Part shown: positions 1 to 64,000 of the stretch, piece by piece | Numbering within the stretch: position 1 is the stretch's first letter | Layout: the number at the start of each line of letters is the position of its first letter | NCBI RefSeq assembly: GCF_015840715.1 | Contig: NZ_CP060397.1 | Span: 1,880,686 to 1,944,685 of the forward strand | DNA: 64,000 nt | Reading direction: 5' to 3' | Origin: Synechococcus sp. CBW1004 | GTDB taxonomy: Bacteria; Cyanobacteriota; Cyanobacteriia; PCC-6307; Cyanobiaceae | Translations under genes and position numbers: made by a program | Notes under the pieces: model-generated | What the model saw: only the letters and a program-made list of their open reading frames with translations | The model's database searches: none | What the model was told of the DNA's origin: nothing

Positions 1-166
1 CAGGCTGCCGAGCGCTGCGCCGCATGCATGACTGCCCCGACACCAGCACGATGTGTCGGGCGGCACCACGCCATGTCCGTGGTTATCGGGGGATTAACTT
101 CCGGCTAACGATTGATTTGGTCTGGGAGAGTTCATCGCATGTGGCTTCACCTGTCTTGTCCTTTCT

Positions 167-778
167 TCACGCATCGGTGTTGCTGCGAAGCGGTTGCATT
201 CCAATGTTGAAGCTGATGCAGATTCTTGGTTTGCTGCTGCAGCTTCGCTCAACCTCGTGCCAGAGCCAGCCCGGAAACAGCAGCAGCAGGCCTGGCCGGG
301 GTTGACGCAGCACACGCCCGCAGGCATAGCCAGCCGCAGGATCGCGCAGGGGTGGGAGCAGCACCTGGGCCCCGGCGCGAGGATCCAGCAGGGCAATGGC
401 GCCGCTGCCTTCCGGAGCGGTGAGATACAGCACGCCGCTGAACAGGCTGTTGGGATGCAGGTGGGCCCGGACCGAATGCCCTTCCCGGTTCACCATGGCC
501 CAGGCGTTGTTGAAGCAGGGGCTGGCTCGGCCTGTATCCCAGCCGATGCTCTCCATCGCCTGCTGGGTGCAGCCCGCGATCCATCGGAACAGACGGTTCA
601 GCTCCGGATCCTTCAGCAGATCGGTCTGGCTGTGCCACCCTCCCTGATTGGTGAGCGTCAGGCCGCTGGCGTCGTTGCACTCGAGGCGGAGAATGTGTTC
701 GCTCCAGGTGAGCAGCTGATCCCGGTCCGGATAGTCGAAACTCCAGAGTGGAGTCGCGAACAGTGCTGTTGCCTCCAT
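167..778 (-). CDS. Putative 2OG-Fe(II) oxygenase (TIGR02466-like)
   Basis: The 203-aa product resembles the TIGR02466 group of putative 2-oxoglutarate/Fe(II) dioxygenases. Visible marks are a HLHPNS segment followed by a strand SGVLYL, a distal FPGWLWHEV segment that supplies the second metal-ligand histidine, and a late basic residue in RICISFNI expected to bind 2-oxoglutarate. The start at 778 (MEATALFATPLW) fits the family's typical 'lFatPlw' opening. A start 23 codons upstream (847) is possible but adds a low-complexity tail. It lies 84 bp downstream of a zinc-ribbon gene on the same strand. The substrate is unknown; such genes are frequent in marine bacteria and cyanophages. The family is recognised with fair confidence, the function only by family. 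Confidence 0.75.
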   Translation of the reverse strand: MEATALFATPLWSFDYPDRDQLLTWSEHILRLECNDASGLTLTNQGGWHSQTDLLKDPELNRLFRWIAGCTQQAMESIGWDTGRASPCFNNAWAMVNREGHSVRAHLHPNSLFSGVLYLTAPEGSGAIALLDPRAGAQVLLPPLRDPAAGYACGRVLRQPRPGLLLLFPGWLWHEVERSCSSKPRICISFNIGMQPLRSNTDA

Positions 779-862
779 GGTCTGCCTGGCCGTGGGAGAG
801 CTGTCGCTCGCGCTGACTGCCGGATCAATCTGGCAGGCCGCTCCCATGGCGCCGTCCCCGCT

Positions 863-1234
863 TCATCCGCGTGATCCCAGCGTTCTCAGATCCACGCTGC
901 CGCAGTAGAGGCAGCGCTGACGGTTGCCCATGTTCTCCCGTCCGCACTGACCGCAGCGCAGGGATGGCGGACGGGCCTGGCGGCCATCGGCGACGCCGTC
1001 CTTGCGATCGATCGCTTCGGCGATGGCGAGCAGCTTCTCCTGGCTGAGCAGCCCCTGGGCTTCCAGCAGTTGCACCATCGCCTGCAGCAGCAGGGCCAGG
1101 CGTTGCTGGCGCCCATCGAGTTTCTCCAGCAGCCTGGCCAGGTTGGCCGCGTCGAGGTGGCTGGCGAAGTCGACCGGCAGGGCCGCGTCGTGAAGGTCGA
1201 GCCAGTCAGCCAGGGTGTTGTTGGAGGGCTCCAT
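863..1234 (-). CDS. Small zinc-ribbon protein, function unknown
   Basis: A 123-aa protein whose N-terminal two thirds look helical and leucine-rich (ARLLEKLDGRQQRLALLLQ). It ends in a classic rubredoxin-like zinc ribbon, CGQCGREN followed by CLYCGS, that is CxxC-x10-CxxC. The start at 1234 (MEPSNNT) is preferred; the longer form from 1276 begins with an unusual Trp/Gln/Cys-rich stretch. I do not recognise a named family. The domain suggests protein or nucleic-acid binding. It lies between the oxygenase and an EAL-GGDEF protein, all on the minus strand. Confidence 0.6.
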   Translation of the reverse strand: MEPSNNTLADWLDLHDAALPVDFASHLDAANLARLLEKLDGRQQRLALLLQAMVQLLEAQGLLSQEKLLAIAEAIDRKDGVADGRQARPPSLRCGQCGRENMGNRQRCLYCGSVDLRTLGSRG

Positions 1235-1324
1235 GGCGTTCGAACACTGCCGCTGCCCCCATGCTGTTGCCACCACCCCGGCTTGACCAGAACCGCAGTC
1301 GGGCGATGGGCGATTCGGAGCCGT

Positions 1325-3307
1325 TCAGTGCACTGGATCGGTGTGGACGCCATCGAGCACGCCGCGCACCAGACGGTTGCGGCCCGCGTGTTTGGCGGCA
1401 TAGAGGCAGTCGTCCGCCAGCTGCAGCAGGGCGTCCAGATCCACCTCGCTGCCGGGCCTGGGTGTCCAGCTGACCAGCCCGAGGCTGATCGTGAGCCCGC
1501 GGCCGTTGACGGGGGCCGGATGCTTGATGGCCGCTTCCTCCACGGCATGGCGCATCTGCTCGCCGACCACGGCGGCCTGTGTCGCGGAGGTGTCCGCCAG
1601 CACCACGCCGAACTCCTCGCCGCCCAGCCTGGCCACCATGCAGTTCGGCTGGGGCAGCTCCTGATGCAGCAGGCCGGCGACACGGCTCAGGCAGGCATCG
1701 CCATAGGCATGACCGAGGCCATCGTTGACGCGTTTGAACCGATCCACGTCGATCAGCAGCAGCGCGAGGGGCCTGCCGCTCGTGGTGGCGGCGACGGCCT
1801 CGGCACGGATGCGTGAATCGAAACTGCGCCGGTTCGGCAACTCGGTGAGGGGATCGAGCAGGGCGAGCCGGCTGACCCGTTCACACTCGAAGGCGTGAAA
1901 CAGCAGGCTCAGAAGATTGCTGAGGGACTCGATCTGCTCCACCCGCGCATCATCGAAGTGCCCGGAGCCGCGCAGGCAGATCGAGAGCACCGGGATCGAA
2001 ACACCGCGCGAGGCGAGGCGCAGGCCGAGATAGTCGCTGCCACCCTGCTGGCGCAATTCCTCCAGAAAGGCGAAGCCGCCGCTGTCTCCTTCTCCCAGTG
2101 GAAGGCGCACGATCGGAGCGCGGGTTGCGATGTGGTGCAGGACGCTGTCGAGATGCTGGGCCGTCTGCAGAAAGTCGCGCTGCATGCGCACGCTCTGCAC
2201 CTCCCCGGGTCTGGTGACATGCCAGATGAACTGATGACAATCCACATCCTCCTGTTGCGGCAGAAAGGCAAAGGAGAGGCGCATCACATCCAGGCCCCAG
2301 CTCTGCAGTTCACGCAGATAGCAGAGCATCACTTCTTCGAAGTCGCGCAGACTCGACCAGTGCTGCAGCACATAGCGTTCCAGCGGCAGCGGTGCGAGGG
2401 GCGGTTCGCCCACGGAGCTGTGCAGCAGCGGGGTCTGGATCTCTGCATCGGACCGCCGGATTCGCTCGCACAGACCGGCAAGGCAGCCTGGCTCGAGCCA
2501 GGGGCTCTGTCGCAGGAACGGCTCCAGGTCGTGCCAGCGCATGGGCTGTGCCACCAGATAGCCCTGGACCGCATCCACGCCCAGGCGCAGCAGCAGCTCC
2601 AGGTCGCGCTGCTGCTCCACCCCCTCGGCCACCACGGTCTTGCCGAAGCCATGCACCGCCTGAATCAGTGACCCCACGAAGGTCTGCATGCGGAAGGAGG
2701 CGGCGATGCCCTGCACCAGCTGCAGATCCAGCTTGATGGTGTCGTACCAGGCTTCACAGAGGCGGCGGTAATTGGAGAGCCCTGAGCCGAAGTCGTCGAT
2801 CAGCAGGCGCAGCTCCAGTTCCTCCATCAGGCGCTGCGAGACCGATCCCTGCCGGCCCTCACCCGACAGGTCCTCCATTGCGGCTGTTTCGGCCAGTTCG
2901 AAGCGAAACAGTGCCGGATCCAGCCGCAGCTCGCGCACCAGGGCGATCAAGGCGTCCTGCCGCTGAACCGTGGCGACGGAGCCGGCGCTGATGTTGACGC
3001 TGATGTAGGGGATGCGTTCACGCAGGGGGCCAAGGTTCTGCCAGGCCTGTCGCACCTCCCCCAGGCGCCTCAGCACGATCTGATCGAGCCGATGCACCAG
3101 ATCCAGATCCTGCGCGCAGTGCACCACGGTCCCGGTGCCCAGTGCCGCCAGTGCCGGTGGACGGAAGCGCACCAGCAGCTCCAGGGCGCAGCAGCCGGGA
3201 TCGCGCACCTGCAGGATCGGCTGAAAGCGAAGCTCCAGATCCTCCGGCTTCAGGTTTCGCAGGCGTTCCGCCACGCTGGCAGCGATCGTCGCCCGCTTCG
3301 TCGGCAT
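1325..3307 (-). CDS. EAL-GGDEF cyclic di-GMP protein
   Basis: 660 aa with an unusual order: an EAL domain first (about residues 20-275), a middle region of about 170 residues without a clear family, then a C-terminal GGDEF domain (about 485-650). The GGDEF active site is intact (GGEEF at about 562-566, preceded by DPLTELPNR). The EAL signature reads ELL, but the Glu, the NISA segment, IDDFGSG, the KLD lysine and AEGVE-QGY are present, so phosphodiesterase activity is plausible. ATG 3307 is chosen; the longer reading needs a TTG start at 3412 and adds an Arg/Ser-rich stretch. No membrane segment is seen, so it is probably a cytoplasmic c-di-GMP switch. It is the nearest gene downstream of valS on the same strand, about 340 bp away. 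Confidence 0.85.
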   Translation of the reverse strand: MPTKRATIAASVAERLRNLKPEDLELRFQPILQVRDPGCCALELLVRFRPPALAALGTGTVVHCAQDLDLVHRLDQIVLRRLGEVRQAWQNLGPLRERIPYISVNISAGSVATVQRQDALIALVRELRLDPALFRFELAETAAMEDLSGEGRQGSVSQRLMEELELRLLIDDFGSGLSNYRRLCEAWYDTIKLDLQLVQGIAASFRMQTFVGSLIQAVHGFGKTVVAEGVEQQRDLELLLRLGVDAVQGYLVAQPMRWHDLEPFLRQSPWLEPGCLAGLCERIRRSDAEIQTPLLHSSVGEPPLAPLPLERYVLQHWSSLRDFEEVMLCYLRELQSWGLDVMRLSFAFLPQQEDVDCHQFIWHVTRPGEVQSVRMQRDFLQTAQHLDSVLHHIATRAPIVRLPLGEGDSGGFAFLEELRQQGGSDYLGLRLASRGVSIPVLSICLRGSGHFDDARVEQIESLSNLLSLLFHAFECERVSRLALLDPLTELPNRRSFDSRIRAEAVAATTSGRPLALLLIDVDRFKRVNDGLGHAYGDACLSRVAGLLHQELPQPNCMVARLGGEEFGVVLADTSATQAAVVGEQMRHAVEEAAIKHPAPVNGRGLTISLGLVSWTPRPGSEVDLDALLQLADDCLYAAKHAGRNRLVRGVLDGVHTDPVH

Positions 3308-3651
3308 GGGGAAGACGGAGCCGTCGTTGCTTGAGCGGGGGGAGATCGCGTCCGTTCCATGCGCACCAATGCGCCCCGATCTGCGGCGTCGAGAGAAGTG
3401 CGGATGGGACAAAGGGCTTGGTCAGGATGACGTCAGACACGCCTGATCATGCCCCGGCTGGGTGATGTTCGCCCTGACGGTCAAAGTCACACCATGTGGA
3501 TCTGGAGCCAATGCGGCGGCTGCGCCATGACGGCGTCTGTGGGATGGAGCGCGCCGCCGGCTGAATCGGCTCCTCAGCAGGGGACAAGCTGCCCATGGCA
3601 TGGCACGGGGGGCGTGGAGGGGCCTCAGGCAGAGGCACCGCAGAGGCCGCC
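3308..3651. other. Intergenic gap between valS and the EAL-GGDEF gene
   Basis: About 340 bp without a convincing gene. Reading frames here are antisense shadows or short Arg/Pro-rich translations. It should carry the transcript end of valS and the promoter of the EAL-GGDEF gene, but I see no strong hairpin with a T tract and no clear -10/-35 pair. Confidence 0.4.
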
Positions 3652-6516
3652 TCAGCCCAGATCCGCCAGGCGCCTGCGGGCCAGCTCCGCCTGGGCCTCG
3701 GCTTCGGCCAGGTTGGAGCGGCACTCGGCCACCACCTCCGGCGGCGCCTTGCCGGCGAAGTTGGGGTTGGCCAGGCGACCGGAGAGCCCCTTGATCTCCT
3801 TCTCGGCCTTGGCGATGTCCTTCTCGAGGCGGCCGCGCAGGGCCTCAAGGTCCACCAGGCCCTCGATCGGCAGCAGCACCTGCAGTTCGCCGCTGACGCC
3901 GGCCAGGGCCCGGGCCGCCGGGCTGGCTTCCGCAGCGGCGGGATCGAGCACCTGCACCGATTCGGCGCGGGTGAGGGCGGTGATGTCGGCGGTGGCGTCG
4001 CTCAGCAGCTTCGCCAGGGGCGGCCGGCCGGTGACGAAGCGCACAGGTGCCGGCTGGGCCGGCTTGAGGCCCGCCACGGCGCGCAGGTTGCGCACCACCC
4101 GGATCGCCTCGATCAGCTCGGCGAAGCTGGCCTCCAGCTGATCGTCGAGGGCGGACGCGTCCAGGGCCGGCCAGGGCCGCAGGGCCAGGAACGACGCGGC
4201 GGGCTCGCCGGTCAGCCCGTGCCAGAGCTCCTCGGTGAGGTGCGGCATCAGGGGGTGGAGCATCACCAACAGTTCGCTGAGCACCTTGGCGAGCACCTGC
4301 CGGGCGGTGCGCTGATCGGTCAGGGCCTCGGGGCTGGGATTCTCATCGGGGTTGAGGCGGCGCTTGATCAGCTCCACATACCAGTCGCACACTTCATTCC
4401 AGGCGAACTCGTAGAGGCCCTTGGCGGCCTCACCCAGCCCGTAGCTGCCGTAGCGCTCAGCCGTCTCGCCGTTCACCCGCGCCAGCCGCGACAGGATCCA
4501 GCGATCGGCCAGCTGCAGGCGGGCGGGATCCGGTGCTCCCAGGTTCGCCGGCGTCTCGCCGCCCAGGTTCATCAACGCGAAGCGGGTGGCGTTGAACAGC
4601 TTGTTGGCGAAGTTGCGCGCCGCCTCCACCGTGGCCGAGGTGTCGGATTTGCGGTCGTAGTCGAGCCGGATGTCCTGGCCGGCCCCGGCCACCTCGCGCA
4701 CCAGGGCGAAGCGCAGGGCGTCGGCGCCGTAGCGCTCGATCAGCAGCAGCGGGTCGATGCCGTTGCCCGCCGACTTGCTCATCTTGCGGTTGTTCTCATC
4801 GCGCACCAGGCCGTGGATGTAGACATCGCGGAACGGCATCCAGCTGTCGCGGCCGCCGATGGGCATCAGCTCGCCATCCGGGCCGTCCTCCTGCAGGAAG
4901 GCGCCGGCCATCATCGTCATCCGGGCCACCCAGAAGAAGATGATGTCGAAGCCGGTCACCAGGACCGAGGTGGGGTACCAGCGGGCCAGATCGGCCGGCT
5001 CCTGACCGTTCTCACCGGGCCAGCCCAGCGTGGAGAAGGGCCACAGGCCGCTGGAGAACCAGGTGTCGAGCACATCCGGGTCCTGCTCGAGGGTCAGTTC
5101 CAGTCCGGCGGCGGCATGGGCCTCGCCGTGCAGCTGCCTGGCCTTCTCCAGGGCCTCAGCCTCGTCGCGCGCCACCACATAGGGGGTGCCATCGGTGATC
5201 ACGCCGCCGGTGAGGCTGACCACGAACCAGGCAGGGATGCGGTGGCCCCACCACAGCTGGCGGCTGATGCACCAGTCGCGGATGTCGGTGAGCCAGTCGC
5301 GGTAGACCTTGCTCCAGCGCTCCGGCACGAAGCGCGGTTCGCCCTGCTCGAGGGCCTCCCGGCAACGGGCGGCCAGCGGCTCGGTGCGCACGAACCACTG
5401 GGTCGAGAGCAGCGGCTCCACCGGCACCTTGCCGCGATCGGAGTAGGGGACGCTGTGGCGGTGCGGCTCCACCTTCACCAGGAAGCCCTCTTCCTCCATC
5501 GCCGCCACGACGGCCTTGCGGGCGGCGAAGCGATCCAGGCCGGCGAAGCGGCCGGCGGCGGCGTTCATCGTGCCGTCCTTGGCCATCACGTTGATCTGGG
5601 GCAGCCCGTGCCGCTGCCCGATCGCGAAGTCGTTCGGGTCGTGGGCGGGGGTGACCTTGACGCAGCCCGTGCCGAAGGCCGGATCGACGTGCTCATCGGC
5701 CACGATCGGGATCTCGCGCCCCACCAGCGGCAGCAGCAGGGTCCTGCCGATCAGCGAGGCGTAGCGCGCGTCGCCGGGATGGACCGCCACACCCGTGTCG
5801 CCCAGCAGCGTCTCGGGGCGGGTGGTGGCCACCACCAGATGGCTGGTGCCATCCGCGGCGGCGCCGCCTGTGAGCGGATAGCGGAAGTGCCACAGGTGGC
5901 CCTCCACCTCCTGCATCTCCACTTCCAGATCGCTCACGGCCGAGCCGGAGGCGGGGCACCAGTTCACCAGGTATTCGCCCCGGTAGATCAGGCCCTGCTC
6001 ATGCAGGCGCACGAACGCCTCGCTCACGGCCTTGCTCAGGCCCGGATCAAGGGTGAAACGCTCACGCTTCCAGTCGACCGAATAACCGAGCCGGCGCAGC
6101 TGGCCGACGATCGTGCCGCCGCTCTCGGCCTTCCAGGCCCAGGCCCGTTCCAGGAAGGCATCGCGGCCCAGGTCGTCGCGGTGGGCGCCCTCGGCCTGCA
6201 GCTGCTTCTCGAGGATCGTCTGCACGGCGATCGAGGCGTGGTCGGTGCCGGGCAGGCAGAGCACGTTCCTGCCGCGCAGGCGCTGGAAGCGCACGATCGT
6301 GTCGATCAGAGCCGTGTTGAAGGCATGGCCCATGTGCAGGCTGCCGGTCACGTTCGGCGGCGGGATCACCACCGAGAACGGCTCACCGGAGGCGGCCGGA
6401 TCGGGGTGGAAGGCACCGCTCTCCTCCCAGGCCTGCTGCCAGCGACTCTCGGTGCCGGCCGGGTCGTAGGTCTTGGGCAGGGCGTCGGACACGGCGGGCA
6501 CGGGCAGTGGCCCCAT
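3652..6516 (-). CDS. valS: Valyl-tRNA synthetase
   Basis: The 954-aa enzyme charges tRNA-Val with valine and edits mischarged threonine. It is a complete class I synthetase. The HIGH-type signature [13 protein letters not shown] lies at about residues 52-64 and the KMSKS loop ([11 protein letters not shown]) at about 578-582. The editing domain lies between them. After the anticodon-binding domain comes the C-terminal charged coiled-coil arm typical of ValRS ([19 protein letters not shown]). ATG 6516 ([19 protein letters not shown]) is chosen because it fits the usual N-terminus and avoids overlap with the upstream gene; the frame is open to 6618, inside the neighbouring gene. Length and motifs are normal. 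The long open frame on the opposite strand is a codon-bias shadow. Confidence 0.97.
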
Positions 6517-6541
6517 GCTCTCAAACGGGGCTGGTGCCGCC

Positions 6542-8947
6542 TCAGCCCACGAGGGAGAGCTGCAGCCCCAGTCGTTCGCGGCCGCAGCGGCTGAAGCCGA
6601 GCTCGGCCCCGCGGCCATCGAACAAGGAGGGAATGGAGGTCACATAACCCTGGGCGATCGTGACGCCGAGATCGCGCAGGAAATACAGCAGCGGCAGATC
6701 CTCCACGCCTTCGGCAATGATTTCAAAGCCGAGTTCACGGCCCATCCGCACCAGGAAGTCCACCGTCAGCCGGCAGGTGGGATCGCCCTTCACACGCCAG
6801 ATGAAGGCCTTGTCGATCTTGACGTAATCGAGGGGCAGGTCGCGCAGGTGGCTCAGTGAGGTCATGCCGGCGCCGAAGTCATCGAGGGCAAAGCGCAGAC
6901 CCAGCCGCCTCAGCCGCTGCATCGCGCCTGTCACCACCGTGAGGTTGTGCACGGCCGCCTGCTCGGTGATCTCGAAGCACAGCCGCTGTGGGTCGAGGCC
7001 GTGGCGCTCCAGCAGCGACTCCACCCTTGCGCTGAAGTCATCAGCCAGCAGGGTGTCGGCGGTGAGATTGATCGCGAACACCATCGCGTCCAGCGCCGGC
7101 TCGTCGCGGTGACGGCTGAGCAGCTCCTGCAGGCTGCGGCAGCTGAGTTCGAGCACATGGCTGTCGAGCAGCGGCATGGTGCCGCAGAGGGTGGCGGCCT
7201 CCACCAGCGCTTCACTCCAGCGGTACCGCTGTTTCCCTTCCGCCTCCGGATCCTGCAGGCGGGAGAGAAACTCCACGTACACAGCCGGCAGGTCAGAGCG
7301 GTCCAGCCGCCAGGCCGCCTGCGCGAACAGGGCGATGCGGTTCTGCTTCAGCGAGGCCACCAGCTCCTGATTGAGCCGCTGGATGGCGATGGTGGTCTGC
7401 ATCGTCGCTTCCTCATCGCCGTAGAACAGGCACTGCCGGCTGCCGGAGCGCTTGGCCAGATCCCGGGCCACGCCGCTGTCCTGCAGGGCCGTCAGCGCCG
7501 GGGCGTCGGCGAGCAGGCGGGCGCCGGCGCTGACGGCCAGACGCAGCGTGCGTCCGTCCACCGGCAGATCGAGCTGCTGCAGCGCCCCGGTGAGAGCCTC
7601 GATCCGCGACCGCAGGGCGCTGCCGCTCGGGCCCACCAGGCAGCAGCTGAATTCATCACCGCCGCAGCGGGCCACCAGGCTGGAGCGATCCAGGTGCTGC
7701 TCCAGCCAGCGGGCGAAGGCGATCAGCACCCGGTCGCCGAAGGCGCGGCCGAAGCTGTGGTTGATCAGGGCGAAGTGGCGGATGTCGAGCAGCAGCAGCG
7801 CCCGCGCGACACCAGCCTGCGCGACACCCTCCGGCACAACACCTCCCGGCGCGTCACCGCCAGGCGGCTGCCGTTGCGCCTCCATCGCGGCCAGCAGGCC
7901 GCGGGCATTGAGCAGGCCGGTCAGCCCATCGACGGTGTCGCGTTGATCGAGGGCCCGCCGCAGCCGCTGCTGTTCCCGTTGCTGGCGGCATTCCCGCTGA
8001 CGTCGCTGGCGCCGCTGGCGATAGGCCTGCAGCAGCAACACCGTGAGCACGGCGCTGTCCAGCCCCAGCAGCACCCCGAAGGCGGCGAGGGCCTGGAGTC
8101 GCTCGCTGGCGGGGCGCCGCACGCTGATCTGCAGGGGCTGCAAGCCATCCAGCTGGGGTGTGCGGATGGCGAGAGCCAGCGGACCCAGGGGGGACGCGGG
8201 CAGGGCATGCACGGGCTCGAAGTCGTAGTGCCGCAGCGCCAGGGCCCGGCGGGTGATCGCCTGATCCGGCCCCCCGAGCGGGCGGCCCAGCAGCAGGCGG
8301 CCGCCGGGGGGTGCATCGCCGCTGGCGTTGGCGATCAGCTGCAGTGACAGCAGATGGGGCTGACCTTCGACCATGGCCAGGAAGGTGCGGGGACGCAGCT
8401 CTCGCCGTCCGGGAATCAGCTGCAGCAGCTGCCGTGCCCGCAGCGGCGGCAGGGGTTCGATCCGCTGCCGTCGATCGTTCCAGTGGGCGCTCGAGACGGG
8501 GTCGCCGTCGCGGTCGAGCACCATCACGAAGGGCAGGCGCAGGAAGGTGTTGCGGGTGTAGTTGCCCTTGCCGTAGTAGGCGGGATTGCGCCCTGTCGCA
8601 TGCAGGTGCGTTTCGTCCCAGGTGGCCCAGTCCCGCGTCTCCACCTCGAGGTTGTGGGCCATGGCCTGCAGCTGTTCCTGCACGAGACGCCGGATCAGCT
8701 CCTGGCGTGAGCGCTCGCTGCCGATCGCATGGGCCCCCAGGATCAGGCCGCTGACCAGGGTGGAGGCAGTGATCACCGGCAGCCAGGTGCGGAAGCTGGC
8801 GGCGGCCCCGCAGTCGCGTCGGAAGCGGCGCCAGCGCCAGTGCCAGCCCTGGGAACGCTGCGCCGTCGCCGGCCACCGCCACCCCCGCGAGGCCCCTGGC
8901 CGGGCCTGTGGCACCTCCATCCAGCCGATCCCGCCGCATCCGGTCAT
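6542..8947 (-). CDS. Membrane CHASE4-GGDEF-EAL c-di-GMP protein
   Basis: About 801 aa. A membrane segment ([20 protein letters not shown]) is followed by a periplasmic CHASE4-like sensor with the hallmark DWATWDETH, a second membrane segment ([20 protein letters not shown]) and an Arg-rich linker. A canonical GGDEF (RCGGDEF, about residues 429-433) and a C-terminal EAL domain follow. The EAL signature reads EFL, while FEITEQ, LDDFGAG, KIDKAF and AEGVED-QGY are kept. ATG 8947 has a GGGGAG sequence about 9 bases upstream and is preferred to ATG 9004. The stop lies 25 bp before the chosen valS start, so the two genes may be co-transcribed. It probably converts an external signal into a change in c-di-GMP. 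Domain order is secure; the net enzymatic direction is not. Confidence 0.88.
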
Positions 8948-9035
8948 GGCAAGCGCTCCCCTGGGGCGTGTCGTCTGCCCCGGAGGATTCCCGCCGGGCG
9001 TCATGCAGGGCCTGCCGGCAGCTCTGGCCTGCCCC

Positions 9036-9896
9036 TCAGCTCACCAGCGCGTCGCCGCGGCTCTCGATCTCGGCGACCACGGTCTGCAGCAGAGCCAGGC
9101 TCACGTCTTCGGAGGAATCGGGATCGGCGTTGCCGAAGGGATTGTCGAGATCGTCGATCAGATGCAGCAGGAAGATCAGCAGAAAGGCGATCACGCACAC
9201 GAAGAAGAAGGCTTCGTTGATCGCTTCGCTCACCGAGAACACCAGACCGCCGCAGAGCAGGGTGATGCTGGCGAGGGCCAGCCAGTACACCAGCGGCACG
9301 AAACGGGTCTCGCGGATGGTGTCGATGCGGTTGATCATCCGCAGCAGCGCCGCCATCTCCGCCATCAGGCGTCCCTGCAGGGTGGAGGAGCGATGCAGCG
9401 TGCTCGCCTCGACCACCACGGTGTGGCAGCGGCTGTGGGTGAGTCGCAGCTGCTCGGTGCTGAGGTCTGAATGCAGCCAGCGGAGGATCTCACGGCCCAG
9501 CTCGGCCACGGCCCGTCCATGTCGGCCGACGTCGCTGCCGGGTTGGTGCAGAGGGATGGCCGCGATCTCCAGCTGCAGCGTCTGCAGGCAGGTGGCGATC
9601 TCGGCGGGCAGCTTCTCGCTTTCCTTGAAGTCGCTGAGCACCCCGTTGAGCAGGAAGCCCAGCAGGAACACCGTCGAGGCCACCAGCGCGGAGAACAGCG
9701 GGTTGATCGTGATCACCTCGAGACCGAGGTGATGCACCAGCAGCTTGCTGAGGCCGATCGCCAGCACCAGCGATCCCACCCGCAGCAGCAGGCGCAGGCG
9801 ACGGCGCCAGCTCTGACGTCGGGAGACGCCCGGCTGGCGTGCGGGGAGCAGGGAGTGGCGCACGGCGTTGACGATGAACCGTGCTGAGCCGACCAC
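9036..9896 (-). CDS. DUF4239-like (bestrophin-like) membrane protein
   Basis: About 286 aa. Two hydrophobic segments occur near the N-terminus (LLLRVGSLVLAIGLSKLLV and FSALVASTVFLLGFLLNGVL) and two near the C-terminus (LVYWLALASITLLCGGLVF and AFFFVCVIAFLLIFLLHLI), with a long cytoplasmic helical region between. This topology and the LSDFKESEKLPAEI and DDLDNPFG segments resemble the DUF4239 bestrophin-like family, whose members may be ion channels. No ATG is suitably placed: GTG 9896 is used and GTG 9863 is equally possible. The longer open frame up to 10286 crosses into the divergent acyltransferase gene and is not used. Function unproven. Confidence 0.65.
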   Translation of the reverse strand: MVGSARFIVNAVRHSLLPARQPGVSRRQSWRRRLRLLLRVGSLVLAIGLSKLLVHHLGLEVITINPLFSALVASTVFLLGFLLNGVLSDFKESEKLPAEIATCLQTLQLEIAAIPLHQPGSDVGRHGRAVAELGREILRWLHSDLSTEQLRLTHSRCHTVVVEASTLHRSSTLQGRLMAEMAALLRMINRIDTIRETRFVPLVYWLALASITLLCGGLVFSVSEAINEAFFFVCVIAFLLIFLLHLIDDLDNPFGNADPDSSEDVSLALLQTVVAEIESRGDALVS

Positions 9897-10083
9897 GCCG
9901 GCCTCACTGCGGCGTGTCGTCCGGGATACCCGGCGCTCCCGAAGACGCCTCCGTTGGCCATGGCTGATGCAGGCGCCGCCAGCGGGTCGCCTGTCGGGGA
10001 GGCCCGATCCGGCTCCGCGGGCCGGCGGCGCCGCCAGGATGCCCCTGGCCCACGGGGCCGCCTTCGCCTGCGCTGCATCGACC

Positions 10084-11556
10084 ATGGCCACCGGCACCCC
10101 CCTGGCCTTCCTCCCGCCGCGGCTCGATCGGCGCGTGCTGGCGGCGGCGCGGTTGCTCATGCCCCTGTGGCTGCGACGCAGCGGCATCGAGGCGGTGCGC
10201 GTGGAGGGGCTTGAGCGGCTCTCGGAGCAGATGCATGCCTTCCAGGAGGGCCGCAGCCGCCTGCTGCTCGCCTTTCGCCATCCCACCGTTCAGGATCCGG
10301 CGGTGCTGGCGCAGCTGCTCTGGCACGACCTGCCGCGCGCCGACCGGTTTCGCCCTCGGCCCCATGCCCAGTTCCTCTACGACCGCGGCATTCCGCTGTG
10401 GGCCGGCGAGGCGGCCGGCTGGATGCTGTCGCACCTGGGGGGCTGCTCGATCCAGAGGGGGGGCCTCGATCTGCCGGCGCTGCGCACCGCCCGCTCGCTG
10501 CTGCTCGATGGTCCCTATCCGTTCGCCGTGGCGCCGGAGGGAGCCACCAACGGCCACAACGAGGTGGTGAGCCCCCTGGAGCCGGGCGTGGCGCAGCTGG
10601 CCCTCTGGACCGCCGACGATCTGGCCCGCGCCGGCCGCAGCGAGCGGATGGTGGTGCTGCCGCTGGGTCTGCAGTACGGCTTCACCCGGCCCGTGTGGCC
10701 GGCGATCGAGGCGCTGCTCAGCGATCTCGAGCGCGATGCCGGTCTGCAGGCGGGCGACCATGGCCTGGCGCCCGAGCGGCTCTACAGGCGAATGCTGGCC
10801 CTGGCGGAGCGGATCCTCAGCTGTATGGAGGCGTTCTACCGCGATGCGTACTACCAGCCCCTGCCTGTCGCGGTCGATGGCGAGGCGGAGCTGGATCCCA
10901 ACCGGCGGCTCAGCGTGCGGCTGGCAAGGCTGCTGGACGCCGCGCTGCAGGTGGTGGAGCAGGCTCTGGCGGTGGAGCCCCACGGCGACCTGGGCGCCCG
11001 CTGCCGGCGGATCGAGCAGGCCGGCTGGGAGCGCCTCTATCCCGGCGGCAATGGGGTGACACCGGCCGGGCAGCGCCACAGCGGCCGGCTCCGGGCCGCC
11101 GATGCCAAGGCCCCCGATGCCAAGGTCCCCGCAGCTCAGGCCACCGATGTCCACGCCGCAGCCGGCCCGTGCCCCCTCGAGCAGGGCCTGGCGCAGCGGC
11201 TGGCCCAGGAGACCGCCGAACGGCTCTGGCACATGCGCCTGGTGGAGTCATTCGTGGCGGTGAGCGGCCGCTACGTGCGGGAGCGGCCCAGCCAGGAGCG
11301 CTTCGCCGACACGCTGCTGATCCTGTGGGACACCCTCTGCCGGATCAAGGGCGGCGATCCCGAGAGGCGGCCGCGGCTGGGCCCCCGCCGGGCCCTGGTG
11401 CGTGTGGGCCAGCCCCTGGGGATGGACCCCTGGCTGGTGGCCTATCGGAGCAACCGCCGCCGCGCCGTGGCCGACCTCACCACGGAGCTGCAGCGGCAGC
11501 TGGAGGGGCTGATCGTGCCCTCGGAGGCACCGGGGGGAGGGGCGCTGAACCCCTGA
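10084..11556 (+). CDS. PlsC-type 1-acyl-glycerol-3-phosphate acyltransferase-like protein
   Basis: 490 aa. The acyltransferase HX4D catalytic box is seen as FRHPTVQDP at about residue 66. The acyl-acceptor PEGxTN-type motif appears as APEGATNGHNEV at about 155. It should transfer an acyl group to a lysophospholipid or related acceptor at the membrane. It is longer than ordinary PlsC (about 250 aa). The C-terminal half (about 230-490) is Ala/Arg-rich and unassigned, with an insert of repeated 'DAKxP' units around 340-350. ATG 10084 (MATGTPLAFLPP) is preferred; ATG 10039 is in frame. It is divergent from the DUF4239-like gene. The domain is solid, the substrate unknown. Confidence 0.8.
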   Translation: MATGTPLAFLPPRLDRRVLAAARLLMPLWLRRSGIEAVRVEGLERLSEQMHAFQEGRSRLLLAFRHPTVQDPAVLAQLLWHDLPRADRFRPRPHAQFLYDRGIPLWAGEAAGWMLSHLGGCSIQRGGLDLPALRTARSLLLDGPYPFAVAPEGATNGHNEVVSPLEPGVAQLALWTADDLARAGRSERMVVLPLGLQYGFTRPVWPAIEALLSDLERDAGLQAGDHGLAPERLYRRMLALAERILSCMEAFYRDAYYQPLPVAVDGEAELDPNRRLSVRLARLLDAALQVVEQALAVEPHGDLGARCRRIEQAGWERLYPGGNGVTPAGQRHSGRLRAADAKAPDAKVPAAQATDVHAAAGPCPLEQGLAQRLAQETAERLWHMRLVESFVAVSGRYVRERPSQERFADTLLILWDTLCRIKGGDPERRPRLGPRRALVRVGQPLGMDPWLVAYRSNRRRAVADLTTELQRQLEGLIVPSEAPGGGALNP

Positions 11557-11567
11557 AGCGGCGCGCC

Positions 11568-12200
11568 TCAGCCCGCCGCCAGGCGCCTGAGGTAATCCGC
11601 GCGGCTGCCGGCGTTGATCCAGCCGGTGGCGATCGTCTTGCTGTGCTCCTGGCTCACCCGGCCGCGGTGGATGTGCGACAGGCCGGCCGGGAAGAGGACG
11701 AGCTTGCCCCGCTCGGCCTCTTCGTGGTGCTGTTGCCAGTGGAACTCGGTGCCCCCGTCCGGCAGGGAATTGCAGTACAGGATCCAGGCCAGCACCCGAT
11801 GGACCGGTTCCGTCGCCTCGTCTGAGATCGTCCAGTCGCAGTGCCAGCGCCGGAAGCCCTCGCCCGGGGCGTAGCGCTGGAGGTTGAAGATCGGATTCAC
11901 GAACAGCTGCTGCTCCGGGCTGCAGTCACGCAGCAGGGGCCGCTCCTGCAGGTAGCGCTCGAGCGCCGCGCTCACGCCCCGCAGGATCACCTCAGCCAGA
12001 GCGAAGGCCTCCGGATCGGAGCGGTCGAGGGCCACCAGGCTGATGTCAGTGGACACCTTGGCGGGTTCGGCGTCGGGGCCATCCCCGGCGCCGAAGGCCA
12101 CGCCGGGCCGCTGCAGGTCGCTGCGGCGATCGAAGAAGGCCATCACCCCGTCGGCGAGGGCTTCGAAGCCGGCGTTGCGGTAGCGGGCGATCAGCTGCAC
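11568..12200 (-). CDS. Prolyl-4-hydroxylase-type 2OG-Fe(II) oxygenase
   Basis: 210 aa. The 2OG-Fe(II) oxygenase triad is visible: RRWHCDWT gives the HxD pair, HIHRG the distal histidine, and KTIATGWI the basic 2-oxoglutarate ligand. FPAGLSHIHRG and LPDGGTEFHW match the P4Hc/2OG-FeII_Oxy_3 fold. The likely start is GTG 12200, with a strong Shine-Dalgarno (GGAGG) just upstream. It overlaps the TGA of the preceding gene by about 10 bp, suggesting translational coupling. It converges with the acyltransferase gene, with only 11 bp between them. The substrate may be a protein or small molecule. Confidence 0.8.
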   Translation of the reverse strand: MQLIARYRNAGFEALADGVMAFFDRRSDLQRPGVAFGAGDGPDAEPAKVSTDISLVALDRSDPEAFALAEVILRGVSAALERYLQERPLLRDCSPEQQLFVNPIFNLQRYAPGEGFRRWHCDWTISDEATEPVHRVLAWILYCNSLPDGGTEFHWQQHHEEAERGKLVLFPAGLSHIHRGRVSQEHSKTIATGWINAGSRADYLRRLAAG

Positions 12201-12640
12201 GGGGCCTCCTGCCAGGGGATGGCGGTCAGGGCTTCCAGTGTCTGCCAGCACTCGGGAGCGGCCAGTCGCGGTGTCAGCTCGCAGCGCTCCAGCGCCTGGC
12301 TCACCCGGGCGGGGTCCAGCGGTCCGGTGCCGTCGGCCTGCAGCGGCTGCACCAGCACCTGTGACTCCGCCGGATCGGCCAGCACCTGCAGGCCCAGATC
12401 CTCCAGCTCCCGGCTGAAGAACAGGCGGCGCATCCGCTGGCTCAGGGCCGGCCCCAGGGCCTGGGCGAAGGCCTCCAGCGAGGCCGGATCACTGCCGCAG
12501 CCGCAGTTGAGCGCCAGCCAGATCAGCAGCTTCGCCCAGCTCTCGGCGCTCCAGGCGGGTGGAAAGCTGTCGCGGTGGGCGCGCACCAGCTCGGCCAGGG
12601 CGAAATCGACGAGGGTGGCCTGAAGAGCGGAGGCTGACAT
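12191..12640 (-). CDS. Conserved-type hypothetical protein, coupled to the oxygenase
   Basis: 149 aa, starting MSASALQATLVDFALAEL at ATG 12640. The frame is open far upstream to 13207, but that part is antisense to the 84-aa gene and is compositionally unlike a protein. The product is mainly helical, with a CGCGS segment and a C-terminal half that alternates acidic and hydrophobic residues. No family or catalytic motif is recognised. Its stop codon overlaps the start of the downstream oxygenase gene, so the two probably act together or are at least co-expressed. It is divergent from the gene at 12713, with a 72-bp shared promoter region. Confidence 0.6.
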   Translation of the reverse strand: MSASALQATLVDFALAELVRAHRDSFPPAWSAESWAKLLIWLALNCGCGSDPASLEAFAQALGPALSQRMRRLFFSRELEDLGLQVLADPAESQVLVQPLQADGTGPLDPARVSQALERCELTPRLAAPECWQTLEALTAIPWQEAPCS

Positions 12641-12712
12641 GGGGACGCGCGCACCTGCCGTGGGGGCCGGCAACGGGCAAACTGCAGGGGCATCCTCCCG
12701 GAGAGTGGCCCG

Positions 12713-12967
12713 ATGGCCCTGGATCTGAACGACCCGGAGCTCGAGTTCAGCGACCTTGTCACCGCGTACCAGAGCTGGGTGATGGCGGTGATCAATGACG
12801 AGAAGCTCGGTGGCGACAAGCTGCTCACCGACGAGATCGCCGATGACGCCTTCCAGGCGATGCGCTTCCTGCCGGATGTGGTGACCAGCGCCATCGAGAC
12901 CACCCTGGCCCGCGTCTACGACGTTGATCCCGATGAGCTCTCCGAGTTGCTCTACCCGGAGGAATAG
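12713..12967 (+). CDS. Small acidic cyanobacterial-type conserved protein
   Basis: 84 aa, starting MALDLNDPELEFSDLVTAY and ending ELSELLYPEE. It is strongly acidic and helical with no signal peptide. From memory it resembles a short protein common in cyanobacteria, but I cannot name a function. ATG 12713 follows a CCCGGAGAG stretch that could serve as ribosome-binding site. It is encoded alone, divergent from the 149-aa gene. Confidence 0.75.
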   Translation: MALDLNDPELEFSDLVTAYQSWVMAVINDEKLGGDKLLTDEIADDAFQAMRFLPDVVTSAIETTLARVYDVDPDELSELLYPEE

Positions 12968-13251
12968 ATCCTCCCGGCCGCATCGCCTCACGTCGATGGG
13001 GGCAACGCTGTCCCGGCCCAGGCTCCTGGCTTGCACCCCGCCCCACAGCGTGGCCGGCGGATGACAGGTTCCCGGCTCTGGCGTGGCCGGCGATGATCGC
13101 CCGTGTGTTGCGCGAGCAGGTGCTGCGACGTCTTCGAGGAGACCGGGGGCGGTGGCCCGGAAGCCGCGGTGGCGTCGTCTGCTGCCCGGATCGGCCTGGC
13201 GCCTCACCGGCTGAGCCGCAGTCTGCGGATCGATCCCCGAGGACGGTGGAG

Positions 13252-14541
13252 GTGCCGGTCAGCGCTGTTCGCCTGCGGCAGCGCCCGGTGGCCTGCGGCA
13301 CCCGTCGATGGCGCCGCGGCCTGGGGGGCCTGCTCGCTTCGGTTGCGCTGCTCGGCCTGTCCGGTTGCACGCAGGGGTTCCCCCAGCGTCCCCTCGTGCT
13401 TTACGTGGCGGTCAGCACTCCGGGCGAGGAGCCCATCACCCGTGAGCTGTCGTACACCTTCCAGTCCCGCTTCCAGCAGCTGGTGCAGGGCTTCCGCCGT
13501 CTGCATCCCAATGTGCGGGTGCAGGTCTCCCTCTACCCGGAGGAGCAGTTGCAGCGCCAGATCCGCCGGCGCACCCGCAGCGGCCTCGGGCCGGATCTGA
13601 TCGTCACCTCGGCCAATCTTTCCAGTGCCCTGCTGGCCGCCGGCCTCACCCAGCCGATGCCGTTGGACCGGGCCGAGACCGAGGCGATCGATCGCTCCCT
13701 GCTGCGCCGTGTCGCCACACCGGAGGGTCGGTTGGCGGCGTTGCCACTGGTGCTGAATGCCCAGCTGGCCTGCTTCGACCGGCGCCGGGTGCCGCAGCCA
13801 CCGGCCGATGTGCGACAGCTGCTGCAGCTCAGCTCCGAAGGGGTGCGGGTGGGCATGGCGCTGCAGCTGCGCAGCCTGGTCTGGACCGCCGGCAGCCTCG
13901 GAGCGGTGCCGGCGCTGCAGGCCGCGGCCCAGGGCCGGGCTCCGGATGCGGCCCAGCGCCAGGGCCTGCTCAACTGGCTGCGCTGGCTGCAGAGCGCCAA
14001 TGTTCAGAAGGATGTGACCTTCATGGAGGAGGAGGCCACGCTGCGCGAGGGCCTGCGCCGCGGCCGCTTCGACTGGATCAGCTGCGGCAGCTCCAATCTG
14101 CCGGTGCTGCAGCGGGCCCTGGGTGACAACTTCGGGGTTTCGACGCTGCCCGATGGCGAGACCTCCCGGGCCACGCCGGTGAACCCGCTGCGCGTGCTGG
14201 CCCTGGGGCGCAATTCCAGTGGCGAACAGCGCCAGATGGCGATCGCCCTGAGCCGCTACAGCCTGCGGCCGCTGGTGCAGCGCAGCTTCACCCTGGAGAA
14301 CCTGGTGTTCCTGCCGGTGAACCGCCGCCTGAGCCTGCCGGTGCAGAGTTCGCGACAGCTGGCCACCCTCGTGGCCGCCCGGCGCCAGGGTGAGGCGGTG
14401 GGCGACCTGCTGGCCCGCCTGCACAGTGCCGATCCGCGCGTGGTGCAGCTGGAGCAGGTGATCGTGGCGCTCGTGTTCGGCGTGATCGAACCGGAGCAGG
14501 CCCTTCAGGACAGCCTGCGCATTCTGGGCGGACGCCGATGA
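13252..14541 (+). CDS. Lipoprotein solute-binding protein (family 1 type)
   Basis: About 429 aa. An Arg-rich start and hydrophobic stretch (GGLLASVALLGLSGC) end in a lipobox whose Cys would be lipidated, so the protein is exported and membrane-anchored. The rest looks like a bacterial extracellular solute-binding protein: PDLIVTSANLSSALLAAGL, AALPLVLNAQLACFDRRRV and a late LENLVFLPVNRRL. Such proteins usually feed sugars to ABC importers, but no permease or ATPase gene is adjacent. No ATG is suitable: GTG 13252 follows GAGGA by about 8 bases and is preferred to GTG 13246 or the far upstream 13093. The 3' end overlaps the MscS gene by 4 bp (ATGA), so the two are translationally coupled. Confidence 0.75.
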   Translation: MPVSAVRLRQRPVACGTRRWRRGLGGLLASVALLGLSGCTQGFPQRPLVLYVAVSTPGEEPITRELSYTFQSRFQQLVQGFRRLHPNVRVQVSLYPEEQLQRQIRRRTRSGLGPDLIVTSANLSSALLAAGLTQPMPLDRAETEAIDRSLLRRVATPEGRLAALPLVLNAQLACFDRRRVPQPPADVRQLLQLSSEGVRVGMALQLRSLVWTAGSLGAVPALQAAAQGRAPDAAQRQGLLNWLRWLQSANVQKDVTFMEEEATLREGLRRGRFDWISCGSSNLPVLQRALGDNFGVSTLPDGETSRATPVNPLRVLALGRNSSGEQRQMAIALSRYSLRPLVQRSFTLENLVFLPVNRRLSLPVQSSRQLATLVAARRQGEAVGDLLARLHSADPRVVQLEQVIVALVFGVIEPEQALQDSLRILGGRR

Positions 14542-15812
14542 ATGAACTGCTGCTGGAGATCGCCGGCTGGCTGGGCTACCTGGAGCGGGGGCCGGTGCAG
14601 CTGCAGTTGCTGGTGCTCCTGGCCGTGCGCCTGCTGCCCCAGCTGCCCGTCCTGCACCGCCGCCTGCAGGGCTGGCCCAAGGCACTGCGGCCCCTGCCGG
14701 GCATCGCCCTCGCCCTTCTGATCAGCCTTCCCCTCGCGGCGGCCGGGGTGCCGATGGGGCTGCTGCGCTTCCTCACCCTGCTGTGGCTGGGTTGGGTGGC
14801 GCTCGGCTGGCTGCAGCAGGCGCTGCCTCGCTGGCTGTCGGCCGATCAGGTGCATGGCCTGATGAGTCGCCTGGTGCGTCCGGGCTATCTGGTGCTGGCG
14901 TTGCTGGCGCTGATCAACCGGCTGGACAGCGTCCAGGACGTGGCGGTGATCGCCGTGGGGCGGCTGTTCAGCGTGGAGATCAACCTCGGCAAGGTCCTCT
15001 CCGCGCTGGTGGTGCTCTATCTGCTGATGGTGGGTTCGGGTCCGCCGTCGGCCCTGGTGGCCTGGGTGCTGCAGCGGCTGATCGGCTTCAGTGAAGGCAG
15101 CCGCAAGGCCCTGGAGCTGATCCTCCGCTACGCCATGGTGGGTCTCGGCATCGCCGCGGTGGGGTATCACCTCGGCTTCAACAGCACCGCGCTGCTGGCG
15201 GTCGCCGGGGGGCTCTCGGTGGGGCTCGGCTTCGGCATCAAGGAGGTGTTCTCCAATTTCGTCAGCGGCCTGTGGCTGCTGTTCGAGGGATCGGTGCGGC
15301 CGGGCGAGGTGCTGATGATCGACGGCGATCCCTGCGAGGTGCGGCGCCTGGGCCTGCGGGCCACCCTGCTCTGGCGCGACCGCGACAACGCCGAGCTGCT
15401 GATCCCCAACCAGACGTTCTTCACCGACACGGCCACCACCTACACGGCCACCGATCGGCTGCGGCGCAGCCAGGTGAGTGTGGGGGCGGCCTACCGCCAC
15501 GATCCGGCCCGGGTGATCGCCCTGCTGGAGGCCACCGCCCTGACGGTGCCGCGGGTGCTCCGCCGGCCGGCGCCCAAGGCGCTGCTGCTCAGCTATGGCG
15601 ACTCCGCGATCAACTACGCGCTGCGCTTCTGGATCGCCAACCCGATGGACAATGTCGGCATCTGCAGCGAGGTGAACCAGGCGATCTGGACGGCCTTCGC
15701 CGAGCAGGGGATCGAGATTCCCTTCCCGCAGCAGGTGCAGCACCGTCCGGGGGCGCAGCCTCCCTCGCCAGAGCGCTCACCACGCCAGGAGTTGCCGGGG
15801 CCGCCGCTCTGA
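14538..15812 (+). CDS. MscS-family mechanosensitive channel
   Basis: 424 aa with several hydrophobic segments in the first 180 residues. The family's pore helix and beta domain follow: the Gly/Ala-rich VAGGLSVGLGFGIKEVFSNFVSG at about 213-235, then LLFEGSVRPGEVLMIDG and LLIPNQTFF. It opens under membrane tension to release solutes on osmotic downshock. The ATG lies within the stop of the preceding lipoprotein gene (ATGA), so a joint osmotic or solute-sensing role is possible but unproven. The C-terminus is Pro/Arg-rich and probably unstructured. Confidence 0.93.
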   Translation: MNELLLEIAGWLGYLERGPVQLQLLVLLAVRLLPQLPVLHRRLQGWPKALRPLPGIALALLISLPLAAAGVPMGLLRFLTLLWLGWVALGWLQQALPRWLSADQVHGLMSRLVRPGYLVLALLALINRLDSVQDVAVIAVGRLFSVEINLGKVLSALVVLYLLMVGSGPPSALVAWVLQRLIGFSEGSRKALELILRYAMVGLGIAAVGYHLGFNSTALLAVAGGLSVGLGFGIKEVFSNFVSGLWLLFEGSVRPGEVLMIDGDPCEVRRLGLRATLLWRDRDNAELLIPNQTFFTDTATTYTATDRLRRSQVSVGAAYRHDPARVIALLEATALTVPRVLRRPAPKALLLSYGDSAINYALRFWIANPMDNVGICSEVNQAIWTAFAEQGIEIPFPQQVQHRPGAQPPSPERSPRQELPGPPL

Positions 15813-15863
15813 AGGCAGCACCATCCTCCCTGCGGTGGTGTCCTCGCCTGCCCCAGTGGGGCT

Positions 15864-16058
15864 TCAGCTCCAGTCCTGCTGCAGCACCTGGCAGGCCTGG
15901 GCATCCACCTCGCAGAGCCGCTGCAGGATCAGCTGCACATCGTTCTGCTTCAGTTCGCCGTCGGCTTCCCAGGCCAGACAGGTGCGTCCGAGGCAGATTC
16001 CGTCGCCCGGCGTCAGCGGTTGCGGATGATCAGCGTGGTGGGGCGCGGCAGGTGCCAT
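15864..16058 (-). CDS. Small hypothetical protein
   Basis: 64 aa from ATG 16058 (MAPAAPHHADH). The C-terminal two thirds are plausible protein: a GDGICLGRTCLAWEADGEL segment with two Cys, then a helix LILQRLCEVDAQACQVL. The four Cys could bind metal or form disulfides. A longer frame to 16214 exists but is Arg/Pro-rich. No family is recognised. It is convergent with the MscS gene. Confidence 0.45.
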   Translation of the reverse strand: MAPAAPHHADHPQPLTPGDGICLGRTCLAWEADGELKQNDVQLILQRLCEVDAQACQVLQQDWS

Positions 16059-16259
16059 GGCGCCGCCCTCCGATTCGGTGTTGGAATCAGCATAATCACC
16101 CTGCCGCTCCTTGCCAGGGGGCTTCGCTGGCATCCATCCGGTGCTGTTTCGGCGCTGCAGCCGTTCCCGGGACGGAGTGCAGGGGGCGGGAAGCAGCCGA
16201 ACCCTGGGCTCCACCGCTGGCCGGTTGCCACCTGAGCTGCGGCAGGGTCCGGCAGGGGC

Positions 16260-17276
16260 TCAGCCGTAGTGGTTGGGCACGAAGAACTGCTCGTTGAGGG
16301 GCGGGCGCTGGTAGTCGCCCCCGCCCTTGCGGGGCGGCAGCTCGATCGCCTCCGGGGTCATGTCCTCGTAGGGCACCTTGCTGAGGACGTGGCGGATGCA
16401 GTTGAGACGGGCGCGGCGCTTGTCATCCGCCTCCACCGTGAACCAGGGCGCCTCCGGGATGTTGGTGTGGGCGAACATCTCATCCTTGGCCTTGGAGAAC
16501 TCCACCCAGCGATCGCGCGATTCGAGATCCATCGGGCTGAGCTTCCAGCGGCGGGCCGGATCCTCCAGGCGTGAGCGGAAACGGGCCTCCTGCTCCTCGT
16601 CGCTCACCGAGAACCAGTACTTGATCAGGGTGATGCCGCTGCGCACCAGCATCCGCTCGAATTCAGGGCAGGAGAGCATGAACTCCTTCACCTGTGCCTC
16701 TGCGCAGAAGCCCATCACCTTTTCGACACCGGCGCGGTTGTACCAGCTGCGATCGAACACCACGATCTCCCCGGCGGAGGGGAAGTGCTCCACGTAGCGC
16801 TGGAAGTACCACTGCGTCTTCTGCTGGTCGGAGGGGGTGCCGAGGGCGACCACGTTGCAGCCGCGGGGATTGAGTGGTTCGGTGAGGCGTTTGATCGTGC
16901 CGCCCTTCCCCGCGGCGTCGCGGCCCTCGAACACCAGGATCAGGCGGTAACCGACATGCTTGATCCAGTACTGCATCTTCACCAGCTCCACCTGCAGGCG
17001 GGCCAGCTCCTTTTCGTAGAACTTGCGATCCAGCTTGCCGCAGCCGTTGTCGACATAGCCCTCGAGATCATCCAGGATCGGAGAGGGGTGATAGCGGTCG
17101 TGTTGCACGCTGCAGGGATTGAGCAGTCGGCGAGCGTGTTTCTTGTGCTTTTTCTTCTTGTCTTTCTTCTTCTCTTTCTTCAGCGTGGCGTGCGGTGGCA
17201 GCGACCCGCTGTCCGGCCGGCCCTGCAGTGGGCCGGCCGGAGCTCCAGTGGGCGTCGCGTCGTCGGAATGGCTCAT
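16260..17276 (-). CDS. ppk2: Polyphosphate kinase 2 (PPK2) family protein
   Basis: 338 aa. PPK2 enzymes move phosphate between polyphosphate and nucleotides. Walker A is GRDAAGKGG at about residues 118-126 and the Walker B/lid signature DRSWYNRAGVEKVMGF starts at about 175. Further family marks are PSDQQKTQWYFQRYVEH and the lid arginine region RRWKLSPMDLESR. A Lys-rich N-terminal tract (KKEKKKDKKKKHKKHARR, about 32-49) precedes the catalytic domain and may bind polyphosphate. ATG 17276 is chosen over the frame to 17345. It is a single-domain enzyme; whether it works on ADP, GDP or AMP cannot be read from the sequence alone. Confidence 0.93.
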   Translation of the reverse strand: MSHSDDATPTGAPAGPLQGRPDSGSLPPHATLKKEKKKDKKKKHKKHARRLLNPCSVQHDRYHPSPILDDLEGYVDNGCGKLDRKFYEKELARLQVELVKMQYWIKHVGYRLILVFEGRDAAGKGGTIKRLTEPLNPRGCNVVALGTPSDQQKTQWYFQRYVEHFPSAGEIVVFDRSWYNRAGVEKVMGFCAEAQVKEFMLSCPEFERMLVRSGITLIKYWFSVSDEEQEARFRSRLEDPARRWKLSPMDLESRDRWVEFSKAKDEMFAHTNIPEAPWFTVEADDKRRARLNCIRHVLSKVPYEDMTPEAIELPPRKGGGDYQRPPLNEQFFVPNHYG

Positions 17277-17970
17277 GCCCCTGCTGCGGATGGCTTGTCT
17301 CCGGGCTAGACCCGGGGTCCGACACTGAACGGCAGCCCCTGTCACCAGGGACGGAAATGCTGGATTTTTTTAATGAAGCTGCGTCACGGTTGTCTGCCGG
17401 GCCTGTCGTCGCCGAGGGGTGCCGCGCGGGCCCTGGCCGGGGGAGGCGGCTGCCGCTGGCTCCCAGCTGGTTCCCATGAGGCCTGGATCGCCCTGGTCTG
17501 ACGAGACCGGCTGACCGCGCGAGCATCGCGCCCGGGGCGGGACGCGCGGTGGCGCACGGTTCGGCATGGCACCGGCGCGGGGATTGCCGTTCTGATTCAG
17601 GGTTGCCGGATCCGAGTGACGCGATCCGGCGCTCGCCTTGAGGGAAGCCTCGCAGGGTTGCTCCACGGCCTGTGGACTCTCCCCCTTGGTCTGCTGAGCG
17701 CCCGCTTGGTTGCCGCGCCTCTGCTCGCCTGGCTTTGTGAGGGGTGATGGTTCACCGGCTTGCAGACGATTGACCGGCCTCAGGTGGTTCTGGCCGCGGC
17801 CCGGAGGCGTCGACGCGCTCGCGGATGCAGCCGCATGAGCCGTGGCCGGAGGAAGGCCTGCAGGCCTGAAGGCGAGGGGGGGGTGGCGTTAAGCCGTGCT
17901 AAGTGTGAGGGTTGGTCAGTTGCGCCTGCGTAGCCTGGATTGTGTGGCCGAAGGTGTGAACCCTGGATCG
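17277..17970. other. Long intergenic region upstream of ppk2 and the PAS-GGDEF-EAL gene
   Basis: About 690 bp between divergent genes. A run of seven T's at about 17364-17370 in an A+T-richer patch could belong to a promoter. The remainder is GC-rich with no convincing protein. It probably holds both promoters, and a small RNA cannot be excluded. Confidence 0.35.
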
Positions 17971-20900
17971 ATGAGGGCCGAGGCTGAGCTCAATTCGACG
18001 CTGGAATTGTTCAGTCCGGAAGCCAGGCAGAGGCTGGACGATTTCAAGCGGATCGCTGATCTGGCCGGTCGTGATCTGATGGTGTCCGATGCCCTCCAGG
18101 GGCATTTTGTCGACTGCAATGATGCTGCCGCGATGCATCTGGGCTACAGCCGCGACGAGCTGCTGCGCCTCAATCCGGAAGCGCTGCAGGCCGATCCGGA
18201 TCACGATGCCAGATGGGTGGCCGAGCGCCGGGCGGCCCTGGTGGCCGCGGGCGGCGGTGCCTTCCTGACCCGCCATCGCTGCAAGAACGGCGCCATTCAG
18301 GATGTCTGGATCTCCCATTCGGTGCTGACGCTGGATGGGCGCCTGCTGCTCCTCAGCGTCGTGGCCGATCGCACGCTTGAGCAGCGCACGATCCACCGGC
18401 TGGAGGAGAGCATCGCTCTCTTCAACGATGGCGAAGCCCTGAGTGGCATCGGCACCTGGGAGTTCCGCTTCGACGACGGCAGCATGCGCTGGTCACCGCA
18501 GGTGCATCGCCTCTGCAAGACCGATGCGGCCTCCTACACCCCCACCCTCTGGGGCTACAGCACCCTGGTGCATCCCGACGACCGGCCGCGCTGGCGCCGC
18601 GATTTCCAGCAGGCCGTCAATCGCGGCGATCCGCTCCTCTCCAGGCATCGCCTCGCCTTCCTCGACGGTTCCGAGACCCGGGTGGAGGTGCGCGGCGAGG
18701 TGCTCGTCGATGACGATGGCCGGCCCGAGCGTGTGGTCGCCACCGTCTGCGATGTCAGCCTGGCCGAGTCGGCCCGGCAGCAGGTCGAGGAGCTGCGTCA
18801 CCACGACCCCCTCACCGGCCTGCCCAACAAGGAGGCCTCGCTGCAGGAGCTGCGCCAGCGGCTGGGAGGCCGCGACTACGGCCAGTCCCTGGCGGTGCTC
18901 AGCCTCGACATCGACGGTTTCCAGGAGATCAACGACAGCTTCGGACCGGAGCTGGGCGATCAGCTGCTGCAGCGCATCGCGGTGCAGCTGGGGTTGATCC
19001 TGGGGCCGCGGGCCTGGCTGGCGCGGCTGAGCAGCGATGAGTTCCTGGTGGTGCAGCAGGACGAGATCCGCTCCCTCGGCGATGCGATGGCGCTGGCCCG
19101 TCGCATCGAACAGCTGTGGACCGAGCAGCCGCCGCTGGTGCCGCAGTTGCGGCTCAATCCCAGTCTCTGCATCGGCATCGCCTCCTATCCCGAACACGCC
19201 CAGGACGCCCAGTCCCTGCTGCAGTGCGCCAACACGGCTCTGACGCAGGCCAAGCGCCTCGGCCGCGGCCAGATCTGCGCCTACTCCAGCACCCTCAGCC
19301 GTCAGATCCGCGAGCGCCTCGAACTCGACGGTGAATTGGCGCAGGCCCTCGACGGCCAGCAGCTGCGCCTGATGATCCAGCCCCAGGTGCACAAGTCGGG
19401 CACGCTGATCGGCGGTGAGGTGCTGCTGCGCTGGACCAACCGCCGCGGCATCAGCATCCCCCCGTCCCAGTTCATTCCCCTGGCCGAGCAGAGCGGCCTG
19501 ATCGTGCCGATCAGCCAGTGGACCCTGGAGCGGTTGCTGGAGCGACTGAAGCTCTGGGAGCAGAGCGCCCTGCCCCTGCCGCGTCTGGCGCTGAACATCT
19601 CCCCGCGCCAGCTGGAGCTGCCGAGCCGTCATTTCGTGGGGGGGCTGCTGGACACGCTGCGCGCCTTTTCGCTGCCCCCGGAGCAGCTGGAGCTGGAGAT
19701 CACCGAATCGGTGCTGCTGCGCAATCCGCTCCTGGCGCGGGAGCAGTTGATCGCGCTGGCGGATCAGGGCTTCCGGATCTCCATTGATGATTTCGGCACC
19801 GGCTATTCCTCCCTCGAGCTGTTGCGCAGCCTGCCGGTGCATCGGCTGAAGATCGATCGCACTTTCGTGAGCTCGATCGTCGAATCCCCGGAGGATCAGG
19901 CGATCGTGCGGGCCACGATCACCCTGGCTCACGGCCTGGGAATGGAGTGCATCGCCGAAGGGGTCGAGACCGCTGAGCAGAGTGCCTGCCTGGAGCAGCT
20001 TGGCTGTGATTTCTACCAGGGGTATCTCTACAGCCGTCCGCTGGAGATGGAGGCCTTTGAGGCCCTGCTGCGTCAGTCCGGGGACGAGCCTGGCGGCCAG
20101 TCCCCGATCCGCCTGGAGCCTGCCACGGGACAGCGCGATGACCACGCGCACGCTGCGCTCGACCGCCCACCGAGCATCACCGCCCAGCTGCGGCTGCTGC
20201 GCACCGCGCTGGATCAGGGCCAGGATGAGTTCCTGCTGCTGCGCGCCGAGCGGGGGGTGAATGGCGCGGTCGAGGACTTTCTGATTCTGGATGCCAATCA
20301 GCCCGCCTGTGAGTACCTGCACCAGGAGCGTCATGCCGTCGTGGGGCAGATGCTGCTGGCGATCTTCCCGCAGGTGAAGGTGAATGGTCTGTTCCAGATC
20401 TATCTGGAGGCGCTGCAGCGTGGCAAGACCATCGTTCTGGAGAACTATGCCTATGCCGATCACGATGTCTTCCAGGAAGACCGTGTCTATGACATCACGA
20501 TCTCACCGGTTCAGGATTGTCTGGTGCTCAGCTGGCGCGATGTCACCGGGCGTTCGCAGAGTTCGCGCAATTTCGCCGATGCGGCCGCTCTTTACCGTCT
20601 GCTCGCCGAGAACATCGTCGAGGTGGTGGTCCTGCTCGATCGTGACCAGGCCATCCGCTGGGTGTCTCCCTCCCTGCAGCAGATGACCGGCTGGACGCCG
20701 CTGCAGTGGAACGGCCGCACCTTCCCCGAGCTGTTCGCCAGTTTCGAGCAGAGCGACGCGGGAGCCCCCACCCCGGTCGACCTGCGCCAGTGGATGGCGG
20801 GTTTCGGGCCGATCCGGCAGGGACGCCTGCAGCTGCTCCAGCCCGAGGGTCGCTGGGGCTGGATCGAACTGAGCGTGCGGCGCCTGCAGGGCGTGGGCCG

Positions 20901-21516
20901 GCGCCGTTTTGAGGGGGCCCTGCGCGGTGGCGATGGATCCGAGCCCATCAACCTGCAGGACGGCTTCGTGATCACCCTCAACCCGGTGGATGGCCAGGTG
21001 CTGCAGGAGCAGCGGCTCCTGCGGCAGGCCACCACCGATCCGCTCACCGGCCTGGCGAGTCGGGCGGCCATCCTCGACTGGCTGCAGGGACGCCTGGCCG
21101 GGGGGAGGGCGGAGCACGCCCAGCAGCTGGCCCTGCTGTTCTGTGATTTCGACAACTTCAAGGGCATCAACGACACCCACGGACACGCCGCCGGTGATCT
21201 GGTGCTCACCACCACGGCGGATCGCATCAGGGCGACCATCCGTCAGAACGATCGGGCCGGGCGGCTGGGGGGCGACGAATTCCTGGTGCTCCTCGATGAC
21301 CTCCCCAGCCTTGAGAAGGCGATGGTGGTGGCTGAGAAGCTGCAGAACGCCACCGCGACGCCGATTCCCTACGGCGATGGGCTGATCGACGTGTCGCTCT
21401 CGATCGGCGTGGCCTCGCATGGCGCCGGTGAAGATGCCGATCTCTTTGTCCGCCGCGCTGACCGCGCCATGTTTGCCGCCAAGGCTGCCGGCCGCAATCA
21501 GGTGGTGGCCCTCTGA
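17971..21516 (+). CDS. Large PAS-GGDEF-EAL-PAS-GGDEF c-di-GMP protein
   Basis: 1181 aa from ATG 17971 (MRAEAELNSTLELFS); GTG 17896 would add 25 residues. The order is PAS, PAS/PAC (IGTWEFRFDDGSMRW), degenerate GGDEF with SSDEF at about 354-358, and EAL with EVL in place of EAL at about 483 but NISP, EITES, IDDFGTGYSS, KIDRTFV and AEGVET-QGY intact. Two more PAS-like modules and a canonical C-terminal GGDEF (RLGGDEF, about 1100-1104) follow. No membrane helix is evident, so it is probably a cytoplasmic multi-input sensor. The first GGDEF may act as a GTP-binding regulator of the EAL domain, and the second as a real cyclase. The doubled GGDEF around one EAL is unusual. Confidence 0.9.
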   Translation: MRAEAELNSTLELFSPEARQRLDDFKRIADLAGRDLMVSDALQGHFVDCNDAAAMHLGYSRDELLRLNPEALQADPDHDARWVAERRAALVAAGGGAFLTRHRCKNGAIQDVWISHSVLTLDGRLLLLSVVADRTLEQRTIHRLEESIALFNDGEALSGIGTWEFRFDDGSMRWSPQVHRLCKTDAASYTPTLWGYSTLVHPDDRPRWRRDFQQAVNRGDPLLSRHRLAFLDGSETRVEVRGEVLVDDDGRPERVVATVCDVSLAESARQQVEELRHHDPLTGLPNKEASLQELRQRLGGRDYGQSLAVLSLDIDGFQEINDSFGPELGDQLLQRIAVQLGLILGPRAWLARLSSDEFLVVQQDEIRSLGDAMALARRIEQLWTEQPPLVPQLRLNPSLCIGIASYPEHAQDAQSLLQCANTALTQAKRLGRGQICAYSSTLSRQIRERLELDGELAQALDGQQLRLMIQPQVHKSGTLIGGEVLLRWTNRRGISIPPSQFIPLAEQSGLIVPISQWTLERLLERLKLWEQSALPLPRLALNISPRQLELPSRHFVGGLLDTLRAFSLPPEQLELEITESVLLRNPLLAREQLIALADQGFRISIDDFGTGYSSLELLRSLPVHRLKIDRTFVSSIVESPEDQAIVRATITLAHGLGMECIAEGVETAEQSACLEQLGCDFYQGYLYSRPLEMEAFEALLRQSGDEPGGQSPIRLEPATGQRDDHAHAALDRPPSITAQLRLLRTALDQGQDEFLLLRAERGVNGAVEDFLILDANQPACEYLHQERHAVVGQMLLAIFPQVKVNGLFQIYLEALQRGKTIVLENYAYADHDVFQEDRVYDITISPVQDCLVLSWRDVTGRSQSSRNFADAAALYRLLAENIVEVVVLLDRDQAIRWVSPSLQQMTGWTPLQWNGRTFPELFASFEQSDAGAPTPVDLRQWMAGFGPIRQGRLQLLQPEGRWGWIELSVRRLQGVGRRRFEGALRGGDGSEPINLQDGFVITLNPVDGQVLQEQRLLRQATTDPLTGLASRAAILDWLQGRLAGGRAEHAQQLALLFCDFDNFKGINDTHGHAAGDLVLTTTADRIRATIRQNDRAGRLGGDEFLVLLDDLPSLEKAMVVAEKLQNATATPIPYGDGLIDVSLSIGVASHGAGEDADLFVRRADRAMFAAKAAGRNQVVAL

Positions 21517-21532
21517 GCCGCCGCGGGTCGGA

Positions 21533-21673
21533 TCAGAACGCCGCGATCAGGCTCCACGCGATCGGCGTGGCCAGCAGCAGGACCAGACAGGCCACGTTCC
21601 AGCCGGAGCGCAGCAGCCGCATCGCCACATCCCACGTGCTGCCTGCCAGTGGGGGTGGCTCAGGCCGGAACAC
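21533..21673 (-). CDS. Possible small single-pass membrane protein
   Basis: A 46-aa frame starting at GTG 21673. It has a short Pro-rich N-terminus (VFRPEPPPLAGS), then WDVAMRLLRSGWNVACLVLL running into a 20-residue hydrophobic stretch and ending WSLIAAF. It is too short for routine gene finding, is antisense-oriented to the preceding gene, and sits directly after a 9-bp hairpin. The composition is that of a small membrane protein rather than random translation of this G+C content, but no homologue is known to me. Confidence 0.3.
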   Translation of the reverse strand: MFRPEPPPLAGSTWDVAMRLLRSGWNVACLVLLLATPIAWSLIAAF

Positions 21674-21679
21674 AACAAA

Positions 21680-21702
21680 GCCCGGAGCGGGGGGCTCCGG
21701 GC
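21680..21702. terminator. Strong hairpin, terminator-like
   Basis: A perfect 9-bp stem: GCCCGGAGC (21680-21688) and GCTCCGGGC (21694-21702) with a GGGGG loop. Read on the minus strand it is followed by TTTGTTGTG, a weak T tract. It may end convergent transcription or serve the small minus-strand ORF as a leader hairpin. Confidence 0.5.
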
Positions 21703-22438
21703 GCTTGCCTGCTCAGTCGTGCAGCCCCGAGGACAGGAGGTGCCGCTGCGCGATGGTGGGCCTGATGGACGTTCTGATCAACAGATCAGGGAGTCTTCGG
21801 TTGTGGGGGCGGAGCTGCTGGCGCTGGCACCTGGGGCCAGGTGACCAGGGGGACGTTCCATGGGTCCGGGGCACCTGAGGCTGGGCCGTGAACGGTGCGG
21901 TGGACGGCGAGGCTGTCAGCTCGGAGCAGGCCGCTCAGACAGCAGGGACTCGCCTGGAACATCGAAGATCCGTCGAGAGTGTTGGAGCAGGGGCCGGATC
22001 GTCAGCGCGCTCCTGGGTTCTGCTGCGGGGGGGTGTCATCCATGCGTGGAGCCTCCGAATCCCGATGCAGCCACCTTGGGCCGGCCCGGCCGAGCCGGCA
22101 ACCGCCCCCGCGGTGCCGGACAAGTGTCTTCACGGCAGGCAACGGGCCTTCATGAAGGGTGCTTCACAGCTCGGCCGGGCTTCGGAGCGCTGCCGGTGCT
22201 CTGGGTGGGGCGAGAGGAGGGCCGCAGGTGGGAGTCAGGCCAGGCTGTGCGACGGGCTCCAGGCCGCAGGCGGCGGTGGGGATGGCCGGTGGAAGCGGAG
22301 TCCGCCGCTCGGGTTCGCGGAATCGATCGCCGCAGAGCAGGCGCACCCGGTCCGCAGCGTGGCTCGAACGGGATCGGTGTCCCGGACAAACCGCATCGGC
22401 ACCGGCAGGATCGGCACGGCCAATCGCAGGGCACCACG
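21703..22438. other. Intergenic region upstream of the DUF389 gene
   Basis: About 740 bp with no convincing gene. The frame of the DUF389 protein is open through most of it, but the translation is Gly/Arg/Ser-rich filler. A short perfect inverted repeat CTGATC-AACA-GATCAG at about 21774-21789 could be an operator. Confidence 0.35.
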
Positions 22439-23557
22439 GTGGGCATCAGCACGTCGTCCTCACAGGACGCCCGGCTCGAGGCGCTGAGGAGGGAGTTCGA
22501 GCATGAGGCCGGCTTCAATCAGGTGTTCGTGGTGCTCACGGTGGGGGCCACCCTGATCGCCACCCTCGGCCTGCTGGCCAACAGCCCCGGCGTGGTGATC
22601 GGCGCCATGGTGGTCGCCCCCTGGATCCTGCCCCTGCAGGCCATGGCCTACGAGATCCTCAGGGGACGCCTGCCGATGTTCCTGCGGGCCCTGCGCACCC
22701 TGCTGCTGGGGGTGGGGCTCTGCGTGCTGCTGGCGATGACGGTCAGTGCCACGGCGGCGCTTCCCAGCTTCGGCAGCGAGGTGATCAGCCGCACCAGTCC
22801 CAACCTCCTGGATCTGGGGGTGGCGCTGGTGGCCGGCGCGGTGGCGATGTACGCCAAGCTGCGCCGTGAGGCGATCTCGGCCCTGGCCGGTCTGGCGATC
22901 GCGGTGGCGCTGGTGCCGCCGATGTGTGTGGTGGGGATCCTGCTGGCCTCCTCCTCCTGGCCGCTCGCCTATGGCGCCCTGCTGCTGTTCACGACCAACC
23001 TGCTGGGGATCCTGGTGGGGGCGATGGTGGCGCTGGGGGCGCTGGAGCAGGTGTATCGGCAACGGCTGATCAACAGTCGGCTCGGCCTCACCAGCGTGGC
23101 CCTCACCGCCCTGCTGGTGATCCCGCTGGGCAGCAGCTTCCTGCGCCTGGTGCAGCAGTCCCGCCAGGATCTCAAGGCCCAGCAGCTCGAGGTCACCATC
23201 GAGCAGCGGCTGCGCAGCAGCACGATCACCCTCGGCGGCGATCCCGCCATCGATCTGGTGGATCTCAGCATCGACTGGCAGCAGAACCCGCCCCTGATCC
23301 GCGCACGGGTGCGGGTCACCGATCCGGATCTGCCCACCTCCGCTCAGGTGGCTGCGGTGCAGGACTTCATCAACAGCAGCCAGGCTCCGCGGCGTTACCG
23401 ACTGGTGGTGGAGCGCACCGCCGTGGAGCTGATCGGTCCGGAAACCGCTCCCAATCCAGCGGAGCTCGAAGTGCGCACCTCCCCAGGGGTGCCTCCCCCG
23501 CCGCCGCTGCCGCCGTTGCCTCCCCTGCCGCAGGAGGACGCGCCGGCGCCTCCGTAG
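22439..23557 (+). CDS. DUF389 (TIGR00341-like) integral membrane protein
   Basis: 372 aa from GTG 22439 (VGISTSSSQDARLEALRREFE). About six hydrophobic segments lie between residues 30 and 235, including the Gly-rich NSPGVVIGAMVVAPWILPL and LGVALVAGAVAMYAKL typical of DUF389. A soluble domain of about 110 residues and a Pro-rich tail (PPPPPLPPLPPLP) follow. The family's function is unknown; a transport role is often guessed. The open frame extends to 21860, but that part is not protein-like. It is convergent with the dehydrogenase gene. Confidence 0.8.
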   Translation: MGISTSSSQDARLEALRREFEHEAGFNQVFVVLTVGATLIATLGLLANSPGVVIGAMVVAPWILPLQAMAYEILRGRLPMFLRALRTLLLGVGLCVLLAMTVSATAALPSFGSEVISRTSPNLLDLGVALVAGAVAMYAKLRREAISALAGLAIAVALVPPMCVVGILLASSSWPLAYGALLLFTTNLLGILVGAMVALGALEQVYRQRLINSRLGLTSVALTALLVIPLGSSFLRLVQQSRQDLKAQQLEVTIEQRLRSSTITLGGDPAIDLVDLSIDWQQNPPLIRARVRVTDPDLPTSAQVAAVQDFINSSQAPRRYRLVVERTAVELIGPETAPNPAELEVRTSPGVPPPPPLPPLPPLPQEDAPAPP

Positions 23558-23578
23558 TCGTTCCTGCGCCGCCCTGGC

Positions 23579-24907
23579 TCAGACCGGCGTGGCGTCGCGC
23601 ACCGTCTCGAACAGATCGATGTCCCAGGCCACCAGGTCGCGGCGGATGGCGTCGGCGCGTGAGCGGGGCAGCAGCCGCGCCAGATCCTCGCCGGTGATCA
23701 CCCCGTCGAGGCTGCCGCCGTCCTCGCGCAGAAAGGCCAGGGCATGCCAGGCCAGGATCGCTGCGCCCACGGCGGTGGGATAGGAGATATAGGTGGCGCC
23801 GGCATAGGGACTGCCCAGCAGACCCCGGTAGCGCAGGTAGCTCAGGCCCACGGTTTCGATCGTGACCTGGCGGTCGTTGCGCACGGTTTCGGTGTAGCGG
23901 ATCTCGGCGGCGGCGGCGAAGTGGGCCCGGCGGATCACGCCGTTGCGCAGATACTCCTCGATCCGGCGCGGCTTGTTCATGCCGGGCAGGATCGCCCGCA
24001 CCATCGCTTCCACCGTCAGCTCGCTCTGCTGCGGCAGGGTGCGCTTGGAGAGGAGGCTGAGCTGAAACAGGGCCTTGACCAGCTCCACCTCGGAGCCGCC
24101 CGTGTAGACGCCGATCGACTCGATTTCCGGGAAGGAGCGGTGCAGCGACAGCAGCTCCTCCTGGTAGAGCGGGTACTGGCGCGTGGGTTCCACCTCCCCG
24201 GGGAAGTGGTGCTCGCGCGCAGAGCTGAACGGCTCGAGCACCTGGATGCGTCCGTCCCGCAGCAGGCGCGGGCGGGCGGCCAGCTCTTCCAGCGCCACCA
24301 GCGGCGACCAGGAGAAGACGATCTCATCGGCGTCGATGTCCTCCAGCAGATAGAGATCGACGCTCTCGATCTCCAGATCGCGACGCCGCGAGCTGCGCAG
24401 CTGGTGCAGGCGCAGGCCGATCAGAAAGTTGGTGACGCCCGGCGAGATGCCGAGGTTGATCAGGGCGGCGCGGCCGCCTTCGCGGTAGGCCTGCTCAAAG
24501 CCGTACTGGGAGAACGTCAGGCTGCGCTCCGTCTCGGCGTCGTACATGTCCGAGGCGAGGTCCACCACATGGGCACCGAGCTGCAGGCCGAGCTCCAGCA
24601 GCGGTCGGTTGAAGCCTGGCCAGGCGGCATTCACCAGCACCTCGGCGCCGCTCAGCCGCTCCAGCTCCGGCGCGCTGCCCTCGAACAGCGGGGCGAAATC
24701 CGGCAGGCCGATGAAGTCGATCCGGTCGAACAGGCGCTCGGCGTGGAACAGGGCATCGCGGGCCAGATCGACGTTGAGCACCACCACCACGAAGCGCAGC
24801 GCCACGTCGTCGCGCTCGGCCAGCTCCGACAGGCAGATCAGCATCGAGGAGCCCACCGCGCCGAGCCCGAAGAAGGCGATCGTCAGCGGGGCTGAGGGGG
24901 CGTCCAT
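23579..24907 (-). CDS. Saccharopine-dehydrogenase-like NAD(P)-binding protein
   Basis: 442 aa. The N-terminal Rossmann fold is visible (LTIAFFGLGAVGSSMLICLSEL), followed by VLVNAAWPGFN and INLGISPGVTNFLIG, as in saccharopine dehydrogenase/homospermidine synthase relatives. The C-terminal part probably holds substrate binding and dimerisation. ATG 24907 (MDAPSAPLTIAFF) is chosen. The frame upstream translates the tRNA remnant ('VAGSNPAAG' is a tRNA artefact) and is not coding. The substrate cannot be assigned. This is the last gene before the accessory region. Confidence 0.75.
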   Translation of the reverse strand: MDAPSAPLTIAFFGLGAVGSSMLICLSELAERDDVALRFVVVVLNVDLARDALFHAERLFDRIDFIGLPDFAPLFEGSAPELERLSGAEVLVNAAWPGFNRPLLELGLQLGAHVVDLASDMYDAETERSLTFSQYGFEQAYREGGRAALINLGISPGVTNFLIGLRLHQLRSSRRRDLEIESVDLYLLEDIDADEIVFSWSPLVALEELAARPRLLRDGRIQVLEPFSSAREHHFPGEVEPTRQYPLYQEELLSLHRSFPEIESIGVYTGGSEVELVKALFQLSLLSKRTLPQQSELTVEAMVRAILPGMNKPRRIEEYLRNGVIRRAHFAAAAEIRYTETVRNDRQVTIETVGLSYLRYRGLLGSPYAGATYISYPTAVGAAILAWHALAFLREDGGSLDGVITGEDLARLLPRSRADAIRRDLVAWDIDLFETVRDATPV

Positions 24908-24924
24908 GCGATGCCGTGAAGGCA

Positions 24925-24970
24925 TGCCCGCTGCCGGGTTCGAACCAGCGACATCCTGCTTGTAAGGCAA
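24925..24970 (-). other. 3' fragment of a tRNA-Val(UAC)-like gene, candidate attachment site
   Basis: On the minus strand the sequence carries an anticodon loop CTTACAA (anticodon TAC) with a partly pairing stem, the T arm GCTGG-TTCGAAC-CCGGC, and an acceptor 3' strand AGCGGGC plus discriminator A. No matching 5' acceptor strand (GCCCGCT) or D arm is present, so it is a 3' half only. Phages and integrative elements that use tRNA genes leave exactly such a fragment, from anticodon loop to 3' end, at the far end of the insertion. By orientation the element would lie at higher coordinates and the intact tRNA beyond the window. Confidence 0.6.
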
Positions 24971-25331
24971 CAGTCTCTTCAAGTGCAGGACTGGATTCTG
25001 ACGCTATTGCACGGGGTGTGGGCGCAGAATTTGGCGCAGATTGATGGGCTCGGGGTCTGGGCGATAGGGCTGCGTCCCGCAGCTTCGGCAGGGATCGAAC
25101 AAGCCTTCGGCACCGAGAGCTCTGCGATGCCCTGCCTGGGAAGCAGGCGGCCGCTGCCGATCCATGCCGTCTTCTCTGGCTGTGAGTCCGTGCCGCCACC
25201 GCCTCACTCACGCCTCCTGGCGAGACGGCAACCGGAGGCGTCAGCCCACGGGCGATTCCGGCCTGATCCACAGCCTCGGTGTGGCATCGCCAAAACCGCT
25301 CCATACCCTCGCCGCAGATGCATGCCATGAC
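24971..25331. other. Gene-free junction after the tRNA remnant
   Basis: About 360 bp between the tRNA fragment and the first HTH gene. No convincing gene is seen. A 5-bp stem with a 7-base loop near 25131-25147 superficially resembles a tRNA anticodon arm, but no complete tRNA can be folded around it. Confidence 0.35.
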
Positions 25332-25547
25332 ATGTCGCCAACCCCACCCGCCACCCTCTCCGACTGGCTGCCCACCCCGCAGGCCGCCCAGCTGCTCGGT
25401 ATCAGTCACAGCACCCTCAAGCGCTACGCCAGCCGCGATCGGCTGCTTGAGGAGGGCACCCACTTCCGCCGCGGCCCGCACGCCAATACGCCGCTGCTCT
25501 GGCACGTGCCCCGCTGCTTCCAGGCGATTCGGGGCGGCACGCCCTGA
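25332..25547 (+). CDS. Small HTH DNA-binding protein, excisionase/AlpA-like (copy 1)
   Basis: 71 aa from ATG 25332 (MSPTPPATLSDWLPTPQAA). The segment WLPTPQAAQLLGISHSTLKR is a typical winged-helix/MerR-type recognition helix, as in excisionases and AlpA-like regulators. RRGPxxN and W-x-VPR close the domain. It is a paralogue of the next gene. Excisionase-like proteins bend DNA near attachment sites or regulate integrase genes. Lying about 360 bp from the candidate att site, it may be an element-borne Xis or regulator. The longer frame from 25164 is not protein-like. Confidence 0.6.
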   Translation: MSPTPPATLSDWLPTPQAAQLLGISHSTLKRYASRDRLLEEGTHFRRGPHANTPLLWHVPRCFQAIRGGTP

Positions 25548-25613
25548 TGGCGCTGCTTCTCCCCCTGACAGCCCCTCCAAGCCCCCTTTGCTCCACCATC
25601 AGGCGGTCTTCCC

Positions 25614-25853
25614 ATGCACACCCCTGTCACCTCGGCCTTACAGGCCTCCCAGCAATGGCTTCCGACCGGCCAAGCCACGCTGGTTCTGGGCGTGAGCGCA
25701 GACACCCTCAAGCGCTACGCGATGCGCGACGAGTTCCTGATCGACGGGAAGCACTGGCGACGCGGCCCCTATCGCAACAGCCCGATGGTGTGGAACATCC
25801 CTGCCTGCGAGGAGGCCATCCGCTGGCGGGTGCGCAAAAGGAGACGCGCGTAA
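25614..25853 (+). CDS. Small HTH DNA-binding protein, excisionase/AlpA-like (copy 2)
   Basis: 79 aa from ATG 25614. It is aligned by eye with copy 1 over the whole domain: WLPTGQATLVLGVSADTLKR, YAMRDEFLIDGKHW, RRGPYRNSPMVWNIPACEEAIRW and an Arg/Lys-rich tail. The pair are diverged tandem duplicates with 66 bp between them. The recognition-helix residues differ (GVSADTLKR versus GISHSTLKR), so they may bind different or asymmetric sites. DNA-binding regulator or recombination directionality factor; the choice is inference. Confidence 0.6.
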   Translation: MHTPVTSALQASQQWLPTGQATLVLGVSADTLKRYAMRDEFLIDGKHWRRGPYRNSPMVWNIPACEEAIRWRVRKRRRA

Positions 25854-26070
25854 GCGAAGCAGAGCCGCACAAAGTGTCCTGGGCTCAGCTACGGGGCGAC
25901 ATCGAAAACCGAACCAACGGCATCACCATGAGTCATACAATCAAGGGCAAATTATTTCCCATGGCAAAGCCATGGAGAAACACATATCACTAAGCACTCA
26001 GGCAGTCTTCGAATGCGTTAATCGGACACCAGACAAACAATACTCACCCAGAACAGACAATCGGACCCCC

Positions 26071-27081
26071 TCAAGCCGAAATATCTTCAGGCCCTAAATA
26101 CTCTAAATCATAGCGGCTAGGCAAGCTTAGGCGCGCAACTCTTGACGCATGGTTAATTATGGCCCTCTCAAAGAGATTCCTGACTGCTCGACCGTTACCG
26201 GACGTCACAGCGGTACTTGAGCGAATTGCCTCACATGCTTTACGAAGGCTGGCAACACAGCCAGCGCATAGCTTATAGTTTTGCCTGGCTGCGAAGATAT
26301 TAAACATTGCCTGCAACTCATCTAGGCTATAATCAGGGAAGTGCAAGAAATTGCTGAAACGAGATTTCAGCCCGGGATTTGAAGCGATAAATCTTCTCAT
26401 TTCTTCTTCGTAGCCAGCGACAATCACAATTAGGTCGCCCCTGTTATCTTCCATGTACTTGACAATAGTGTCTATGGCCTCCAACCCAAATGAATCAGAT
26501 CGATTTGCAGAGCACAGTGAATATGCTTCATCTATGAATAGAATGCCGCCAAGCGCCTCATCCAGCCTCTCCCTGGTTTTCAATGCTGTCTGGCCCAAAA
26601 ATCCAGAGACAAGTCCAGATCTATCGGTTTCAATTAAGTGTCCCTTGGAGAGGATGCCGATTTCACGATAAATCCCGGAAAGAATTCGGGCCACTGTCGT
26701 TTTTCCAGTTCCTGGATTTCCCGAGAAGACCATATGATGAGATAGACGCGTGGATGGAAAACCCATCGCGCTTCTGATGGCTTGAATCTTAAGAAAATCA
26801 ACTTGCCTTTGAATGTCTTGCTTAATACTCTCCATTCCCACCAGGGAATACAACTCCTCCAAGAGCACATCTAGTGGCTTTGACGTCGCCCTGGTTCGTA
26901 TTGATATGGACCCTGGCGAACAAGCGCCCATCCGAACGAGCACATCATCGTAATCGATGCGCCCTTTAATATGCGCTTGGACTGTACAAAGCTTGCCATT
27001 GTGACTATATTCGTAGATGTCCTGCCCTGGAACAACCTCTTGTCCGCTTTGAACAAAAACCCTAGTTACCACCTGATCCAT
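26071..27081 (-). CDS. AAA+ ATPase (CbbX/SpoVK-like) with N-terminal barrel-sandwich domain
   Basis: 336 aa from ATG 27081 (MDQVVTRVFVQSGQEVV). The first 60 residues look like a lipoyl/biotinyl-type barrel-sandwich hybrid (VTRVFVQSGQEVVPGQDIYE, VQAHIKGRIDY). An AAA+ module of the CbxX/CfqX (CbbX, SpoVK, EccA-like) group follows: LVGMESIKQDIQRQVDFL, Walker A SGNPGTGKTTVAR (about 120-132), Walker B GGILFIDEAYSL (about 178-189), sensor 1 LIVIVAGYEEEM and an arginine-finger region NPGLKSRFSNFLHF. Such ATPases remodel protein partners by threading; the partner is unknown. The region 25.9-27.3 kb is visibly richer in A+T than its surroundings, a sign of separate acquisition. Confidence 0.7.
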   Translation of the reverse strand: MDQVVTRVFVQSGQEVVPGQDIYEYSHNGKLCTVQAHIKGRIDYDDVLVRMGACSPGSISIRTRATSKPLDVLLEELYSLVGMESIKQDIQRQVDFLKIQAIRSAMGFPSTRLSHHMVFSGNPGTGKTTVARILSGIYREIGILSKGHLIETDRSGLVSGFLGQTALKTRERLDEALGGILFIDEAYSLCSANRSDSFGLEAIDTIVKYMEDNRGDLIVIVAGYEEEMRRFIASNPGLKSRFSNFLHFPDYSLDELQAMFNIFAARQNYKLCAGCVASLRKACEAIRSSTAVTSGNGRAVRNLFERAIINHASRVARLSLPSRYDLEYLGPEDISA

Positions 27082-27379
27082 AAACTCACCAATAAGAAAA
27101 ATTGATTTTGCTGCCCTCCAAATTCTAGGGCCTGGGGTGACCCGGGCGCAACACTGGCTAGGCACAATGAATATTCATGCCTGCAAGTCTTCAGAGCGCT
27201 TCCCACAATTGGGAAGCATTTCATATTTGCCATGGCAACAATTCCAAGAGCAGTGTCGGCGTGTTCGCATTGCATGCTTTATCTGGCGCCAAGCTGAGCT
27301 GATTGTTCGGGGTTGTTCACACTCTTAGTCTTTGCTGAGTCATACGGTGGCGCTAGATCCCAGCCACGTCAACGCCTAG

Positions 27380-28093
27380 GTGGCCCTGAGGATCGCGGCT
27401 CTGCGGGACCGGGACACAGCCGCCGCGCGGGCGCCACTGGAGAAGCTGGTGGTGCTGGAGCCCCGCAATCCCTTTGCCCGACGCACCCTCGGCCAGCTGC
27501 TGCTGCTGCTGATGGAGGACGAGACGGCGGCGGCCCTGCCCCATCTGCGAGCCGCCGCGGAGGTTGGCGCGGATGACCCAATCAACCTGTTCACCTACGC
27601 CCAGGCCCTGCTGGCGAGCGACGGGGACTCCCACGTCGCCGAGGCCGATGCGCTGTTCAAGCAGGCGCTGCCCCTGGCACCGGTGGGCGAGTTGGCGGAG
27701 AAGATCAAGAACCAGCAGCGCAGGCTGGCCGACCGCGTCATGCGGGCCAACGCCCAGGGGATGCCGCGCATGGACGCGGTGGAATACTTAATCAGCGCTC
27801 TGCAGGCCTACCGAGAGCTGGCGCCGGAGGAACAGAAGCAGTTGCATGCCGAGGTGGTGGCCCTCAGCCAGCGGGGCCTGGCGATCAACGACCCCTGCAA
27901 GAAGCACAAGCTGAGTCTCTACCGCAGCGGCAGCACGGTCTCGGCGCTTGGGGCCGCCTGCGTCTACTACGCCGGCGTGAAGCTCCTCCTACCGGGGGAG
28001 GACCCTGGCCTTGATCTGGGCCGGGAGTACGTGCTGGCGCAAAGGATGGCGGGGGAGGGGGCAGAAGCACCGCAGGCAGAAGAGCCTGCGTGA
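27380..28093 (+). CDS. TPR-like helical repeat protein, probably 5'-truncated
   Basis: 237 aa if started at GTG 27380. The N-terminal half looks like tetratricopeptide repeats (LEKLVVLEPRNPFARRTLGQ, AAAEVGADDPINLFTYAQALL). The C-terminal half has no recognised family. The same frame upstream, across a TAG at 27377-27379, reads VALDPSHVNA, which fits the end of a preceding TPR unit, and the frame closes again at 27326. The gene therefore appears to have lost its 5' part and carries a nonsense codon, with the break coinciding with the edge of the A+T-rich islet. The shortened product may or may not be made. Confidence 0.45.
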   Translation: MALRIAALRDRDTAAARAPLEKLVVLEPRNPFARRTLGQLLLLLMEDETAAALPHLRAAAEVGADDPINLFTYAQALLASDGDSHVAEADALFKQALPLAPVGELAEKIKNQQRRLADRVMRANAQGMPRMDAVEYLISALQAYRELAPEEQKQLHAEVVALSQRGLAINDPCKKHKLSLYRSGSTVSALGAACVYYAGVKLLLPGEDPGLDLGREYVLAQRMAGEGAEAPQAEEPA

Positions 28094-28130
28094 GGAGATC
28101 CATGGGGTGGACGGATCCTGCTGCCCAGGG

Positions 28131-29123
28131 TCAACGCTCCCCCCACCGCTGCCCCGGCAGCACCTGCCCGCTCTGAGCCTCCAGAAATGCCTTGCTCTCC
28201 ACCACCGAGGTGCCGGCGTTGCGCAGGCGGCGCATCAACGGTCTGTCGATGAACACGCTGCTGACGGCCATCAGATCAGCCAGGGCTGCTGGGTCCAAGG
28301 GGACGGGAGTGAGCCCGAGGCTGATGGCGTGCTCCAGAGCCTTCTGCACCTTGAAGTCCCAGCCGTGGGCGTCCTCGCCGAGGAAGGCGATGGTTCCCCC
28401 GGTAGAGGGAATGGTCACGGTTGTGGGCAACCAGTCGTGGCTGGGCGGGGCCGGCTGGGGCAGCCCTGAGGGTCGCGGCCGCAGGGAAGCAGGTCGGGCA
28501 GCGGAGGCCGAGCCAGCCACCCGTGCAGCAGCGCGGGATGGATGCAGATGGGGCAGACCGTGCCGCAGTAGTGCCGCCAGGGCACGGGTGTCGCCAAGGG
28601 CGGTGTGGGCGTCCTCGCCGGTCAGGGTGATGCCGCGGGCGGCGCAGAGCTTCCCCAGGCTCAGGAAGGGGGCGGGCATCGTGTCGATGCCGTCGCCCAG
28701 ATCCACCACCAGCTCAGGGTGGTAGCTGCCGGCCGCCCAGAAGTGGTGCCGCAGGATCGGCCCACGGATTTGCCCAGGCAAACAGCCGCGATCGAGGTTG
28801 TGGGCCACAACCACGCGGCCATCAAGCAGGCCCGCCAGCTCAGGTGCCACGTCCGAGAAGGCCGGTGCAGTGGATGCCAGGGCGTCATCGATGCCGTGCA
28901 CGGCGGCATTGGGGATGGGGACCCCAGGATTGATCAGCGTCGTCCACTCCTGCTGAAGCTCTCCCTCGGGCGAGAGCAGCAGCAGGGCGATCTCCACGAT
29001 GCGGCAGAGCTGGCCGGTGCCGGTGGTCTCCAGATCCACCACCGCGAAGCCACTGGCCCCTGGAGGCAGCAGCTCCGGGAGGGGCCTTGGTACGGGCGGA
29101 ATGGGGATGGGGCTGACTGGCAT
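28131..29123 (-). CDS. DnaQ-like 3'-5' exonuclease domain protein
   Basis: 330 aa from ATG 29123 (MPVSPIPIPPVPRPLPELL). The DEDDh exonuclease motifs are in order: Exo I VVDLETTG (Asp and Glu, about 30-32), Exo II VVVAHNLD, and Exo III EDAHTALGDT with the His and Asp. This is the DNA polymerase III epsilon/RNase T fold, which trims DNA or RNA 3' ends. A Pro/Ala/Arg-rich linker (about 190-240) leads to a C-terminal segment (GGTIAFLGEDAHGWDFKVQK, then VFIDRPLMRRLRNAGTSVVESKAFLEA) that could be a BRCT-like module, as in some epsilon-like exonucleases. It is convergent with the TPR gene. Confidence 0.7.
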   Translation of the reverse strand: MPVSPIPIPPVPRPLPELLPPGASGFAVVDLETTGTGQLCRIVEIALLLLSPEGELQQEWTTLINPGVPIPNAAVHGIDDALASTAPAFSDVAPELAGLLDGRVVVAHNLDRGCLPGQIRGPILRHHFWAAGSYHPELVVDLGDGIDTMPAPFLSLGKLCAARGITLTGEDAHTALGDTRALAALLRHGLPHLHPSRAAARVAGSASAARPASLRPRPSGLPQPAPPSHDWLPTTVTIPSTGGTIAFLGEDAHGWDFKVQKALEHAISLGLTPVPLDPAALADLMAVSSVFIDRPLMRRLRNAGTSVVESKAFLEAQSGQVLPGQRWGER

Positions 29124-29288
29124 CCCCCTGGCATAACCGCGGCAGAGGCATCGAGATCGCCTGCGGCCGAAAGGATGCGTGATCCGCATGGATCCGGCTC
29201 CGAGCGGGCCCGTGGTTTTTCGCAGGAGGAATGGTCCGATCGGGCTGCAGCGTTGTGACGCTGAAGGGATGCGGTTCAACTCCAACCC

Positions 29289-30269
29289 GTGGCCTGTTCC
29301 ACCATCGTTCAAGCCTGCCTGACATCAAGGCGCGTCGTCTCGGCCTACGCCCCGCCGGAGCCGCTGGAGCCTCTGCATATCCTCGATCTGCTGGAGCTGA
29401 GCGGCTCTCAGCCCAAGGCCGCACTTGCCCTGTCGATGCACCAGAGCACCGTCAGCCGCAGCGCCGCACTGATGTGCGAGCAGTTCCGCCTTCAGGCCAG
29501 GCCTGGCGCCAGCGTCTGCCGCTACGGAACCAACGAGAGCCTGCAGCTCCTCCGCCAGTCGTACAGAGCCCATCGGCTGATGGACGGGCAGCTGCGGATC
29601 GCCACCGATCCCCTCCACCAGAGCCTGCTCAACGGCATGGCGACGGTGCAGAGGGTGCCGCCCCGATTCCGGCTGTCGAACGACTGGGCCAAGTTGGTGG
29701 AGCAGGCCGTGATCGATGGCGCGATCGTCTCCTCCTGGTGCCATCCGCGGGCGGTGATGGCCGAGCGTCAGCCCCGCTGGGCTGGCGTCCAGGCGGTGCT
29801 GCTGGGGGAGCTGCCGCTGCAGCTGGTCTGCCATGCCCCCGCCTCTGCCGAGGAGCCGATCCCTCGGAGGGTGCTGCTGCCCCGCAAAGCGGCCACACCG
29901 TTGCTGCATGAAACGCTCGCCTGGCATGGCTTCCAGCTGGAGCAGCAGCCAATCGGCTGCCAGGAGGTGCCCGCCTGGCTGAAGCGCATGCGTGACCGCG
30001 AACTGGCGATGCCGATCTGCCCGGGCCTGGTGCCGCCGGGATGGATCGAAGCCGAGGGGCTGATCGCCTTCCCGGACCAGCCGCCGCTGCGGGAGACGCT
30101 CTGGCTGCTGCTGCCCGAGGGGCGGGTGCTGGGCAGCGCCACCGCCAGGCATCTGATCCGGATCCTGCGGCAGCGGGTGGCCAAGGCGGTGGAAGCCTGG
30201 ATTCCGGGAACTTCCGATGTCTCTGAAAGGGCTGGCGACGCGCTCCAGGTGGCCACGGGCCGAGGTTGA
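29289..30269 (+). CDS. LysR-like HTH regulator, atypical
   Basis: 326 aa from GTG 29289. The N-terminal HTH (LHILDLLELSGSQPKAALAL followed by HQSTVSRSAA) is the LysR-type DNA-binding helix pattern. The remaining 230 residues have a periplasmic-binding-like alternation (QLRIATDPLHQSLLNGM, VLLGELPLQLVCHAP) but lack the usual clear effector-domain signatures. It is probably a transcription factor for itself or the exonuclease gene it diverges from, 165 bp away. A 240-bp gap follows before the helicase gene, so it may regulate the defence block; that is conjecture. Confidence 0.55.
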   Translation: MACSTIVQACLTSRRVVSAYAPPEPLEPLHILDLLELSGSQPKAALALSMHQSTVSRSAALMCEQFRLQARPGASVCRYGTNESLQLLRQSYRAHRLMDGQLRIATDPLHQSLLNGMATVQRVPPRFRLSNDWAKLVEQAVIDGAIVSSWCHPRAVMAERQPRWAGVQAVLLGELPLQLVCHAPASAEEPIPRRVLLPRKAATPLLHETLAWHGFQLEQQPIGCQEVPAWLKRMRDRELAMPICPGLVPPGWIEAEGLIAFPDQPPLRETLWLLLPEGRVLGSATARHLIRILRQRVAKAVEAWIPGTSDVSERAGDALQVATGRG

Positions 30270-30511
30270 GACCAAAACTATGCAGCTGGTGCATCGAATC
30301 GCCGCGTTGAGGGTGGTGAACCTGCGGCGAGTGATGCCGTGGCGCAGTAGAAAGCAGCAGAATGGGCCGGAGCGCTCTCAAAGGATGGTCGTCCTGCAGT
30401 TTGGTGCTGCCCAATCGGGGCCTTGCAGGCAGTGGAGCGTGGAGAGTCATCGCAGTGTCGGTCTCCGCGCCCTGTTCGGCGCGGTGGTGAGAAGACACAG
30501 GAGGTTGGCCC

Positions 30512-33451
30512 GTGCCTGAAGCCGTCCTCGCCCCTGGAGCCCGCATCGAGTGCCGCAGCGCCGAATGGCTGGTGCGCAGCGTGGGCAAAACTTCGGACCA
30601 TCAGCAGGTCGTGGACGTGGTGGGCATCTCGCCGTTCCTGCGCGAGAAGGAGGCCCGCTTCCTGGTGGAGGTGGAGCGGGCTGCCGGCAGCTTCAAGGTG
30701 CTGCAGCCGGAGGACACGGCCCTGGTGAGCGACCCATCCCCCCGGTACCGCGACAGCCTGCTGTTCCTTGAGGCGCATCTGCGCCGCTCGGTGCCTACGG
30801 ACAACGCCCTGGTGGTGGGGCATCGCGCCGCCATGGATGCTCTTCCCTACCAGCTGGAGCCAGCGGCCAAGGCGCTGGCCATGCCCCGGCAGCGGCTGCT
30901 GATCGCCGATGCGGTGGGCCTGGGCAAAACGCTGGAATGCGGCATCCTTTGCAGCGAAATGATCAGGCGCGGGCGTGGCCGGCGGCTGCTGGTGGTGACC
31001 ACCAAGAGCATGCTGGTGCAGTTCCAGAAGGAGTTCTGGACACGCTTCTCGATCCCGCTGGTGCGTCTGGATTCGGTGGGGATCCAGCGGATCCGCGAGC
31101 AGATCCCCACCAACCAGAACCCATTCCATTACTACGACAAGGCGATCGTCTCGGTCGACACGCTCAAGAACGATCGCGATTACCGCTTCTATCTCGACAA
31201 CGCCAGCTGGGACATCATCGTGATCGATGAGTGCCAGAACGTGGCCGAAAGGGCCCGTGGCGCCCAGAAGAGCCAACGAGCTCGGCTGGCGGAGCGGCTG
31301 GCCACCCGATCGGAGACATTGCTTCTTCTCTCGGCGACACCGCACGACGGCAAGCCCGAGAGCTTCGCCAGCCTGATGAACATGCTCGATCCCACGGCGA
31401 TCGCCGATCCGAGCCGGTACAGCAAAGACGACATCAAGGATCTCTATGTGCGGCGCTTCCGCAAGGACGTGATCGCTGATCTGCGCAGCAGCGTGAAGGA
31501 GCGCGACAGCGCCGATGTGGAGTGTGCGGCCAGTGAGCGGGAGGAACGGGTGTTCGCGCGGCTGAAAGACCTCACGCTCCCCGACAGCGACGCCAGGGCC
31601 AAGGCGGGCCAGTTGTTCAAGACCACCTTGGCCAAAAGCCTGCTCTCCAGCCCGATGGCGGCACTGGAAACCGTGCGCAACCGGCTGAAACGGCTGGATG
31701 CTGCCGCAGCAGCGGGCAGTCCGGCCGATGCCGACCGCGCCGCCCTGCAGGAGCTGGAGCCCTTACTGGCTGCCATCGGCCCTGCCGACTTCTCCAAATA
31801 CCAGCGGCTCCTCCAGCTGATCCGTACGGATTGGAAATGGGACGGCAACAACCCAAGGGACCGGATCGTGCTGTTCACCGGCCGGCGTGAAACCCAGCGC
31901 TTCCTCATAGAGCACCTGGCCTGCGACCTGGGCCTGCCCAAGGGCGCCGTGGTGGGCCTCGATGGCGCCATGCCCGATGTGGACCAGACGCGGGTGGTGG
32001 AGCAGTTCGCCCAGGAGAAGGAGGCGGTGCGCATCCTGGTGGCCACCGAGGTGGCATCAGAAGGCCTGAACCTGCACTACCTCAGCCACCGTTTGGTGCA
32101 TGTCGACATCCCCTGGTCGCTGATGACGCTGCAGCAGCGCAACGGCCGGATCGACCGCTATGGCCAGCCGCAGCAACCCCAGATCCGCTACCTGCTCAGT
32201 TGCTCCCGCGCCGAAGGCATGGGCGATGCCGAGAAGGTGCTGCGGCTGCTCAAGCGCAAGGACGAGCAGGCCCAGCAGAACATCGGCGACCCCGCGGTGT
32301 TCCTCGGCGTCTACGACGCTGTTGGCGAGGAGGAGGAGATCAGCCGGGCGTTTGAGAGCGGCACGGTGGACGCGCTGGAGCAGCGCATGGAGGCCAACGC
32401 CCGCCCCTATCTGGAGCAGGGCAGTGGGGACAGTCTGTTTGAGGAACTGTTCGGCAGCGACCCATCAGGCGATGGCGGCCCCACCGCCGGAGCCGACGCC
32501 TCTTCTCCGACGCCCCTGCAGGTGCAACAGCGTCAGCCGTTCAGCCTGTTCCCCAGCCTCTGGAGCTACGTCGACACGGCCCTGGAAGGGGTGGCCGAGC
32601 TGATGGAGCGCCGTGGCGAGAAGCTGGATGTGCGGCTCTTCCCCGAGCAGCAGCGCCTGGAGATCACGCCGCCGAACGATCTCCAGCGTCGCTACGACCG
32701 CTACCCGCGCGAGCTGCAGCCAGCGCGGGGTCAGCGTCTGGCGCTCTCCACCGAAGTTGCCGCGCTGCAGCGGGCGCTGGAGCAGAGCCGAAGGCAGGAC
32801 AGCAGCCGCCCAGAACTGGAATACCTCTGGGATCTGCATCCGCTGGTGGACTGGCTGGCGGATCGCGGCCAGATCACCTTCCCGCGGCACTGCGCACCGG
32901 TGCTGCAGCTCAGCGACGGCCTGGATCCCGGTGAGGTGGTGATGGTGTTTCAGGGCACGATCCCCAACCAGAAGGGGGTGCCGGTGGTGCAGGAGTGGGT
33001 CGCCGTGCGCTTCGCCGGCAGCGGCCTGAAGGTGGCAGGGGTGGAGCCGTTTGAGGCGGTGGCCGAGCGGTTGCAGCTGGGTCGGAGGCCCTACGCCAAT
33101 CCCGATGCGGCGGTACCCACGCACCTGGCCCAGCAGCTGCCCACGGCGGTGGAGCAGGCTCATGCCTACCTGCGGTCGTGCGGTGACCGCTGGACCGCCC
33201 GCATGCAACCGGAGCTGGAGGCCCAGCGCGAGCGCCTGAAGCGATTGCGAGGCCGGCAGGAGGAGCAGCTGCAGCTGAGCTTCGCGGCCGACCAGCGGCC
33301 GCTGCAGATCAAGGAGAAGCGGCGGTTGGCCCGGCAGAAGGCGATCGACGGGCGCTTCGACGACCACGAACGCTTCGTGGCCGAGGTGATGACGATCGAA
33401 CCCGCCCCCTACCTGAAGGTGGTGGCGGTGCTGCACCGGGAGGCTGCCTGA
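30512..33451 (+). CDS. SNF2-family helicase, DrmD/DISARM-like
   Basis: 979 aa from ATG/GTG region 30512 (MPEAVLAPGARIECRSAEW). SF2/SNF2 motor motifs: Walker A ADAVGLGKTLECG (about 132-144), DECQ in place of DEAH (about 238-241), SATPHDG (about 276), and the second RecA lobe ending QQRNGRIDRYGQPQQ (about 541-555). The N-terminal R-x-AEWLVR region and a C-terminal extension of about 350 residues resemble helicases found with defence methyltransferases, such as DrmD of class 1 DISARM. Its likely role is ATP-driven translocation on DNA. The next large plus-strand gene is an adenine methylase, as expected for that class. A Gln/Arg-rich helix (QRERLKRLRGRQEEQLQL) lies near the C-terminus. Assignment to DISARM is by resemblance. 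Confidence 0.75.
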   Translation: MPEAVLAPGARIECRSAEWLVRSVGKTSDHQQVVDVVGISPFLREKEARFLVEVERAAGSFKVLQPEDTALVSDPSPRYRDSLLFLEAHLRRSVPTDNALVVGHRAAMDALPYQLEPAAKALAMPRQRLLIADAVGLGKTLECGILCSEMIRRGRGRRLLVVTTKSMLVQFQKEFWTRFSIPLVRLDSVGIQRIREQIPTNQNPFHYYDKAIVSVDTLKNDRDYRFYLDNASWDIIVIDECQNVAERARGAQKSQRARLAERLATRSETLLLLSATPHDGKPESFASLMNMLDPTAIADPSRYSKDDIKDLYVRRFRKDVIADLRSSVKERDSADVECAASEREERVFARLKDLTLPDSDARAKAGQLFKTTLAKSLLSSPMAALETVRNRLKRLDAAAAAGSPADADRAALQELEPLLAAIGPADFSKYQRLLQLIRTDWKWDGNNPRDRIVLFTGRRETQRFLIEHLACDLGLPKGAVVGLDGAMPDVDQTRVVEQFAQEKEAVRILVATEVASEGLNLHYLSHRLVHVDIPWSLMTLQQRNGRIDRYGQPQQPQIRYLLSCSRAEGMGDAEKVLRLLKRKDEQAQQNIGDPAVFLGVYDAVGEEEEISRAFESGTVDALEQRMEANARPYLEQGSGDSLFEELFGSDPSGDGGPTAGADASSPTPLQVQQRQPFSLFPSLWSYVDTALEGVAELMERRGEKLDVRLFPEQQRLEITPPNDLQRRYDRYPRELQPARGQRLALSTEVAALQRALEQSRRQDSSRPELEYLWDLHPLVDWLADRGQITFPRHCAPVLQLSDGLDPGEVVMVFQGTIPNQKGVPVVQEWVAVRFAGSGLKVAGVEPFEAVAERLQLGRRPYANPDAAVPTHLAQQLPTAVEQAHAYLRSCGDRWTARMQPELEAQRERLKRLRGRQEEQLQLSFAADQRPLQIKEKRRLARQKAIDGRFDDHERFVAEVMTIEPAPYLKVVAVLHREAA

Positions 33452-33464
33452 GATGGCGAATGCT

Positions 33465-33686
33465 TCAAGACACGGCAGCAAACACCTCATCCTCGTTGCG
33501 CCAGCCGGCCGCCTCGCCGAACGGCAGGGCCTGGCGCCGCAGCCCTTCAAAGCGCATCAGCCGGAGCTGCCTGCGGAGCGCGTCCCGCACGATCTCGCTG
33601 CGGCTGCGGCCGGTTTCAGCGCAGACGGCCTCCAACAGCTGCGCCGTGGGGTCATCCAATGGGATCTTGAGCGAGCGGCGTTTCAT
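33465..33686 (-). CDS. Ribbon-helix-helix antitoxin-like protein
   Basis: 73 aa from ATG 33686 (MKRRSLKIPLDDPTAQLL); ATG 33695 is also possible. The strand RRSLKIPLDD and the helices AQLLEAVCAETGRSRSEIVR and DALRRQLRLMRF are a textbook RHH/CopG-type DNA-binding antitoxin. Normally a PIN or RelE toxin gene follows directly. Here its stop is 13 bp from the end of the helicase gene and no toxin frame is present, so it is an orphan. It may repress nearby genes or act as an anti-addiction remnant. Confidence 0.65.
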   Translation of the reverse strand: MKRRSLKIPLDDPTAQLLEAVCAETGRSRSEIVRDALRRQLRLMRFEGLRRQALPFGEAAGWRNEDEVFAAVS

Positions 33687-33808
33687 GGGAACCATTCTCC
33701 GGCAAGTAGCCAGCCCGCCGCCAGGATGAACGGCATGAAGCGCCTTGCAGGCAGGACGGCGCAGATGGGCCGGATCATGCCGATTCCGGATTAGGATCCG
33801 CCTGATCG

Positions 33809-34087
33809 ATGGGAAAGGTTGAATGCTTCTCGCTACCCAATCTCAATCTCATTTTTTACAGCAACGATCACCTGCCAGCCCACTTTCATGTGATCGGCAG
33901 CAAGTGGGAGATCAAAGTCTACATAGAAACAACCACCAGGTCTTCGCTCCACTACAGCATTAAATGGTCACGTCTCAGACGAAAGACGCCAAGCGCCAAA
34001 AGCCTCAGGGCGATCGCCGCCAAGGTGTGCGATCACCGGCTGCAGTTGCTCGAGGAGTGGGAGAGGAAGGTGCTGTGCGAGCTCTGA
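33809..34087 (+). CDS. DUF4160-family protein
   Basis: 92 aa from ATG 33809. The mark of DUF4160 is visible: FYSNDHLPAHFHVIG, then WEIKVYIET, and later the W-x8-E helix (LLEEWERK). These proteins are commonly encoded next to a DUF2442 protein and are suspected toxin-antitoxin or regulatory partners. Here too the next gene carries a DUF2442-like segment and starts 13 bp before this stop. The region is more A+T-rich than the flanking helicase and methylase genes. Confidence 0.65.
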   Translation: MGKVECFSLPNLNLIFYSNDHLPAHFHVIGSKWEIKVYIETTTRSSLHYSIKWSRLRRKTPSAKSLRAIAAKVCDHRLQLLEEWERKVLCEL

Positions 34088-34902
34088 CAGTCTTTTATTC
34101 ACCCAACGCGCTTGCCTCTCGCCAGAATCTCGAGAGCATCACTGGAGACTGGCGGCTCGTCTCACCGGAAAAAGGCCAGCAAGGATCAAGTCGTTCCAAA
34201 GGGTTTTATCTGACCACCATGGACGATCTGATCGCCGACCTGGTGGAACGGAATCTGTTGGCGCGAACAGGGCTCAACAAAGCCTATAAGGGCATTTTGA
34301 TTCATTCATCCAAAGCAACTTCCGGGCAGAAAGATCGGCTGTTCTCGCTGTTGAGTTGCTCGCCAGGTAATGGACCCACCACGCCATGGCTTGCAAGCAA
34401 CAGCATCCGGGTGATCCGCCGGGTGCTGGAGGCCCAGCGTCATGGTCATGGGGATGCAGTGATTGCCACAGCGTTTGTCGAAGGTCGGGTGCTCGTCGTA
34501 CAGGACGCCAACCTGACCATGCATGTGATCGCTGCTGATGAGCATCCGCTGCTGAGGGAATTGAGCAGCGATCAACTCGCCGCTTTCACGATTGATTCCG
34601 CCGGCTCCGGCCTGCACTGGCCAGCGCTCGATCTGGATCTTGACCTGGACGGATTACGTGCTCGTCCCACAGAGGCGCAGGCTGTTCATCGCCGCCGGCG
34701 TGGGGTTGCCTTGCAGCAGTGGCTGGACATCCATCCCGAAGCCACGGCGCAGATGGGCAAGGAGCTGAGGCAGGCGGTCGATCAGGTCGTCGAAGGAAAG
34801 ACTGACCTCAAGTCGCAGCTTGCTCGTGAACTGGCTGAGGCCTGCGCTCTGCCTCCATCGGAACTGCTCGATCAGCTGGCTGAACTGCAGCGCAACCCCT
34901 GA
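34075..34902 (+). CDS. DUF2442-domain protein with N-terminal extension
   Basis: 275 aa from GTG 34075, with GAGAGGAAGG about 5 bases upstream as ribosome-binding site. The start overlaps the DUF4160 gene by 13 bp. A DUF2442-like segment is recognised in VLVVQDANLTMHVIAADEHP, then LRELSSDQLAAFTID and SGLHWPALDLDLDLDGLRA. The N-terminal 130 residues (SKGFYLTTMDDLIADLVERN) and the C-terminal helical tail are not assigned. The coupling with DUF4160 argues for a two-protein module. The gene ends 3 bp before the methylase start, so it may be co-expressed with the methylase. Confidence 0.6.
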   Translation: MRALTVFYSPNALASRQNLESITGDWRLVSPEKGQQGSSRSKGFYLTTMDDLIADLVERNLLARTGLNKAYKGILIHSSKATSGQKDRLFSLLSCSPGNGPTTPWLASNSIRVIRRVLEAQRHGHGDAVIATAFVEGRVLVVQDANLTMHVIAADEHPLLRELSSDQLAAFTIDSAGSGLHWPALDLDLDLDGLRARPTEAQAVHRRRRGVALQQWLDIHPEATAQMGKELRQAVDQVVEGKTDLKSQLARELAEACALPPSELLDQLAELQRNP

Positions 34903-34905
34903 CCC

Positions 34906-37900
34906 ATGGCCCTCCCCGGCATCAGCAACGCCAACGAGTTCTATTCCGCGCACTACCTCGAGAGCGTGCTGACGAACGACATCAAGAAGGTGCGCGAGCG
35001 CTGGACCGAAGATGCCAGGGCCCAGCTGGAGGCCGATCCAACCGCCGAGGTGAGCACCCCCGATGCGGCCTTCAAGGCCCTGCGCAAACCCTGGCAGAAA
35101 CTGCGGGAAGCGGAGCTGGGCATCAGCGCTGATCCCGCCGAGCGGTTGCGGCTGCAGCGGCAGCTGTTCTTCCAGCCGCTGTGCGAGGCCCTGGGCTACG
35201 CCTACGCCCCCAAGGCCGAGCCGGTGCTGATCGGCGGCGAGGCGTATCAGATTCCGCTGCTGGCGGAGGTGAACAACGCCAAGGGTGAACCCTGGCTGTG
35301 GGTGGTGGAGTGCTTCAACCCCGGCGATGAACCGGCTGATCCGCTGGAGCTCACGATTGCCACCGGCTGGGCCTGCCAGATCGACGATCCGTCGCTGGGC
35401 ACGGTGCTCACCGACGCTGACGGGCAAGGCACCGAGAGCTGGGAGGAGCTGATCAGCGAGCGGATCTTCGCGCAGGACATCCCGCCGCGCTGGGTGCTGG
35501 CGGTGAGCCGCGACCAGTTGCTGCTGATCGACCGGCAGAAGTGGGCGGCCTCACGGCTGCTGCGCTTTGAGCTGAACACGCTGCTGGGTGAGATCAACCC
35601 CGATGCCCTGCTGGCGGCGGCCACCCTGTTGCACCGCGAGCACACCTGTCCCACGGGCGGCGGCACGCCGCTGCTCGATGAGCTGGATGAGAACAGTCAC
35701 AAGCACGCCTATGAGGTGAGCGGCGACCTCAAATACGCCCTGCGCCGCTCGATCGAACTGCTGGGCAATGAGGTGGTGGCGTTCATCAAGGCCCAGAAGA
35801 AGGGCGTGTTTGAGGAGCGGCTGGATCCGGAGCAGCTGACGCTGGAGCTGCTGCGCTTCATGTACCGGCTGCTGTTCCTGTTCTTCATCGAAAGCCGCCA
35901 CCAGGAGCTGGGCTACGCGCCGATGGGCAATGACGTTTTCCGGCTCGGCTACAGCCTCGAAAGCCTGCGCGATCTCGACACAGCCGAACTGGCCAGCGAG
36001 GAAGACCGCGAAGGCACCTACATCAGCGAGTCGCTGGATCGGCTGTTCCAGATGATCTGGGAAGGGTTCCCGAAGCAGGGCGATCTGGAGGCGGTGCAAC
36101 CGCAGCTGGAGGGGGAGAAGCCCGAGTTCGACACCTTCCGGATCGTGCCGCTGCGCTCCCACCTGTTCGACCCCGAGCGGCTGCCGATCCTCAACGGCCT
36201 GCTGAAAGACGAGAAGGGCCGGCCGCGCTGGCCGAAGGTGCGCTTCCGCAATCAGGTGCTGCGCGAGGTGATCGAGCTGATGTCCCTCACCCGCGAGGGC
36301 AAGGGCAAACGGCGCGGCCGGGTGAGCTACGGGCAGCTGGGCATCAACCAGCTGGGGGCGGTGTATGAGGCGCTGCTCAGCTTCACCGGCTTCTTCGTGG
36401 AGGAGGAGAAAGGGCTCTATGAGGTGCAGCCCGCCCCGAAGAAGGCCAAAGCCACCGCCAGCGATGACGACGAGCAGGAGGCCGACGACAGCGACAACGA
36501 AGACGACGACACCACCGCTGCAGGTGGCCGTGCCACCGGCCAGCAGCACGACGAACTGGAGGTGGGCCACTTCGTGACCGCCGAGCAGCTCAAGGCCTAC
36601 AAGGCCGAGGAGATCGTGCCCGATCCGGCCACCGGCAAACCGAAGCACTACGAGCGTGGCAGCTTCATCTATCGCCTGGCCGGCCGCAACCGGCAGAAGA
36701 GCGCCAGCTACTACACCCCGGAGGTGCTCACCAGCTGCCAGATCAAATACACGCTCAAGGAGGCGCTGGTGGGCAAGAGCGCGGCCGACATACTCCAGCT
36801 CAAGCTGCTGGAGATGGCGATGGGATCGGCCGCCTATCTCAATGAGCTGGTGAACCAGCTGGCCCAGGCCTACCTGGAGCGACGCCAGCAGGAAACCGGC
36901 AAGAGCATCCCCCATGAGCGCTACGCCACCGAACTGCAGAAGGTGAAGATGCGCCTGGCCGATCAGAACGTGTTCGGTGTGGACCTCAACCCGGTGGCGG
37001 TGGAGCTGGCCGAGGTGAGCCTCTGGCTCAACAGCATCTTTGCGCCGGAACAGGGGCGGGCGTTCGTGCCCTGGTTCAGCCAGCAGCTGCAGTGCGGCAA
37101 CTCGCTGATCGGCGCCAGGCGGCAGATCTATCGCGTGAGCCAGCTGCCCACTGGCACGGGCCGCAAAGCCAAACCCACCAAGGGGCAGGGCCCCAAGCTC
37201 TGGCATGAACACGCCCCCGAGGAGCTGGCCTGGGATGCGCCGCTACCGGACGACGCGATCTTTCATTTCCTGCTGCCCGATCCGGGCATGGCGGCGTACT
37301 CCGACAAGGTGATCAAGGAGCTGGAGCCCGAGGCGATCGAGCGCTGCAAGCGCTGGAACAAGGCCTTCGTGGGCGAAGCCTTCACAGAAGCCCAGATCGA
37401 CCACCTACTGCGGCTCAGCCGCCTGGTGGATTCGCTCTGGCAGGAGTGGGCCCAGCAACAGAGCCAGCTGCGCCAGCGCACCACCGATCCCTTGCCGGTG
37501 TGGCCAGACAGTGCGGCCGAGGGAGCGGAGGATGTTGCCTGGACTCCACTGCGCCTGAAAGACCGAATCCAGGAGCAAGAGGTGCTGGGCCAAGGCGTGG
37601 CCAACACCAATGCACGCCTGCGGCTCAAGTGGGCGATGGACTACTGGTGTGCCCTGTGGTTCTGGCCGATCCGCCAGGCCGAGTCGCTGCCCAGCCGCGA
37701 CACCTGGCTGGTGGAACTGAGCATGATCCTGGGCGACCTGGAACAGGGGATCACACCGGAGCTGGGCCAGGGCAATCTGTTTGCCGACACCCAACCCAGG
37801 CAGCTGGCCGTGGATTTCTCCGACCGCCACGGCTTTGTGGATGTGGAGAAGCTCAAGGCGGAGTTCAAACGGCTGCGCCAGGTGGAAGCGGTGGCCGAGC

Positions 37901-39900
37901 GGATCCGGCCGCTGCACTGGGATCTGGAATTTGCTGATCTACTCAAAGGCGGCGGCTTCGATCTGATCGTGGGCAACCCGCCCTGGCTGAAGGTGGAGTG
38001 GGAGGAGAAGGGAGTGATCGGCGACGCCGACCCGATGGTGCTGATCCGCAAGGTGAGCGCCAGCGAACTGGCGAAGCGTCGCAGCGAGGCCTTCAGCCAA
38101 CATCCGAAGTTGCAGGCGGCCTATCTCGAGGAATTTGAAGCCCAGAACGGCAGCCAGGCGTTTCTGAATGCGGTGCAGAACTATCCGCTGCTGAAGGGGA
38201 GCCAGACCAATCTGTTCAAGTGCTTCCTGCCCCAAGCCTGGCGGATTGCATCAGCCCAGGGTGTTCAGGGATTCCTTCATCCGGAGGGTGTTTACGACGA
38301 TCCGAAGGGTGGGGCCCTGCGAGACATCCTGTATGGACGCTTGCGCAATCACTTCCAGTTTCAGAATGAGTTCCAGCTTTTTACCGGCACGAATGACCAC
38401 GGGCGATTGAGGTTTGGCCTCAATATCTATGGAAGTATTCGAAACCCGAGCTTCATTCATGTCAGCAACTTATTCACTCCACTGACCGTTGATCGCTGCT
38501 TTGAGCATGATGGTTTGGGAATAGCAGGAGGCATTAAAAATGAAGAAGGCAAATGGAATGTTGCTGGCCACCGCCAGCGGCTAATTCCTATTGGAGAGCA
38601 AGCCCTTGGCTTGTTTGCACAGCTCTACGACGAACCTGGCACGCCCGCCCGCCAGGCCCGCTTGCCAGCACTGCATTCTCAGCAACTACAAAGCGTGCTG
38701 GAGAAGTTTGCGGCAGCACCAAAGCGGTTGGGTGATCTTCAGGGTGAGTACATCGCGCTGGAGATGTGGCACGAAACTAATGCTCAAAAAGACGGCACCA
38801 TCCGCCGCGACACCAGCTTTCCGGCAGATCCCACCGAGCTGGTGCTATCAGGCCCCCACTTCTATGTGGGGCGGCCTTTTAACAAGACACCTCGAAGATC
38901 CTGCACTGCGAATAGTCATTACGACTGCCTCGATCTCACCACCCTGCGCGACGACTACCTACCCCGCACCAACTACCGGCCAGATGTATCGCCCTCCGAA
39001 TACCGGGCTCGCACGCCACGGGTGCCGTGGGGGGAGAAGAAGCCGGTGACGGAAATCTATGGCCTGACAGGCAGGCGGATGTTGAGCCAGTCTGGAGAAA
39101 GGACACTAATTACAGCCCTTCAGCCAGCCGCCTCAGCACATATTAATACAGCTATTACATACTACCTGTCCAATGAGAAGCAACTCCTGTCTCTTGCAGC
39201 TTGTTGCAGCTCGATCCCTTTTGACTTCTTCATCAAGTCAACAGGTAAGGGCGATTTTTATGAGTCAACGGCAAGAGTCTTGCCATTGCTCGATCTACCC
39301 GTAGGTCCGACCCTACGAATCCTCGCCCTCAACTGCCTCACTACCCACTACGCCGATCTCTGGAGCGAGTGCTGGGACGAATCCTTCCAACAGCAACGCT
39401 GGGCCAAAGACGATCCCCACCTGCCCAACAGCTTCTTCCACAATCTCACCCCCACCTGGCAACGCGATTGCGCCCTGCGCACCGACTACGCCCGCCGCCA
39501 GGCTCTGGTGGAGATCGATGTGCTGGTGGCCCAGGCCCTCGGCCTCACCCTCGATGAACTGATCACCATCTACCGCGTGCAGTTCCCGGTGATGCAGCAA
39601 TACGAACGCGACACCTGGTACGACCAGAACGGGCGGATTGTGTTCACCGCCAGCAAGGGGCTGACTGGCGTCGGCTTCCCGCGGAAGGGCACAGGCCGTG
39701 GCGCCAACAAGACCACCGGGTGGGAGGACATCCAGGGCATGCCCTCTGGCACGGTCAGCCGCACGATCGTGGATGACACGCTGCCCGGGGGCCCGGTGGA
39801 GCGCACGATCACCTATGAGGCGCCGTGGACGCTATGCGACAGGGTTCAGGATTATCGTGTTGCTTGGGAGTTCTTCGAAAACGAGGGCGAACGAGAATGA
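34906..39900 (+). CDS. Large Eco57I/DrmMI-like adenine-specific DNA methyltransferase
   Basis: 1664 aa. The N-terminal 400 residues resemble the nuclease/recognition leader of Eco57I-type (type IIG) enzymes, including VECFNPGDEP. An acidic linker (about 515-548) separates it from the methyltransferase core. Motif I is modified: LLEMAMGSAAYL (about 635) in place of a DxACGSG-type sequence. NVFGVDLNPVAVELAEVSLW follows and the catalytic NPPW is at about 1024-1027, the N6-adenine signature. The C-terminal third should hold target recognition and is locally A+T-rich (about 38.35-39.3 kb). It could methylate host DNA for a restriction-type defence and/or cut DNA itself. Size and neighbours fit DISARM DrmMI or BREX PglX relatives, but no BREX core gene is present. 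Confidence 0.8.
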   Translation: MALPGISNANEFYSAHYLESVLTNDIKKVRERWTEDARAQLEADPTAEVSTPDAAFKALRKPWQKLREAELGISADPAERLRLQRQLFFQPLCEALGYAYAPKAEPVLIGGEAYQIPLLAEVNNAKGEPWLWVVECFNPGDEPADPLELTIATGWACQIDDPSLGTVLTDADGQGTESWEELISERIFAQDIPPRWVLAVSRDQLLLIDRQKWAASRLLRFELNTLLGEINPDALLAAATLLHREHTCPTGGGTPLLDELDENSHKHAYEVSGDLKYALRRSIELLGNEVVAFIKAQKKGVFEERLDPEQLTLELLRFMYRLLFLFFIESRHQELGYAPMGNDVFRLGYSLESLRDLDTAELASEEDREGTYISESLDRLFQMIWEGFPKQGDLEAVQPQLEGEKPEFDTFRIVPLRSHLFDPERLPILNGLLKDEKGRPRWPKVRFRNQVLREVIELMSLTREGKGKRRGRVSYGQLGINQLGAVYEALLSFTGFFVEEEKGLYEVQPAPKKAKATASDDDEQEADDSDNEDDDTTAAGGRATGQQHDELEVGHFVTAEQLKAYKAEEIVPDPATGKPKHYERGSFIYRLAGRNRQKSASYYTPEVLTSCQIKYTLKEALVGKSAADILQLKLLEMAMGSAAYLNELVNQLAQAYLERRQQETGKSIPHERYATELQKVKMRLADQNVFGVDLNPVAVELAEVSLWLNSIFAPEQGRAFVPWFSQQLQCGNSLIGARRQIYRVSQLPTGTGRKAKPTKGQGPKLWHEHAPEELAWDAPLPDDAIFHFLLPDPGMAAYSDKVIKELEPEAIERCKRWNKAFVGEAFTEAQIDHLLRLSRLVDSLWQEWAQQQSQLRQRTTDPLPVWPDSAAEGAEDVAWTPLRLKDRIQEQEVLGQGVANTNARLRLKWAMDYWCALWFWPIRQAESLPSRDTWLVELSMILGDLEQGITPELGQGNLFADTQPRQLAVDFSDRHGFVDVEKLKAEFKRLRQVEAVAERIRPLHWDLEFADLLKGGGFDLIVGNPPWLKVEWEEKGVIGDADPMVLIRKVSASELAKRRSEAFSQHPKLQAAYLEEFEAQNGSQAFLNAVQNYPLLKGSQTNLFKCFLPQAWRIASAQGVQGFLHPEGVYDDPKGGALRDILYGRLRNHFQFQNEFQLFTGTNDHGRLRFGLNIYGSIRNPSFIHVSNLFTPLTVDRCFEHDGLGIAGGIKNEEGKWNVAGHRQRLIPIGEQALGLFAQLYDEPGTPARQARLPALHSQQLQSVLEKFAAAPKRLGDLQGEYIALEMWHETNAQKDGTIRRDTSFPADPTELVLSGPHFYVGRPFNKTPRRSCTANSHYDCLDLTTLRDDYLPRTNYRPDVSPSEYRARTPRVPWGEKKPVTEIYGLTGRRMLSQSGERTLITALQPAASAHINTAITYYLSNEKQLLSLAACCSSIPFDFFIKSTGKGDFYESTARVLPLLDLPVGPTLRILALNCLTTHYADLWSECWDESFQQQRWAKDDPHLPNSFFHNLTPTWQRDCALRTDYARRQALVEIDVLVAQALGLTLDELITIYRVQFPVMQQYERDTWYDQNGRIVFTASKGLTGVGFPRKGTGRGANKTTGWEDIQGMPSGTVSRTIVDDTLPGGPVERTITYEAPWTLCDRVQDYRVAWEFFENEGERE

Positions 39901-40164
39901 TCATTGGATATACCCCTCAACAAGCTCACCAAAGTCTCACTTGCCTGCCATACAACCACAAGCACGGGTTGCTTAGGCGCAATTAGTTCTTGACATTCCC
40001 TTTTCGGGTCCCCGACTAGCGATGACGGGACTGTAAGGAGTGTTATAGATGCCTGCATTACGTGGGCCAATCCAATGCCGTATGCTCTAGTGCACTTTCG
40101 GGAGCTGTTTAAAAGTTGATAGATCTTCGCGTTGATGCGGTTACCTGCAATGGTCGGATGCCTG
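39901..40164. other. Convergent intergenic gap
   Basis: 264 bp between the plus-strand methylase and the minus-strand SNF2 gene. A+T-rich, no gene supported. It marks the 3' edge of the inserted dynamin-SNF2 unit. I see no inverted repeats long enough for an IS end. Confidence 0.35.
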
Positions 40165-42894
40165 CTACGGAACAATGATCACAACAGCAAGCGGCCAGAC
40201 CGCATAACGGATACCCTCTGCAATATCCTCATCAGAAGGCGTTCGGAGCTGTGATACAAGCTCACTTTCAATCAATGGAAGATCAGTGCGGATGGGCACT
40301 TGTTGTGGATCCTTCACCCTGCTGCAGGAATTCAATGCACGAATCAACTGGGCCTTCTTCGCTCCAAGCAGCTCAACTGGTGCAGTGTTGGCTCCCACAA
40401 TGTAAAGCCTCAGCTCAACAGAATTCTCGGACCAGCGACCCGCCTGATTTCTAAGTTTCTGACGAAGCAGGACGAGACAGCTCACGACATCCAGGCCTGC
40501 AATATCAAGTTCAAGGTTTGGAGTGCGATTCACATAAGCGATTCCAACTGAGCGCTGAGGTGTAAGGGCTTCGCGTAAATTACGCTGTACCCATCCGAGA
40601 TTTAAGCCGAGGTTGGCTGCCGCGACACCATCAGAGCCTGCGGCGGGTAATCCTCCAGTATCGCCACAGGCGTAGAGTGTGTCATGAGCAAAGATGGTGC
40701 CGACATCCTCTTCCACAGCAATAATCTCGTCGTTTGAGAATTCAAAGGAGGAGAATGTTGCACCAGGTCCATCTGTGGCGCCGCAGTATTTCACAAGAAA
40801 CGCTCCCAGGTCGGCCCAATGAGCTTCACCAGGATTCGCAGATCGGATGAGCTCTGCTTGGCGGCGATACTTATCATCAAAGCTGCTCCATGTTTGGAAT
40901 CCTTCGCTCACAAGCCTTCCGATTTCTTCGGCTCCGGGTGAGCCTGTATCAAGAGGCCCAGAAAGGTCACCTAAAATGGCTTCCAACTCCTTTGGGGGCA
41001 CAAGAGACATAACTCGACTAAACAGTGTTTCAAACTGATCCGGATCAAGGTGACGGGCGACAATTGCCAACTTTTCTCTTGCAATACGATACATATCAAT
41101 TTCCCGGCTACCAGCTGCAACAACAGTTTCTACGACAATCGTCTTGCGCGATCCAAATCGATGCACACGACCAATCCGCTGCTCCAGTTCCATTGGATTC
41201 CAGGGCACATCAAGATGGATGAGATGCCTGGCACGCTGCATATTGAGACCTTCACCACCAGCTTTGGAAGAGACAAGAAAACGCGGGCCACAATCTGACT
41301 GGAAGCGCGCAACCTGCGAGGTACGATCAGAATCAGTCTGGCTACCAATAATCATCGCTGGCTTGACTCCATAGCGCTTTTCCAGAAAGGACGCTACGAC
41401 AGTCACTGTTTCAACTGGTTGTGCGAATAGCACAACCTTTTCTCCCTCAAAGCGATCAATTAGGTCACAGACCGCCTCCCACTTGGCCTGCGATGAGCCG
41501 CTTTGAATCAACTCAACCCCTTGATCAAGAAGTTGGGCCAAGAGCACGGGATCAGGCCGCCATTCGTCACAATCCCACTCCTCTTCATCCTCCTCGCTAA
41601 TCTCATTGAGTACAGCATTGCCCACTTGCTTGACAAGTCGAGCGAACAACTCTGGTAGTGGCTCATCATTTGCGCCTCCTCTGTAGGGCCTGAGGACCTC
41701 AAGAGCAAGTGCCAGAGAAGGGGTCTCTAATGTCCAATGAAGCCGTCTGATGGCAAGCCTTACCAGAAAGCCAAGGCCTGCCTGGACGCTAGAGGCTGCC
41801 CATTGAAGCGCCTGACCCTTGGCCCATCCTGCAGCGCGTAGCCTTACGCCATTCAACCCATCAATGTCGTAGAGCTGCCCAACAAGCGAGTACCAATGCT
41901 CATATCGTTCACCCAGTTCAACGACTACAGGTTTACGGATATCGCGAGATGGGAAGAGTGGCGCTCCCCGCCAGTCGCGGACGCGGTCCTTGGTTCTGAA
42001 GATGATCCGGCCAGCTGCTCCTTGGACGTCTTTACCATCGTCAGAGAGGAGCCTCAGAATATTTCGGAATCTTGTTTCACTACCTTGATGAGGAGTGCCA
42101 CTCATCAGAATAAGCCGACCTTCTTCAGGCTGAGCCTTCACGAGCTGGCTAACTAGCTTAAAGGATTGGTTTGGCTTCCCCCCAGATGGACTCCAGTCAG
42201 AAAGATGATGACACTCGTCAACGATCAACACATCCCAAGGTCCGCTTTTAACGACTTTTTCGAGGTTCTCCCCGAATACAGCCTTGTGTAGACTGGCAAT
42301 CACAACTCGATCATCTTCAATCCGGGCATCAGATAAAGGACCAGACACCCACATGCGGGCATCGATCTCCAACTTGTCTCGGAACTCACGAGTGACATTG
42401 CTAACCAGACGTGCTGGAGCCAGATATAAGACTCTGCCATGAGAGTCTCTATCTAATAGCTGTCGGATAATCAGACCAGCCTCAATGGTCTTCCCGAGCC
42501 CCACCTCGTCACCAATGAGAACTTTCTTGAGATCTGGTCGGTTTAGAATGTGCTGGACCAGGCTCACCTGATGCATAAGTGTGGCGGCTTTTCTGGCTTC
42601 CAGTCGCCGCTGTGGATCTTCTGCTACAAGAAATGCTGCATAGACTCTGGCCAAGGTACGTGTGGAGAGTGACAACCAATTATCTCCTTCTGCCAGCTCC
42701 CGTCGTGATAATGCAGCAGCTGGCGTTGGGAGTGGCTTAACTCGACGTTTGTCAATATTTGTCTCCACCAGTCGGGGCTGTGAGTCGGCTTCACAGAGTC
42801 GTCTGGGAATGCCAACCAAGTCATAGGCAACAAAACCAAAATCATCTACTGTTCTCAACAGAGCTCGATGATGGCCGGAATACTCGAAAAGCAT
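40165..42894 (-). CDS. SNF2/RapA-like helicase, partner of a dynamin-like GTPase
   Basis: 909 aa. Motor motifs: Walker A IGDEVGLGKTIEAG (about 127-140), DECHHL (226-231), LMSGTPHQG, and the second lobe ending EQRIGRVHRFGSRKT. The N-terminal 100 residues (LFEYSGHHRALLRTVDDFG) resemble the leader of helicases related to RapA/HepA. The C-terminal 260 residues have no assigned domain and contain the acidic stretch EISEEDEEEWDCDEW further upstream. The start ATG 42894 is only 8 bp after the dynamin stop, so both belong to one minus-strand operon. Codon use is visibly more A+T-rich than the large plus-strand genes on either side, suggesting separate transfer. The role is probably DNA translocation in defence. 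Confidence 0.75.
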   Translation of the reverse strand: MLFEYSGHHRALLRTVDDFGFVAYDLVGIPRRLCEADSQPRLVETNIDKRRVKPLPTPAAALSRRELAEGDNWLSLSTRTLARVYAAFLVAEDPQRRLEARKAATLMHQVSLVQHILNRPDLKKVLIGDEVGLGKTIEAGLIIRQLLDRDSHGRVLYLAPARLVSNVTREFRDKLEIDARMWVSGPLSDARIEDDRVVIASLHKAVFGENLEKVVKSGPWDVLIVDECHHLSDWSPSGGKPNQSFKLVSQLVKAQPEEGRLILMSGTPHQGSETRFRNILRLLSDDGKDVQGAAGRIIFRTKDRVRDWRGAPLFPSRDIRKPVVVELGERYEHWYSLVGQLYDIDGLNGVRLRAAGWAKGQALQWAASSVQAGLGFLVRLAIRRLHWTLETPSLALALEVLRPYRGGANDEPLPELFARLVKQVGNAVLNEISEEDEEEWDCDEWRPDPVLLAQLLDQGVELIQSGSSQAKWEAVCDLIDRFEGEKVVLFAQPVETVTVVASFLEKRYGVKPAMIIGSQTDSDRTSQVARFQSDCGPRFLVSSKAGGEGLNMQRARHLIHLDVPWNPMELEQRIGRVHRFGSRKTIVVETVVAAGSREIDMYRIAREKLAIVARHLDPDQFETLFSRVMSLVPPKELEAILGDLSGPLDTGSPGAEEIGRLVSEGFQTWSSFDDKYRRQAELIRSANPGEAHWADLGAFLVKYCGATDGPGATFSSFEFSNDEIIAVEEDVGTIFAHDTLYACGDTGGLPAAGSDGVAAANLGLNLGWVQRNLREALTPQRSVGIAYVNRTPNLELDIAGLDVVSCLVLLRQKLRNQAGRWSENSVELRLYIVGANTAPVELLGAKKAQLIRALNSCSRVKDPQQVPIRTDLPLIESELVSQLRTPSDEDIAEGIRYAVWPLAVVIIVP

Positions 42895-42902
42895 GGATCC
42901 CC

Positions 42903-45395
42903 CTATGCAGCTATTTGTTCTATTGCTCTATCACTCGACCTATCAGGAAAGCTATCGATGACCGCGCGAACCTCAGTCAACACTGTGCGACGCTTCTGCG
43001 AATCGGAACGACGGATGCGTGCCTCATGGCTCTCCACGATCAAGTCAGCGGTATCCTGTAAGGGGTCGCCACCCTTACTTAATTCTTGCTGGACTTCCTT
43101 GCGGACACGAGATGCATTCTCTTGAAGGATGCGAATGGCTGGTTCCTTTGCCGCCAACGTCGCTTCGCGAGCCAAATCTGAGAATAAGTCAAGAATCCGC
43201 ATCTTTACTCCAGGTCCAATATCGTAACCCCTTTGGACGAACTGTTCGCATGAGTTCTTGATGGGCTCTCGTATTGTCTTGGATAACTCAGATTTGACAG
43301 TCTGACGCAATTCGTCGATCGCTTCTCTGCCGACTGTCTTGATCTGCTTGGCCAAAGCGGCGATACGATCCTGCTGTGCCTGTAGAAGTTGCTTTTTGAT
43401 CGTTGCACCGCCATACTCACTGGCCCAGACACAAAGTTCCTGGACCAGTTGAACAGTGTCATTCGCAAGATCAGTCGTTCGGGATCGAATGCTACGCAAC
43501 AGCTTCTGGCCCCATACTGCTGCCATTGGTTCAAGAAAGTAACCAGTAATATCATCGGGAAGGTTAAGGTTTCGACTTCCATAAAACGTCCCTCCCCTAC
43601 GAACAGCAGCTCGCAAGGTACCCCAGTGCGCACCGCGCAGGCTATTTAGATAGGTGCTCACGTCCTTCTCTGCAGCCATCTGTGCCTCAAGAACTAATGC
43701 CTCGATTTTCGCCTGAACAGTCTCGTCAAGAAAGTTGCGAAAGGCAGCCGCGCGAGCGCGGTATTCCTCCTTCTTTGCGGTTAGGACAGGTGTAAGAGCT
43801 ATTTCAAGTCTTTCAGCTTCCTCGGCCGCACGGTCCTCCTGCTGCCAACTAGCCTCGATCAGCTGCATTTCACTCATGAGAGTCGTCGTTAGCCGCTGCG
43901 TCAGATCTTCGATGGCGAGACTCCTTCTCTCTGCCTCTTGTTGTGCTAGCTTCTCCAGCGAGGCTTGGAGTTGTGGAATCCCAGTCTGCTCAGGAGTTGC
44001 GAGAAATGGGCGATCATCCTCGTCATCTAGCAATATCTTTCGGAGCTCAGGTGCGGAGACGGGATGAATCTCTAGTGACTCGATGATGCTATTCCGTGCT
44101 TGACTGCGTGCGGCATTGACTGACTCATTAGATGAATCTTCAATTCTGTCAAGCTGTTCCACAATCTGAGCCTTCATCCGAGGCTTAAACTCTTCCACAA
44201 GCTGTGTAAAGACCTCCTTCTTCCGCGGACGGCTTGCTCCCTCTTCTAGATTCGTAATTTGTTGTTGCCACTCTGATTGGGTGACATCGTCTACACGTGT
44301 CACAGCAATTAACATTGAGCAAGCGTCACTATCCGGATCGTCCGCCGCGCCGACCAACCGCTGCCAATAGCCACTGGTCCTAAGTAACTCCATTGTGGAC
44401 TCCGTCGGGCCAGCTCGGTCTACAGTCACGATGACAGCTCGGGCCTTATCTCGCACATATGACTTGGTCACATCTCTGTAAGAGTCCTGGGCAATACCAA
44501 TACCGGGCAGATCCACAAGGACGACACCAGACTTCAGCAGGTCCGAGGGCCAACCAACTTCAATGCGTTCAATCAATGGTGACAGGAAGCCAGCTGCATG
44601 CGCTGTCATATCCTCCTGAAAATCTCGTGAATCACTCCCTTCACTGCGTTCATAAGTTCGATCTTGACGTGATGGATCCATAATCAGTCGAATCCGGTCA
44701 ATGCGCGCTCGATCTTCGGCATCGATCGCTGAGCCCCATTTGGGTTCGTAATCGCAGGCAAGCCTGAGAGCATCAACAAGATATTCCAGTTCACGACTAG
44801 AAAACTGATTGCCACAAATAATATTTTTGGCTTGCTTGATATAACCCTCAAGAGCGTCTACGGGTGCAGGCTCGCCCTCTCCGGTAGAGAGCTCCACGCC
44901 TGCTTGAGCCTGCTGACGAACTTCTTCAAGATCGTCTTTGGCCAGCTGCTCAGCCAGGTCAGAGACGGCAACATCTGATTCTTGTTCATTGACTTCATCT
45001 CTAGTTCGCTCTACATTTTTCTTGGCTGCACGCCGTTGGGATTGTAGGCGTGTCTCAAGCGCAAATGCAAGTCTCCAAAGATTTAGCTTGGGATGATAGG
45101 TTACATGGAAACGCTTTTCCTTGCTATAGCGAACTTCCGTCGCTTGGGCCGTTAGCGGGCCGATACCGCCTGCTGGCAGAATCTGGCTAGATCCAGCAGC
45201 AAGCGCATTGAGTAACGTGCTTTTGCCAACACCCGAGTTTCCAAGGAAGCACACAGTGACTTCTTCGTCTGATAGTAGCAATCGACTGAGTCGCTGCTGA
45301 TCAGCTTGTACAGCTTCTAACCTTTCGGGTGCATGCTTCTGAAAAAACGGTCGTGCCGCTTCTTCGTACCATTTCAATAGCTCGTTTGGAGTCAT
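42903..45395 (-). CDS. Dynamin-like large GTPase
   Basis: 830 aa from ATG 45395 (MTPNELLKWYEEAARPFFQ). GTPase motifs: G1 LGNSGVGKSTLLNALAAG (about 51-68), a Thr in the switch region (GPLTAQATEVRY), G3 VDLPGIG (about 294-300) and G4 VTRVDD (about 365-370). A charged insert (about 120-220) breaks the GTPase domain, and long coiled-coil-like helices follow (RAAEEAERLEIALTPVLTAK and others). This is the bacterial dynamin/Eleos-type plan. No obvious membrane segment is seen. It is the first gene of the two-gene minus-strand unit. Dynamins in defence loci are thought to act on membranes after infection. Whether it works with the helicase is inferred from the 8-bp spacing. Confidence 0.75.
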   Translation of the reverse strand: MTPNELLKWYEEAARPFFQKHAPERLEAVQADQQRLSRLLLSDEEVTVCFLGNSGVGKSTLLNALAAGSSQILPAGGIGPLTAQATEVRYSKEKRFHVTYHPKLNLWRLAFALETRLQSQRRAAKKNVERTRDEVNEQESDVAVSDLAEQLAKDDLEEVRQQAQAGVELSTGEGEPAPVDALEGYIKQAKNIICGNQFSSRELEYLVDALRLACDYEPKWGSAIDAEDRARIDRIRLIMDPSRQDRTYERSEGSDSRDFQEDMTAHAAGFLSPLIERIEVGWPSDLLKSGVVLVDLPGIGIAQDSYRDVTKSYVRDKARAVIVTVDRAGPTESTMELLRTSGYWQRLVGAADDPDSDACSMLIAVTRVDDVTQSEWQQQITNLEEGASRPRKKEVFTQLVEEFKPRMKAQIVEQLDRIEDSSNESVNAARSQARNSIIESLEIHPVSAPELRKILLDDEDDRPFLATPEQTGIPQLQASLEKLAQQEAERRSLAIEDLTQRLTTTLMSEMQLIEASWQQEDRAAEEAERLEIALTPVLTAKKEEYRARAAAFRNFLDETVQAKIEALVLEAQMAAEKDVSTYLNSLRGAHWGTLRAAVRRGGTFYGSRNLNLPDDITGYFLEPMAAVWGQKLLRSIRSRTTDLANDTVQLVQELCVWASEYGGATIKKQLLQAQQDRIAALAKQIKTVGREAIDELRQTVKSELSKTIREPIKNSCEQFVQRGYDIGPGVKMRILDLFSDLAREATLAAKEPAIRILQENASRVRKEVQQELSKGGDPLQDTADLIVESHEARIRRSDSQKRRTVLTEVRAVIDSFPDRSSDRAIEQIAA

Positions 45396-45814
45396 ACTTG
45401 CCTTGAAATCAGATTTGGTTTAAGGATGTCGGAGCGATTTGCAGCAATGTCTTATCAACCATTTAACAGCGTACCTTCTCATGGATCTCGTATTGCATGC
45501 TACCAACTAGTGCGCTGTTGCCTCGGCCGGTGCGCACCACCAAGAACAGGCGTCCAATCATCAGGCCTTCGTTCCTGGTGAGCCGTATCTGAGCGAGAGC
45601 ATCAGCTAAAGCGGCTTTACAGCCCTGGGATGGCTCGGATTGGCCGAAGTTCAGAGGTCGGAAACGACTGGCACGATTGACCCAGGCGCAGGCTGTGAGC
45701 TGCGCATCGCAACCGGGCTTAACACTCCGACAATGATGCAGAAACTGCATAGCCAAGCATCCATGCCGCCCATCTCCCTGTCCCTAGCCTGAGCACGCAG
45801 TTCGGTAGCGGTCC
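45396..45814. other. Divergent intergenic region between dynamin and DUF1998-helicase genes
   Basis: About 420 bp that should hold two promoters facing outward. A 97-codon minus-strand frame (45463-45756) exists, but it has a Cys/Arg-rich, unconvincing translation. No hairpin or repeat of note. Confidence 0.35.
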
Positions 45815-48800
45815 TTGCTCCCCTCCGTTGTTGCCAGCGAGCTGGAGCAGGTGGCAGCCGACGCCATCCGCACCGCCTTTCACCCCACTACGCCAGGGTT
45901 CGCTGGGCTGATCGATCGCTTCCTGGCCGATCGCGAGCAGCTGCTCAAGGGGCCCTACGTGTCGGTTGCCCTGCCCTTTCACCAGGGAACAGGGCGCGAC
46001 TGGTTCCCTCAGATCCCGCTGCCCTTCCCGCCCTACCGGCACCAGGAGAAGGCCTTTCAGCGGCTCATGCCCGGCAGCCCCGTCAACACCCTGGTGGCCA
46101 CGGGCACCGGCTCCGGAAAAACCGAGGCCTTTCTCCTGCCCCTGCTGGAGCACTGCCGCCAGCAGCAGGCCCCTGGCACCCGCGGCATCAAGGCGATCCT
46201 CATCTACCCGATGAACGCCCTGGCCACCGACCAGGCCCGGCGCATCGCTGATCTGATCCACACCACTCCTGCTCTGGCCGGCCTGCGTGCTGGTCTCTAC
46301 ATCGGCTCCAGCGATGATGAGCAAACGGCGGCGATGACCGCCACCAGCGTGATCACCGATAAGGAGGCTCTGCAGAAGGCTCCGCCTGACATCCTGCTCA
46401 CCAACTACAAGCAGCTCGACTACCTGCTGATCCAGCCCCATGTTCAGAGCTTGTGGGAGCACAACGGGCGTCTTCCGGATGGCAGCAGCACCCTCCGCTA
46501 TCTGGTGGTGGATGAGTTCCACACCTTCGATGGCGCCCAGGGCACCGACCTCGCCTGCCTGATCCGCCGCCTCCGCGATCGCCTGCAATGCCCTGGTGAG
46601 GATCTGGTCTGCGTCGGCACCTCCGCCACCCTCGGCGGCCCCGAATCACGCGAGGCGATGCTCGACTACGCCGGCCAGATCTTCGCCAGCCGGTTTGAGT
46701 CCACCGCCTTGATCGAGGAAGAGCGCCTCAGCCCGGAGGAATTTTTCTCCGGCCACACCGCCTACGGCCAGGAGGGCCTGCGCGTCTTACCCCTGCCTGG
46801 TCTCGAGGCGATCGACCAGCTGGATCCTGATCCTGCCTCCACTGCAGAGGCCTACCTCACCGTCCAGGCGGCGCTCTGGCTTGGCGATGGCTTGGCCCCG
46901 CCACCGGATGGCAACGTCAACGACGACAAGTGGCGGCTGGCGCTGGGGCTGCAGCTCGGCACCCTGCCCGCTGTGCACAACCTGGTGCGCCAGGCCGAGG
47001 GCACCTGTTCGGTTGAGGAGCTGCTGGAGCGCTTCTCGCGCCAGCTCGGCCTGGGCGATCGGTATCCCCGCCGCTACCGCGTGCTGCTGCTCGAAAGCCT
47101 CCTGGCCTTGATCGCCCATGCCCGCCGCAGCACCACCAGGCTCGATGGCACCCCGGTGGTGGTGCCTTGGCTCAACCTGCGCGTGCAGCTCTGGCTGCGG
47201 GAGCTCAAACGCATGGTGGCCTCGGTGGAGGCCGAACCGCAGCTGCGCCATTCCGATGATCTGGCTGGCAGCGACGCGAGCCCCCACCTGCCGGTGGTGC
47301 ACTGCCGCGATTGCGGCGCCACCGCCTGGACCTCCACCGTGCTCCATTCCGGCAGCAACCGGCTGGATCGGGCCAACAACCTGCAGAGCTTCTACAAGGC
47401 CTTCTTCTCCGGTGCCCCCGAGCTTCGTTTCCTGTTCCCCCAGGGCAAAGCGGCCGAGACGATCAGCCATCAGTTCTGCGCCTCCTGCCTGTCGTTCCAC
47501 CCCGCCAAAGACCTGGCGAACGCCACACCTACCGGTGCTTCTCCGCTCTGCCCCGCCTGTCAGAGCCGCGAGCTGCTGCCGGTCGACATCCCCGATTGCT
47601 CCACCGTCGATGACAACAACCACCCGCGCGTCAGCCGCGACTGCCCCTACTGCAATGCCCAACAGGGCCTGCTGCTGATCGGTTCCTCCGCCGCCAACCT
47701 CTCCAGCACCTGGAGCGCCTCGCTGTTCGCCTCCGCCTTCAACAGCGACAAGAAGTTGCTGGCCTTCTCCGATTCGGTGCAGGACGCCGCTCATCGTGCC
47801 GGCTTCATTGCCGCCCGCGCCTACCGCACCACCTTCCGCACCGCCCTCACCCGCACGCTGCAGCAGGCGGGCGCTCCGCTTCCCCTCAATCAGCTGCAGG
47901 AGCGACTGATCAGCGACTGGCAGCAGCGCTTCCCCAACCCCGTCGACTTCGCCGCCACCTTCATCCCCCACGATCTGGAGTGGCTCAGGGAGTGGGATGC
48001 CCTGCAGCAGCAGCTCACCCCCAGCCTGGAGGCAGAAGGCACCTTGATGCGGTTCCTCGCCGATCGGCTGCGCTGGGAGGTGGCCAGCGAGTTCGGATAT
48101 CGGGCCCGGCTGGGTTCCTCGGTGGAGCAGGCAGGTGCTCTGGCCGCCGCGATCGATCCCGCTGCCGTGAGCCGGTTGCTGCCGGGCCTGCTCCGTGGTT
48201 TGCAGAACGAGATCGAACCGCTGCGCGGTCTGCGTCTCCATCCACTCCAGCAGCTGGTGGTGGGGCTGCTCCAGCATCTGCGCCAGCGCGGTGGGCTGGC
48301 TCTCCCCGAGCTGGTGGGGCGGGAGGGCAAGACCAGCGAGTACCTCGAGAGTGGCGGGGAGAACACCTACCCCTTCAACCAGATCCCCTACCTGCCAGGC
48401 ATCGGCCGCAATTCCACCCGGCCGATCTTTCTCACGAGCTTCCGCGGCAAGGGTCGCTTCGAGCAACTGGTGCGCGACAGCGGTAGGCCCACCTGGTGCC
48501 AGCACTGGCTGCAGCGCACCCTCTTCCCAGGCGCCGCTGCCGACAACGGGGCGTGGCTTGATGCCGAGCAGCAGAAAGAGACCCTCAACGCTGTTGTCGA
48601 GGCGTTGTGCGAGGCCGGCTTGCTGCAGCAGCTCAGCGGCGGGCGCGGGGAGCGCATCTGGGCCATTCCTCCTGCTGCCATCCACGTGAGCCATGAGGCC
48701 CACCCCGTGCGCTGCGAGCACTGCGGCGACATGCACAGCGTGCCCAGCGAGCAGCTCAGCCTCTGGGATGGCCTGCCATGCCAGGTGCGCCACTGCCCCG

Positions 48801-51800
48801 GCAGCTACCGCCACAATCCCGGCGATGGTTCGCCCCTCTGGGGTCTTCCTCTCTACCGACGCCTCTACAGGCGCGGCGACGTGCATCGCATCGTGGCGCG
48901 CGAGCACACCGGTCTCCTGGAGCGCCCGGATCGGGAACGGCTTGAAACCCAGTTCATCCGCGGGCAGTACCGCAGCGATCCCAACCTGCTGTCGGCCACC
49001 TCCACCCTGGAGATGGGCATCAACATCGGCGATCTCTCCTCGGTGTTGCTCGCCTCAGTGCCGCCGGAGCCGGCCAACTACCTGCAGCGCATCGGCCGTG
49101 CCGGTCGCCGCGACGGCAACGCCATCGTCGGCACCTTGGTCAACGGCACCGCCCACGACCTCTATTTCTTCTCCGATCCCCGAGCGATGCTGCAGGGGCA
49201 GGTGAATCCGCCCGGCTGCTATCTCGATGCGGCGTACATCCTGCGTCGACAGCTGCTGGCCTACAGCCTCGATCGCTGGGTCGCGAGCGGTCTCGATGCC
49301 CTGGCGCTGCCGCGCAAGCTGAAACCAGTGCTCGATGGGGTGGAGCAGGCTGCCGCCGGCCAGCCAGCGGACGTCTTCCCCACCACCTGGCTGGGTTGGG
49401 TGCAGGCCCACCAGAATGCGTTGGTCGAGCGATTCTGCGGACTGTTCGGCGAAGAACTGCTCCCGGCGACGCGCTCCGATCTGCGCGGCTTCCTGCTCAG
49501 CCCGGTGGATGCCGGCAGCGCCGAAGCCCTCACGGCTCCTTTCGCAGCGGAGTTGCTCGCCCGCTTGCGCGATCTGGTGGCGGAGCGCAAGCGGCTGCGC
49601 GCCCTCGCCACCCAGCTGCGCACGCGCTTCAACAAGCTCTGCGAGCGGCCTGAGGACGGTCTCACCCCCGATGAACGGGACGCCAAGGAGGCGATCTATC
49701 GCGAGATGCGCGCCTACAACCAGCTGCGCAAGGACCTCGACGGCCGCCCCCTACTGGCGATGCTCACCGATGAGGGCTTCCTGCCCAACTACGCCTTCCC
49801 GGAAGCCGGTGTCACGCTTAAGTCTGTGCTCTGGCGCAAACTGCCAGGCCGTTCCGGGGATGGCCGCCGCAGCGAGGAACTGCCAACCCTCTCCTACGAA
49901 CGCCCCGCAAACGTGGCCATCCGCGAGCTGGTGCCCGACGGTCAGTTCTATGCCCAGGGGCGCCGCGTCAAGGTCGACCAGGTGGATCCGAACCTCAACA
50001 AACCGGAGCGCTGGCGCTTCTGCCCCGCCTGCTCCCACGCCAGCTGCGAGACCGACGACGATTTCAGCCGCAAGCAATGCCCCCGTTGCGGCAACAGCGG
50101 CTACAGCGACCAGGGGCAGGTGAAGGAGATGGCCAAGTTACGTCAGGTGCAGGCCACCACGGAAGATGCCCGCAGCCGTTTCGGCGATGACACCGACGAG
50201 CGCAATCCGCTGTTTTTCCACCGCGAGCTGCTGATCCTTCCCGATCACAGCCGCCGCGAAATCTCGCTGGCCATCGACGATGAGGAGTTCCCCTTCGGCG
50301 CCGAATACCTGGCGAGCACCACCTTCCGGGAGATCAACTTCGGTGAGCAGGCGGCCGTCGGTGCCACCCATGCGATCGCCGGCAAGGCGCTCAAGGTGAA
50401 GGGTTTTGAGCTCTGCCGCCACTGCGGCAAGGTGCAGCGGGGGCCCGTCAGCTCACGCAATCACACCTGGGGCTGCCGCTATCGCGACAAACCCGACGAT
50501 GCCCAGCTGCGACAGCTGCTGTTCATGTACCGGGAGTTCAGCTCCGAGGCCCTGCGCTTCCTGCTCCCCGGCGCCAGCTTCTGGGATGAGGCGGGCCAGC
50601 CGTCGTTTGTGGGCGCCCTGCACCTGGGTCTGCGTCAGCGCTTCGGCGGCAAGGTGGATCACCTGCAGTCCGCCCTTGGCGAGGAACCCCAGCCCAGCAG
50701 CCAGCAGCGCAAGACCTTCCTCTACCTCTTTGATTCAGTGCCGGGAGGCACCGGCTACGTCCGTCAGCTGATCGAGGACGGCGGCCAGGATCTGCGGGCT
50801 GTGTTCGAGCAGTCCCTTAAGGCCCTGCAAGCCTGCTCCTGCAGCGACGGCTGCTACCGCTGCATTTTCATGTATCGGCAGCGCTTCGATCGCCAGCGCA
50901 CAAGCAAGCGCCGTGCCATCGAGCAACTGCAGTCGATCCTGCGCCGCTGGCAGGATCTTCAGCCCAGTGAGCGCAGCCTCTCGGAGGTGGTGATCAACAC
51001 CCGCGCCGAAAGCGAACTGGAACTGCGCTTCATCGAGAAACTGCGCGAGGGCAAAGGAGCGCCAGCGGGCGTCAGCGTGACCCTGCGCGATGACTTCATC
51101 AAGGGCAACAAGGGCTACCTGCTCACCTTCAGCCATGGCATGGGCCCCAACGGCAGCCCAGCCGTGGTGAGCTGGAAGGTGGAATTGCAGGTGCCGCTCG
51201 GAGAGGCCGAGGGGGTGCGCAGCTTCTCCCGCGCCGACTTCCTGCTCACCCCAACCGCCGGCGGTAAACCCATCGCCATCTACACCGATGGCTGGGAATT
51301 TCACCGCAGCCGGCTGGCCGCCGACGCGGAGCAACGCATGGCCCTGCAGCGCAGCGGCCGCTACCTGTTCTGGAGCCTCAGCTGGGATGACGTGGTGGAG
51401 GCGCCGCCGACGGCTCAGACGCCGCTGGAACCCAACAGCCTGGCCGTGGGGATGGTGCCTGCCTTCGCCACCAAGTCGGAAACCTTCCTGGCTTGCTGGT
51501 GGCCGCAGCAGCTGCTCGACAGCCTGGCAACCCCGCCGCTGCTGATGCCACGCCAGGCCCAGCTGGCCAGCAGCCTGGAGCTGCTGATGGCCTATCTGGC
51601 CAATCCCTCTGAACCCCTTTGGCAAGGGATGGCCCAGCAGTTCTGCCTGGCCCAGGCTTCCCCTCTGGCGATCGAGTCGCCTGAGCTCATGGCGGCTGCC
51701 GATACCCTCCAGCTCGGGGCCCATGTGCAGGAGTGGCAGGGCACAGGCTCATCGCGGCGGGTGGGTCAGCAGCTCACGCCCGCCCCCAGCCTCCAGATCC

Positions 51801-52399
51801 ACAACCTGGTCGACATGGGCCTCCATGAGCGGCGCCATCCCGCCGCCAGCTTCCGGGCCGTTCATTTCGATCCCGGGGCAGGCGGCAGTGAGAAACAACA
51901 GCAGGCGGCCTGGCGGGAGTGGCTGCGTCAGGGCAACCTCTTCCAGTTCCTGCCCCATCTGCTGGTCTCCACCCCCGGCTGGGGCGGCAGCGAGGAGCCA
52001 GCTGTGGTGGACCCGCCACAGGTGTGGGTGGCACCTGATGCTTCATCGCCAGGCGAGGACATCTCAGGCATGGCAAGCCCTGCTGCCGAGGAACGTCATC
52101 GGGCCTGGCAGGAGCTGGGCCGCTTCGCACCTCCCGAACTGCAGCCGCTGCTGGAGGCCCTGGAAGCAGCCTGGGCCGATACCGATCGGCCCCTGCCTGA
52201 GCAGGCCTTTGAGCTGGAGGGCTCCCGCGGCGACGTGCTCGCCCAGGCGGAATTGGCCTGGGTCGATCAACGTCTGGCGGTCGTGTGCGATCCCGTTGAT
52301 GCGGAAGCCTTCACAGCTGCGGGCTGGCGCTGCTGGTCGGTGCAGGATCCTCCTGCCGCCACAGCCGCTGCCCTGAGGGAGGCCCTTCCACTCTCCTGA
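45815..52399 (+). CDS. Giant DEAD/DEAH helicase with DUF1998 and Vsr-like C-terminal region
   Basis: 2194 aa. Start TTG 45815 or GTG 45851. Helicase motifs: Walker A VATGTGSGKTEAF (about 94-106), DEFH (about 231-234), TSATLGG, and the second lobe with SATSTLEMGIN (about 1059) and QRIGRAGRRDG (about 1091). Several CxxC clusters insert in the motor and after it (CRDCG, CASC, CPAC, CPYC, CEHCG, CPRCG, CRHCG). The DUF1998/MZB zinc signature CSCSDGCYRC lies at about 1672. A segment ADFLLTP...IAIYTDGWEFH (about 1805-1830) looks like a Vsr/DUF559-type nuclease core. The plan matches DruE of Druantia or a fused DrmA-DrmB of DISARM. It probably unwinds or translocates on invading DNA. The next gene starts 80 bp later. 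Confidence 0.8.
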   Translation: MLPSVVASELEQVAADAIRTAFHPTTPGFAGLIDRFLADREQLLKGPYVSVALPFHQGTGRDWFPQIPLPFPPYRHQEKAFQRLMPGSPVNTLVATGTGSGKTEAFLLPLLEHCRQQQAPGTRGIKAILIYPMNALATDQARRIADLIHTTPALAGLRAGLYIGSSDDEQTAAMTATSVITDKEALQKAPPDILLTNYKQLDYLLIQPHVQSLWEHNGRLPDGSSTLRYLVVDEFHTFDGAQGTDLACLIRRLRDRLQCPGEDLVCVGTSATLGGPESREAMLDYAGQIFASRFESTALIEEERLSPEEFFSGHTAYGQEGLRVLPLPGLEAIDQLDPDPASTAEAYLTVQAALWLGDGLAPPPDGNVNDDKWRLALGLQLGTLPAVHNLVRQAEGTCSVEELLERFSRQLGLGDRYPRRYRVLLLESLLALIAHARRSTTRLDGTPVVVPWLNLRVQLWLRELKRMVASVEAEPQLRHSDDLAGSDASPHLPVVHCRDCGATAWTSTVLHSGSNRLDRANNLQSFYKAFFSGAPELRFLFPQGKAAETISHQFCASCLSFHPAKDLANATPTGASPLCPACQSRELLPVDIPDCSTVDDNNHPRVSRDCPYCNAQQGLLLIGSSAANLSSTWSASLFASAFNSDKKLLAFSDSVQDAAHRAGFIAARAYRTTFRTALTRTLQQAGAPLPLNQLQERLISDWQQRFPNPVDFAATFIPHDLEWLREWDALQQQLTPSLEAEGTLMRFLADRLRWEVASEFGYRARLGSSVEQAGALAAAIDPAAVSRLLPGLLRGLQNEIEPLRGLRLHPLQQLVVGLLQHLRQRGGLALPELVGREGKTSEYLESGGENTYPFNQIPYLPGIGRNSTRPIFLTSFRGKGRFEQLVRDSGRPTWCQHWLQRTLFPGAAADNGAWLDAEQQKETLNAVVEALCEAGLLQQLSGGRGERIWAIPPAAIHVSHEAHPVRCEHCGDMHSVPSEQLSLWDGLPCQVRHCPGSYRHNPGDGSPLWGLPLYRRLYRRGDVHRIVAREHTGLLERPDRERLETQFIRGQYRSDPNLLSATSTLEMGINIGDLSSVLLASVPPEPANYLQRIGRAGRRDGNAIVGTLVNGTAHDLYFFSDPRAMLQGQVNPPGCYLDAAYILRRQLLAYSLDRWVASGLDALALPRKLKPVLDGVEQAAAGQPADVFPTTWLGWVQAHQNALVERFCGLFGEELLPATRSDLRGFLLSPVDAGSAEALTAPFAAELLARLRDLVAERKRLRALATQLRTRFNKLCERPEDGLTPDERDAKEAIYREMRAYNQLRKDLDGRPLLAMLTDEGFLPNYAFPEAGVTLKSVLWRKLPGRSGDGRRSEELPTLSYERPANVAIRELVPDGQFYAQGRRVKVDQVDPNLNKPERWRFCPACSHASCETDDDFSRKQCPRCGNSGYSDQGQVKEMAKLRQVQATTEDARSRFGDDTDERNPLFFHRELLILPDHSRREISLAIDDEEFPFGAEYLASTTFREINFGEQAAVGATHAIAGKALKVKGFELCRHCGKVQRGPVSSRNHTWGCRYRDKPDDAQLRQLLFMYREFSSEALRFLLPGASFWDEAGQPSFVGALHLGLRQRFGGKVDHLQSALGEEPQPSSQQRKTFLYLFDSVPGGTGYVRQLIEDGGQDLRAVFEQSLKALQACSCSDGCYRCIFMYRQRFDRQRTSKRRAIEQLQSILRRWQDLQPSERSLSEVVINTRAESELELRFIEKLREGKGAPAGVSVTLRDDFIKGNKGYLLTFSHGMGPNGSPAVVSWKVELQVPLGEAEGVRSFSRADFLLTPTAGGKPIAIYTDGWEFHRSRLAADAEQRMALQRSGRYLFWSLSWDDVVEAPPTAQTPLEPNSLAVGMVPAFATKSETFLACWWPQQLLDSLATPPLLMPRQAQLASSLELLMAYLANPSEPLWQGMAQQFCLAQASPLAIESPELMAAADTLQLGAHVQEWQGTGSSRRVGQQLTPAPSLQIHNLVDMGLHERRHPAASFRAVHFDPGAGGSEKQQQAAWREWLRQGNLFQFLPHLLVSTPGWGGSEEPAVVDPPQVWVAPDASSPGEDISGMASPAAEERHRAWQELGRFAPPELQPLLEALEAAWADTDRPLPEQAFELEGSRGDVLAQAELAWVDQRLAVVCDPVDAEAFTAAGWRCWSVQDPPAATAAALREALPLS

Positions 52400-52479
52400 T
52401 CCACGTCCAACCCACTCAGCCACCGCCTGACCCGCCAGCCATCACCGCCAGTCTTCACCGCCTCCTCCCCGGACCTGAC

Positions 52480-54690
52480 ATGAGCGAGCCCTGCCTCACC
52501 GTTGCCCTCTCCAACGACTTCTTCAAGGCGTTCGGGCGGTTGCCGGAGAAGGCGCGCGGCAAGGTGGCCACCTTCATTTCCAAGTTCCGTGCCAATCCCC
52601 GCAGTCCGGGGCTCAACTACGAGCGCATCGAAGGCGGTAAGGATCCCTTCATCCGCTCGATCCGGGTGGATCAGGACATCCGCTGCATCGTGCGCGCGCC
52701 TGACGAAGGCGACACCTACGTGTTGCTCTGGATCGACAAGCACGACGACGCCTACCAATGGGCGCGCCGCCGCACCTGCCATGTGAACCGTGTCTCCGGT
52801 GCCCTGCAGGTGGTGGATGTGGAGGCCGCCGAAATGGCTGTTGGCGATGCCATTGCCGCCGCCGTCAGCGAGGCACTCGCCAATCAGACCCCGCCGTCTC
52901 AGGCCTCTGGCATAGCGACTCCCGTCACGACCCAGATCCAAGACAAGGCTCCATCGCTGTTCGCCCACTGCGACGACGACCAGTTGATGCTGCTGGGGGT
53001 TCCAGAAGCCCTACTGCCTGCCGTACGGGCTGTCAGCAGCGAAGAGGCTCTGACCCGCCTGATCGAGTGGGTGCCCCAGGACTGCGTCGATGGACTGATC
53101 CTGCTCGCAGACGGCAAGCCAATCGAGACCGTGATTGAGGAGCTGGAACGCCAGCGGCCGACAGCCATCGATCCCAGCGATGTGGCCGCGGCCCTCGACA
53201 CCCCGGAGAGCAAGGCTGAATTTCTGGTCATCACCGATGACGACGTGCTGGAAGCGATGCTCTCGGCGCCGCTGGAGCGCTGGCGCGTGTTCCTCCATCC
53301 CAGTCAGCGCCGACTCGTCGAAAGGAACTGGAGTGGTGCAGTACGGGTGCTCGGTGGTGCTGGCACCGGCAAGACGGTGGTGGCCATGCACCGGGCCCGC
53401 TGGCTTGCTCAGCAACAGATTCGCTCGAGCACTCCCGGCCGGGTGTTGTTCACCACCTTCACCCGCAACCTGGCCACCGACATCCGCGCCAACCTCACCA
53501 AGATCTGCAGCCCCGAGGAACTTCAGCGCATCGAGGTGATTCACCTCGATGGCTGGGTGATGAACTTCCTCAAGAACCAGGGCCTGCAGGTGCGGGTGTT
53601 CAACGAGGAGGCTCGTGACAGCGCATGGAGCCTGGCTTTGGATGTGGCCGAAACGTCGCTGGGATTCGACAAGCGCTTCTACCAGGAAGAGTGGAAAGAC
53701 GTGGTGCTCGCTCAGGGCTGCCGCAGCCGCGACGACTACCTGATGGCACGGCGGGTGGGCCGCGGCACCCGCCTGAATCGCCAGCAGCGCGCCCAGATCT
53801 GGCCCGTCTTCGATGCGCTGCGCGCCGAATTCCGCCAGCGAGGGCTGTGGGAGCCGGAGGAGGCCAAACAGATCGCCGCCGACCTGCTGAACCGCGGCGA
53901 TCAGCCGCCGCTGTTTGCCGCCGTGGTGGTGGACGAAGCCCAGGATCTTGATCTGGCCTCCTTCTCGCTGCTCAGGGCCCTGGTGGGTGAGCCCCGCGCC
54001 AACGATCTGTTCATCGTCGGTGATCCCCACCAACGGATCTATGGCAAGCCGGTGGTGCTCAGCCGCTGCGGCATCGACATCCGCGGTCGCGCCAGGAAGC
54101 TGCGGATCAACTACCGCACCACGGAGGAAACCCGTGCCTGGGCCACAGCCGTCCTGCACGGCCTTGACTTCGATGACCTTGATGGCGGCAGCGATCCCAG
54201 CAGCGACTACCGCTCCCTGCTCTATGGCGATGCCCCGCTAGTGCGGGGATTCGAGGATCCCGCGGAAGAGCAGGGCTTCCTGGTGAGCACCCTGCGCCAG
54301 CTGCGGGAGGAGCAGCAATCTCTCGCCTCCACCTGCGTCTCAGCCCGAACCAACAAAGCGGTTGAGAAGCTCAATGGCCTGCTGCAGGCTGAGGGATTCG
54401 TCACCCGGGTGATCAACGCCGATGAGTCGGATGACCCCAGCGACCCGGCCCTGCGACTGGCCACGATGCACCGCGTCAAGGGCCTGGAGTTCGACCAGGT
54501 GTTCCTGCCAGGGCTGACGGCCGACCAGATCCCCCTCAGGCGCATCCTCGATGGCTGCCCAGACCAGCTCTCCAAGGAACTGTTCGAGCAGCAGGAACGC
54601 TCACTCCTGCACGTCGCCGCCACCCGTGCCAAGAAGCGGGTGGTGGTGAGCTTCAGCGGTCAGCCATCACCGTTCATCGGCGCCAGCTGA
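52480..54690 (+). CDS. UvrD/Rep-type helicase with N-terminal RelE-like domain
   Basis: 736 aa from ATG 52480. Residues 1-95 look like a RelE/ParE-superfamily fold (LSNDFFKAFGRLPEKARGKV, GLNYERIEGGKDPFIRSIRV, RCIVRAPDEGDTYVLLWIDK HDDAY). A linker of about 190 residues leads to an SF1 helicase: Walker A GGAGTGKTVVAMHRAR (about 292), DEAQDLDLASF (about 484), VGDPHQRIYG (about 514), MHRVKGLEFDQVF (about 663) and VAATRAKKRV (about 712). The motor lacks the large 2B insertions of classical UvrD. It may process DNA ends, with the RelE-like part acting as a nuclease, an RNA-binding module or a regulator. It belongs to the same plus-strand run as the DUF1998 helicase and the next small gene. Confidence 0.8.
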   Translation: MSEPCLTVALSNDFFKAFGRLPEKARGKVATFISKFRANPRSPGLNYERIEGGKDPFIRSIRVDQDIRCIVRAPDEGDTYVLLWIDKHDDAYQWARRRTCHVNRVSGALQVVDVEAAEMAVGDAIAAAVSEALANQTPPSQASGIATPVTTQIQDKAPSLFAHCDDDQLMLLGVPEALLPAVRAVSSEEALTRLIEWVPQDCVDGLILLADGKPIETVIEELERQRPTAIDPSDVAAALDTPESKAEFLVITDDDVLEAMLSAPLERWRVFLHPSQRRLVERNWSGAVRVLGGAGTGKTVVAMHRARWLAQQQIRSSTPGRVLFTTFTRNLATDIRANLTKICSPEELQRIEVIHLDGWVMNFLKNQGLQVRVFNEEARDSAWSLALDVAETSLGFDKRFYQEEWKDVVLAQGCRSRDDYLMARRVGRGTRLNRQQRAQIWPVFDALRAEFRQRGLWEPEEAKQIAADLLNRGDQPPLFAAVVVDEAQDLDLASFSLLRALVGEPRANDLFIVGDPHQRIYGKPVVLSRCGIDIRGRARKLRINYRTTEETRAWATAVLHGLDFDDLDGGSDPSSDYRSLLYGDAPLVRGFEDPAEEQGFLVSTLRQLREEQQSLASTCVSARTNKAVEKLNGLLQAEGFVTRVINADESDDPSDPALRLATMHRVKGLEFDQVFLPGLTADQIPLRRILDGCPDQLSKELFEQQERSLLHVAATRAKKRVVVSFSGQPSPFIGAS

Positions 54691-54707
54691 TCCGCATCTC
54701 CACAGCC

Positions 54708-55313
54708 ATGTCCTCAAGCTTGCCCCACTCCCCGGAAGTCGCCGCTGATGCAGCCCGCAGGATTGCCCTACAGATGCTCGAGGAGCGCGGCCGCGGCGCC
54801 GTGCTGGTGGGCGTGGCCCGCGTGGATGCAGCTCTGGAGCATCTGCTGCAGGCCGTGATGACCCCAGGCCCCCTCAAAGGCGATGGCCTGTTCCTGCCCG
54901 ATCGCCCCTTGGGATCCCTTGGCGCCAAGGTGGCTCTGGCCTCCCGGCTGGGGCTGATCGATGCGCCTGTCGAGCAGGCCCTCTCCACCCTGCGCCGGCT
55001 CCGCAATGCCTTCGCGCACACAGCTGAATCGGCCTCACTCAGTGATCCGGTGCACAGCGCCCGCCTGGCCGAGATCTACACCGAAGCGCGAGCCAATTCG
55101 CTCTGGGCTCCTCTTGAGTCCGTGCTCAATGCCCAGGAACCTGCGCACCAGGGGCCCCTGGATCCGGCTCTGCGCGACTACATCCTGCTGATCACTGTCC
55201 TGGTTGCTTTCCTGGAGGCCGCGGCCCAGCAGCTGCAGCCCTATCGGCCGCCGGTGGTGATGGGATTTGCGGGTGTGCTGGCGGGTGATCGCGAGGATCG
55301 CGTCGACGACTGA
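54708..55313 (+). CDS. MltR/HEPN-like small helical protein
   Basis: 201 aa from ATG 54708, 17 bp after the UvrD-like gene, so probably the last gene of the operon. The pattern LVGVARVDAALEHLLQAVM, RPLGSLGAKVALASRLGLID and LRRLRNAFAHTAES is that of the MltR/DUF4145-related HEPN-like helical fold. RNAFAH carries the R-x4-H (here R-N-x-F-A-H) type signature seen in HEPN RNases. In defence loci such proteins are often toxic effectors or their regulators. The family match is by eye; activity is unproven. Confidence 0.65.
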   Translation: MSSSLPHSPEVAADAARRIALQMLEERGRGAVLVGVARVDAALEHLLQAVMTPGPLKGDGLFLPDRPLGSLGAKVALASRLGLIDAPVEQALSTLRRLRNAFAHTAESASLSDPVHSARLAEIYTEARANSLWAPLESVLNAQEPAHQGPLDPALRDYILLITVLVAFLEAAAQQLQPYRPPVVMGFAGVLAGDREDRVDD

Positions 55314-55394
55314 GCGACTGGCGCTTCTACGCCCTCAATCCGACCTCGCGTGCGCGCGAGAACTGAATGCCGCATCCCTGACCCCTCACTCTTT

Positions 55395-55410
55395 CCCCCC
55401 TCTTTGGGGG
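55395..55410. terminator. C5/G5 hairpin after the MltR-like gene
   Basis: CCCCC (55396-55400), loop TCTTT, GGGGG (55406-55410), then ACCCCCTTC and a run of six A's. It lies 82 bp after the last defence gene. A weak terminator or a transcript-stability hairpin. Confidence 0.4.
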
Positions 55411-55500
55411 ACCCCCTTCAAAAAACCTCACCCCACCCCTTTTTCCGGGGGCCATGGTGAGCAGTCGCACCGCAGTCTCTGACTGCAAGAGCCGTCCATC

Positions 55501-55532
55501 GAGGCCCCTCTTTCCGGGGGCCTCGCTGTGGT
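55501..55532 (+). repeat. Recurring GC hairpin/leader element, copy 1
   Basis: GAGGCCCC (55501-55508) pairs with GGGGCCTC (55517-55524) around TCTTTCCG. It is followed by GCTGTGGTGT, and lies about 30 bp upstream of the next start codon. The core TTTCCGGGGGCCT recurs at 56535, 57681, 58391 and 62113. Copies 1-3 also share the following TGkGGTGT. Confidence 0.6.
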
Positions 55533-55554
55533 GTCCACCATCCCCGTAGCCACC

Positions 55555-55827
55555 ATGGCTTACACCCGCAAGAGCAGCTCCAAGGCCGCGGCCACTCAGG
55601 CCCACTCCCGCTCCGCTGAGCCGGCGTTCCACCCGCTGGGCGCCATTTTTGAGACGAGCAGCGACAGCACGCCCTTCGTCGGCAAGGCCGACGCCAACCT
55701 CCTGGAGGCCTTCAACCTGGCCGCCCCCGAGGGCATGGAGTGGAAGATCTTCGTGCGCTCCAGAACCAGCAAGGCCGGCAATCCCTACCTCAGCGTCTAC
55801 CTCGGCCTGAGCGACCTGCGTCGCTGA
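55555..55827 (+). CDS. Small hypothetical protein of the mobile region
   Basis: 90 aa from ATG 55555 (MAYTRKSSSKAAATQ). The basic, Ala/Ser-rich N-terminus is followed by a compact part with two strands: PEGMEWKIFVRSRTS and NPYLSVYLGLSDLRR. No family is recognised. It has its own hairpin leader and a strong hairpin terminator 37 bp after the stop, so it is a monocistronic unit. The composition matches a small DNA- or RNA-binding accessory protein, but that is a guess. Confidence 0.55.
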   Translation: MAYTRKSSSKAAATQAHSRSAEPAFHPLGAIFETSSDSTPFVGKADANLLEAFNLAAPEGMEWKIFVRSRTSKAGNPYLSVYLGLSDLRR

Positions 55828-55863
55828 TGGGCACGAGTGAGCACCGCCACTGAGGTCACCCCT

Positions 55864-55903
55864 GCGCCCCCACAGGCTTCGCCTGATCGGGGGCGCTTTC
55901 TTG
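55864..55903 (+). terminator. Compound hairpin terminator
   Basis: GCGCCCCC (55864-55871) pairs with GGGGGCGC (55889-55896), enclosing an inner stem CAGGC-TTC-GCCTG (55873-55885), then TTTCTTG. It lies 37 bp after the stop of the 90-aa gene. A convincing intrinsic terminator. Confidence 0.75.
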
Positions 55904-56534
55904 TTCCCCCCCCTTCTTGCTTCTCATTTCCGCCGGCCGCGGCACCTGCCTGCCCCCCGGAGTCTCTCGCACCGAGTGCCGGGGGCCACGGACGCTGCCT
56001 CCATGTGCTCATAACGACATGCGCATACGCGTTATTTACGCATACGCGCTCGAGCGCTACAGGCCCCGGCGTTGCAGCACGACAGGCGGCGCCCTCGCGG
56101 ATCACCCCCGAGCCCCCTGGCCGCCAAGGCATTTCATCATCCCGCACCCAGGCGATGCCCGCGACTGCATCAGTGCGCGCCAGGATCCATCATCACGGTC
56201 AAACCGATTGGCAACACAAGCTTTTCGGTGCAACTGGCACACTCCCACGGGGCGATTTCTGGATGCGGTTCTGCATTGGGAATCCACCTCTAAACCCTCT
56301 CTACCGCTGAGGTCTGCCCCACCTCCGGTGCAGAGCTGCCTGTGTATGCCAACTGCTCCATCACAGGCGCCCACTCTCGATCGCGCCCGGGCGCATCCTT
56401 TCCCTGCTGATTCTGCTCAGGTCTGCGTGCAACATCATCGGCTCAGGTACAGGCCCATGCAGGCAGCGGCAGGGTCGCAAATCGAGTCCTCCCCCACCAG
56501 AACCTCTACACAGGCTCTTTGCCCTCATCGTCTC
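55904..56534. other. Gene-poor stretch with a direct repeat
   Basis: About 630 bp without a supported protein. It holds two perfect copies of CGCATACGCG (see separate entry) in an A+T-richer patch. The second half has only Pro/Ser/Arg-rich translations. Confidence 0.35.
56022..56048. repeat. Direct repeat CGCATACGCG x2, possible operator
   Basis: CGCATACGCG at 56022-56031 and again at 56039-56048, start-to-start 17 bp, with TTATTTA between them. The A+T core between two identical GC-rich boxes resembles a regulator binding site over a -10 region, or a short iteron pair. Nothing further can be said. Confidence 0.4.
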
Positions 56535-56558
56535 TTTCCGGGGGCCTTGATGGGGTGT
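56535..56558 (+). repeat. Recurring GC hairpin/leader element, copy 2
   Basis: TTTCCGGGGGCCTTG at 56535-56549 followed by ATGGGGTGTTC, about 20 bp before the start codon of the 127-aa gene. It shares core and downstream GGTGT with copies 1 and 3; the left arm is imperfect here. Confidence 0.5.
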
Positions 56559-56577
56559 TCTTCATCATGGAAACCCC

Positions 56578-56961
56578 ATGCCTGAAACCATCCACGCCTC
56601 CCAGCACCCTGCGGCGAGTCCCTCCGCTGAGTCAATCCCCGTCAGCGGCGAGGGGGAGCAGCACCAGGCGGTGCCTCAGCAGCAGCGTCTGCCCCACCCC
56701 ATCCAGGAGCGCTCCAACCATCGCCTGCTCGAGCACGCCAAGGATCTCCACAACCAGGCCCGTGAGGACAGTCGCAGCTACGCCGAGGGCGGCTGCTTCT
56801 ATGCCAGCAGCACCCCCATCGCCAACGCCCTCGGCGCGGAGCTGGGCATCGTCACCCGCGATGCGCAATCCGGCGCCGTTCAACGCACCGGGCTTGGCTT
56901 CTACATCCGCAGTGATCATCTCTGCAATCACACCTACGACGGCAACGTTCCTGTCGCCTGA
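56578..56961 (+). CDS. Hypothetical protein
   Basis: 127 aa from ATG 56578 (MPETIHASQHPAASPSAES). A disordered Gln/Ser/His-rich N-terminus of about 45 residues precedes a helix (HRLLEHAKDLHNQAREDSRS) and a small folded part: GGCFYASSTPIANALGAELG, then IVTRDAQSGAVQRTGLGFY. No family is known to me. It has its own leader hairpin and a terminator 16 bp after the stop. One of several single-gene units in this region. Confidence 0.55.
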   Translation: MPETIHASQHPAASPSAESIPVSGEGEQHQAVPQQQRLPHPIQERSNHRLLEHAKDLHNQAREDSRSYAEGGCFYASSTPIANALGAELGIVTRDAQSGAVQRTGLGFYIRSDHLCNHTYDGNVPVA

Positions 56962-56976
56962 GGCCTCACACCAGCC

Positions 56977-57005
56977 AGCGCTCCCTCCAACAGGGGGCGC
57001 TTTCC
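56977..57005 (+). terminator. Hairpin terminator after the 127-aa gene
   Basis: AGCGCTCCCT (56977-56986) pairs with AGGGGGCGCT (56992-57001), one wobble pair, followed by TTCCCC. It has the same GGGGGCGCTTT end as the terminator at 55889. Confidence 0.65.
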
Positions 57006-57039
57006 CCATCTGCAGTGCCGCCAGCGCCGCCTGCGGCCC

Positions 57040-57663
57040 TCACCCCTCCATCTGGGTCTGCTGCTGAGCCCTCCACCAGTCATGGGCTTCCATCGCCGCG
57101 GCCGTTCCCAGCGCACCAGCACCGATCGCCGCGCCGTAAGCCAGCGCCGGATGGCCCGCCAGCGTGCTGATCGCATGGCCGAGCTCCGTCCGCTGATTCC
57201 GCGGGGTCTGCAGTTCAGCTGCGATGCCCATCAAAGTCTCTCGAGGGATTCCCGCCTCCGCGATGTAGCGGCTGGCGGCCTGGCCCACGTAACTCGAGCC
57301 CCCACCCTCATGCTCCGCCAGCAACTGGTTCGCCAGGGCGCGATCGATCGGCGCTCCCTTCAGGCGCTCCAGCAACACCAGATCCTCATCGGACAGCTGG
57401 GCACCGCGGTGGCGCTTGGCAGCCAGATCGCTGATCAGGTGCCGCAGCTCCTCGTCACTGGCCAGTTGCCGCTCCACCCAGTTCACACCCCGGCCCACGG
57501 AATCCGCCCAGCCGCGCGTCAGCGCGTTGTCCTCCAGAAACGCCGCCACCTGTAGGACGAGCCCCGGATCTGCTGCCTTACGCATCTGCCTCTGACGCTG
57601 TGCCCGGAGGGTATGGGGCAGAGGCAATGCAGAGATTTGCCCTGTTCTCTTTTGGCGCGCCAT
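57040..57663 (-). CDS. Hypothetical protein with C-terminal glycine-zipper helix
   Basis: 207 aa from ATG 57663 (MARQKRTGQISALPLPHTL); ATG 57585 (MRKAADPGLVLQVAAFLED) would give 181 aa and may be the better start. Mostly helical, with charged middle sections (LISDLAAKRHRGAQLSDEDL) and a C-terminal Gly/Ala-rich hydrophobic helix (HPALAYGAAIGAGALGTAAA) before a short polar tail. Such a tail could insert in membranes. It is the only minus-strand gene in this region and faces away from the membrane-protein gene at 57773. No family recognised. Confidence 0.5.
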   Translation of the reverse strand: MARQKRTGQISALPLPHTLRAQRQRQMRKAADPGLVLQVAAFLEDNALTRGWADSVGRGVNWVERQLASDEELRHLISDLAAKRHRGAQLSDEDLVLLERLKGAPIDRALANQLLAEHEGGGSSYVGQAASRYIAEAGIPRETLMGIAAELQTPRNQRTELGHAISTLAGHPALAYGAAIGAGALGTAAAMEAHDWWRAQQQTQMEG

Positions 57664-57675
57664 CGGCGCTGCAGT

Positions 57676-57707
57676 CCCCTTTCCGGGGGCCTTGTTGGGG
57701 TGTGCCA
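57676..57707 (+). repeat. Recurring GC hairpin/leader element, copy 3
   Basis: CCCCTTTCCGGGGGCCTTG at 57676-57694 followed by TTGGGGTGTGCCACC. It lies in the divergent gap, upstream of both the glycine-zipper gene and the two-TM gene, so it is not obviously a terminator of a preceding plus-strand gene. Confidence 0.5.
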
Positions 57708-57772
57708 CCGGCCCTGATGACGCTGCATGCCAGTGGCTGTGGCACCCCAACACTTCCCCACTCCTGTCACCG

Positions 57773-58345
57773 ATGTCAACCATTCCTTCCCTACCCATCA
57801 CGCTCTGCAGCCTCCGCATCGCTGCACGTTGGTGCAACGCTGCAGCCGGCAAGCTGCTCACGGCCGCGGCCATCCTTGGCTGCCTCAACGCTCTGGCCAT
57901 CGCCATCGAGCACACCCACCTCAGCGGGCAAGCCTGCGGCCGTCTGCTCAAGCCCCGTCTCCATCACCTCTGGACGTTGATCGATTGGCGCGATGTCGCC
58001 GCCATCGTCATCACCGGCCTCCTCGTGATGGCCATCGGCAGCTGGCAGCTGCTGCGCTGGAGCCATCGCACCCTCGTGGCCCTGAGCGAACAGCTCGGGC
58101 AACACGCCAGCGCGTTGGTGCTGCGCCAGAGCCAACCTGACATCGGCGCAGCCGATCCACAACTGAGCCCACCCGCAATAACAGAAGCCTCCGCAACTCA
58201 GTCCACCATCGAGCCCCAAACGCCCCGGCCGTACCGACGCCGCACCGCGGTAGTCGCGGCCAAGCCGGCCAGGCAACCACAGGCCTCCCGCACCAAGGCA
58301 AGGGGCGTGCAGGCCCCGCGCGGTTTTGCTGTCTCCACTCGCTGA
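57773..58345 (+). CDS. Two-TM membrane protein, unknown function
   Basis: 190 aa from ATG 57773 (MSTIPSLPITLCSLRIAAR). Two hydrophobic helices, LLTAAAILGCLNALAIAIEH (about 28-47) and DVAAIVITGLLVMAIGSWQL (about 74-93), are followed by a polar, Pro/Gln/Arg-rich cytoplasmic tail ending in a basic patch (RRRTAVVAAKPARQPQASRT). No family recognised. It is immediately upstream of the ubiquitin-like cassette but separated from it by a hairpin, so it is probably a separate transcript. Confidence 0.55.
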   Translation: MSTIPSLPITLCSLRIAARWCNAAAGKLLTAAAILGCLNALAIAIEHTHLSGQACGRLLKPRLHHLWTLIDWRDVAAIVITGLLVMAIGSWQLLRWSHRTLVALSEQLGQHASALVLRQSQPDIGAADPQLSPPAITEASATQSTIEPQTPRPYRRRTAVVAAKPARQPQASRTKARGVQAPRGFAVSTR

Positions 58346-58382
58346 TTCATCGGCCCCTTTCCCTCTTTGCCCCTCAACCTCT

Positions 58383-58400
58383 GGCCCCTTTCCGGGGGCC
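58383..58400 (+). repeat. Recurring GC hairpin element, copy 4
   Basis: GGCCCC (58383-58388), TTTCCG loop, GGGGCC (58395-58400). It lies 38 bp after the two-TM gene and 67 bp before the Ubl start. In this position it can end the upstream transcript and begin the leader of the Ubl-JAB-E2-E1 operon. Confidence 0.55.
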
Positions 58401-58466
58401 TGGTTCTGGCGCCTGTGTTGTGCACCCCTACCGGCACAGGTGTTCCACCTACCCATCGCCAGAACC

Positions 58467-58748
58467 ATGGGCTTCTTCCGATTCACCAACCCCTCCCCCG
58501 CCAACACGCAAGGCGAGGACCTTCGCCCGATCGTGCTCCAGCTCAACGAGGAGGAGATCCGCATCCCTGCCTCCGAGGCGGCCGGCAAGTCGATCGAGCA
58601 GCTGTTCGACGAACACGCCGCAGATCTCGGTGACACCAACCGGATCAGCAGGTTCGTTGCTGCAGGCCAGATCGTCTCCGGCCATGACGCCGCCAAACCC
58701 GGCACCATCTACCGAGGCGCCATCAACTCCGAAACGAAAGGCGCCTGA
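58467..58748 (+). CDS. Ubiquitin-like (beta-grasp) protein, PRTRC-C/Prok-Ub-like
   Basis: 93 aa from ATG 58467 (MGFFRFTNPSPANTQGEDL). The folded part reads PIVLQLNEEEIRIPAS, then a helix KSIEQLFDEHAADLG, NRISRFVAAGQIVSG, and a final strand PGTIYRGAINSE ending TKGA. This strand-helix-strand order with the closing PGT-Y segment resembles small prokaryotic ubiquitin-like/ThiS-MoaD proteins, notably PRTRC protein C. There is no C-terminal Gly-Gly; the end is GA, so trimming by the neighbouring JAMM protein is conceivable. The assignment relies mainly on the neighbours: a JAMM protease, an E2-like and an E1-like gene follow directly. Confidence 0.65.
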   Translation: MGFFRFTNPSPANTQGEDLRPIVLQLNEEEIRIPASEAAGKSIEQLFDEHAADLGDTNRISRFVAAGQIVSGHDAAKPGTIYRGAINSETKGA

Positions 58749-58749
58749 G

Positions 58750-59811
58750 ATGGACGACTTCATCCGTACCCCACGGAACGGATGCTTTCGGGTGCGCAGC
58801 AATACCTGGGGCCAGTTCCTGGCCCCTTGTCCCGATCCGCAAGCCACCGCCGTTCTCGAGCCCGGAGCGCTCGATTCCTTCCAGCTGCACGACTCCATCC
58901 ACCGCATCCCGGCGGATCTCTGGAGCCGCTGGGTGCAGCTCTGCTTTCACTTCGCCCACCTCCGCCAGGGCGATCTGGAAGTCAGCTGCCGGCTGCTCCG
59001 CCACGAGGAGGACCGCAGCCAGTGGCGCCTCCTCATCCCCCATCAGGAGGTGAGCGGTGCCTCCGTGCGCATCGACTCCTTTGATGCGGCGATCGACATC
59101 GCGACCGGCGAGCTGGTGGAGCTTTATCCACCCGAGGGCTGGGTGCCGGCCGGCAGTAGCCACAGCCACAACACGATGACGCTCGATCGCTTCTCGTCCA
59201 TCGACGACGCATCGGAACTCGGCTGTCCGGGCCTGCACATCGTCCTTTCCCACATCAACACAACCCGGCGCACCTACCTCGCCACCGCCTCGATCACCGC
59301 CAACCACCGCCGCTTCTACCTCCCAGACGCCGCAGCCGTCATCGACCTCACGCCCATCGCCGCCACCTTCCATCCGGCTGTGCTCGAGGTGATCCAGCCG
59401 CAGCGGCCCTCCCGTGGCTGGCTCCTCCCGGTCCCATCACCAACGCGTCAAAGCCGCAGTGCCTGCCGGACTGAAAGGCCAGCTCATCTCTCACCCTCCT
59501 TCACCCACGAGGCAGCACGGGAGCCAGACAGCTGGCCGACCAGCGAGGCCCAGGAGGACCTCGACTGGGCCCTGCATGCGGTGTGGGAGGCCATACAAGA
59601 AGCCTTCCTCTGTGCTGAGGCCTATCAACTCGATCGAGACGACGTGCTGGCGGAAGTGATCGACGCCATTCGCCATAGCTACGCCCAGCACTCCACCCTC
59701 CTCGACAACCCACTCACCTGGCTTGATGACCATGACCTTGATCACCCCAGTGACGGCACCGACCGTCCTGTTCCATCCACTCCCCAGGGATTACCGATTA
59801 GCGAGTGGTAG
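58750..59811 (+). CDS. JAMM/JAB (MPN) metallo-isopeptidase-like protein, PRTRC-A-like
   Basis: 353 aa from ATG 58750, one base after the Ubl stop. The zinc-site motif of JAMM proteins is seen: GSSHSHNTM with H138 and H140, then FSSIDD giving Ser149-x2-Asp152. A preceding strand ELVELYPPEGWVPAG and a following hydrophobic strand PGLHIVLSHIN complete the fold. It would cut isopeptide or C-terminal bonds of the Ubl. The C-terminal 110 residues (EAQEDLDWALHAVWEAIQEA and on) are helical and unassigned. The last 86 bp overlap the E2-like gene in another frame. Family confidence is good; substrate inferred. Confidence 0.75.
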   Translation: MDDFIRTPRNGCFRVRSNTWGQFLAPCPDPQATAVLEPGALDSFQLHDSIHRIPADLWSRWVQLCFHFAHLRQGDLEVSCRLLRHEEDRSQWRLLIPHQEVSGASVRIDSFDAAIDIATGELVELYPPEGWVPAGSSHSHNTMTLDRFSSIDDASELGCPGLHIVLSHINTTRRTYLATASITANHRRFYLPDAAAVIDLTPIAATFHPAVLEVIQPQRPSRGWLLPVPSPTRQSRSACRTERPAHLSPSFTHEAAREPDSWPTSEAQEDLDWALHAVWEAIQEAFLCAEAYQLDRDDVLAEVIDAIRHSYAQHSTLLDNPLTWLDDHDLDHPSDGTDRPVPSTPQGLPISEW

Positions 59812-60793
59812 ATCCCTGAACCTCTCAGGCCGCAGCGTCTTCGTGCTCAGCGCCTGGCTGCCGGATGGCCACGGCCATCTCACCTATGCAGGCAGCTGCG
59901 ACAGCGATGACTGCCTTGATGCGTTCTTTGAGGAGACGTGCAAGGGCTGCGACTTCTACTTCCAGGACTACAGCGACAGTGACATCGACTACGAGGACGG
60001 CAACGGCAACCCCGCCACCTCCATCACCTACAAGTCCCGCTGCCGCTGCTACGAGGACGGCATCAACTGGGTGTCCTTCCCCTGCCCCGCAGGCCACGAC
60101 GACCCCCAGGACATGTCGGCACCGGATGTCATCGACGGCCCGCTGCCGCCGATGGTCTATGCCATCCAGCTCGATCCAATCCGCGGCCGCAGGCTCAGCG
60201 ACCAGGCCGCGATGCAGGCTGTCGACCCCAGCAGCCGCTGGCTGTCAGCGCTCTACGAGAGCCTCAACGTCTTCTCCCACGGGGCGATCTGCTGGGGGCA
60301 GAACGACGAGCTGCCCGAAAGCCTGCCGGAGATCGTCGACACCTACGCCGCCACGCCGGCCAATGGCGATCTGCTCAAGCCGAGCGACTACCTCGCCAAC
60401 TGCCGGAACGTCAGGAGCAGCCGCTGCACCAACCCCATCGGCGGCTGCGTGATCGACGCCGGCTTTGACGCCGCTCTGCTGGTGTCCAGTCAGCACCAGC
60501 CGGCGGCCTATCTGCTGCTGCGCGGCAGCGGCTTCCCCGCTGAGGACGGCGTCATCGCCGTCGGCCTGCACCGCCACGTCCTCCTCGAGCAGGACGGCCA
60601 GCAGCTCGCTGGCTTCCTCACGGCCGCCAGCGATGGCCGCTGCTGGTTTGTCCTCCCCCATCCCGATCACACCGGCGACACGCGTCTGCAGTTCCAGGCG
60701 CTGCTGCTTGCCCAGATCCCTGATCCCCATTCCCTCCCATGTTCGTTGACTCCACCATCGTCATCGGTGCTGGCGGCACTGGCGGCCAGCTGA
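59726..60793 (+). CDS. E2-like PRTRC-B-type protein
   Basis: 355 aa from ATG 59726 (MTMTLITPVTAPTVLFHPL); ATG 59732 is also possible. It resembles PRTRC system protein B, grouped with prokaryotic E2-like families. The recognisable part is SLNVFSHGAICWGQNDELPE (about 179-198), matching the N-V-x-x-x-G-x-I/V-C-x-G pattern, with Cys189 as a candidate reactive residue. An N-terminal acidic, Cys-containing segment (DSDDCLDAFFEETCKGCDFY) and a CRCYED segment could bind metal. It starts inside the JAB gene and ends 55 bp inside the E1 gene, so the three products are translationally linked. The E2 assignment is moderate: the motif is short and was matched from memory. Confidence 0.6.
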   Translation: MTMTLITPVTAPTVLFHPLPRDYRLASGRSLNLSGRSVFVLSAWLPDGHGHLTYAGSCDSDDCLDAFFEETCKGCDFYFQDYSDSDIDYEDGNGNPATSITYKSRCRCYEDGINWVSFPCPAGHDDPQDMSAPDVIDGPLPPMVYAIQLDPIRGRRLSDQAAMQAVDPSSRWLSALYESLNVFSHGAICWGQNDELPESLPEIVDTYAATPANGDLLKPSDYLANCRNVRSSRCTNPIGGCVIDAGFDAALLVSSQHQPAAYLLLRGSGFPAEDGVIAVGLHRHVLLEQDGQQLAGFLTAASDGRCWFVLPHPDHTGDTRLQFQALLLAQIPDPHSLPCSLTPPSSSVLAALAAS

Positions 60794-61446
60794 TCCCTTC
60801 CCTGGCACGGCTGCTGGCCTACCACCCCAATGCCGCGGCCCATCTCCTGATCGCCGATGGCGATGTCTTTGAGGATCACAACCAGGCCCGTCAGCTGTGC
60901 GGGCCCGATCAACTCGGACGCAACAAGGCCGATGTCCTGGCTCACCACTGCCAGGAGATCGGCCTTTGCGCTGTCCGCAGCCACCCCGACTTCCTCGACA
61001 AAGCCGTCCTCAGGCGCCTGCTTCCCGGAAGCACCTGTCCGCTGATCGTCAGCGCCGTCGACAACGACGCCACCCGCAAGTCCGTCATCGACGTGCTGCA
61101 AGAACACCAGGGCGACTGGCTGCATGTCACCACCGGCAACGCCGACGACAGTGACGGCCGCGGCCGCATCGCCACCAGCACCCACTGGCATGGCGTCATT
61201 GGCGGCCAGCCGATTGGCCTGTCGCCCGCCCTGCTCTTCGGCAACATCGCTCGCCCCATCGACGCCATCCCGGCTCATGGCACCTGCGCGGCTCACGCCC
61301 CCTCTGCCCCGCAGTTGATCAGCGCCAATGCGCTCTCCGCCGCCATGGCCCTGCTCGTCATCCAGAACCTCCTTGATGGCGTCATGCCCACTTCCCACAA
61401 CTCGGCCTTTGCCAACGGCCGGACTTTTCAGCTCACCCTCTCCTGA
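60739..61446 (+). CDS. ThiF/E1-like adenylating enzyme, PRTRC-ThiF-like
   Basis: 235 aa from ATG 60739 (MFVDSTIVIGAGGTGGQLI). The E1/ThiF fold is clear: nucleotide loop GAGGTGG (10-16), Asp40 and Asp42 in IADGDVFED, Asn48 and Arg51-Gln52 in NQARQLC, Lys63 in GRNKADVL, and VSAVDND with Asp108 near the Mg site. Cys271-type catalytic loops of large E1s are absent; HGTCAAHAP offers a Cys. It is shorter than MoeB and lacks the CxxC zinc pairs. It should adenylate the C-terminus of the adjacent Ubl for transfer. It starts inside the E2-like gene and ends 7 bp before the next ATG. Confidence 0.85.
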   Translation: MFVDSTIVIGAGGTGGQLIPSLARLLAYHPNAAAHLLIADGDVFEDHNQARQLCGPDQLGRNKADVLAHHCQEIGLCAVRSHPDFLDKAVLRRLLPGSTCPLIVSAVDNDATRKSVIDVLQEHQGDWLHVTTGNADDSDGRGRIATSTHWHGVIGGQPIGLSPALLFGNIARPIDAIPAHGTCAAHAPSAPQLISANALSAAMALLVIQNLLDGVMPTSHNSAFANGRTFQLTLS

Positions 61447-61453
61447 TCACCCC

Positions 61454-62065
61454 ATGTCCACCACCATCGACGTTCAAGGCAACACCGTCAACGCAGGCGA
61501 CATCCTGCTGCGCCTCGATGCCCTCGCTGACGGCTACCACGAGGTGCTTCAGACAGCCAGGGCACAGCTGGAAGCCTTCGAGATCACCGAGGGCGACTGG
61601 GCCCGGCTGGCCGAGAAGCTCACCCGCAACATCGACTATCCAGCGATTGCCCGGGCCTTCCAGCGGCAGCTCGATGCCGCCTGCATCGCCAGCCTCTATC
61701 CCATGCCGGAGTCCCATCTCCTGCCAACCCTCAGCGACGACGATCGGCAGTTCGTCCAGATGCTGAACCGCATTGCTGATCGCGTGCTCCGCAAAGTCGA
61801 GGACGACCGCATCAAGGATCTCGTGCGCCAGGAGATCAGCGCCCAGATCACTCCACTTCATGGCGAGCTCAGCGCCATGGCCGAGGCCGCGGCCGAGCGG
61901 ACGTTCGCCAACCTCGAGCATGAGGTGATCTCTCGCTGCCGCGAACAGGAGCATCACTTCCAGCGTTTCCTGCAGGCTGCCCTTGGCCACGACCTCCATG
62001 CCGTCATTCGCACGGCAATACAGGAAGCACAGGCGTCAGGTACGGCCAACGACGCCGGCGACTGA
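61454..62065 (+). CDS. Hypothetical helical protein following the E1-like gene
   Basis: 203 aa from ATG 61454 (MSTTIDVQGNTVNAGDILL), 7 bp after the E1 stop, so probably in the same operon. Predominantly helical and acidic: RLDALADGYHEVLQTARAQL, IADRVLRKVEDDRIKDLVRQ, AMAEAAAERTFANLEHEVIS. It looks like a coiled-coil scaffold. No family recognised; it could be the substrate or an accessory partner of the conjugation enzymes. Confidence 0.6.
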   Translation: MSTTIDVQGNTVNAGDILLRLDALADGYHEVLQTARAQLEAFEITEGDWARLAEKLTRNIDYPAIARAFQRQLDAACIASLYPMPESHLLPTLSDDDRQFVQMLNRIADRVLRKVEDDRIKDLVRQEISAQITPLHGELSAMAEAAAERTFANLEHEVISRCREQEHHFQRFLQAALGHDLHAVIRTAIQEAQASGTANDAGD

Positions 62066-62109
62066 ACCCTTGGTTCCAGCGCATCGCTCTGACCCTTTGG
62101 GCCCTGGCT

Positions 62110-62128
62110 CCCTTTCCGGGGGCCTTGG
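62110..62128 (+). repeat. Recurring GC hairpin element, copy 5
   Basis: CCCTTTCCGGGGGCCTTGG, about 45 bp after the stop of the helical protein and 38 bp before the next start. With the upstream GGCCC at 62100-62104 it can form a stem. Terminator or leader. Confidence 0.5.
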
Positions 62129-62165
62129 GCTTCCTGCCCTTCTGGGCAGTCCTTGCCCCAGGCCC

Positions 62166-62555
62166 ATGCCAGATCCCTTCCACCCCGTCACCATCACCAC
62201 CTCCTCCACCCGCCGACGTGACGGAGAAGAGCCAACCACCACGATCCTCCGCGAAACGACCTACAGCATCGAGGCCACCGACCAGCTGGTGCTCAACCTT
62301 GCCGGCGTGCTGCTGGAGCGCGGCGGCTACGGCGATCCCTATCGCGAGACGCTGCGGATTGAGAGTTTCACCGATGACGTCGTCGCCGATGCCGTCATCG
62401 CCCTGCTGCACCACTCCCGCCAGCAGCTGCTGGATGTCAGCAATGGCGAGCTGTACCGGGCCCGCTGCCGACGCTTCCTCAGGCGGGCCGCCGAGGCGCT
62501 GCCAGATGAGCTGCGCCACGAGCTCGGCAGCCTCACCACCCCAGTGGAGGGTTGA
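62166..62555 (+). CDS. Hypothetical protein upstream of ardA-like gene
   Basis: 129 aa from ATG 62166 (MPDPFHPVTITTSSTRRRD). After a short Thr/Arg-rich start it reads YSIEATDQLVLNLAGVLLER, ESFTDDVVADAVIALLHHSR and RARCRRFLRRAAEALPDELR, so mixed strand and helix. No family recognised. Its stop is 3 bp before the ArdA-like start, so the two are likely co-translated, and it may be an accessory to antirestriction. Confidence 0.55.
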   Translation: MPDPFHPVTITTSSTRRRDGEEPTTTILRETTYSIEATDQLVLNLAGVLLERGGYGDPYRETLRIESFTDDVVADAVIALLHHSRQQLLDVSNGELYRARCRRFLRRAAEALPDELRHELGSLTTPVEG

Positions 62556-62558
62556 GCC

Positions 62559-63311
62559 ATGAGCCATCCCGTCACCGGTACCGGCCTGCTGTCGCTGATC
62601 CGCGACTTCGAGGGGCGCCCCAAAGCCGACATTGCCCTCGCCGCCGGCTACCGGCGCGACAACGGCAACCCCGCCTTCACGGCCTTCTACGAGGCGGTGC
62701 TCAAGGCCAAGGGCCAATGGCCCCCGCCGCCAGCACCGCCCTTGCCGCCCGGCGGAATCGAACGCCGTTGCGGCGATGGCCCGGCGATCTATGTCGCCTG
62801 CCTCGCCTCCTACAACGCGGGCCGTCTGTTCGGCAGCTGGCTGGATCTCTCTGACGGCCCCGACGCCGACGACATCCGCACCGCCATCGCGGCAGTGATC
62901 CAGGAGTCACCGGCACCGGATGCCGAGGAGTACGCCATCCACGACAACCAGCTCCTCCCCACCTTCCTCGCCAGAACGGAATGGCCGGACATCGATGAGC
63001 TGGTGGCCTACTGCCAGATCGTCAGTGAACTCGATGCCGACGACGCCACCGTCTACCGCATCCTCTGCAGCGATGCCGGCCAGGTGCTCGAGCCCGACGC
63101 CTGGCGTGACGGCTTCCACGGCCTCTACGAGCGCCCCGAGGACTTCGCCCATGACTGGATGGAGGAACGCGGGCTACTCGATCAGGTCCCCGACGAACTC
63201 CGCTGTCACATCGACTGGGCGGGCGTCTGGCGTGACCTCGATGCCGAGGGCTTCTGCGCCACCTATTCCCCGCAGCAGGGCCACCGCTACCTGATCACCT
63301 CTGACATCTGA
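62559..63311 (+). CDS. ArdA-type antirestriction protein with N-terminal extension
   Basis: 250 aa from ATG 62559. From about residue 75 the ArdA pattern is evident: PAIYVACLASYNAGRLFGSW, LDLSDGPDADDIRTAIAAVI, SPAPDAEEYAIHDNQLLP, the acidic central part FHGLYERPEDFAHDWMEERG, and the end IDWAGVWRDLDAEGFCATYS. ArdA proteins mimic B-form DNA with acidic residues and block type I restriction enzymes; they are typical of conjugative and integrative elements. The N-terminal 65 residues (LLSLIRDFEGRPKADIALAA) look like a small helical domain joined by a Pro-rich linker. Its presence supports a self-transferring past. Confidence 0.8.
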   Translation: MSHPVTGTGLLSLIRDFEGRPKADIALAAGYRRDNGNPAFTAFYEAVLKAKGQWPPPPAPPLPPGGIERRCGDGPAIYVACLASYNAGRLFGSWLDLSDGPDADDIRTAIAAVIQESPAPDAEEYAIHDNQLLPTFLARTEWPDIDELVAYCQIVSELDADDATVYRILCSDAGQVLEPDAWRDGFHGLYERPEDFAHDWMEERGLLDQVPDELRCHIDWAGVWRDLDAEGFCATYSPQQGHRYLITSDI

Positions 63312-63330
63312 GCCCAAGTCCCACTCAACA

Positions 63331-63358
63331 GGCCCCCGCGTTGCCGGGGGCCCTTCTT
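63331..63358 (+). terminator. Hairpin terminator after the ardA-like gene
   Basis: GGCCCCCG (63331-63338), loop CGTTGC, CGGGGGCC (63345-63352), followed by CTTCTTG, 19 bp after the stop. It is related in sequence to the recurring TTTCCGGGGGCC elements. Confidence 0.7.
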
Positions 63359-63401
63359 GCCTGCCTCTGCACCCCAGCTGAGGCATTCACGCAAGACCAC
63401 C

Positions 63402-64000
63402 ATGCCTCGCAACGCCACACCCCCCGTCTCCACCGACCCCGCGCAGGAGCCCATCACCCTCTCGGCGCCCATCGCTGATCTGGCCGCGGCCAACACCCTC
63501 GGCGCGCTCACCAGCACCGGCGAGCTGCCCGATCCCAGCCTCCCTGCCATCAACCCCTCCGAGCCGGCGGTGAGCTTCAAGATTGACTTCGCCGACAAGT
63601 CGCAGTGGTTCGCCAGCCATGACGGCGGCGCCACGAAAACCGGCACCGGCAACCCGATGCTGATCGGCCGACCCATCGATCTCGCCCTGCAGCTCAGCCA
63701 GGCCCGCTGGGGCGATGACTACGACCAGCGCCTGCGCCTTGCCTTCCTCCTCCATGACGGCAGCGTCGGCGAGCTGAACCTCAATGCCGTCAACCGCGAT
63801 GCCGCCAACGATCCCTACATCACCTCGCCGGTGCGCAGCCTGGCCGGTGGCCTGCTGGCCATCAGCGAGGCCCAGGACGACATCGTCGCCTTCTGCCGCA
63901 TGGCCCGCTTCTCGATCCGCCCGGGCCGCGGCCGCGGCGTTTTCATCGACGTCGATGTCGCCTCCGGCCGGCACTGGGTGGCGATGAGCTCGGCCCCACG
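63402..64000 (+). CDS. Hypothetical protein, runs off the window
   Basis: At least 199 codons from ATG 63402 (MPRNATPPVSTDPAQEPIT) with no stop before the end of the window. The Ala/Pro/Thr-rich N-terminus of about 50 residues precedes a folded part: VSFKIDFADKSQWFASHDGG, NPMLIGRPIDLALQLSQARW, GRGVFIDVDVASGRHWVAMS. No family recognised; the strand-rich pattern could be a single-strand DNA-binding or recombination accessory protein of a mobile element, but that is only a guess. Partial at its 3' end. Confidence 0.55.
   Translation, partial: MPRNATPPVSTDPAQEPITLSAPIADLAAANTLGALTSTGELPDPSLPAINPSEPAVSFKIDFADKSQWFASHDGGATKTGTGNPMLIGRPIDLALQLSQARWGDDYDQRLRLAFLLHDGSVGELNLNAVNRDAANDPYITSPVRSLAGGLLAISEAQDDIVAFCRMARFSIRPGRGRGVFIDVDVASGRHWVAMSSAP

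Follow-up and report, generated by a model that had tools for sequence, protein, structure and literature searches.

The occurrence, within a chromosomal island of Synechococcus sp. CBW1004, of adjoining genes for a ubiquitin-like protein (Ubl), a JAMM peptidase, an E2-like protein and a ThiF/E1 raises the question of which conjugation system they represent and which genetic element it serves. We analysed a window of 64,000 nucleotides (positions 1,880,686 to 1,944,685 of NZ_CP060397.1), in which the four genes lie side by side on the forward strand at 58467-61446 as an apparently intact set. They probably encode a complete ubiquitin-like conjugation pathway belonging to a lineage that is sister to the PRTRC/6d systems and is found mainly in large tailed phages, here residing in a chromosomal island.

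Each of the four genes is a separate ORF, the order being Ubl-JAMM-E2-E1, and a fifth gene accompanies them (Table 1). The identities proposed for the four genes in a sequence-only reading were borne out and their coordinates hold, the E2 assignment coming from profile comparison only and not from a modelled fold. The tight overlaps that the same reading had counted as an oddity are indeed present, 86 nt between the JAMM and E2 genes and 55 nt between the E2 and E1 genes, but nearly equal overlaps (83 and 55 nt) occur in the phage contig L043, whereas most low-GC phage cassettes have spacers of ~60-100 nt. Tight overlap is a trait shared by the GC-rich members (the window and L043) and is not family-wide. 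The fifth gene also has a counterpart right after E1 in L043 (tblastn, 1e-20), and in other lineages a gene of poorly conserved sequence is present at this position. In profile comparison with PRTRC E and F it scored ≤0.1%, and no other gene lies inside the cassette.

Table 1 Coordinates of the cassette features and an island neighbour (positions within the window)
Feature	Position	Strand	Remarks
Ubl gene	58467..58748	+	93 aa; beta-grasp (AlphaFold2 pLDDT 77.6; PDB neighbours ubiquitin/MoaD/SUMO-like)
Ubl C-terminal codons Lys91-Gly92-Ala93	58737..58745	+	invariant Lys-Gly, then a one-residue tail
JAMM peptidase gene	58750..59811	+	353 aa; profile match to PRTRC_A 97.8%, E 8e-13
JAMM motif H138-S-H140 to S149xxD152	59161..59205	+	residues conserved among relatives
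E2-like gene	59726..60793	+	355 aa; profile match to PRTRC_B 92.8%, E 3.9e-7, 92 columns
Four-Cys module C72xxC75, C106, C120 of E2-like protein	59939..60085	+	15/15 sequences; presumably zinc-binding
Predicted catalytic Cys189 of E2-like protein, in NVFSHGAICWG	60290..60292	+	15/15; aligns with PRTRC_B Cys
E1/ThiF gene	60739..61446	+	235 aa; Pfam ThiF 9.3e-12; profile match to PRTRC_ThiF 99.9%, E 6.9e-37
Predicted E1 thioester Cys183	61285..61287	+	15/15; aligns with Ser-Cys of PRTRC_ThiF
Fifth cassette gene	61454..62065	+	203 aa; judged helical or coiled-coil from inspection alone
ArdA-type antirestriction gene	62559..63311	+	Pfam ArdA 3.5e-23; island neighbour, not conserved with cassette

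At E ≤ 1, Pfam returned nothing for the Ubl. Its AlphaFold2 model is a beta-grasp, in agreement with the fold first proposed for it, and the structural neighbours listed are mostly ubiquitin-like or MoaD-like; residues 1-81 of MoaD (1fm0_D), which run to its C-terminal end, align with Ubl residues 21-91. It had been correctly remarked that the protein lacks a C-terminal Gly-Gly, a feature then regarded as anomalous. Among the 13 viral Ubls and that of the window (L044 being left out because it starts after the Ubl), all 14 terminate in Lys-Gly with 0-2 residues after it. The missing Gly-Gly is explained because this is the normal tail of the family, whose rule is a single Gly after Lys. PRTRC-C type proteins from plasmids end in KG in seven of eight cases and in NG in the eighth, three GTKG units are found within one protein of Vibrio phage D69, and an unannotated ORF of phage Arash has a GTKG end.

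The motif residues named from the sequence (H138/H140 and SxxD in JAMM, NVFSHGAIC-G in the E2-like protein and the E1 set) are all present and are conserved in relatives. H138 and H140 of JAMM occur in 13/13 rows and S149 and D152 in 12/12 rows that reach that point, row L105 comprising the first exon only and ending before them, while the rows of L045 and L046 were excluded because an intron interrupts the gene. Group I introns occupy the same spot in the JAMM gene of three phages (L045, L046, L105), just after the HSH of the catalytic motif. R6 and W20 are also conserved in 13/13 rows and are candidates for the JAB-N Arg and Trp of operon type 6d. Invariant across 15 sequences are N181, C189 and W190 of the E2-like protein, all four Cys of its extra module, and G10/G12/G13/G15, N48, R51, K63 and D108 of E1.

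Searches against solved structures returned three TcdA chains for E1 (~9e-4), a single chance-like row for the E2-like protein (E 0.53) and none at E ≤ 0.1 for JAMM. Pfam Prok-E2_D reached only E 0.29 with the E2-like protein, and its AlphaFold2 model (alignment of 8 sequences, pLDDT 60.9) gave no VIA-align row at Z ≥ 5 and no E2; we did not use this model as evidence for or against an E2 fold. Of the two lines by which the 355-aa protein might have been recognised, structure modelling yielded no E2 and profile comparison gave a clear match to PRTRC_B. The 15 E2-like sequences share no invariant His after the E2 Cys, nor is such a His universal in the printed rows of the PRTRC_B reference (17 rows, of which L010 and L015 show nothing but gaps in the printed region, probably through wrong reading frames).

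The gene set had been matched to the PRTRC cassettes, and this holds at the profile level for A, B and ThiF, found together in one cassette: every off-diagonal pair in the comparison scored ≤1.4%, and the catalytic residues of JAMM, the E2-like protein and E1 align with those of PRTRC A, B and ThiF. It does not hold for the Ubl, which could not be aligned with PRTRC_C (1.1% in profile comparison), nor at curated cut-offs, as the window E1 scored 47.1 bits against NCBIfam PRTRC_ThiF (cut-off 144.75) and the other three proteins matched no NCBIfam PRTRC model. The absence of ParB from the set was confirmed, with no match to PRTRC ParB at E ≤ 0.01 in the organism's own genome or in 16 viral records, the latter often fragments. 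A PRTRC set continuing beyond the window end was not upheld, ParB being absent from the genome and E1 falling in a viral clade.

Operon type 6d, as described by Iyer et al. 2006 (PMC1779556), likewise has separate genes for Ubl, JAB, E1-like and E2-like (Prok-E2_D/PRTRC_B) proteins, a Ubl ending near a conserved Gly, and an E1-like ThiF that is unfused to JAB, as is the separate E1 ORF of the window. Operon type 6d is further marked by a conserved His downstream of its E2 Cys and by a JAB-N domain in which an Arg and a Trp are strictly conserved. In contrast to PRTRC/6d, the window family has the four-Cys module in its E2 and lacks an invariant His after the Cys, has no ParB, E or F match and is carried by phages, and its gene order differs from the C-F-B-A-ThiF of PRTRC on pMOL28. 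As judged from profiles and alignments, the cassette is best placed as a sister lineage of PRTRC/6d and not as a PRTRC plasmid cassette that has shed its partition half.

All other members of the window lineage that we found are on virus contigs, with 18 IMG/VR records reducing to 14 distinct contigs because L051-L054 show no difference over 16,696 bases and the match values of L098 and L099 are identical. The contigs include ones of 161-284 kb with T4-type major capsid genes; the Gp23 capsid was found in 5/11 and 2/8 viral records, and a terminase above the PF03237 cut-off in 7/11 and 2/8. For the contig of L045, the PF03237 match (G731) may not be the terminase, as it lies in a 259-aa ORF resembling a second, lesser match on G736. 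No terminase exceeded the cut-off on the contigs of L044, L046, L091, L097 and L101. The PF03237 search was also negative for L043, L089 and L090, the contigs of L043 and L089 carrying a PHROG terminase and that of L090 tail, lysis and integrase genes, which identify them as phage. A photosystem gene (Photo_RC) is present in 4 of the 11 records searched, all of one lineage.

Bacterial carriage is, by comparison, rare. JAMM was detected in 1 of 386 genomes sampled from the window's phylum, namely its own, and the E2 gene in 1 of 400 genomes of its family. The E1 tree unites the window with 14 viral-contig sequences in one clade (support 100/100), the window E1 lying inside the viral set as sister to L043. 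A single-protein E1 scan of bacterial genome contigs found no close relatives and an alignment-based scan 17 distant, partial ThiF matches, the best with 44% over residues 1-74. Plasmids gave no E2 match and 53 distant records in the E1 search, the neighbourhoods of 12 of which were viewed. Two candidates were dropped, a viral E2 match of 18 residues (L007) for which tblastn detected no cassette genes, and an E1 match of 27% (L058) that was too distant. Separately, the E2 genes of one genome from the window's phylum (L011) and of a Nostoc plasmid (L112) are almost identical, in keeping with a cyanobacterial genome for the window.

Sister cassettes are found in the cultured phages Vibrio phage D69, Salmonella phage Arash and Bacillus phage KLEB27-3, whose genomes of 181-217 kb have adjoining E2, JAMM and E1 genes as in the window family. 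D69 and Arash share its KG-ending Ubl units, whereas a KG-pattern search beside the cassette genes of KLEB27-3 recognised no Ubl. Their order is E2-JAMM-E1, unlike the JAMM-E2-E1 that follows the Ubl in the window, and their E2s are nearer to PRTRC (96-97% probability) than to the window family (20-42%). Matches of KLEB27-3 to the A and ThiF references are circular because those reference rows include its own proteins (L113); its non-circular comparison with the window family gave 93.2% for JAMM and 99.6% for E1.

The gene set and order, the invariant residues, the Ubl fold and the phage carriage are read directly from these sequences; for the catalytic steps, the target and the role, we infer the following scheme. 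JAMM would trim the 0-2 residues beyond Gly92 of the Ubl where these are present, E1 would adenylate Gly92 and then take the Ubl on its Cys183, and the Ubl would pass to Cys189 of the E2-like protein and from there to a target, for which the four-Cys module may be the binding part. JAMM could also take the Ubl off its target. Whether large tailed phages, T4-like cyanophages included, run this E1-E2-Ubl-JAMM pathway of their own during infection and tag host or virion proteins, one copy having been captured by a bacterial chromosome, we regard as evenly poised. Tentatively, and with somewhat less confidence, we take the likeliest role to be an early one in infection or establishment, in which the mobile element would modify proteins of the host or its own for host take-over or counter-defence.

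Bil, Bub and type II CBASS (Cap2/Cap3) are also bacterial Ubl or Ubl-like conjugation systems with E1, E2 and JAB, type II CBASS having one fused E1-E2 protein (Cap2) in place of the separate ORFs of the window. The names Cap2 and Cap3 belong to type II CBASS and BilA to Bil. A host anti-phage defence of this kind, in which the island cassette would tag proteins of incoming phages and the phage copies would be secondary, might be indicated by a group of defence-like genes located 4-24 kb upstream, at 34.9-54.7 kb, where helicase genes resembling DrmD/BrxH, DruE and GajB accompany a type IIG restriction-methylation gene, and by weak matches of the window E1 to PADLOC E1-E2 (3.6e-7) and BilD (E 0.0021). 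Bil conjugation of its Ubl interferes with phage assembly (as cited in PMC13373217). We nevertheless consider defence decidedly unlikely, since the Ubl, JAMM and E2-like protein have no PADLOC match, a nearby gene is the antirestriction ArdA, the window E1 is nested among viral sequences, and one phylum genome with JAMM stands against 14 distinct viral contigs. A role in the phage particle, with the pathway modifying or protecting virion proteins or being packaged and delivered with the DNA, has slightly more in its favour and is still unlikely. Arash E1, JAMM and E2 are listed in the published particle proteome (PMC10585845), whichever of two possible gene numberings is used, but RNA polymerase and ribonucleotide reductase are also among the 116 proteins of that list, and its authors allow that enzymes in it may be carry-over. 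Lambda-type phages likewise employ a Ubl (TAPI) and a JAB peptidase (TAPK) in tail assembly, phage-encoded as in the window family but without E1 and E2 in the description of PMC1779556, and no structural genes adjoined the cassette in the viral loci read, unsystematically, by eye.

Maintenance of a plasmid or replicon through modification of partition or replication proteins, as the PRTRC name would imply, fits sister plasmid cassettes that adjoin ParB, dnaN, dnaX, primase or Rad52-like genes. It is on a par with defence in being improbable for the window family, given its occurrence in tailed phages and the lack of PRTRC ParB noted above. Sulphur-carrier chemistry of the ThiS/MoaD type, with E1 and Ubl making a thiocarboxylate rather than conjugates, recalls MoaD among the structural neighbours and one phage Ubl with a weak Pfam ThiS match (E 0.0062), yet it appears very improbable indeed beside an adjoining JAMM and a protein of Prok-E2_D type whose Cys is invariant in all 15 sequences, and neither a rhodanese gene nor one for a sulphur relay was noticed in the cassette.

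Our search of the open-access literature found no phage described as having an E1-E2-Ubl-JAMM set, the scope of the search, which takes in few subscription papers, leaving absence from print unproven. In the accessible part of the jumbo-phage review PMC7824862, JAB, ThiF, Ubl, E1-like and PRTRC have no match and the two matches to 'jamm' are to 'jammed'. What the PRTRC/6d operons do has been an open question ever since they were described in 2006. The compact phage version makes the question testable, since phages are amenable to gene knock-out and growth, and sister cassettes are present in at least three that are in culture. The Lys-Gly end rule also gives the exact bond to seek by mass spectrometry. 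That the nearest known relatives of the window cassette are in large phages suggests that some bacterial viruses themselves use ubiquitin-style protein tagging, and if conjugation is confirmed, bacterial viruses would be users, and not only targets, of ubiquitin-like tagging.

We identified in the window the four adjoining ORFs that form the cassette core, and the gene set described by the sequence-only reading was present in full, with the JAMM motif, NVFSHGAICWG and a ThiF domain; the tight overlaps it had remarked on were also there, at 86 nt (JAMM/E2) and 55 nt (E2/E1). A fifth ORF follows.

Features of the window cassette, its surroundings and related loci
Feature	Position	Strand	Details
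Defence-like region	window 34906-54690		type IIG restriction-methylation gene; DrmD/BrxH-like, DruE-like and UvrD-type (GajB-like matches) helicases
Repeat CTTTCCGGGGGCC	window 55441, 55510, 56534, 57679, 58388, 62112		
Leader ahead of Ubl start	window 58340-58470		-49.7 kcal/mol, z -3.7
Ubl	window, first of four ORFs in 58467-61446	+	small protein, 93 aa
JAMM	window, within 58467-61446	+	353 aa, motif complete
E2-like	window, within 58467-61446	+	355 aa, contains NVFSHGAICWG
ThiF/E1	window, within 58467-61446	+	235 aa, Pfam ThiF 9.3e-12
Fifth ORF	window 61454-62065		begins 7 nt past E1 gene
tmRNA, cyanobacterial type	virus contig L097 4790-5048		Rfam RF01851, 104.8 bits
Group I intron (RF00028)	virus contig L045 10408-10648		63.3 bits
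Group I intron (RF00028)	virus contig L046 10408-10648		59.2 bits
Group I intron (RF00028)	virus contig L105 8402-8638		54.8 bits
Three-unit protein	Vibrio phage D69 (L114) 1265-2056		annotated hypothetical
66-codon ORF	Salmonella phage Arash (L115) ~107-307		unannotated
Ubl-like stretch and JAMM domain	Planococcus plasmid L041 5207-5932		ends KPKGAP
abiF RNA match	phage contig L091 3842-3878		50.2 bits
Glutamine riboswitch match	virus contig L046 2868-2920		46.9 bits

The cassette had been likened to PRTRC (6d) operons, and we compared profiles of its five families against plasmid-derived sets for PRTRC A, B, C, E, F and ThiF. JAMM matched A (97.8%, E 8e-13), the E2-like protein B (92.8%, E 3.9e-7, 92 columns) and E1 ThiF (99.9%, E 6.9e-37), the JAMM motif and the E2 and E1 cysteines being aligned with their counterparts; the remaining 27 pairs each reached at most 1.4%, including Ubl versus PRTRC C (1.1%). 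Within the family HSH and S149xxD152 are invariant in JAMM, as are Cys 72, 75, 106 and 120, N181, C189, W190, N213, D215 and L216 in the E2-like protein and GxGGxG, D40, N48, R51, Q52, K63, D108 and C183 in E1. Since the E2 structure model failed, it is the profile match and the cysteine that support calling this protein E2-like. The likeness thus extends to descent shared with A, B and ThiF, but ParB and E/F went unmatched, the family has no invariant His downstream of the E2 Cys and NCBIfam cut-offs are not reached, the best match of the window E1 being PRTRC_ThiF (1.9e-12) at 47.1 bits, below the cut-off of 144.75. With several defining features failing, we file the cassette as a probable sister variant of PRTRC/6d rather than a member.

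A predicted structure of the window Ubl (pLDDT 77.6) supports its reading as a beta-grasp protein. Of 996 PDB chains aligned to the model 627 scored Z 5 or more, those shown being mainly ubiquitin, ISG15, MoaD, SAMP1 and further beta-grasp proteins; a Raf RBD was the top match (Z 8.4), MoaD 1fm0_D gave Z 7.4 over 67 residues, and Foldseek returned 0 matches at E 0.001. The absence of a C-terminal GG, noted as an oddity, proved general: all 14 family Ubls end in Lys-Gly followed by 0 (n=6), 1 (n=3) or 2 (n=5) residues. Its Gly may be the conjugated terminus, with JAMM removing the residues beyond. Plasmid PRTRC-C type proteins carry KG near the end or ahead of a longer tail in 7/8 cases and NG in 1/8. 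In the Planococcus plasmid a Ubl-like stretch seemingly lies fused ahead of a JAMM domain, by reading.

Scanning IMG/VR with JAMM, an E1 alignment and a JAMM alignment gave 18 virus records with cassette relatives, 14 distinct once copies were removed. The order Ubl, JAMM, E2, E1, fifth gene is common to 13 of these, the exception (L044) starting downstream of the Ubl position; in L097 and L101 insertions of ~1.2 kb separate cassette genes. The closest relative, L043, has overlaps of 83 and 55 nt and tblastn segment identities of 72% (E1), 52% (JAMM), 41% (E2), 47% (Ubl) and 30% (fifth gene). Among cellular genomes the JAMM profile was found in 1/386 sampled from the window's phylum and E2 in 1/400 from its family, each the window's own, while a short-pattern, non-exhaustive search with the E1 alignment across 84,980 species genomes turned up just 17 distant, partial matches.

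The T4-type major capsid protein Gp23 occurs in 5/11 records and 2/8 further records (four distinct lineages, 161-284 kb), and terminase PF03237 above cut-off in 7/11 and 2/8. Photo_RC, the photosystem reaction-centre family, is present in 4/11 records, all four from one lineage, and points to cyanophages. L097 has a tmRNA near its cassette, with tRNA genes nearby. The GC-rich relatives L043 and L089 carry terminase (PHROG 38, about 1e-72), and L090 tail, endolysin and integrase genes. Two or three models yielded 0 phage hallmarks for L044, L046, L091 and L097, and for L101 no more than a terminase match short of the cut-off; all five are viral by IMG/VR classification. L091 also has an abiF RNA match and L046 a glutamine riboswitch match.

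Group I introns prefer strongly constrained sites. In the JAMM genes of L045, L046 and L105 one begins immediately after the codons for HSH in the catalytic motif.

In an unrooted tree that set the 15 cassette-family E1s (window and 14 virus) against 12 sequences from plasmids and 2 from other phages, a long branch separates the family from the rest (2.38; support 100/100, present in all 200 bootstrap trees), and the window E1 is sister to L043 inside the viral set. This phylogeny and the distribution indicate that phages are the usual carriers of the family.

E1 or JAMM also matched cultured phages, namely Bacillus KLEB27-3 (217 kb), Vibrio D69, D148 and D181 (~187 kb) and Salmonella Arash (181 kb). 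E2, JAMM and E1 genes adjoin in the three genomes inspected, KLEB27-3, D69 and Arash, whose E2s match PRTRC_B at 96.8%, 96.7% and 96.1%. The D69 E1 has a late annotated start, the upstream frame being open through GCGGTGS. A single D69 protein holds three tandem units each ending GTKG, with a weak match to PRTRC_C (21%), and a probable Ubl of Arash ends GTKG-stop, its ORF and the annotated gp251c overlapping in different frames. In GenBank the Arash E1, JAMM and E2 are gp246c, gp247c and gp248c. The tabulated Arash particle proteome includes Gp246, Gp247, Gp248, Gp249 and Gp251 among 116 proteins detected, enzymes possibly being carry-over according to its authors (PMC10585845); it therefore shows expression more safely than packaging. 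Numbering may shift by one between paper and GenBank past Gp239, and either way the table covers all three enzymes.

The defence-like region lies upstream of the window copy. Downstream are ArdA, an AAA_25 protein and a 439-aa ORF taken by reading for an integrase, with no Pfam match, then mazG and further genes of chromosomal appearance on inspection; no attachment site was found. The repeat CTTTCCGGGGGCC, with 6 matches in the window at <=1 mismatch against 0.34 expected, occurs ahead of the Ubl gene and past the fifth gene, and all three genome-wide copies of its 15-base form are in the island. The leader folds strongly as RNA, with 0/200 shuffles as low.

The cassette may serve to modify the phage particle, to maintain its replicon or to defend the host, each a possible role; we tentatively prefer counter-defence or host take-over. 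The cassette would most likely operate as a full pathway of Ubl conjugation and deconjugation, each step of which we infer.
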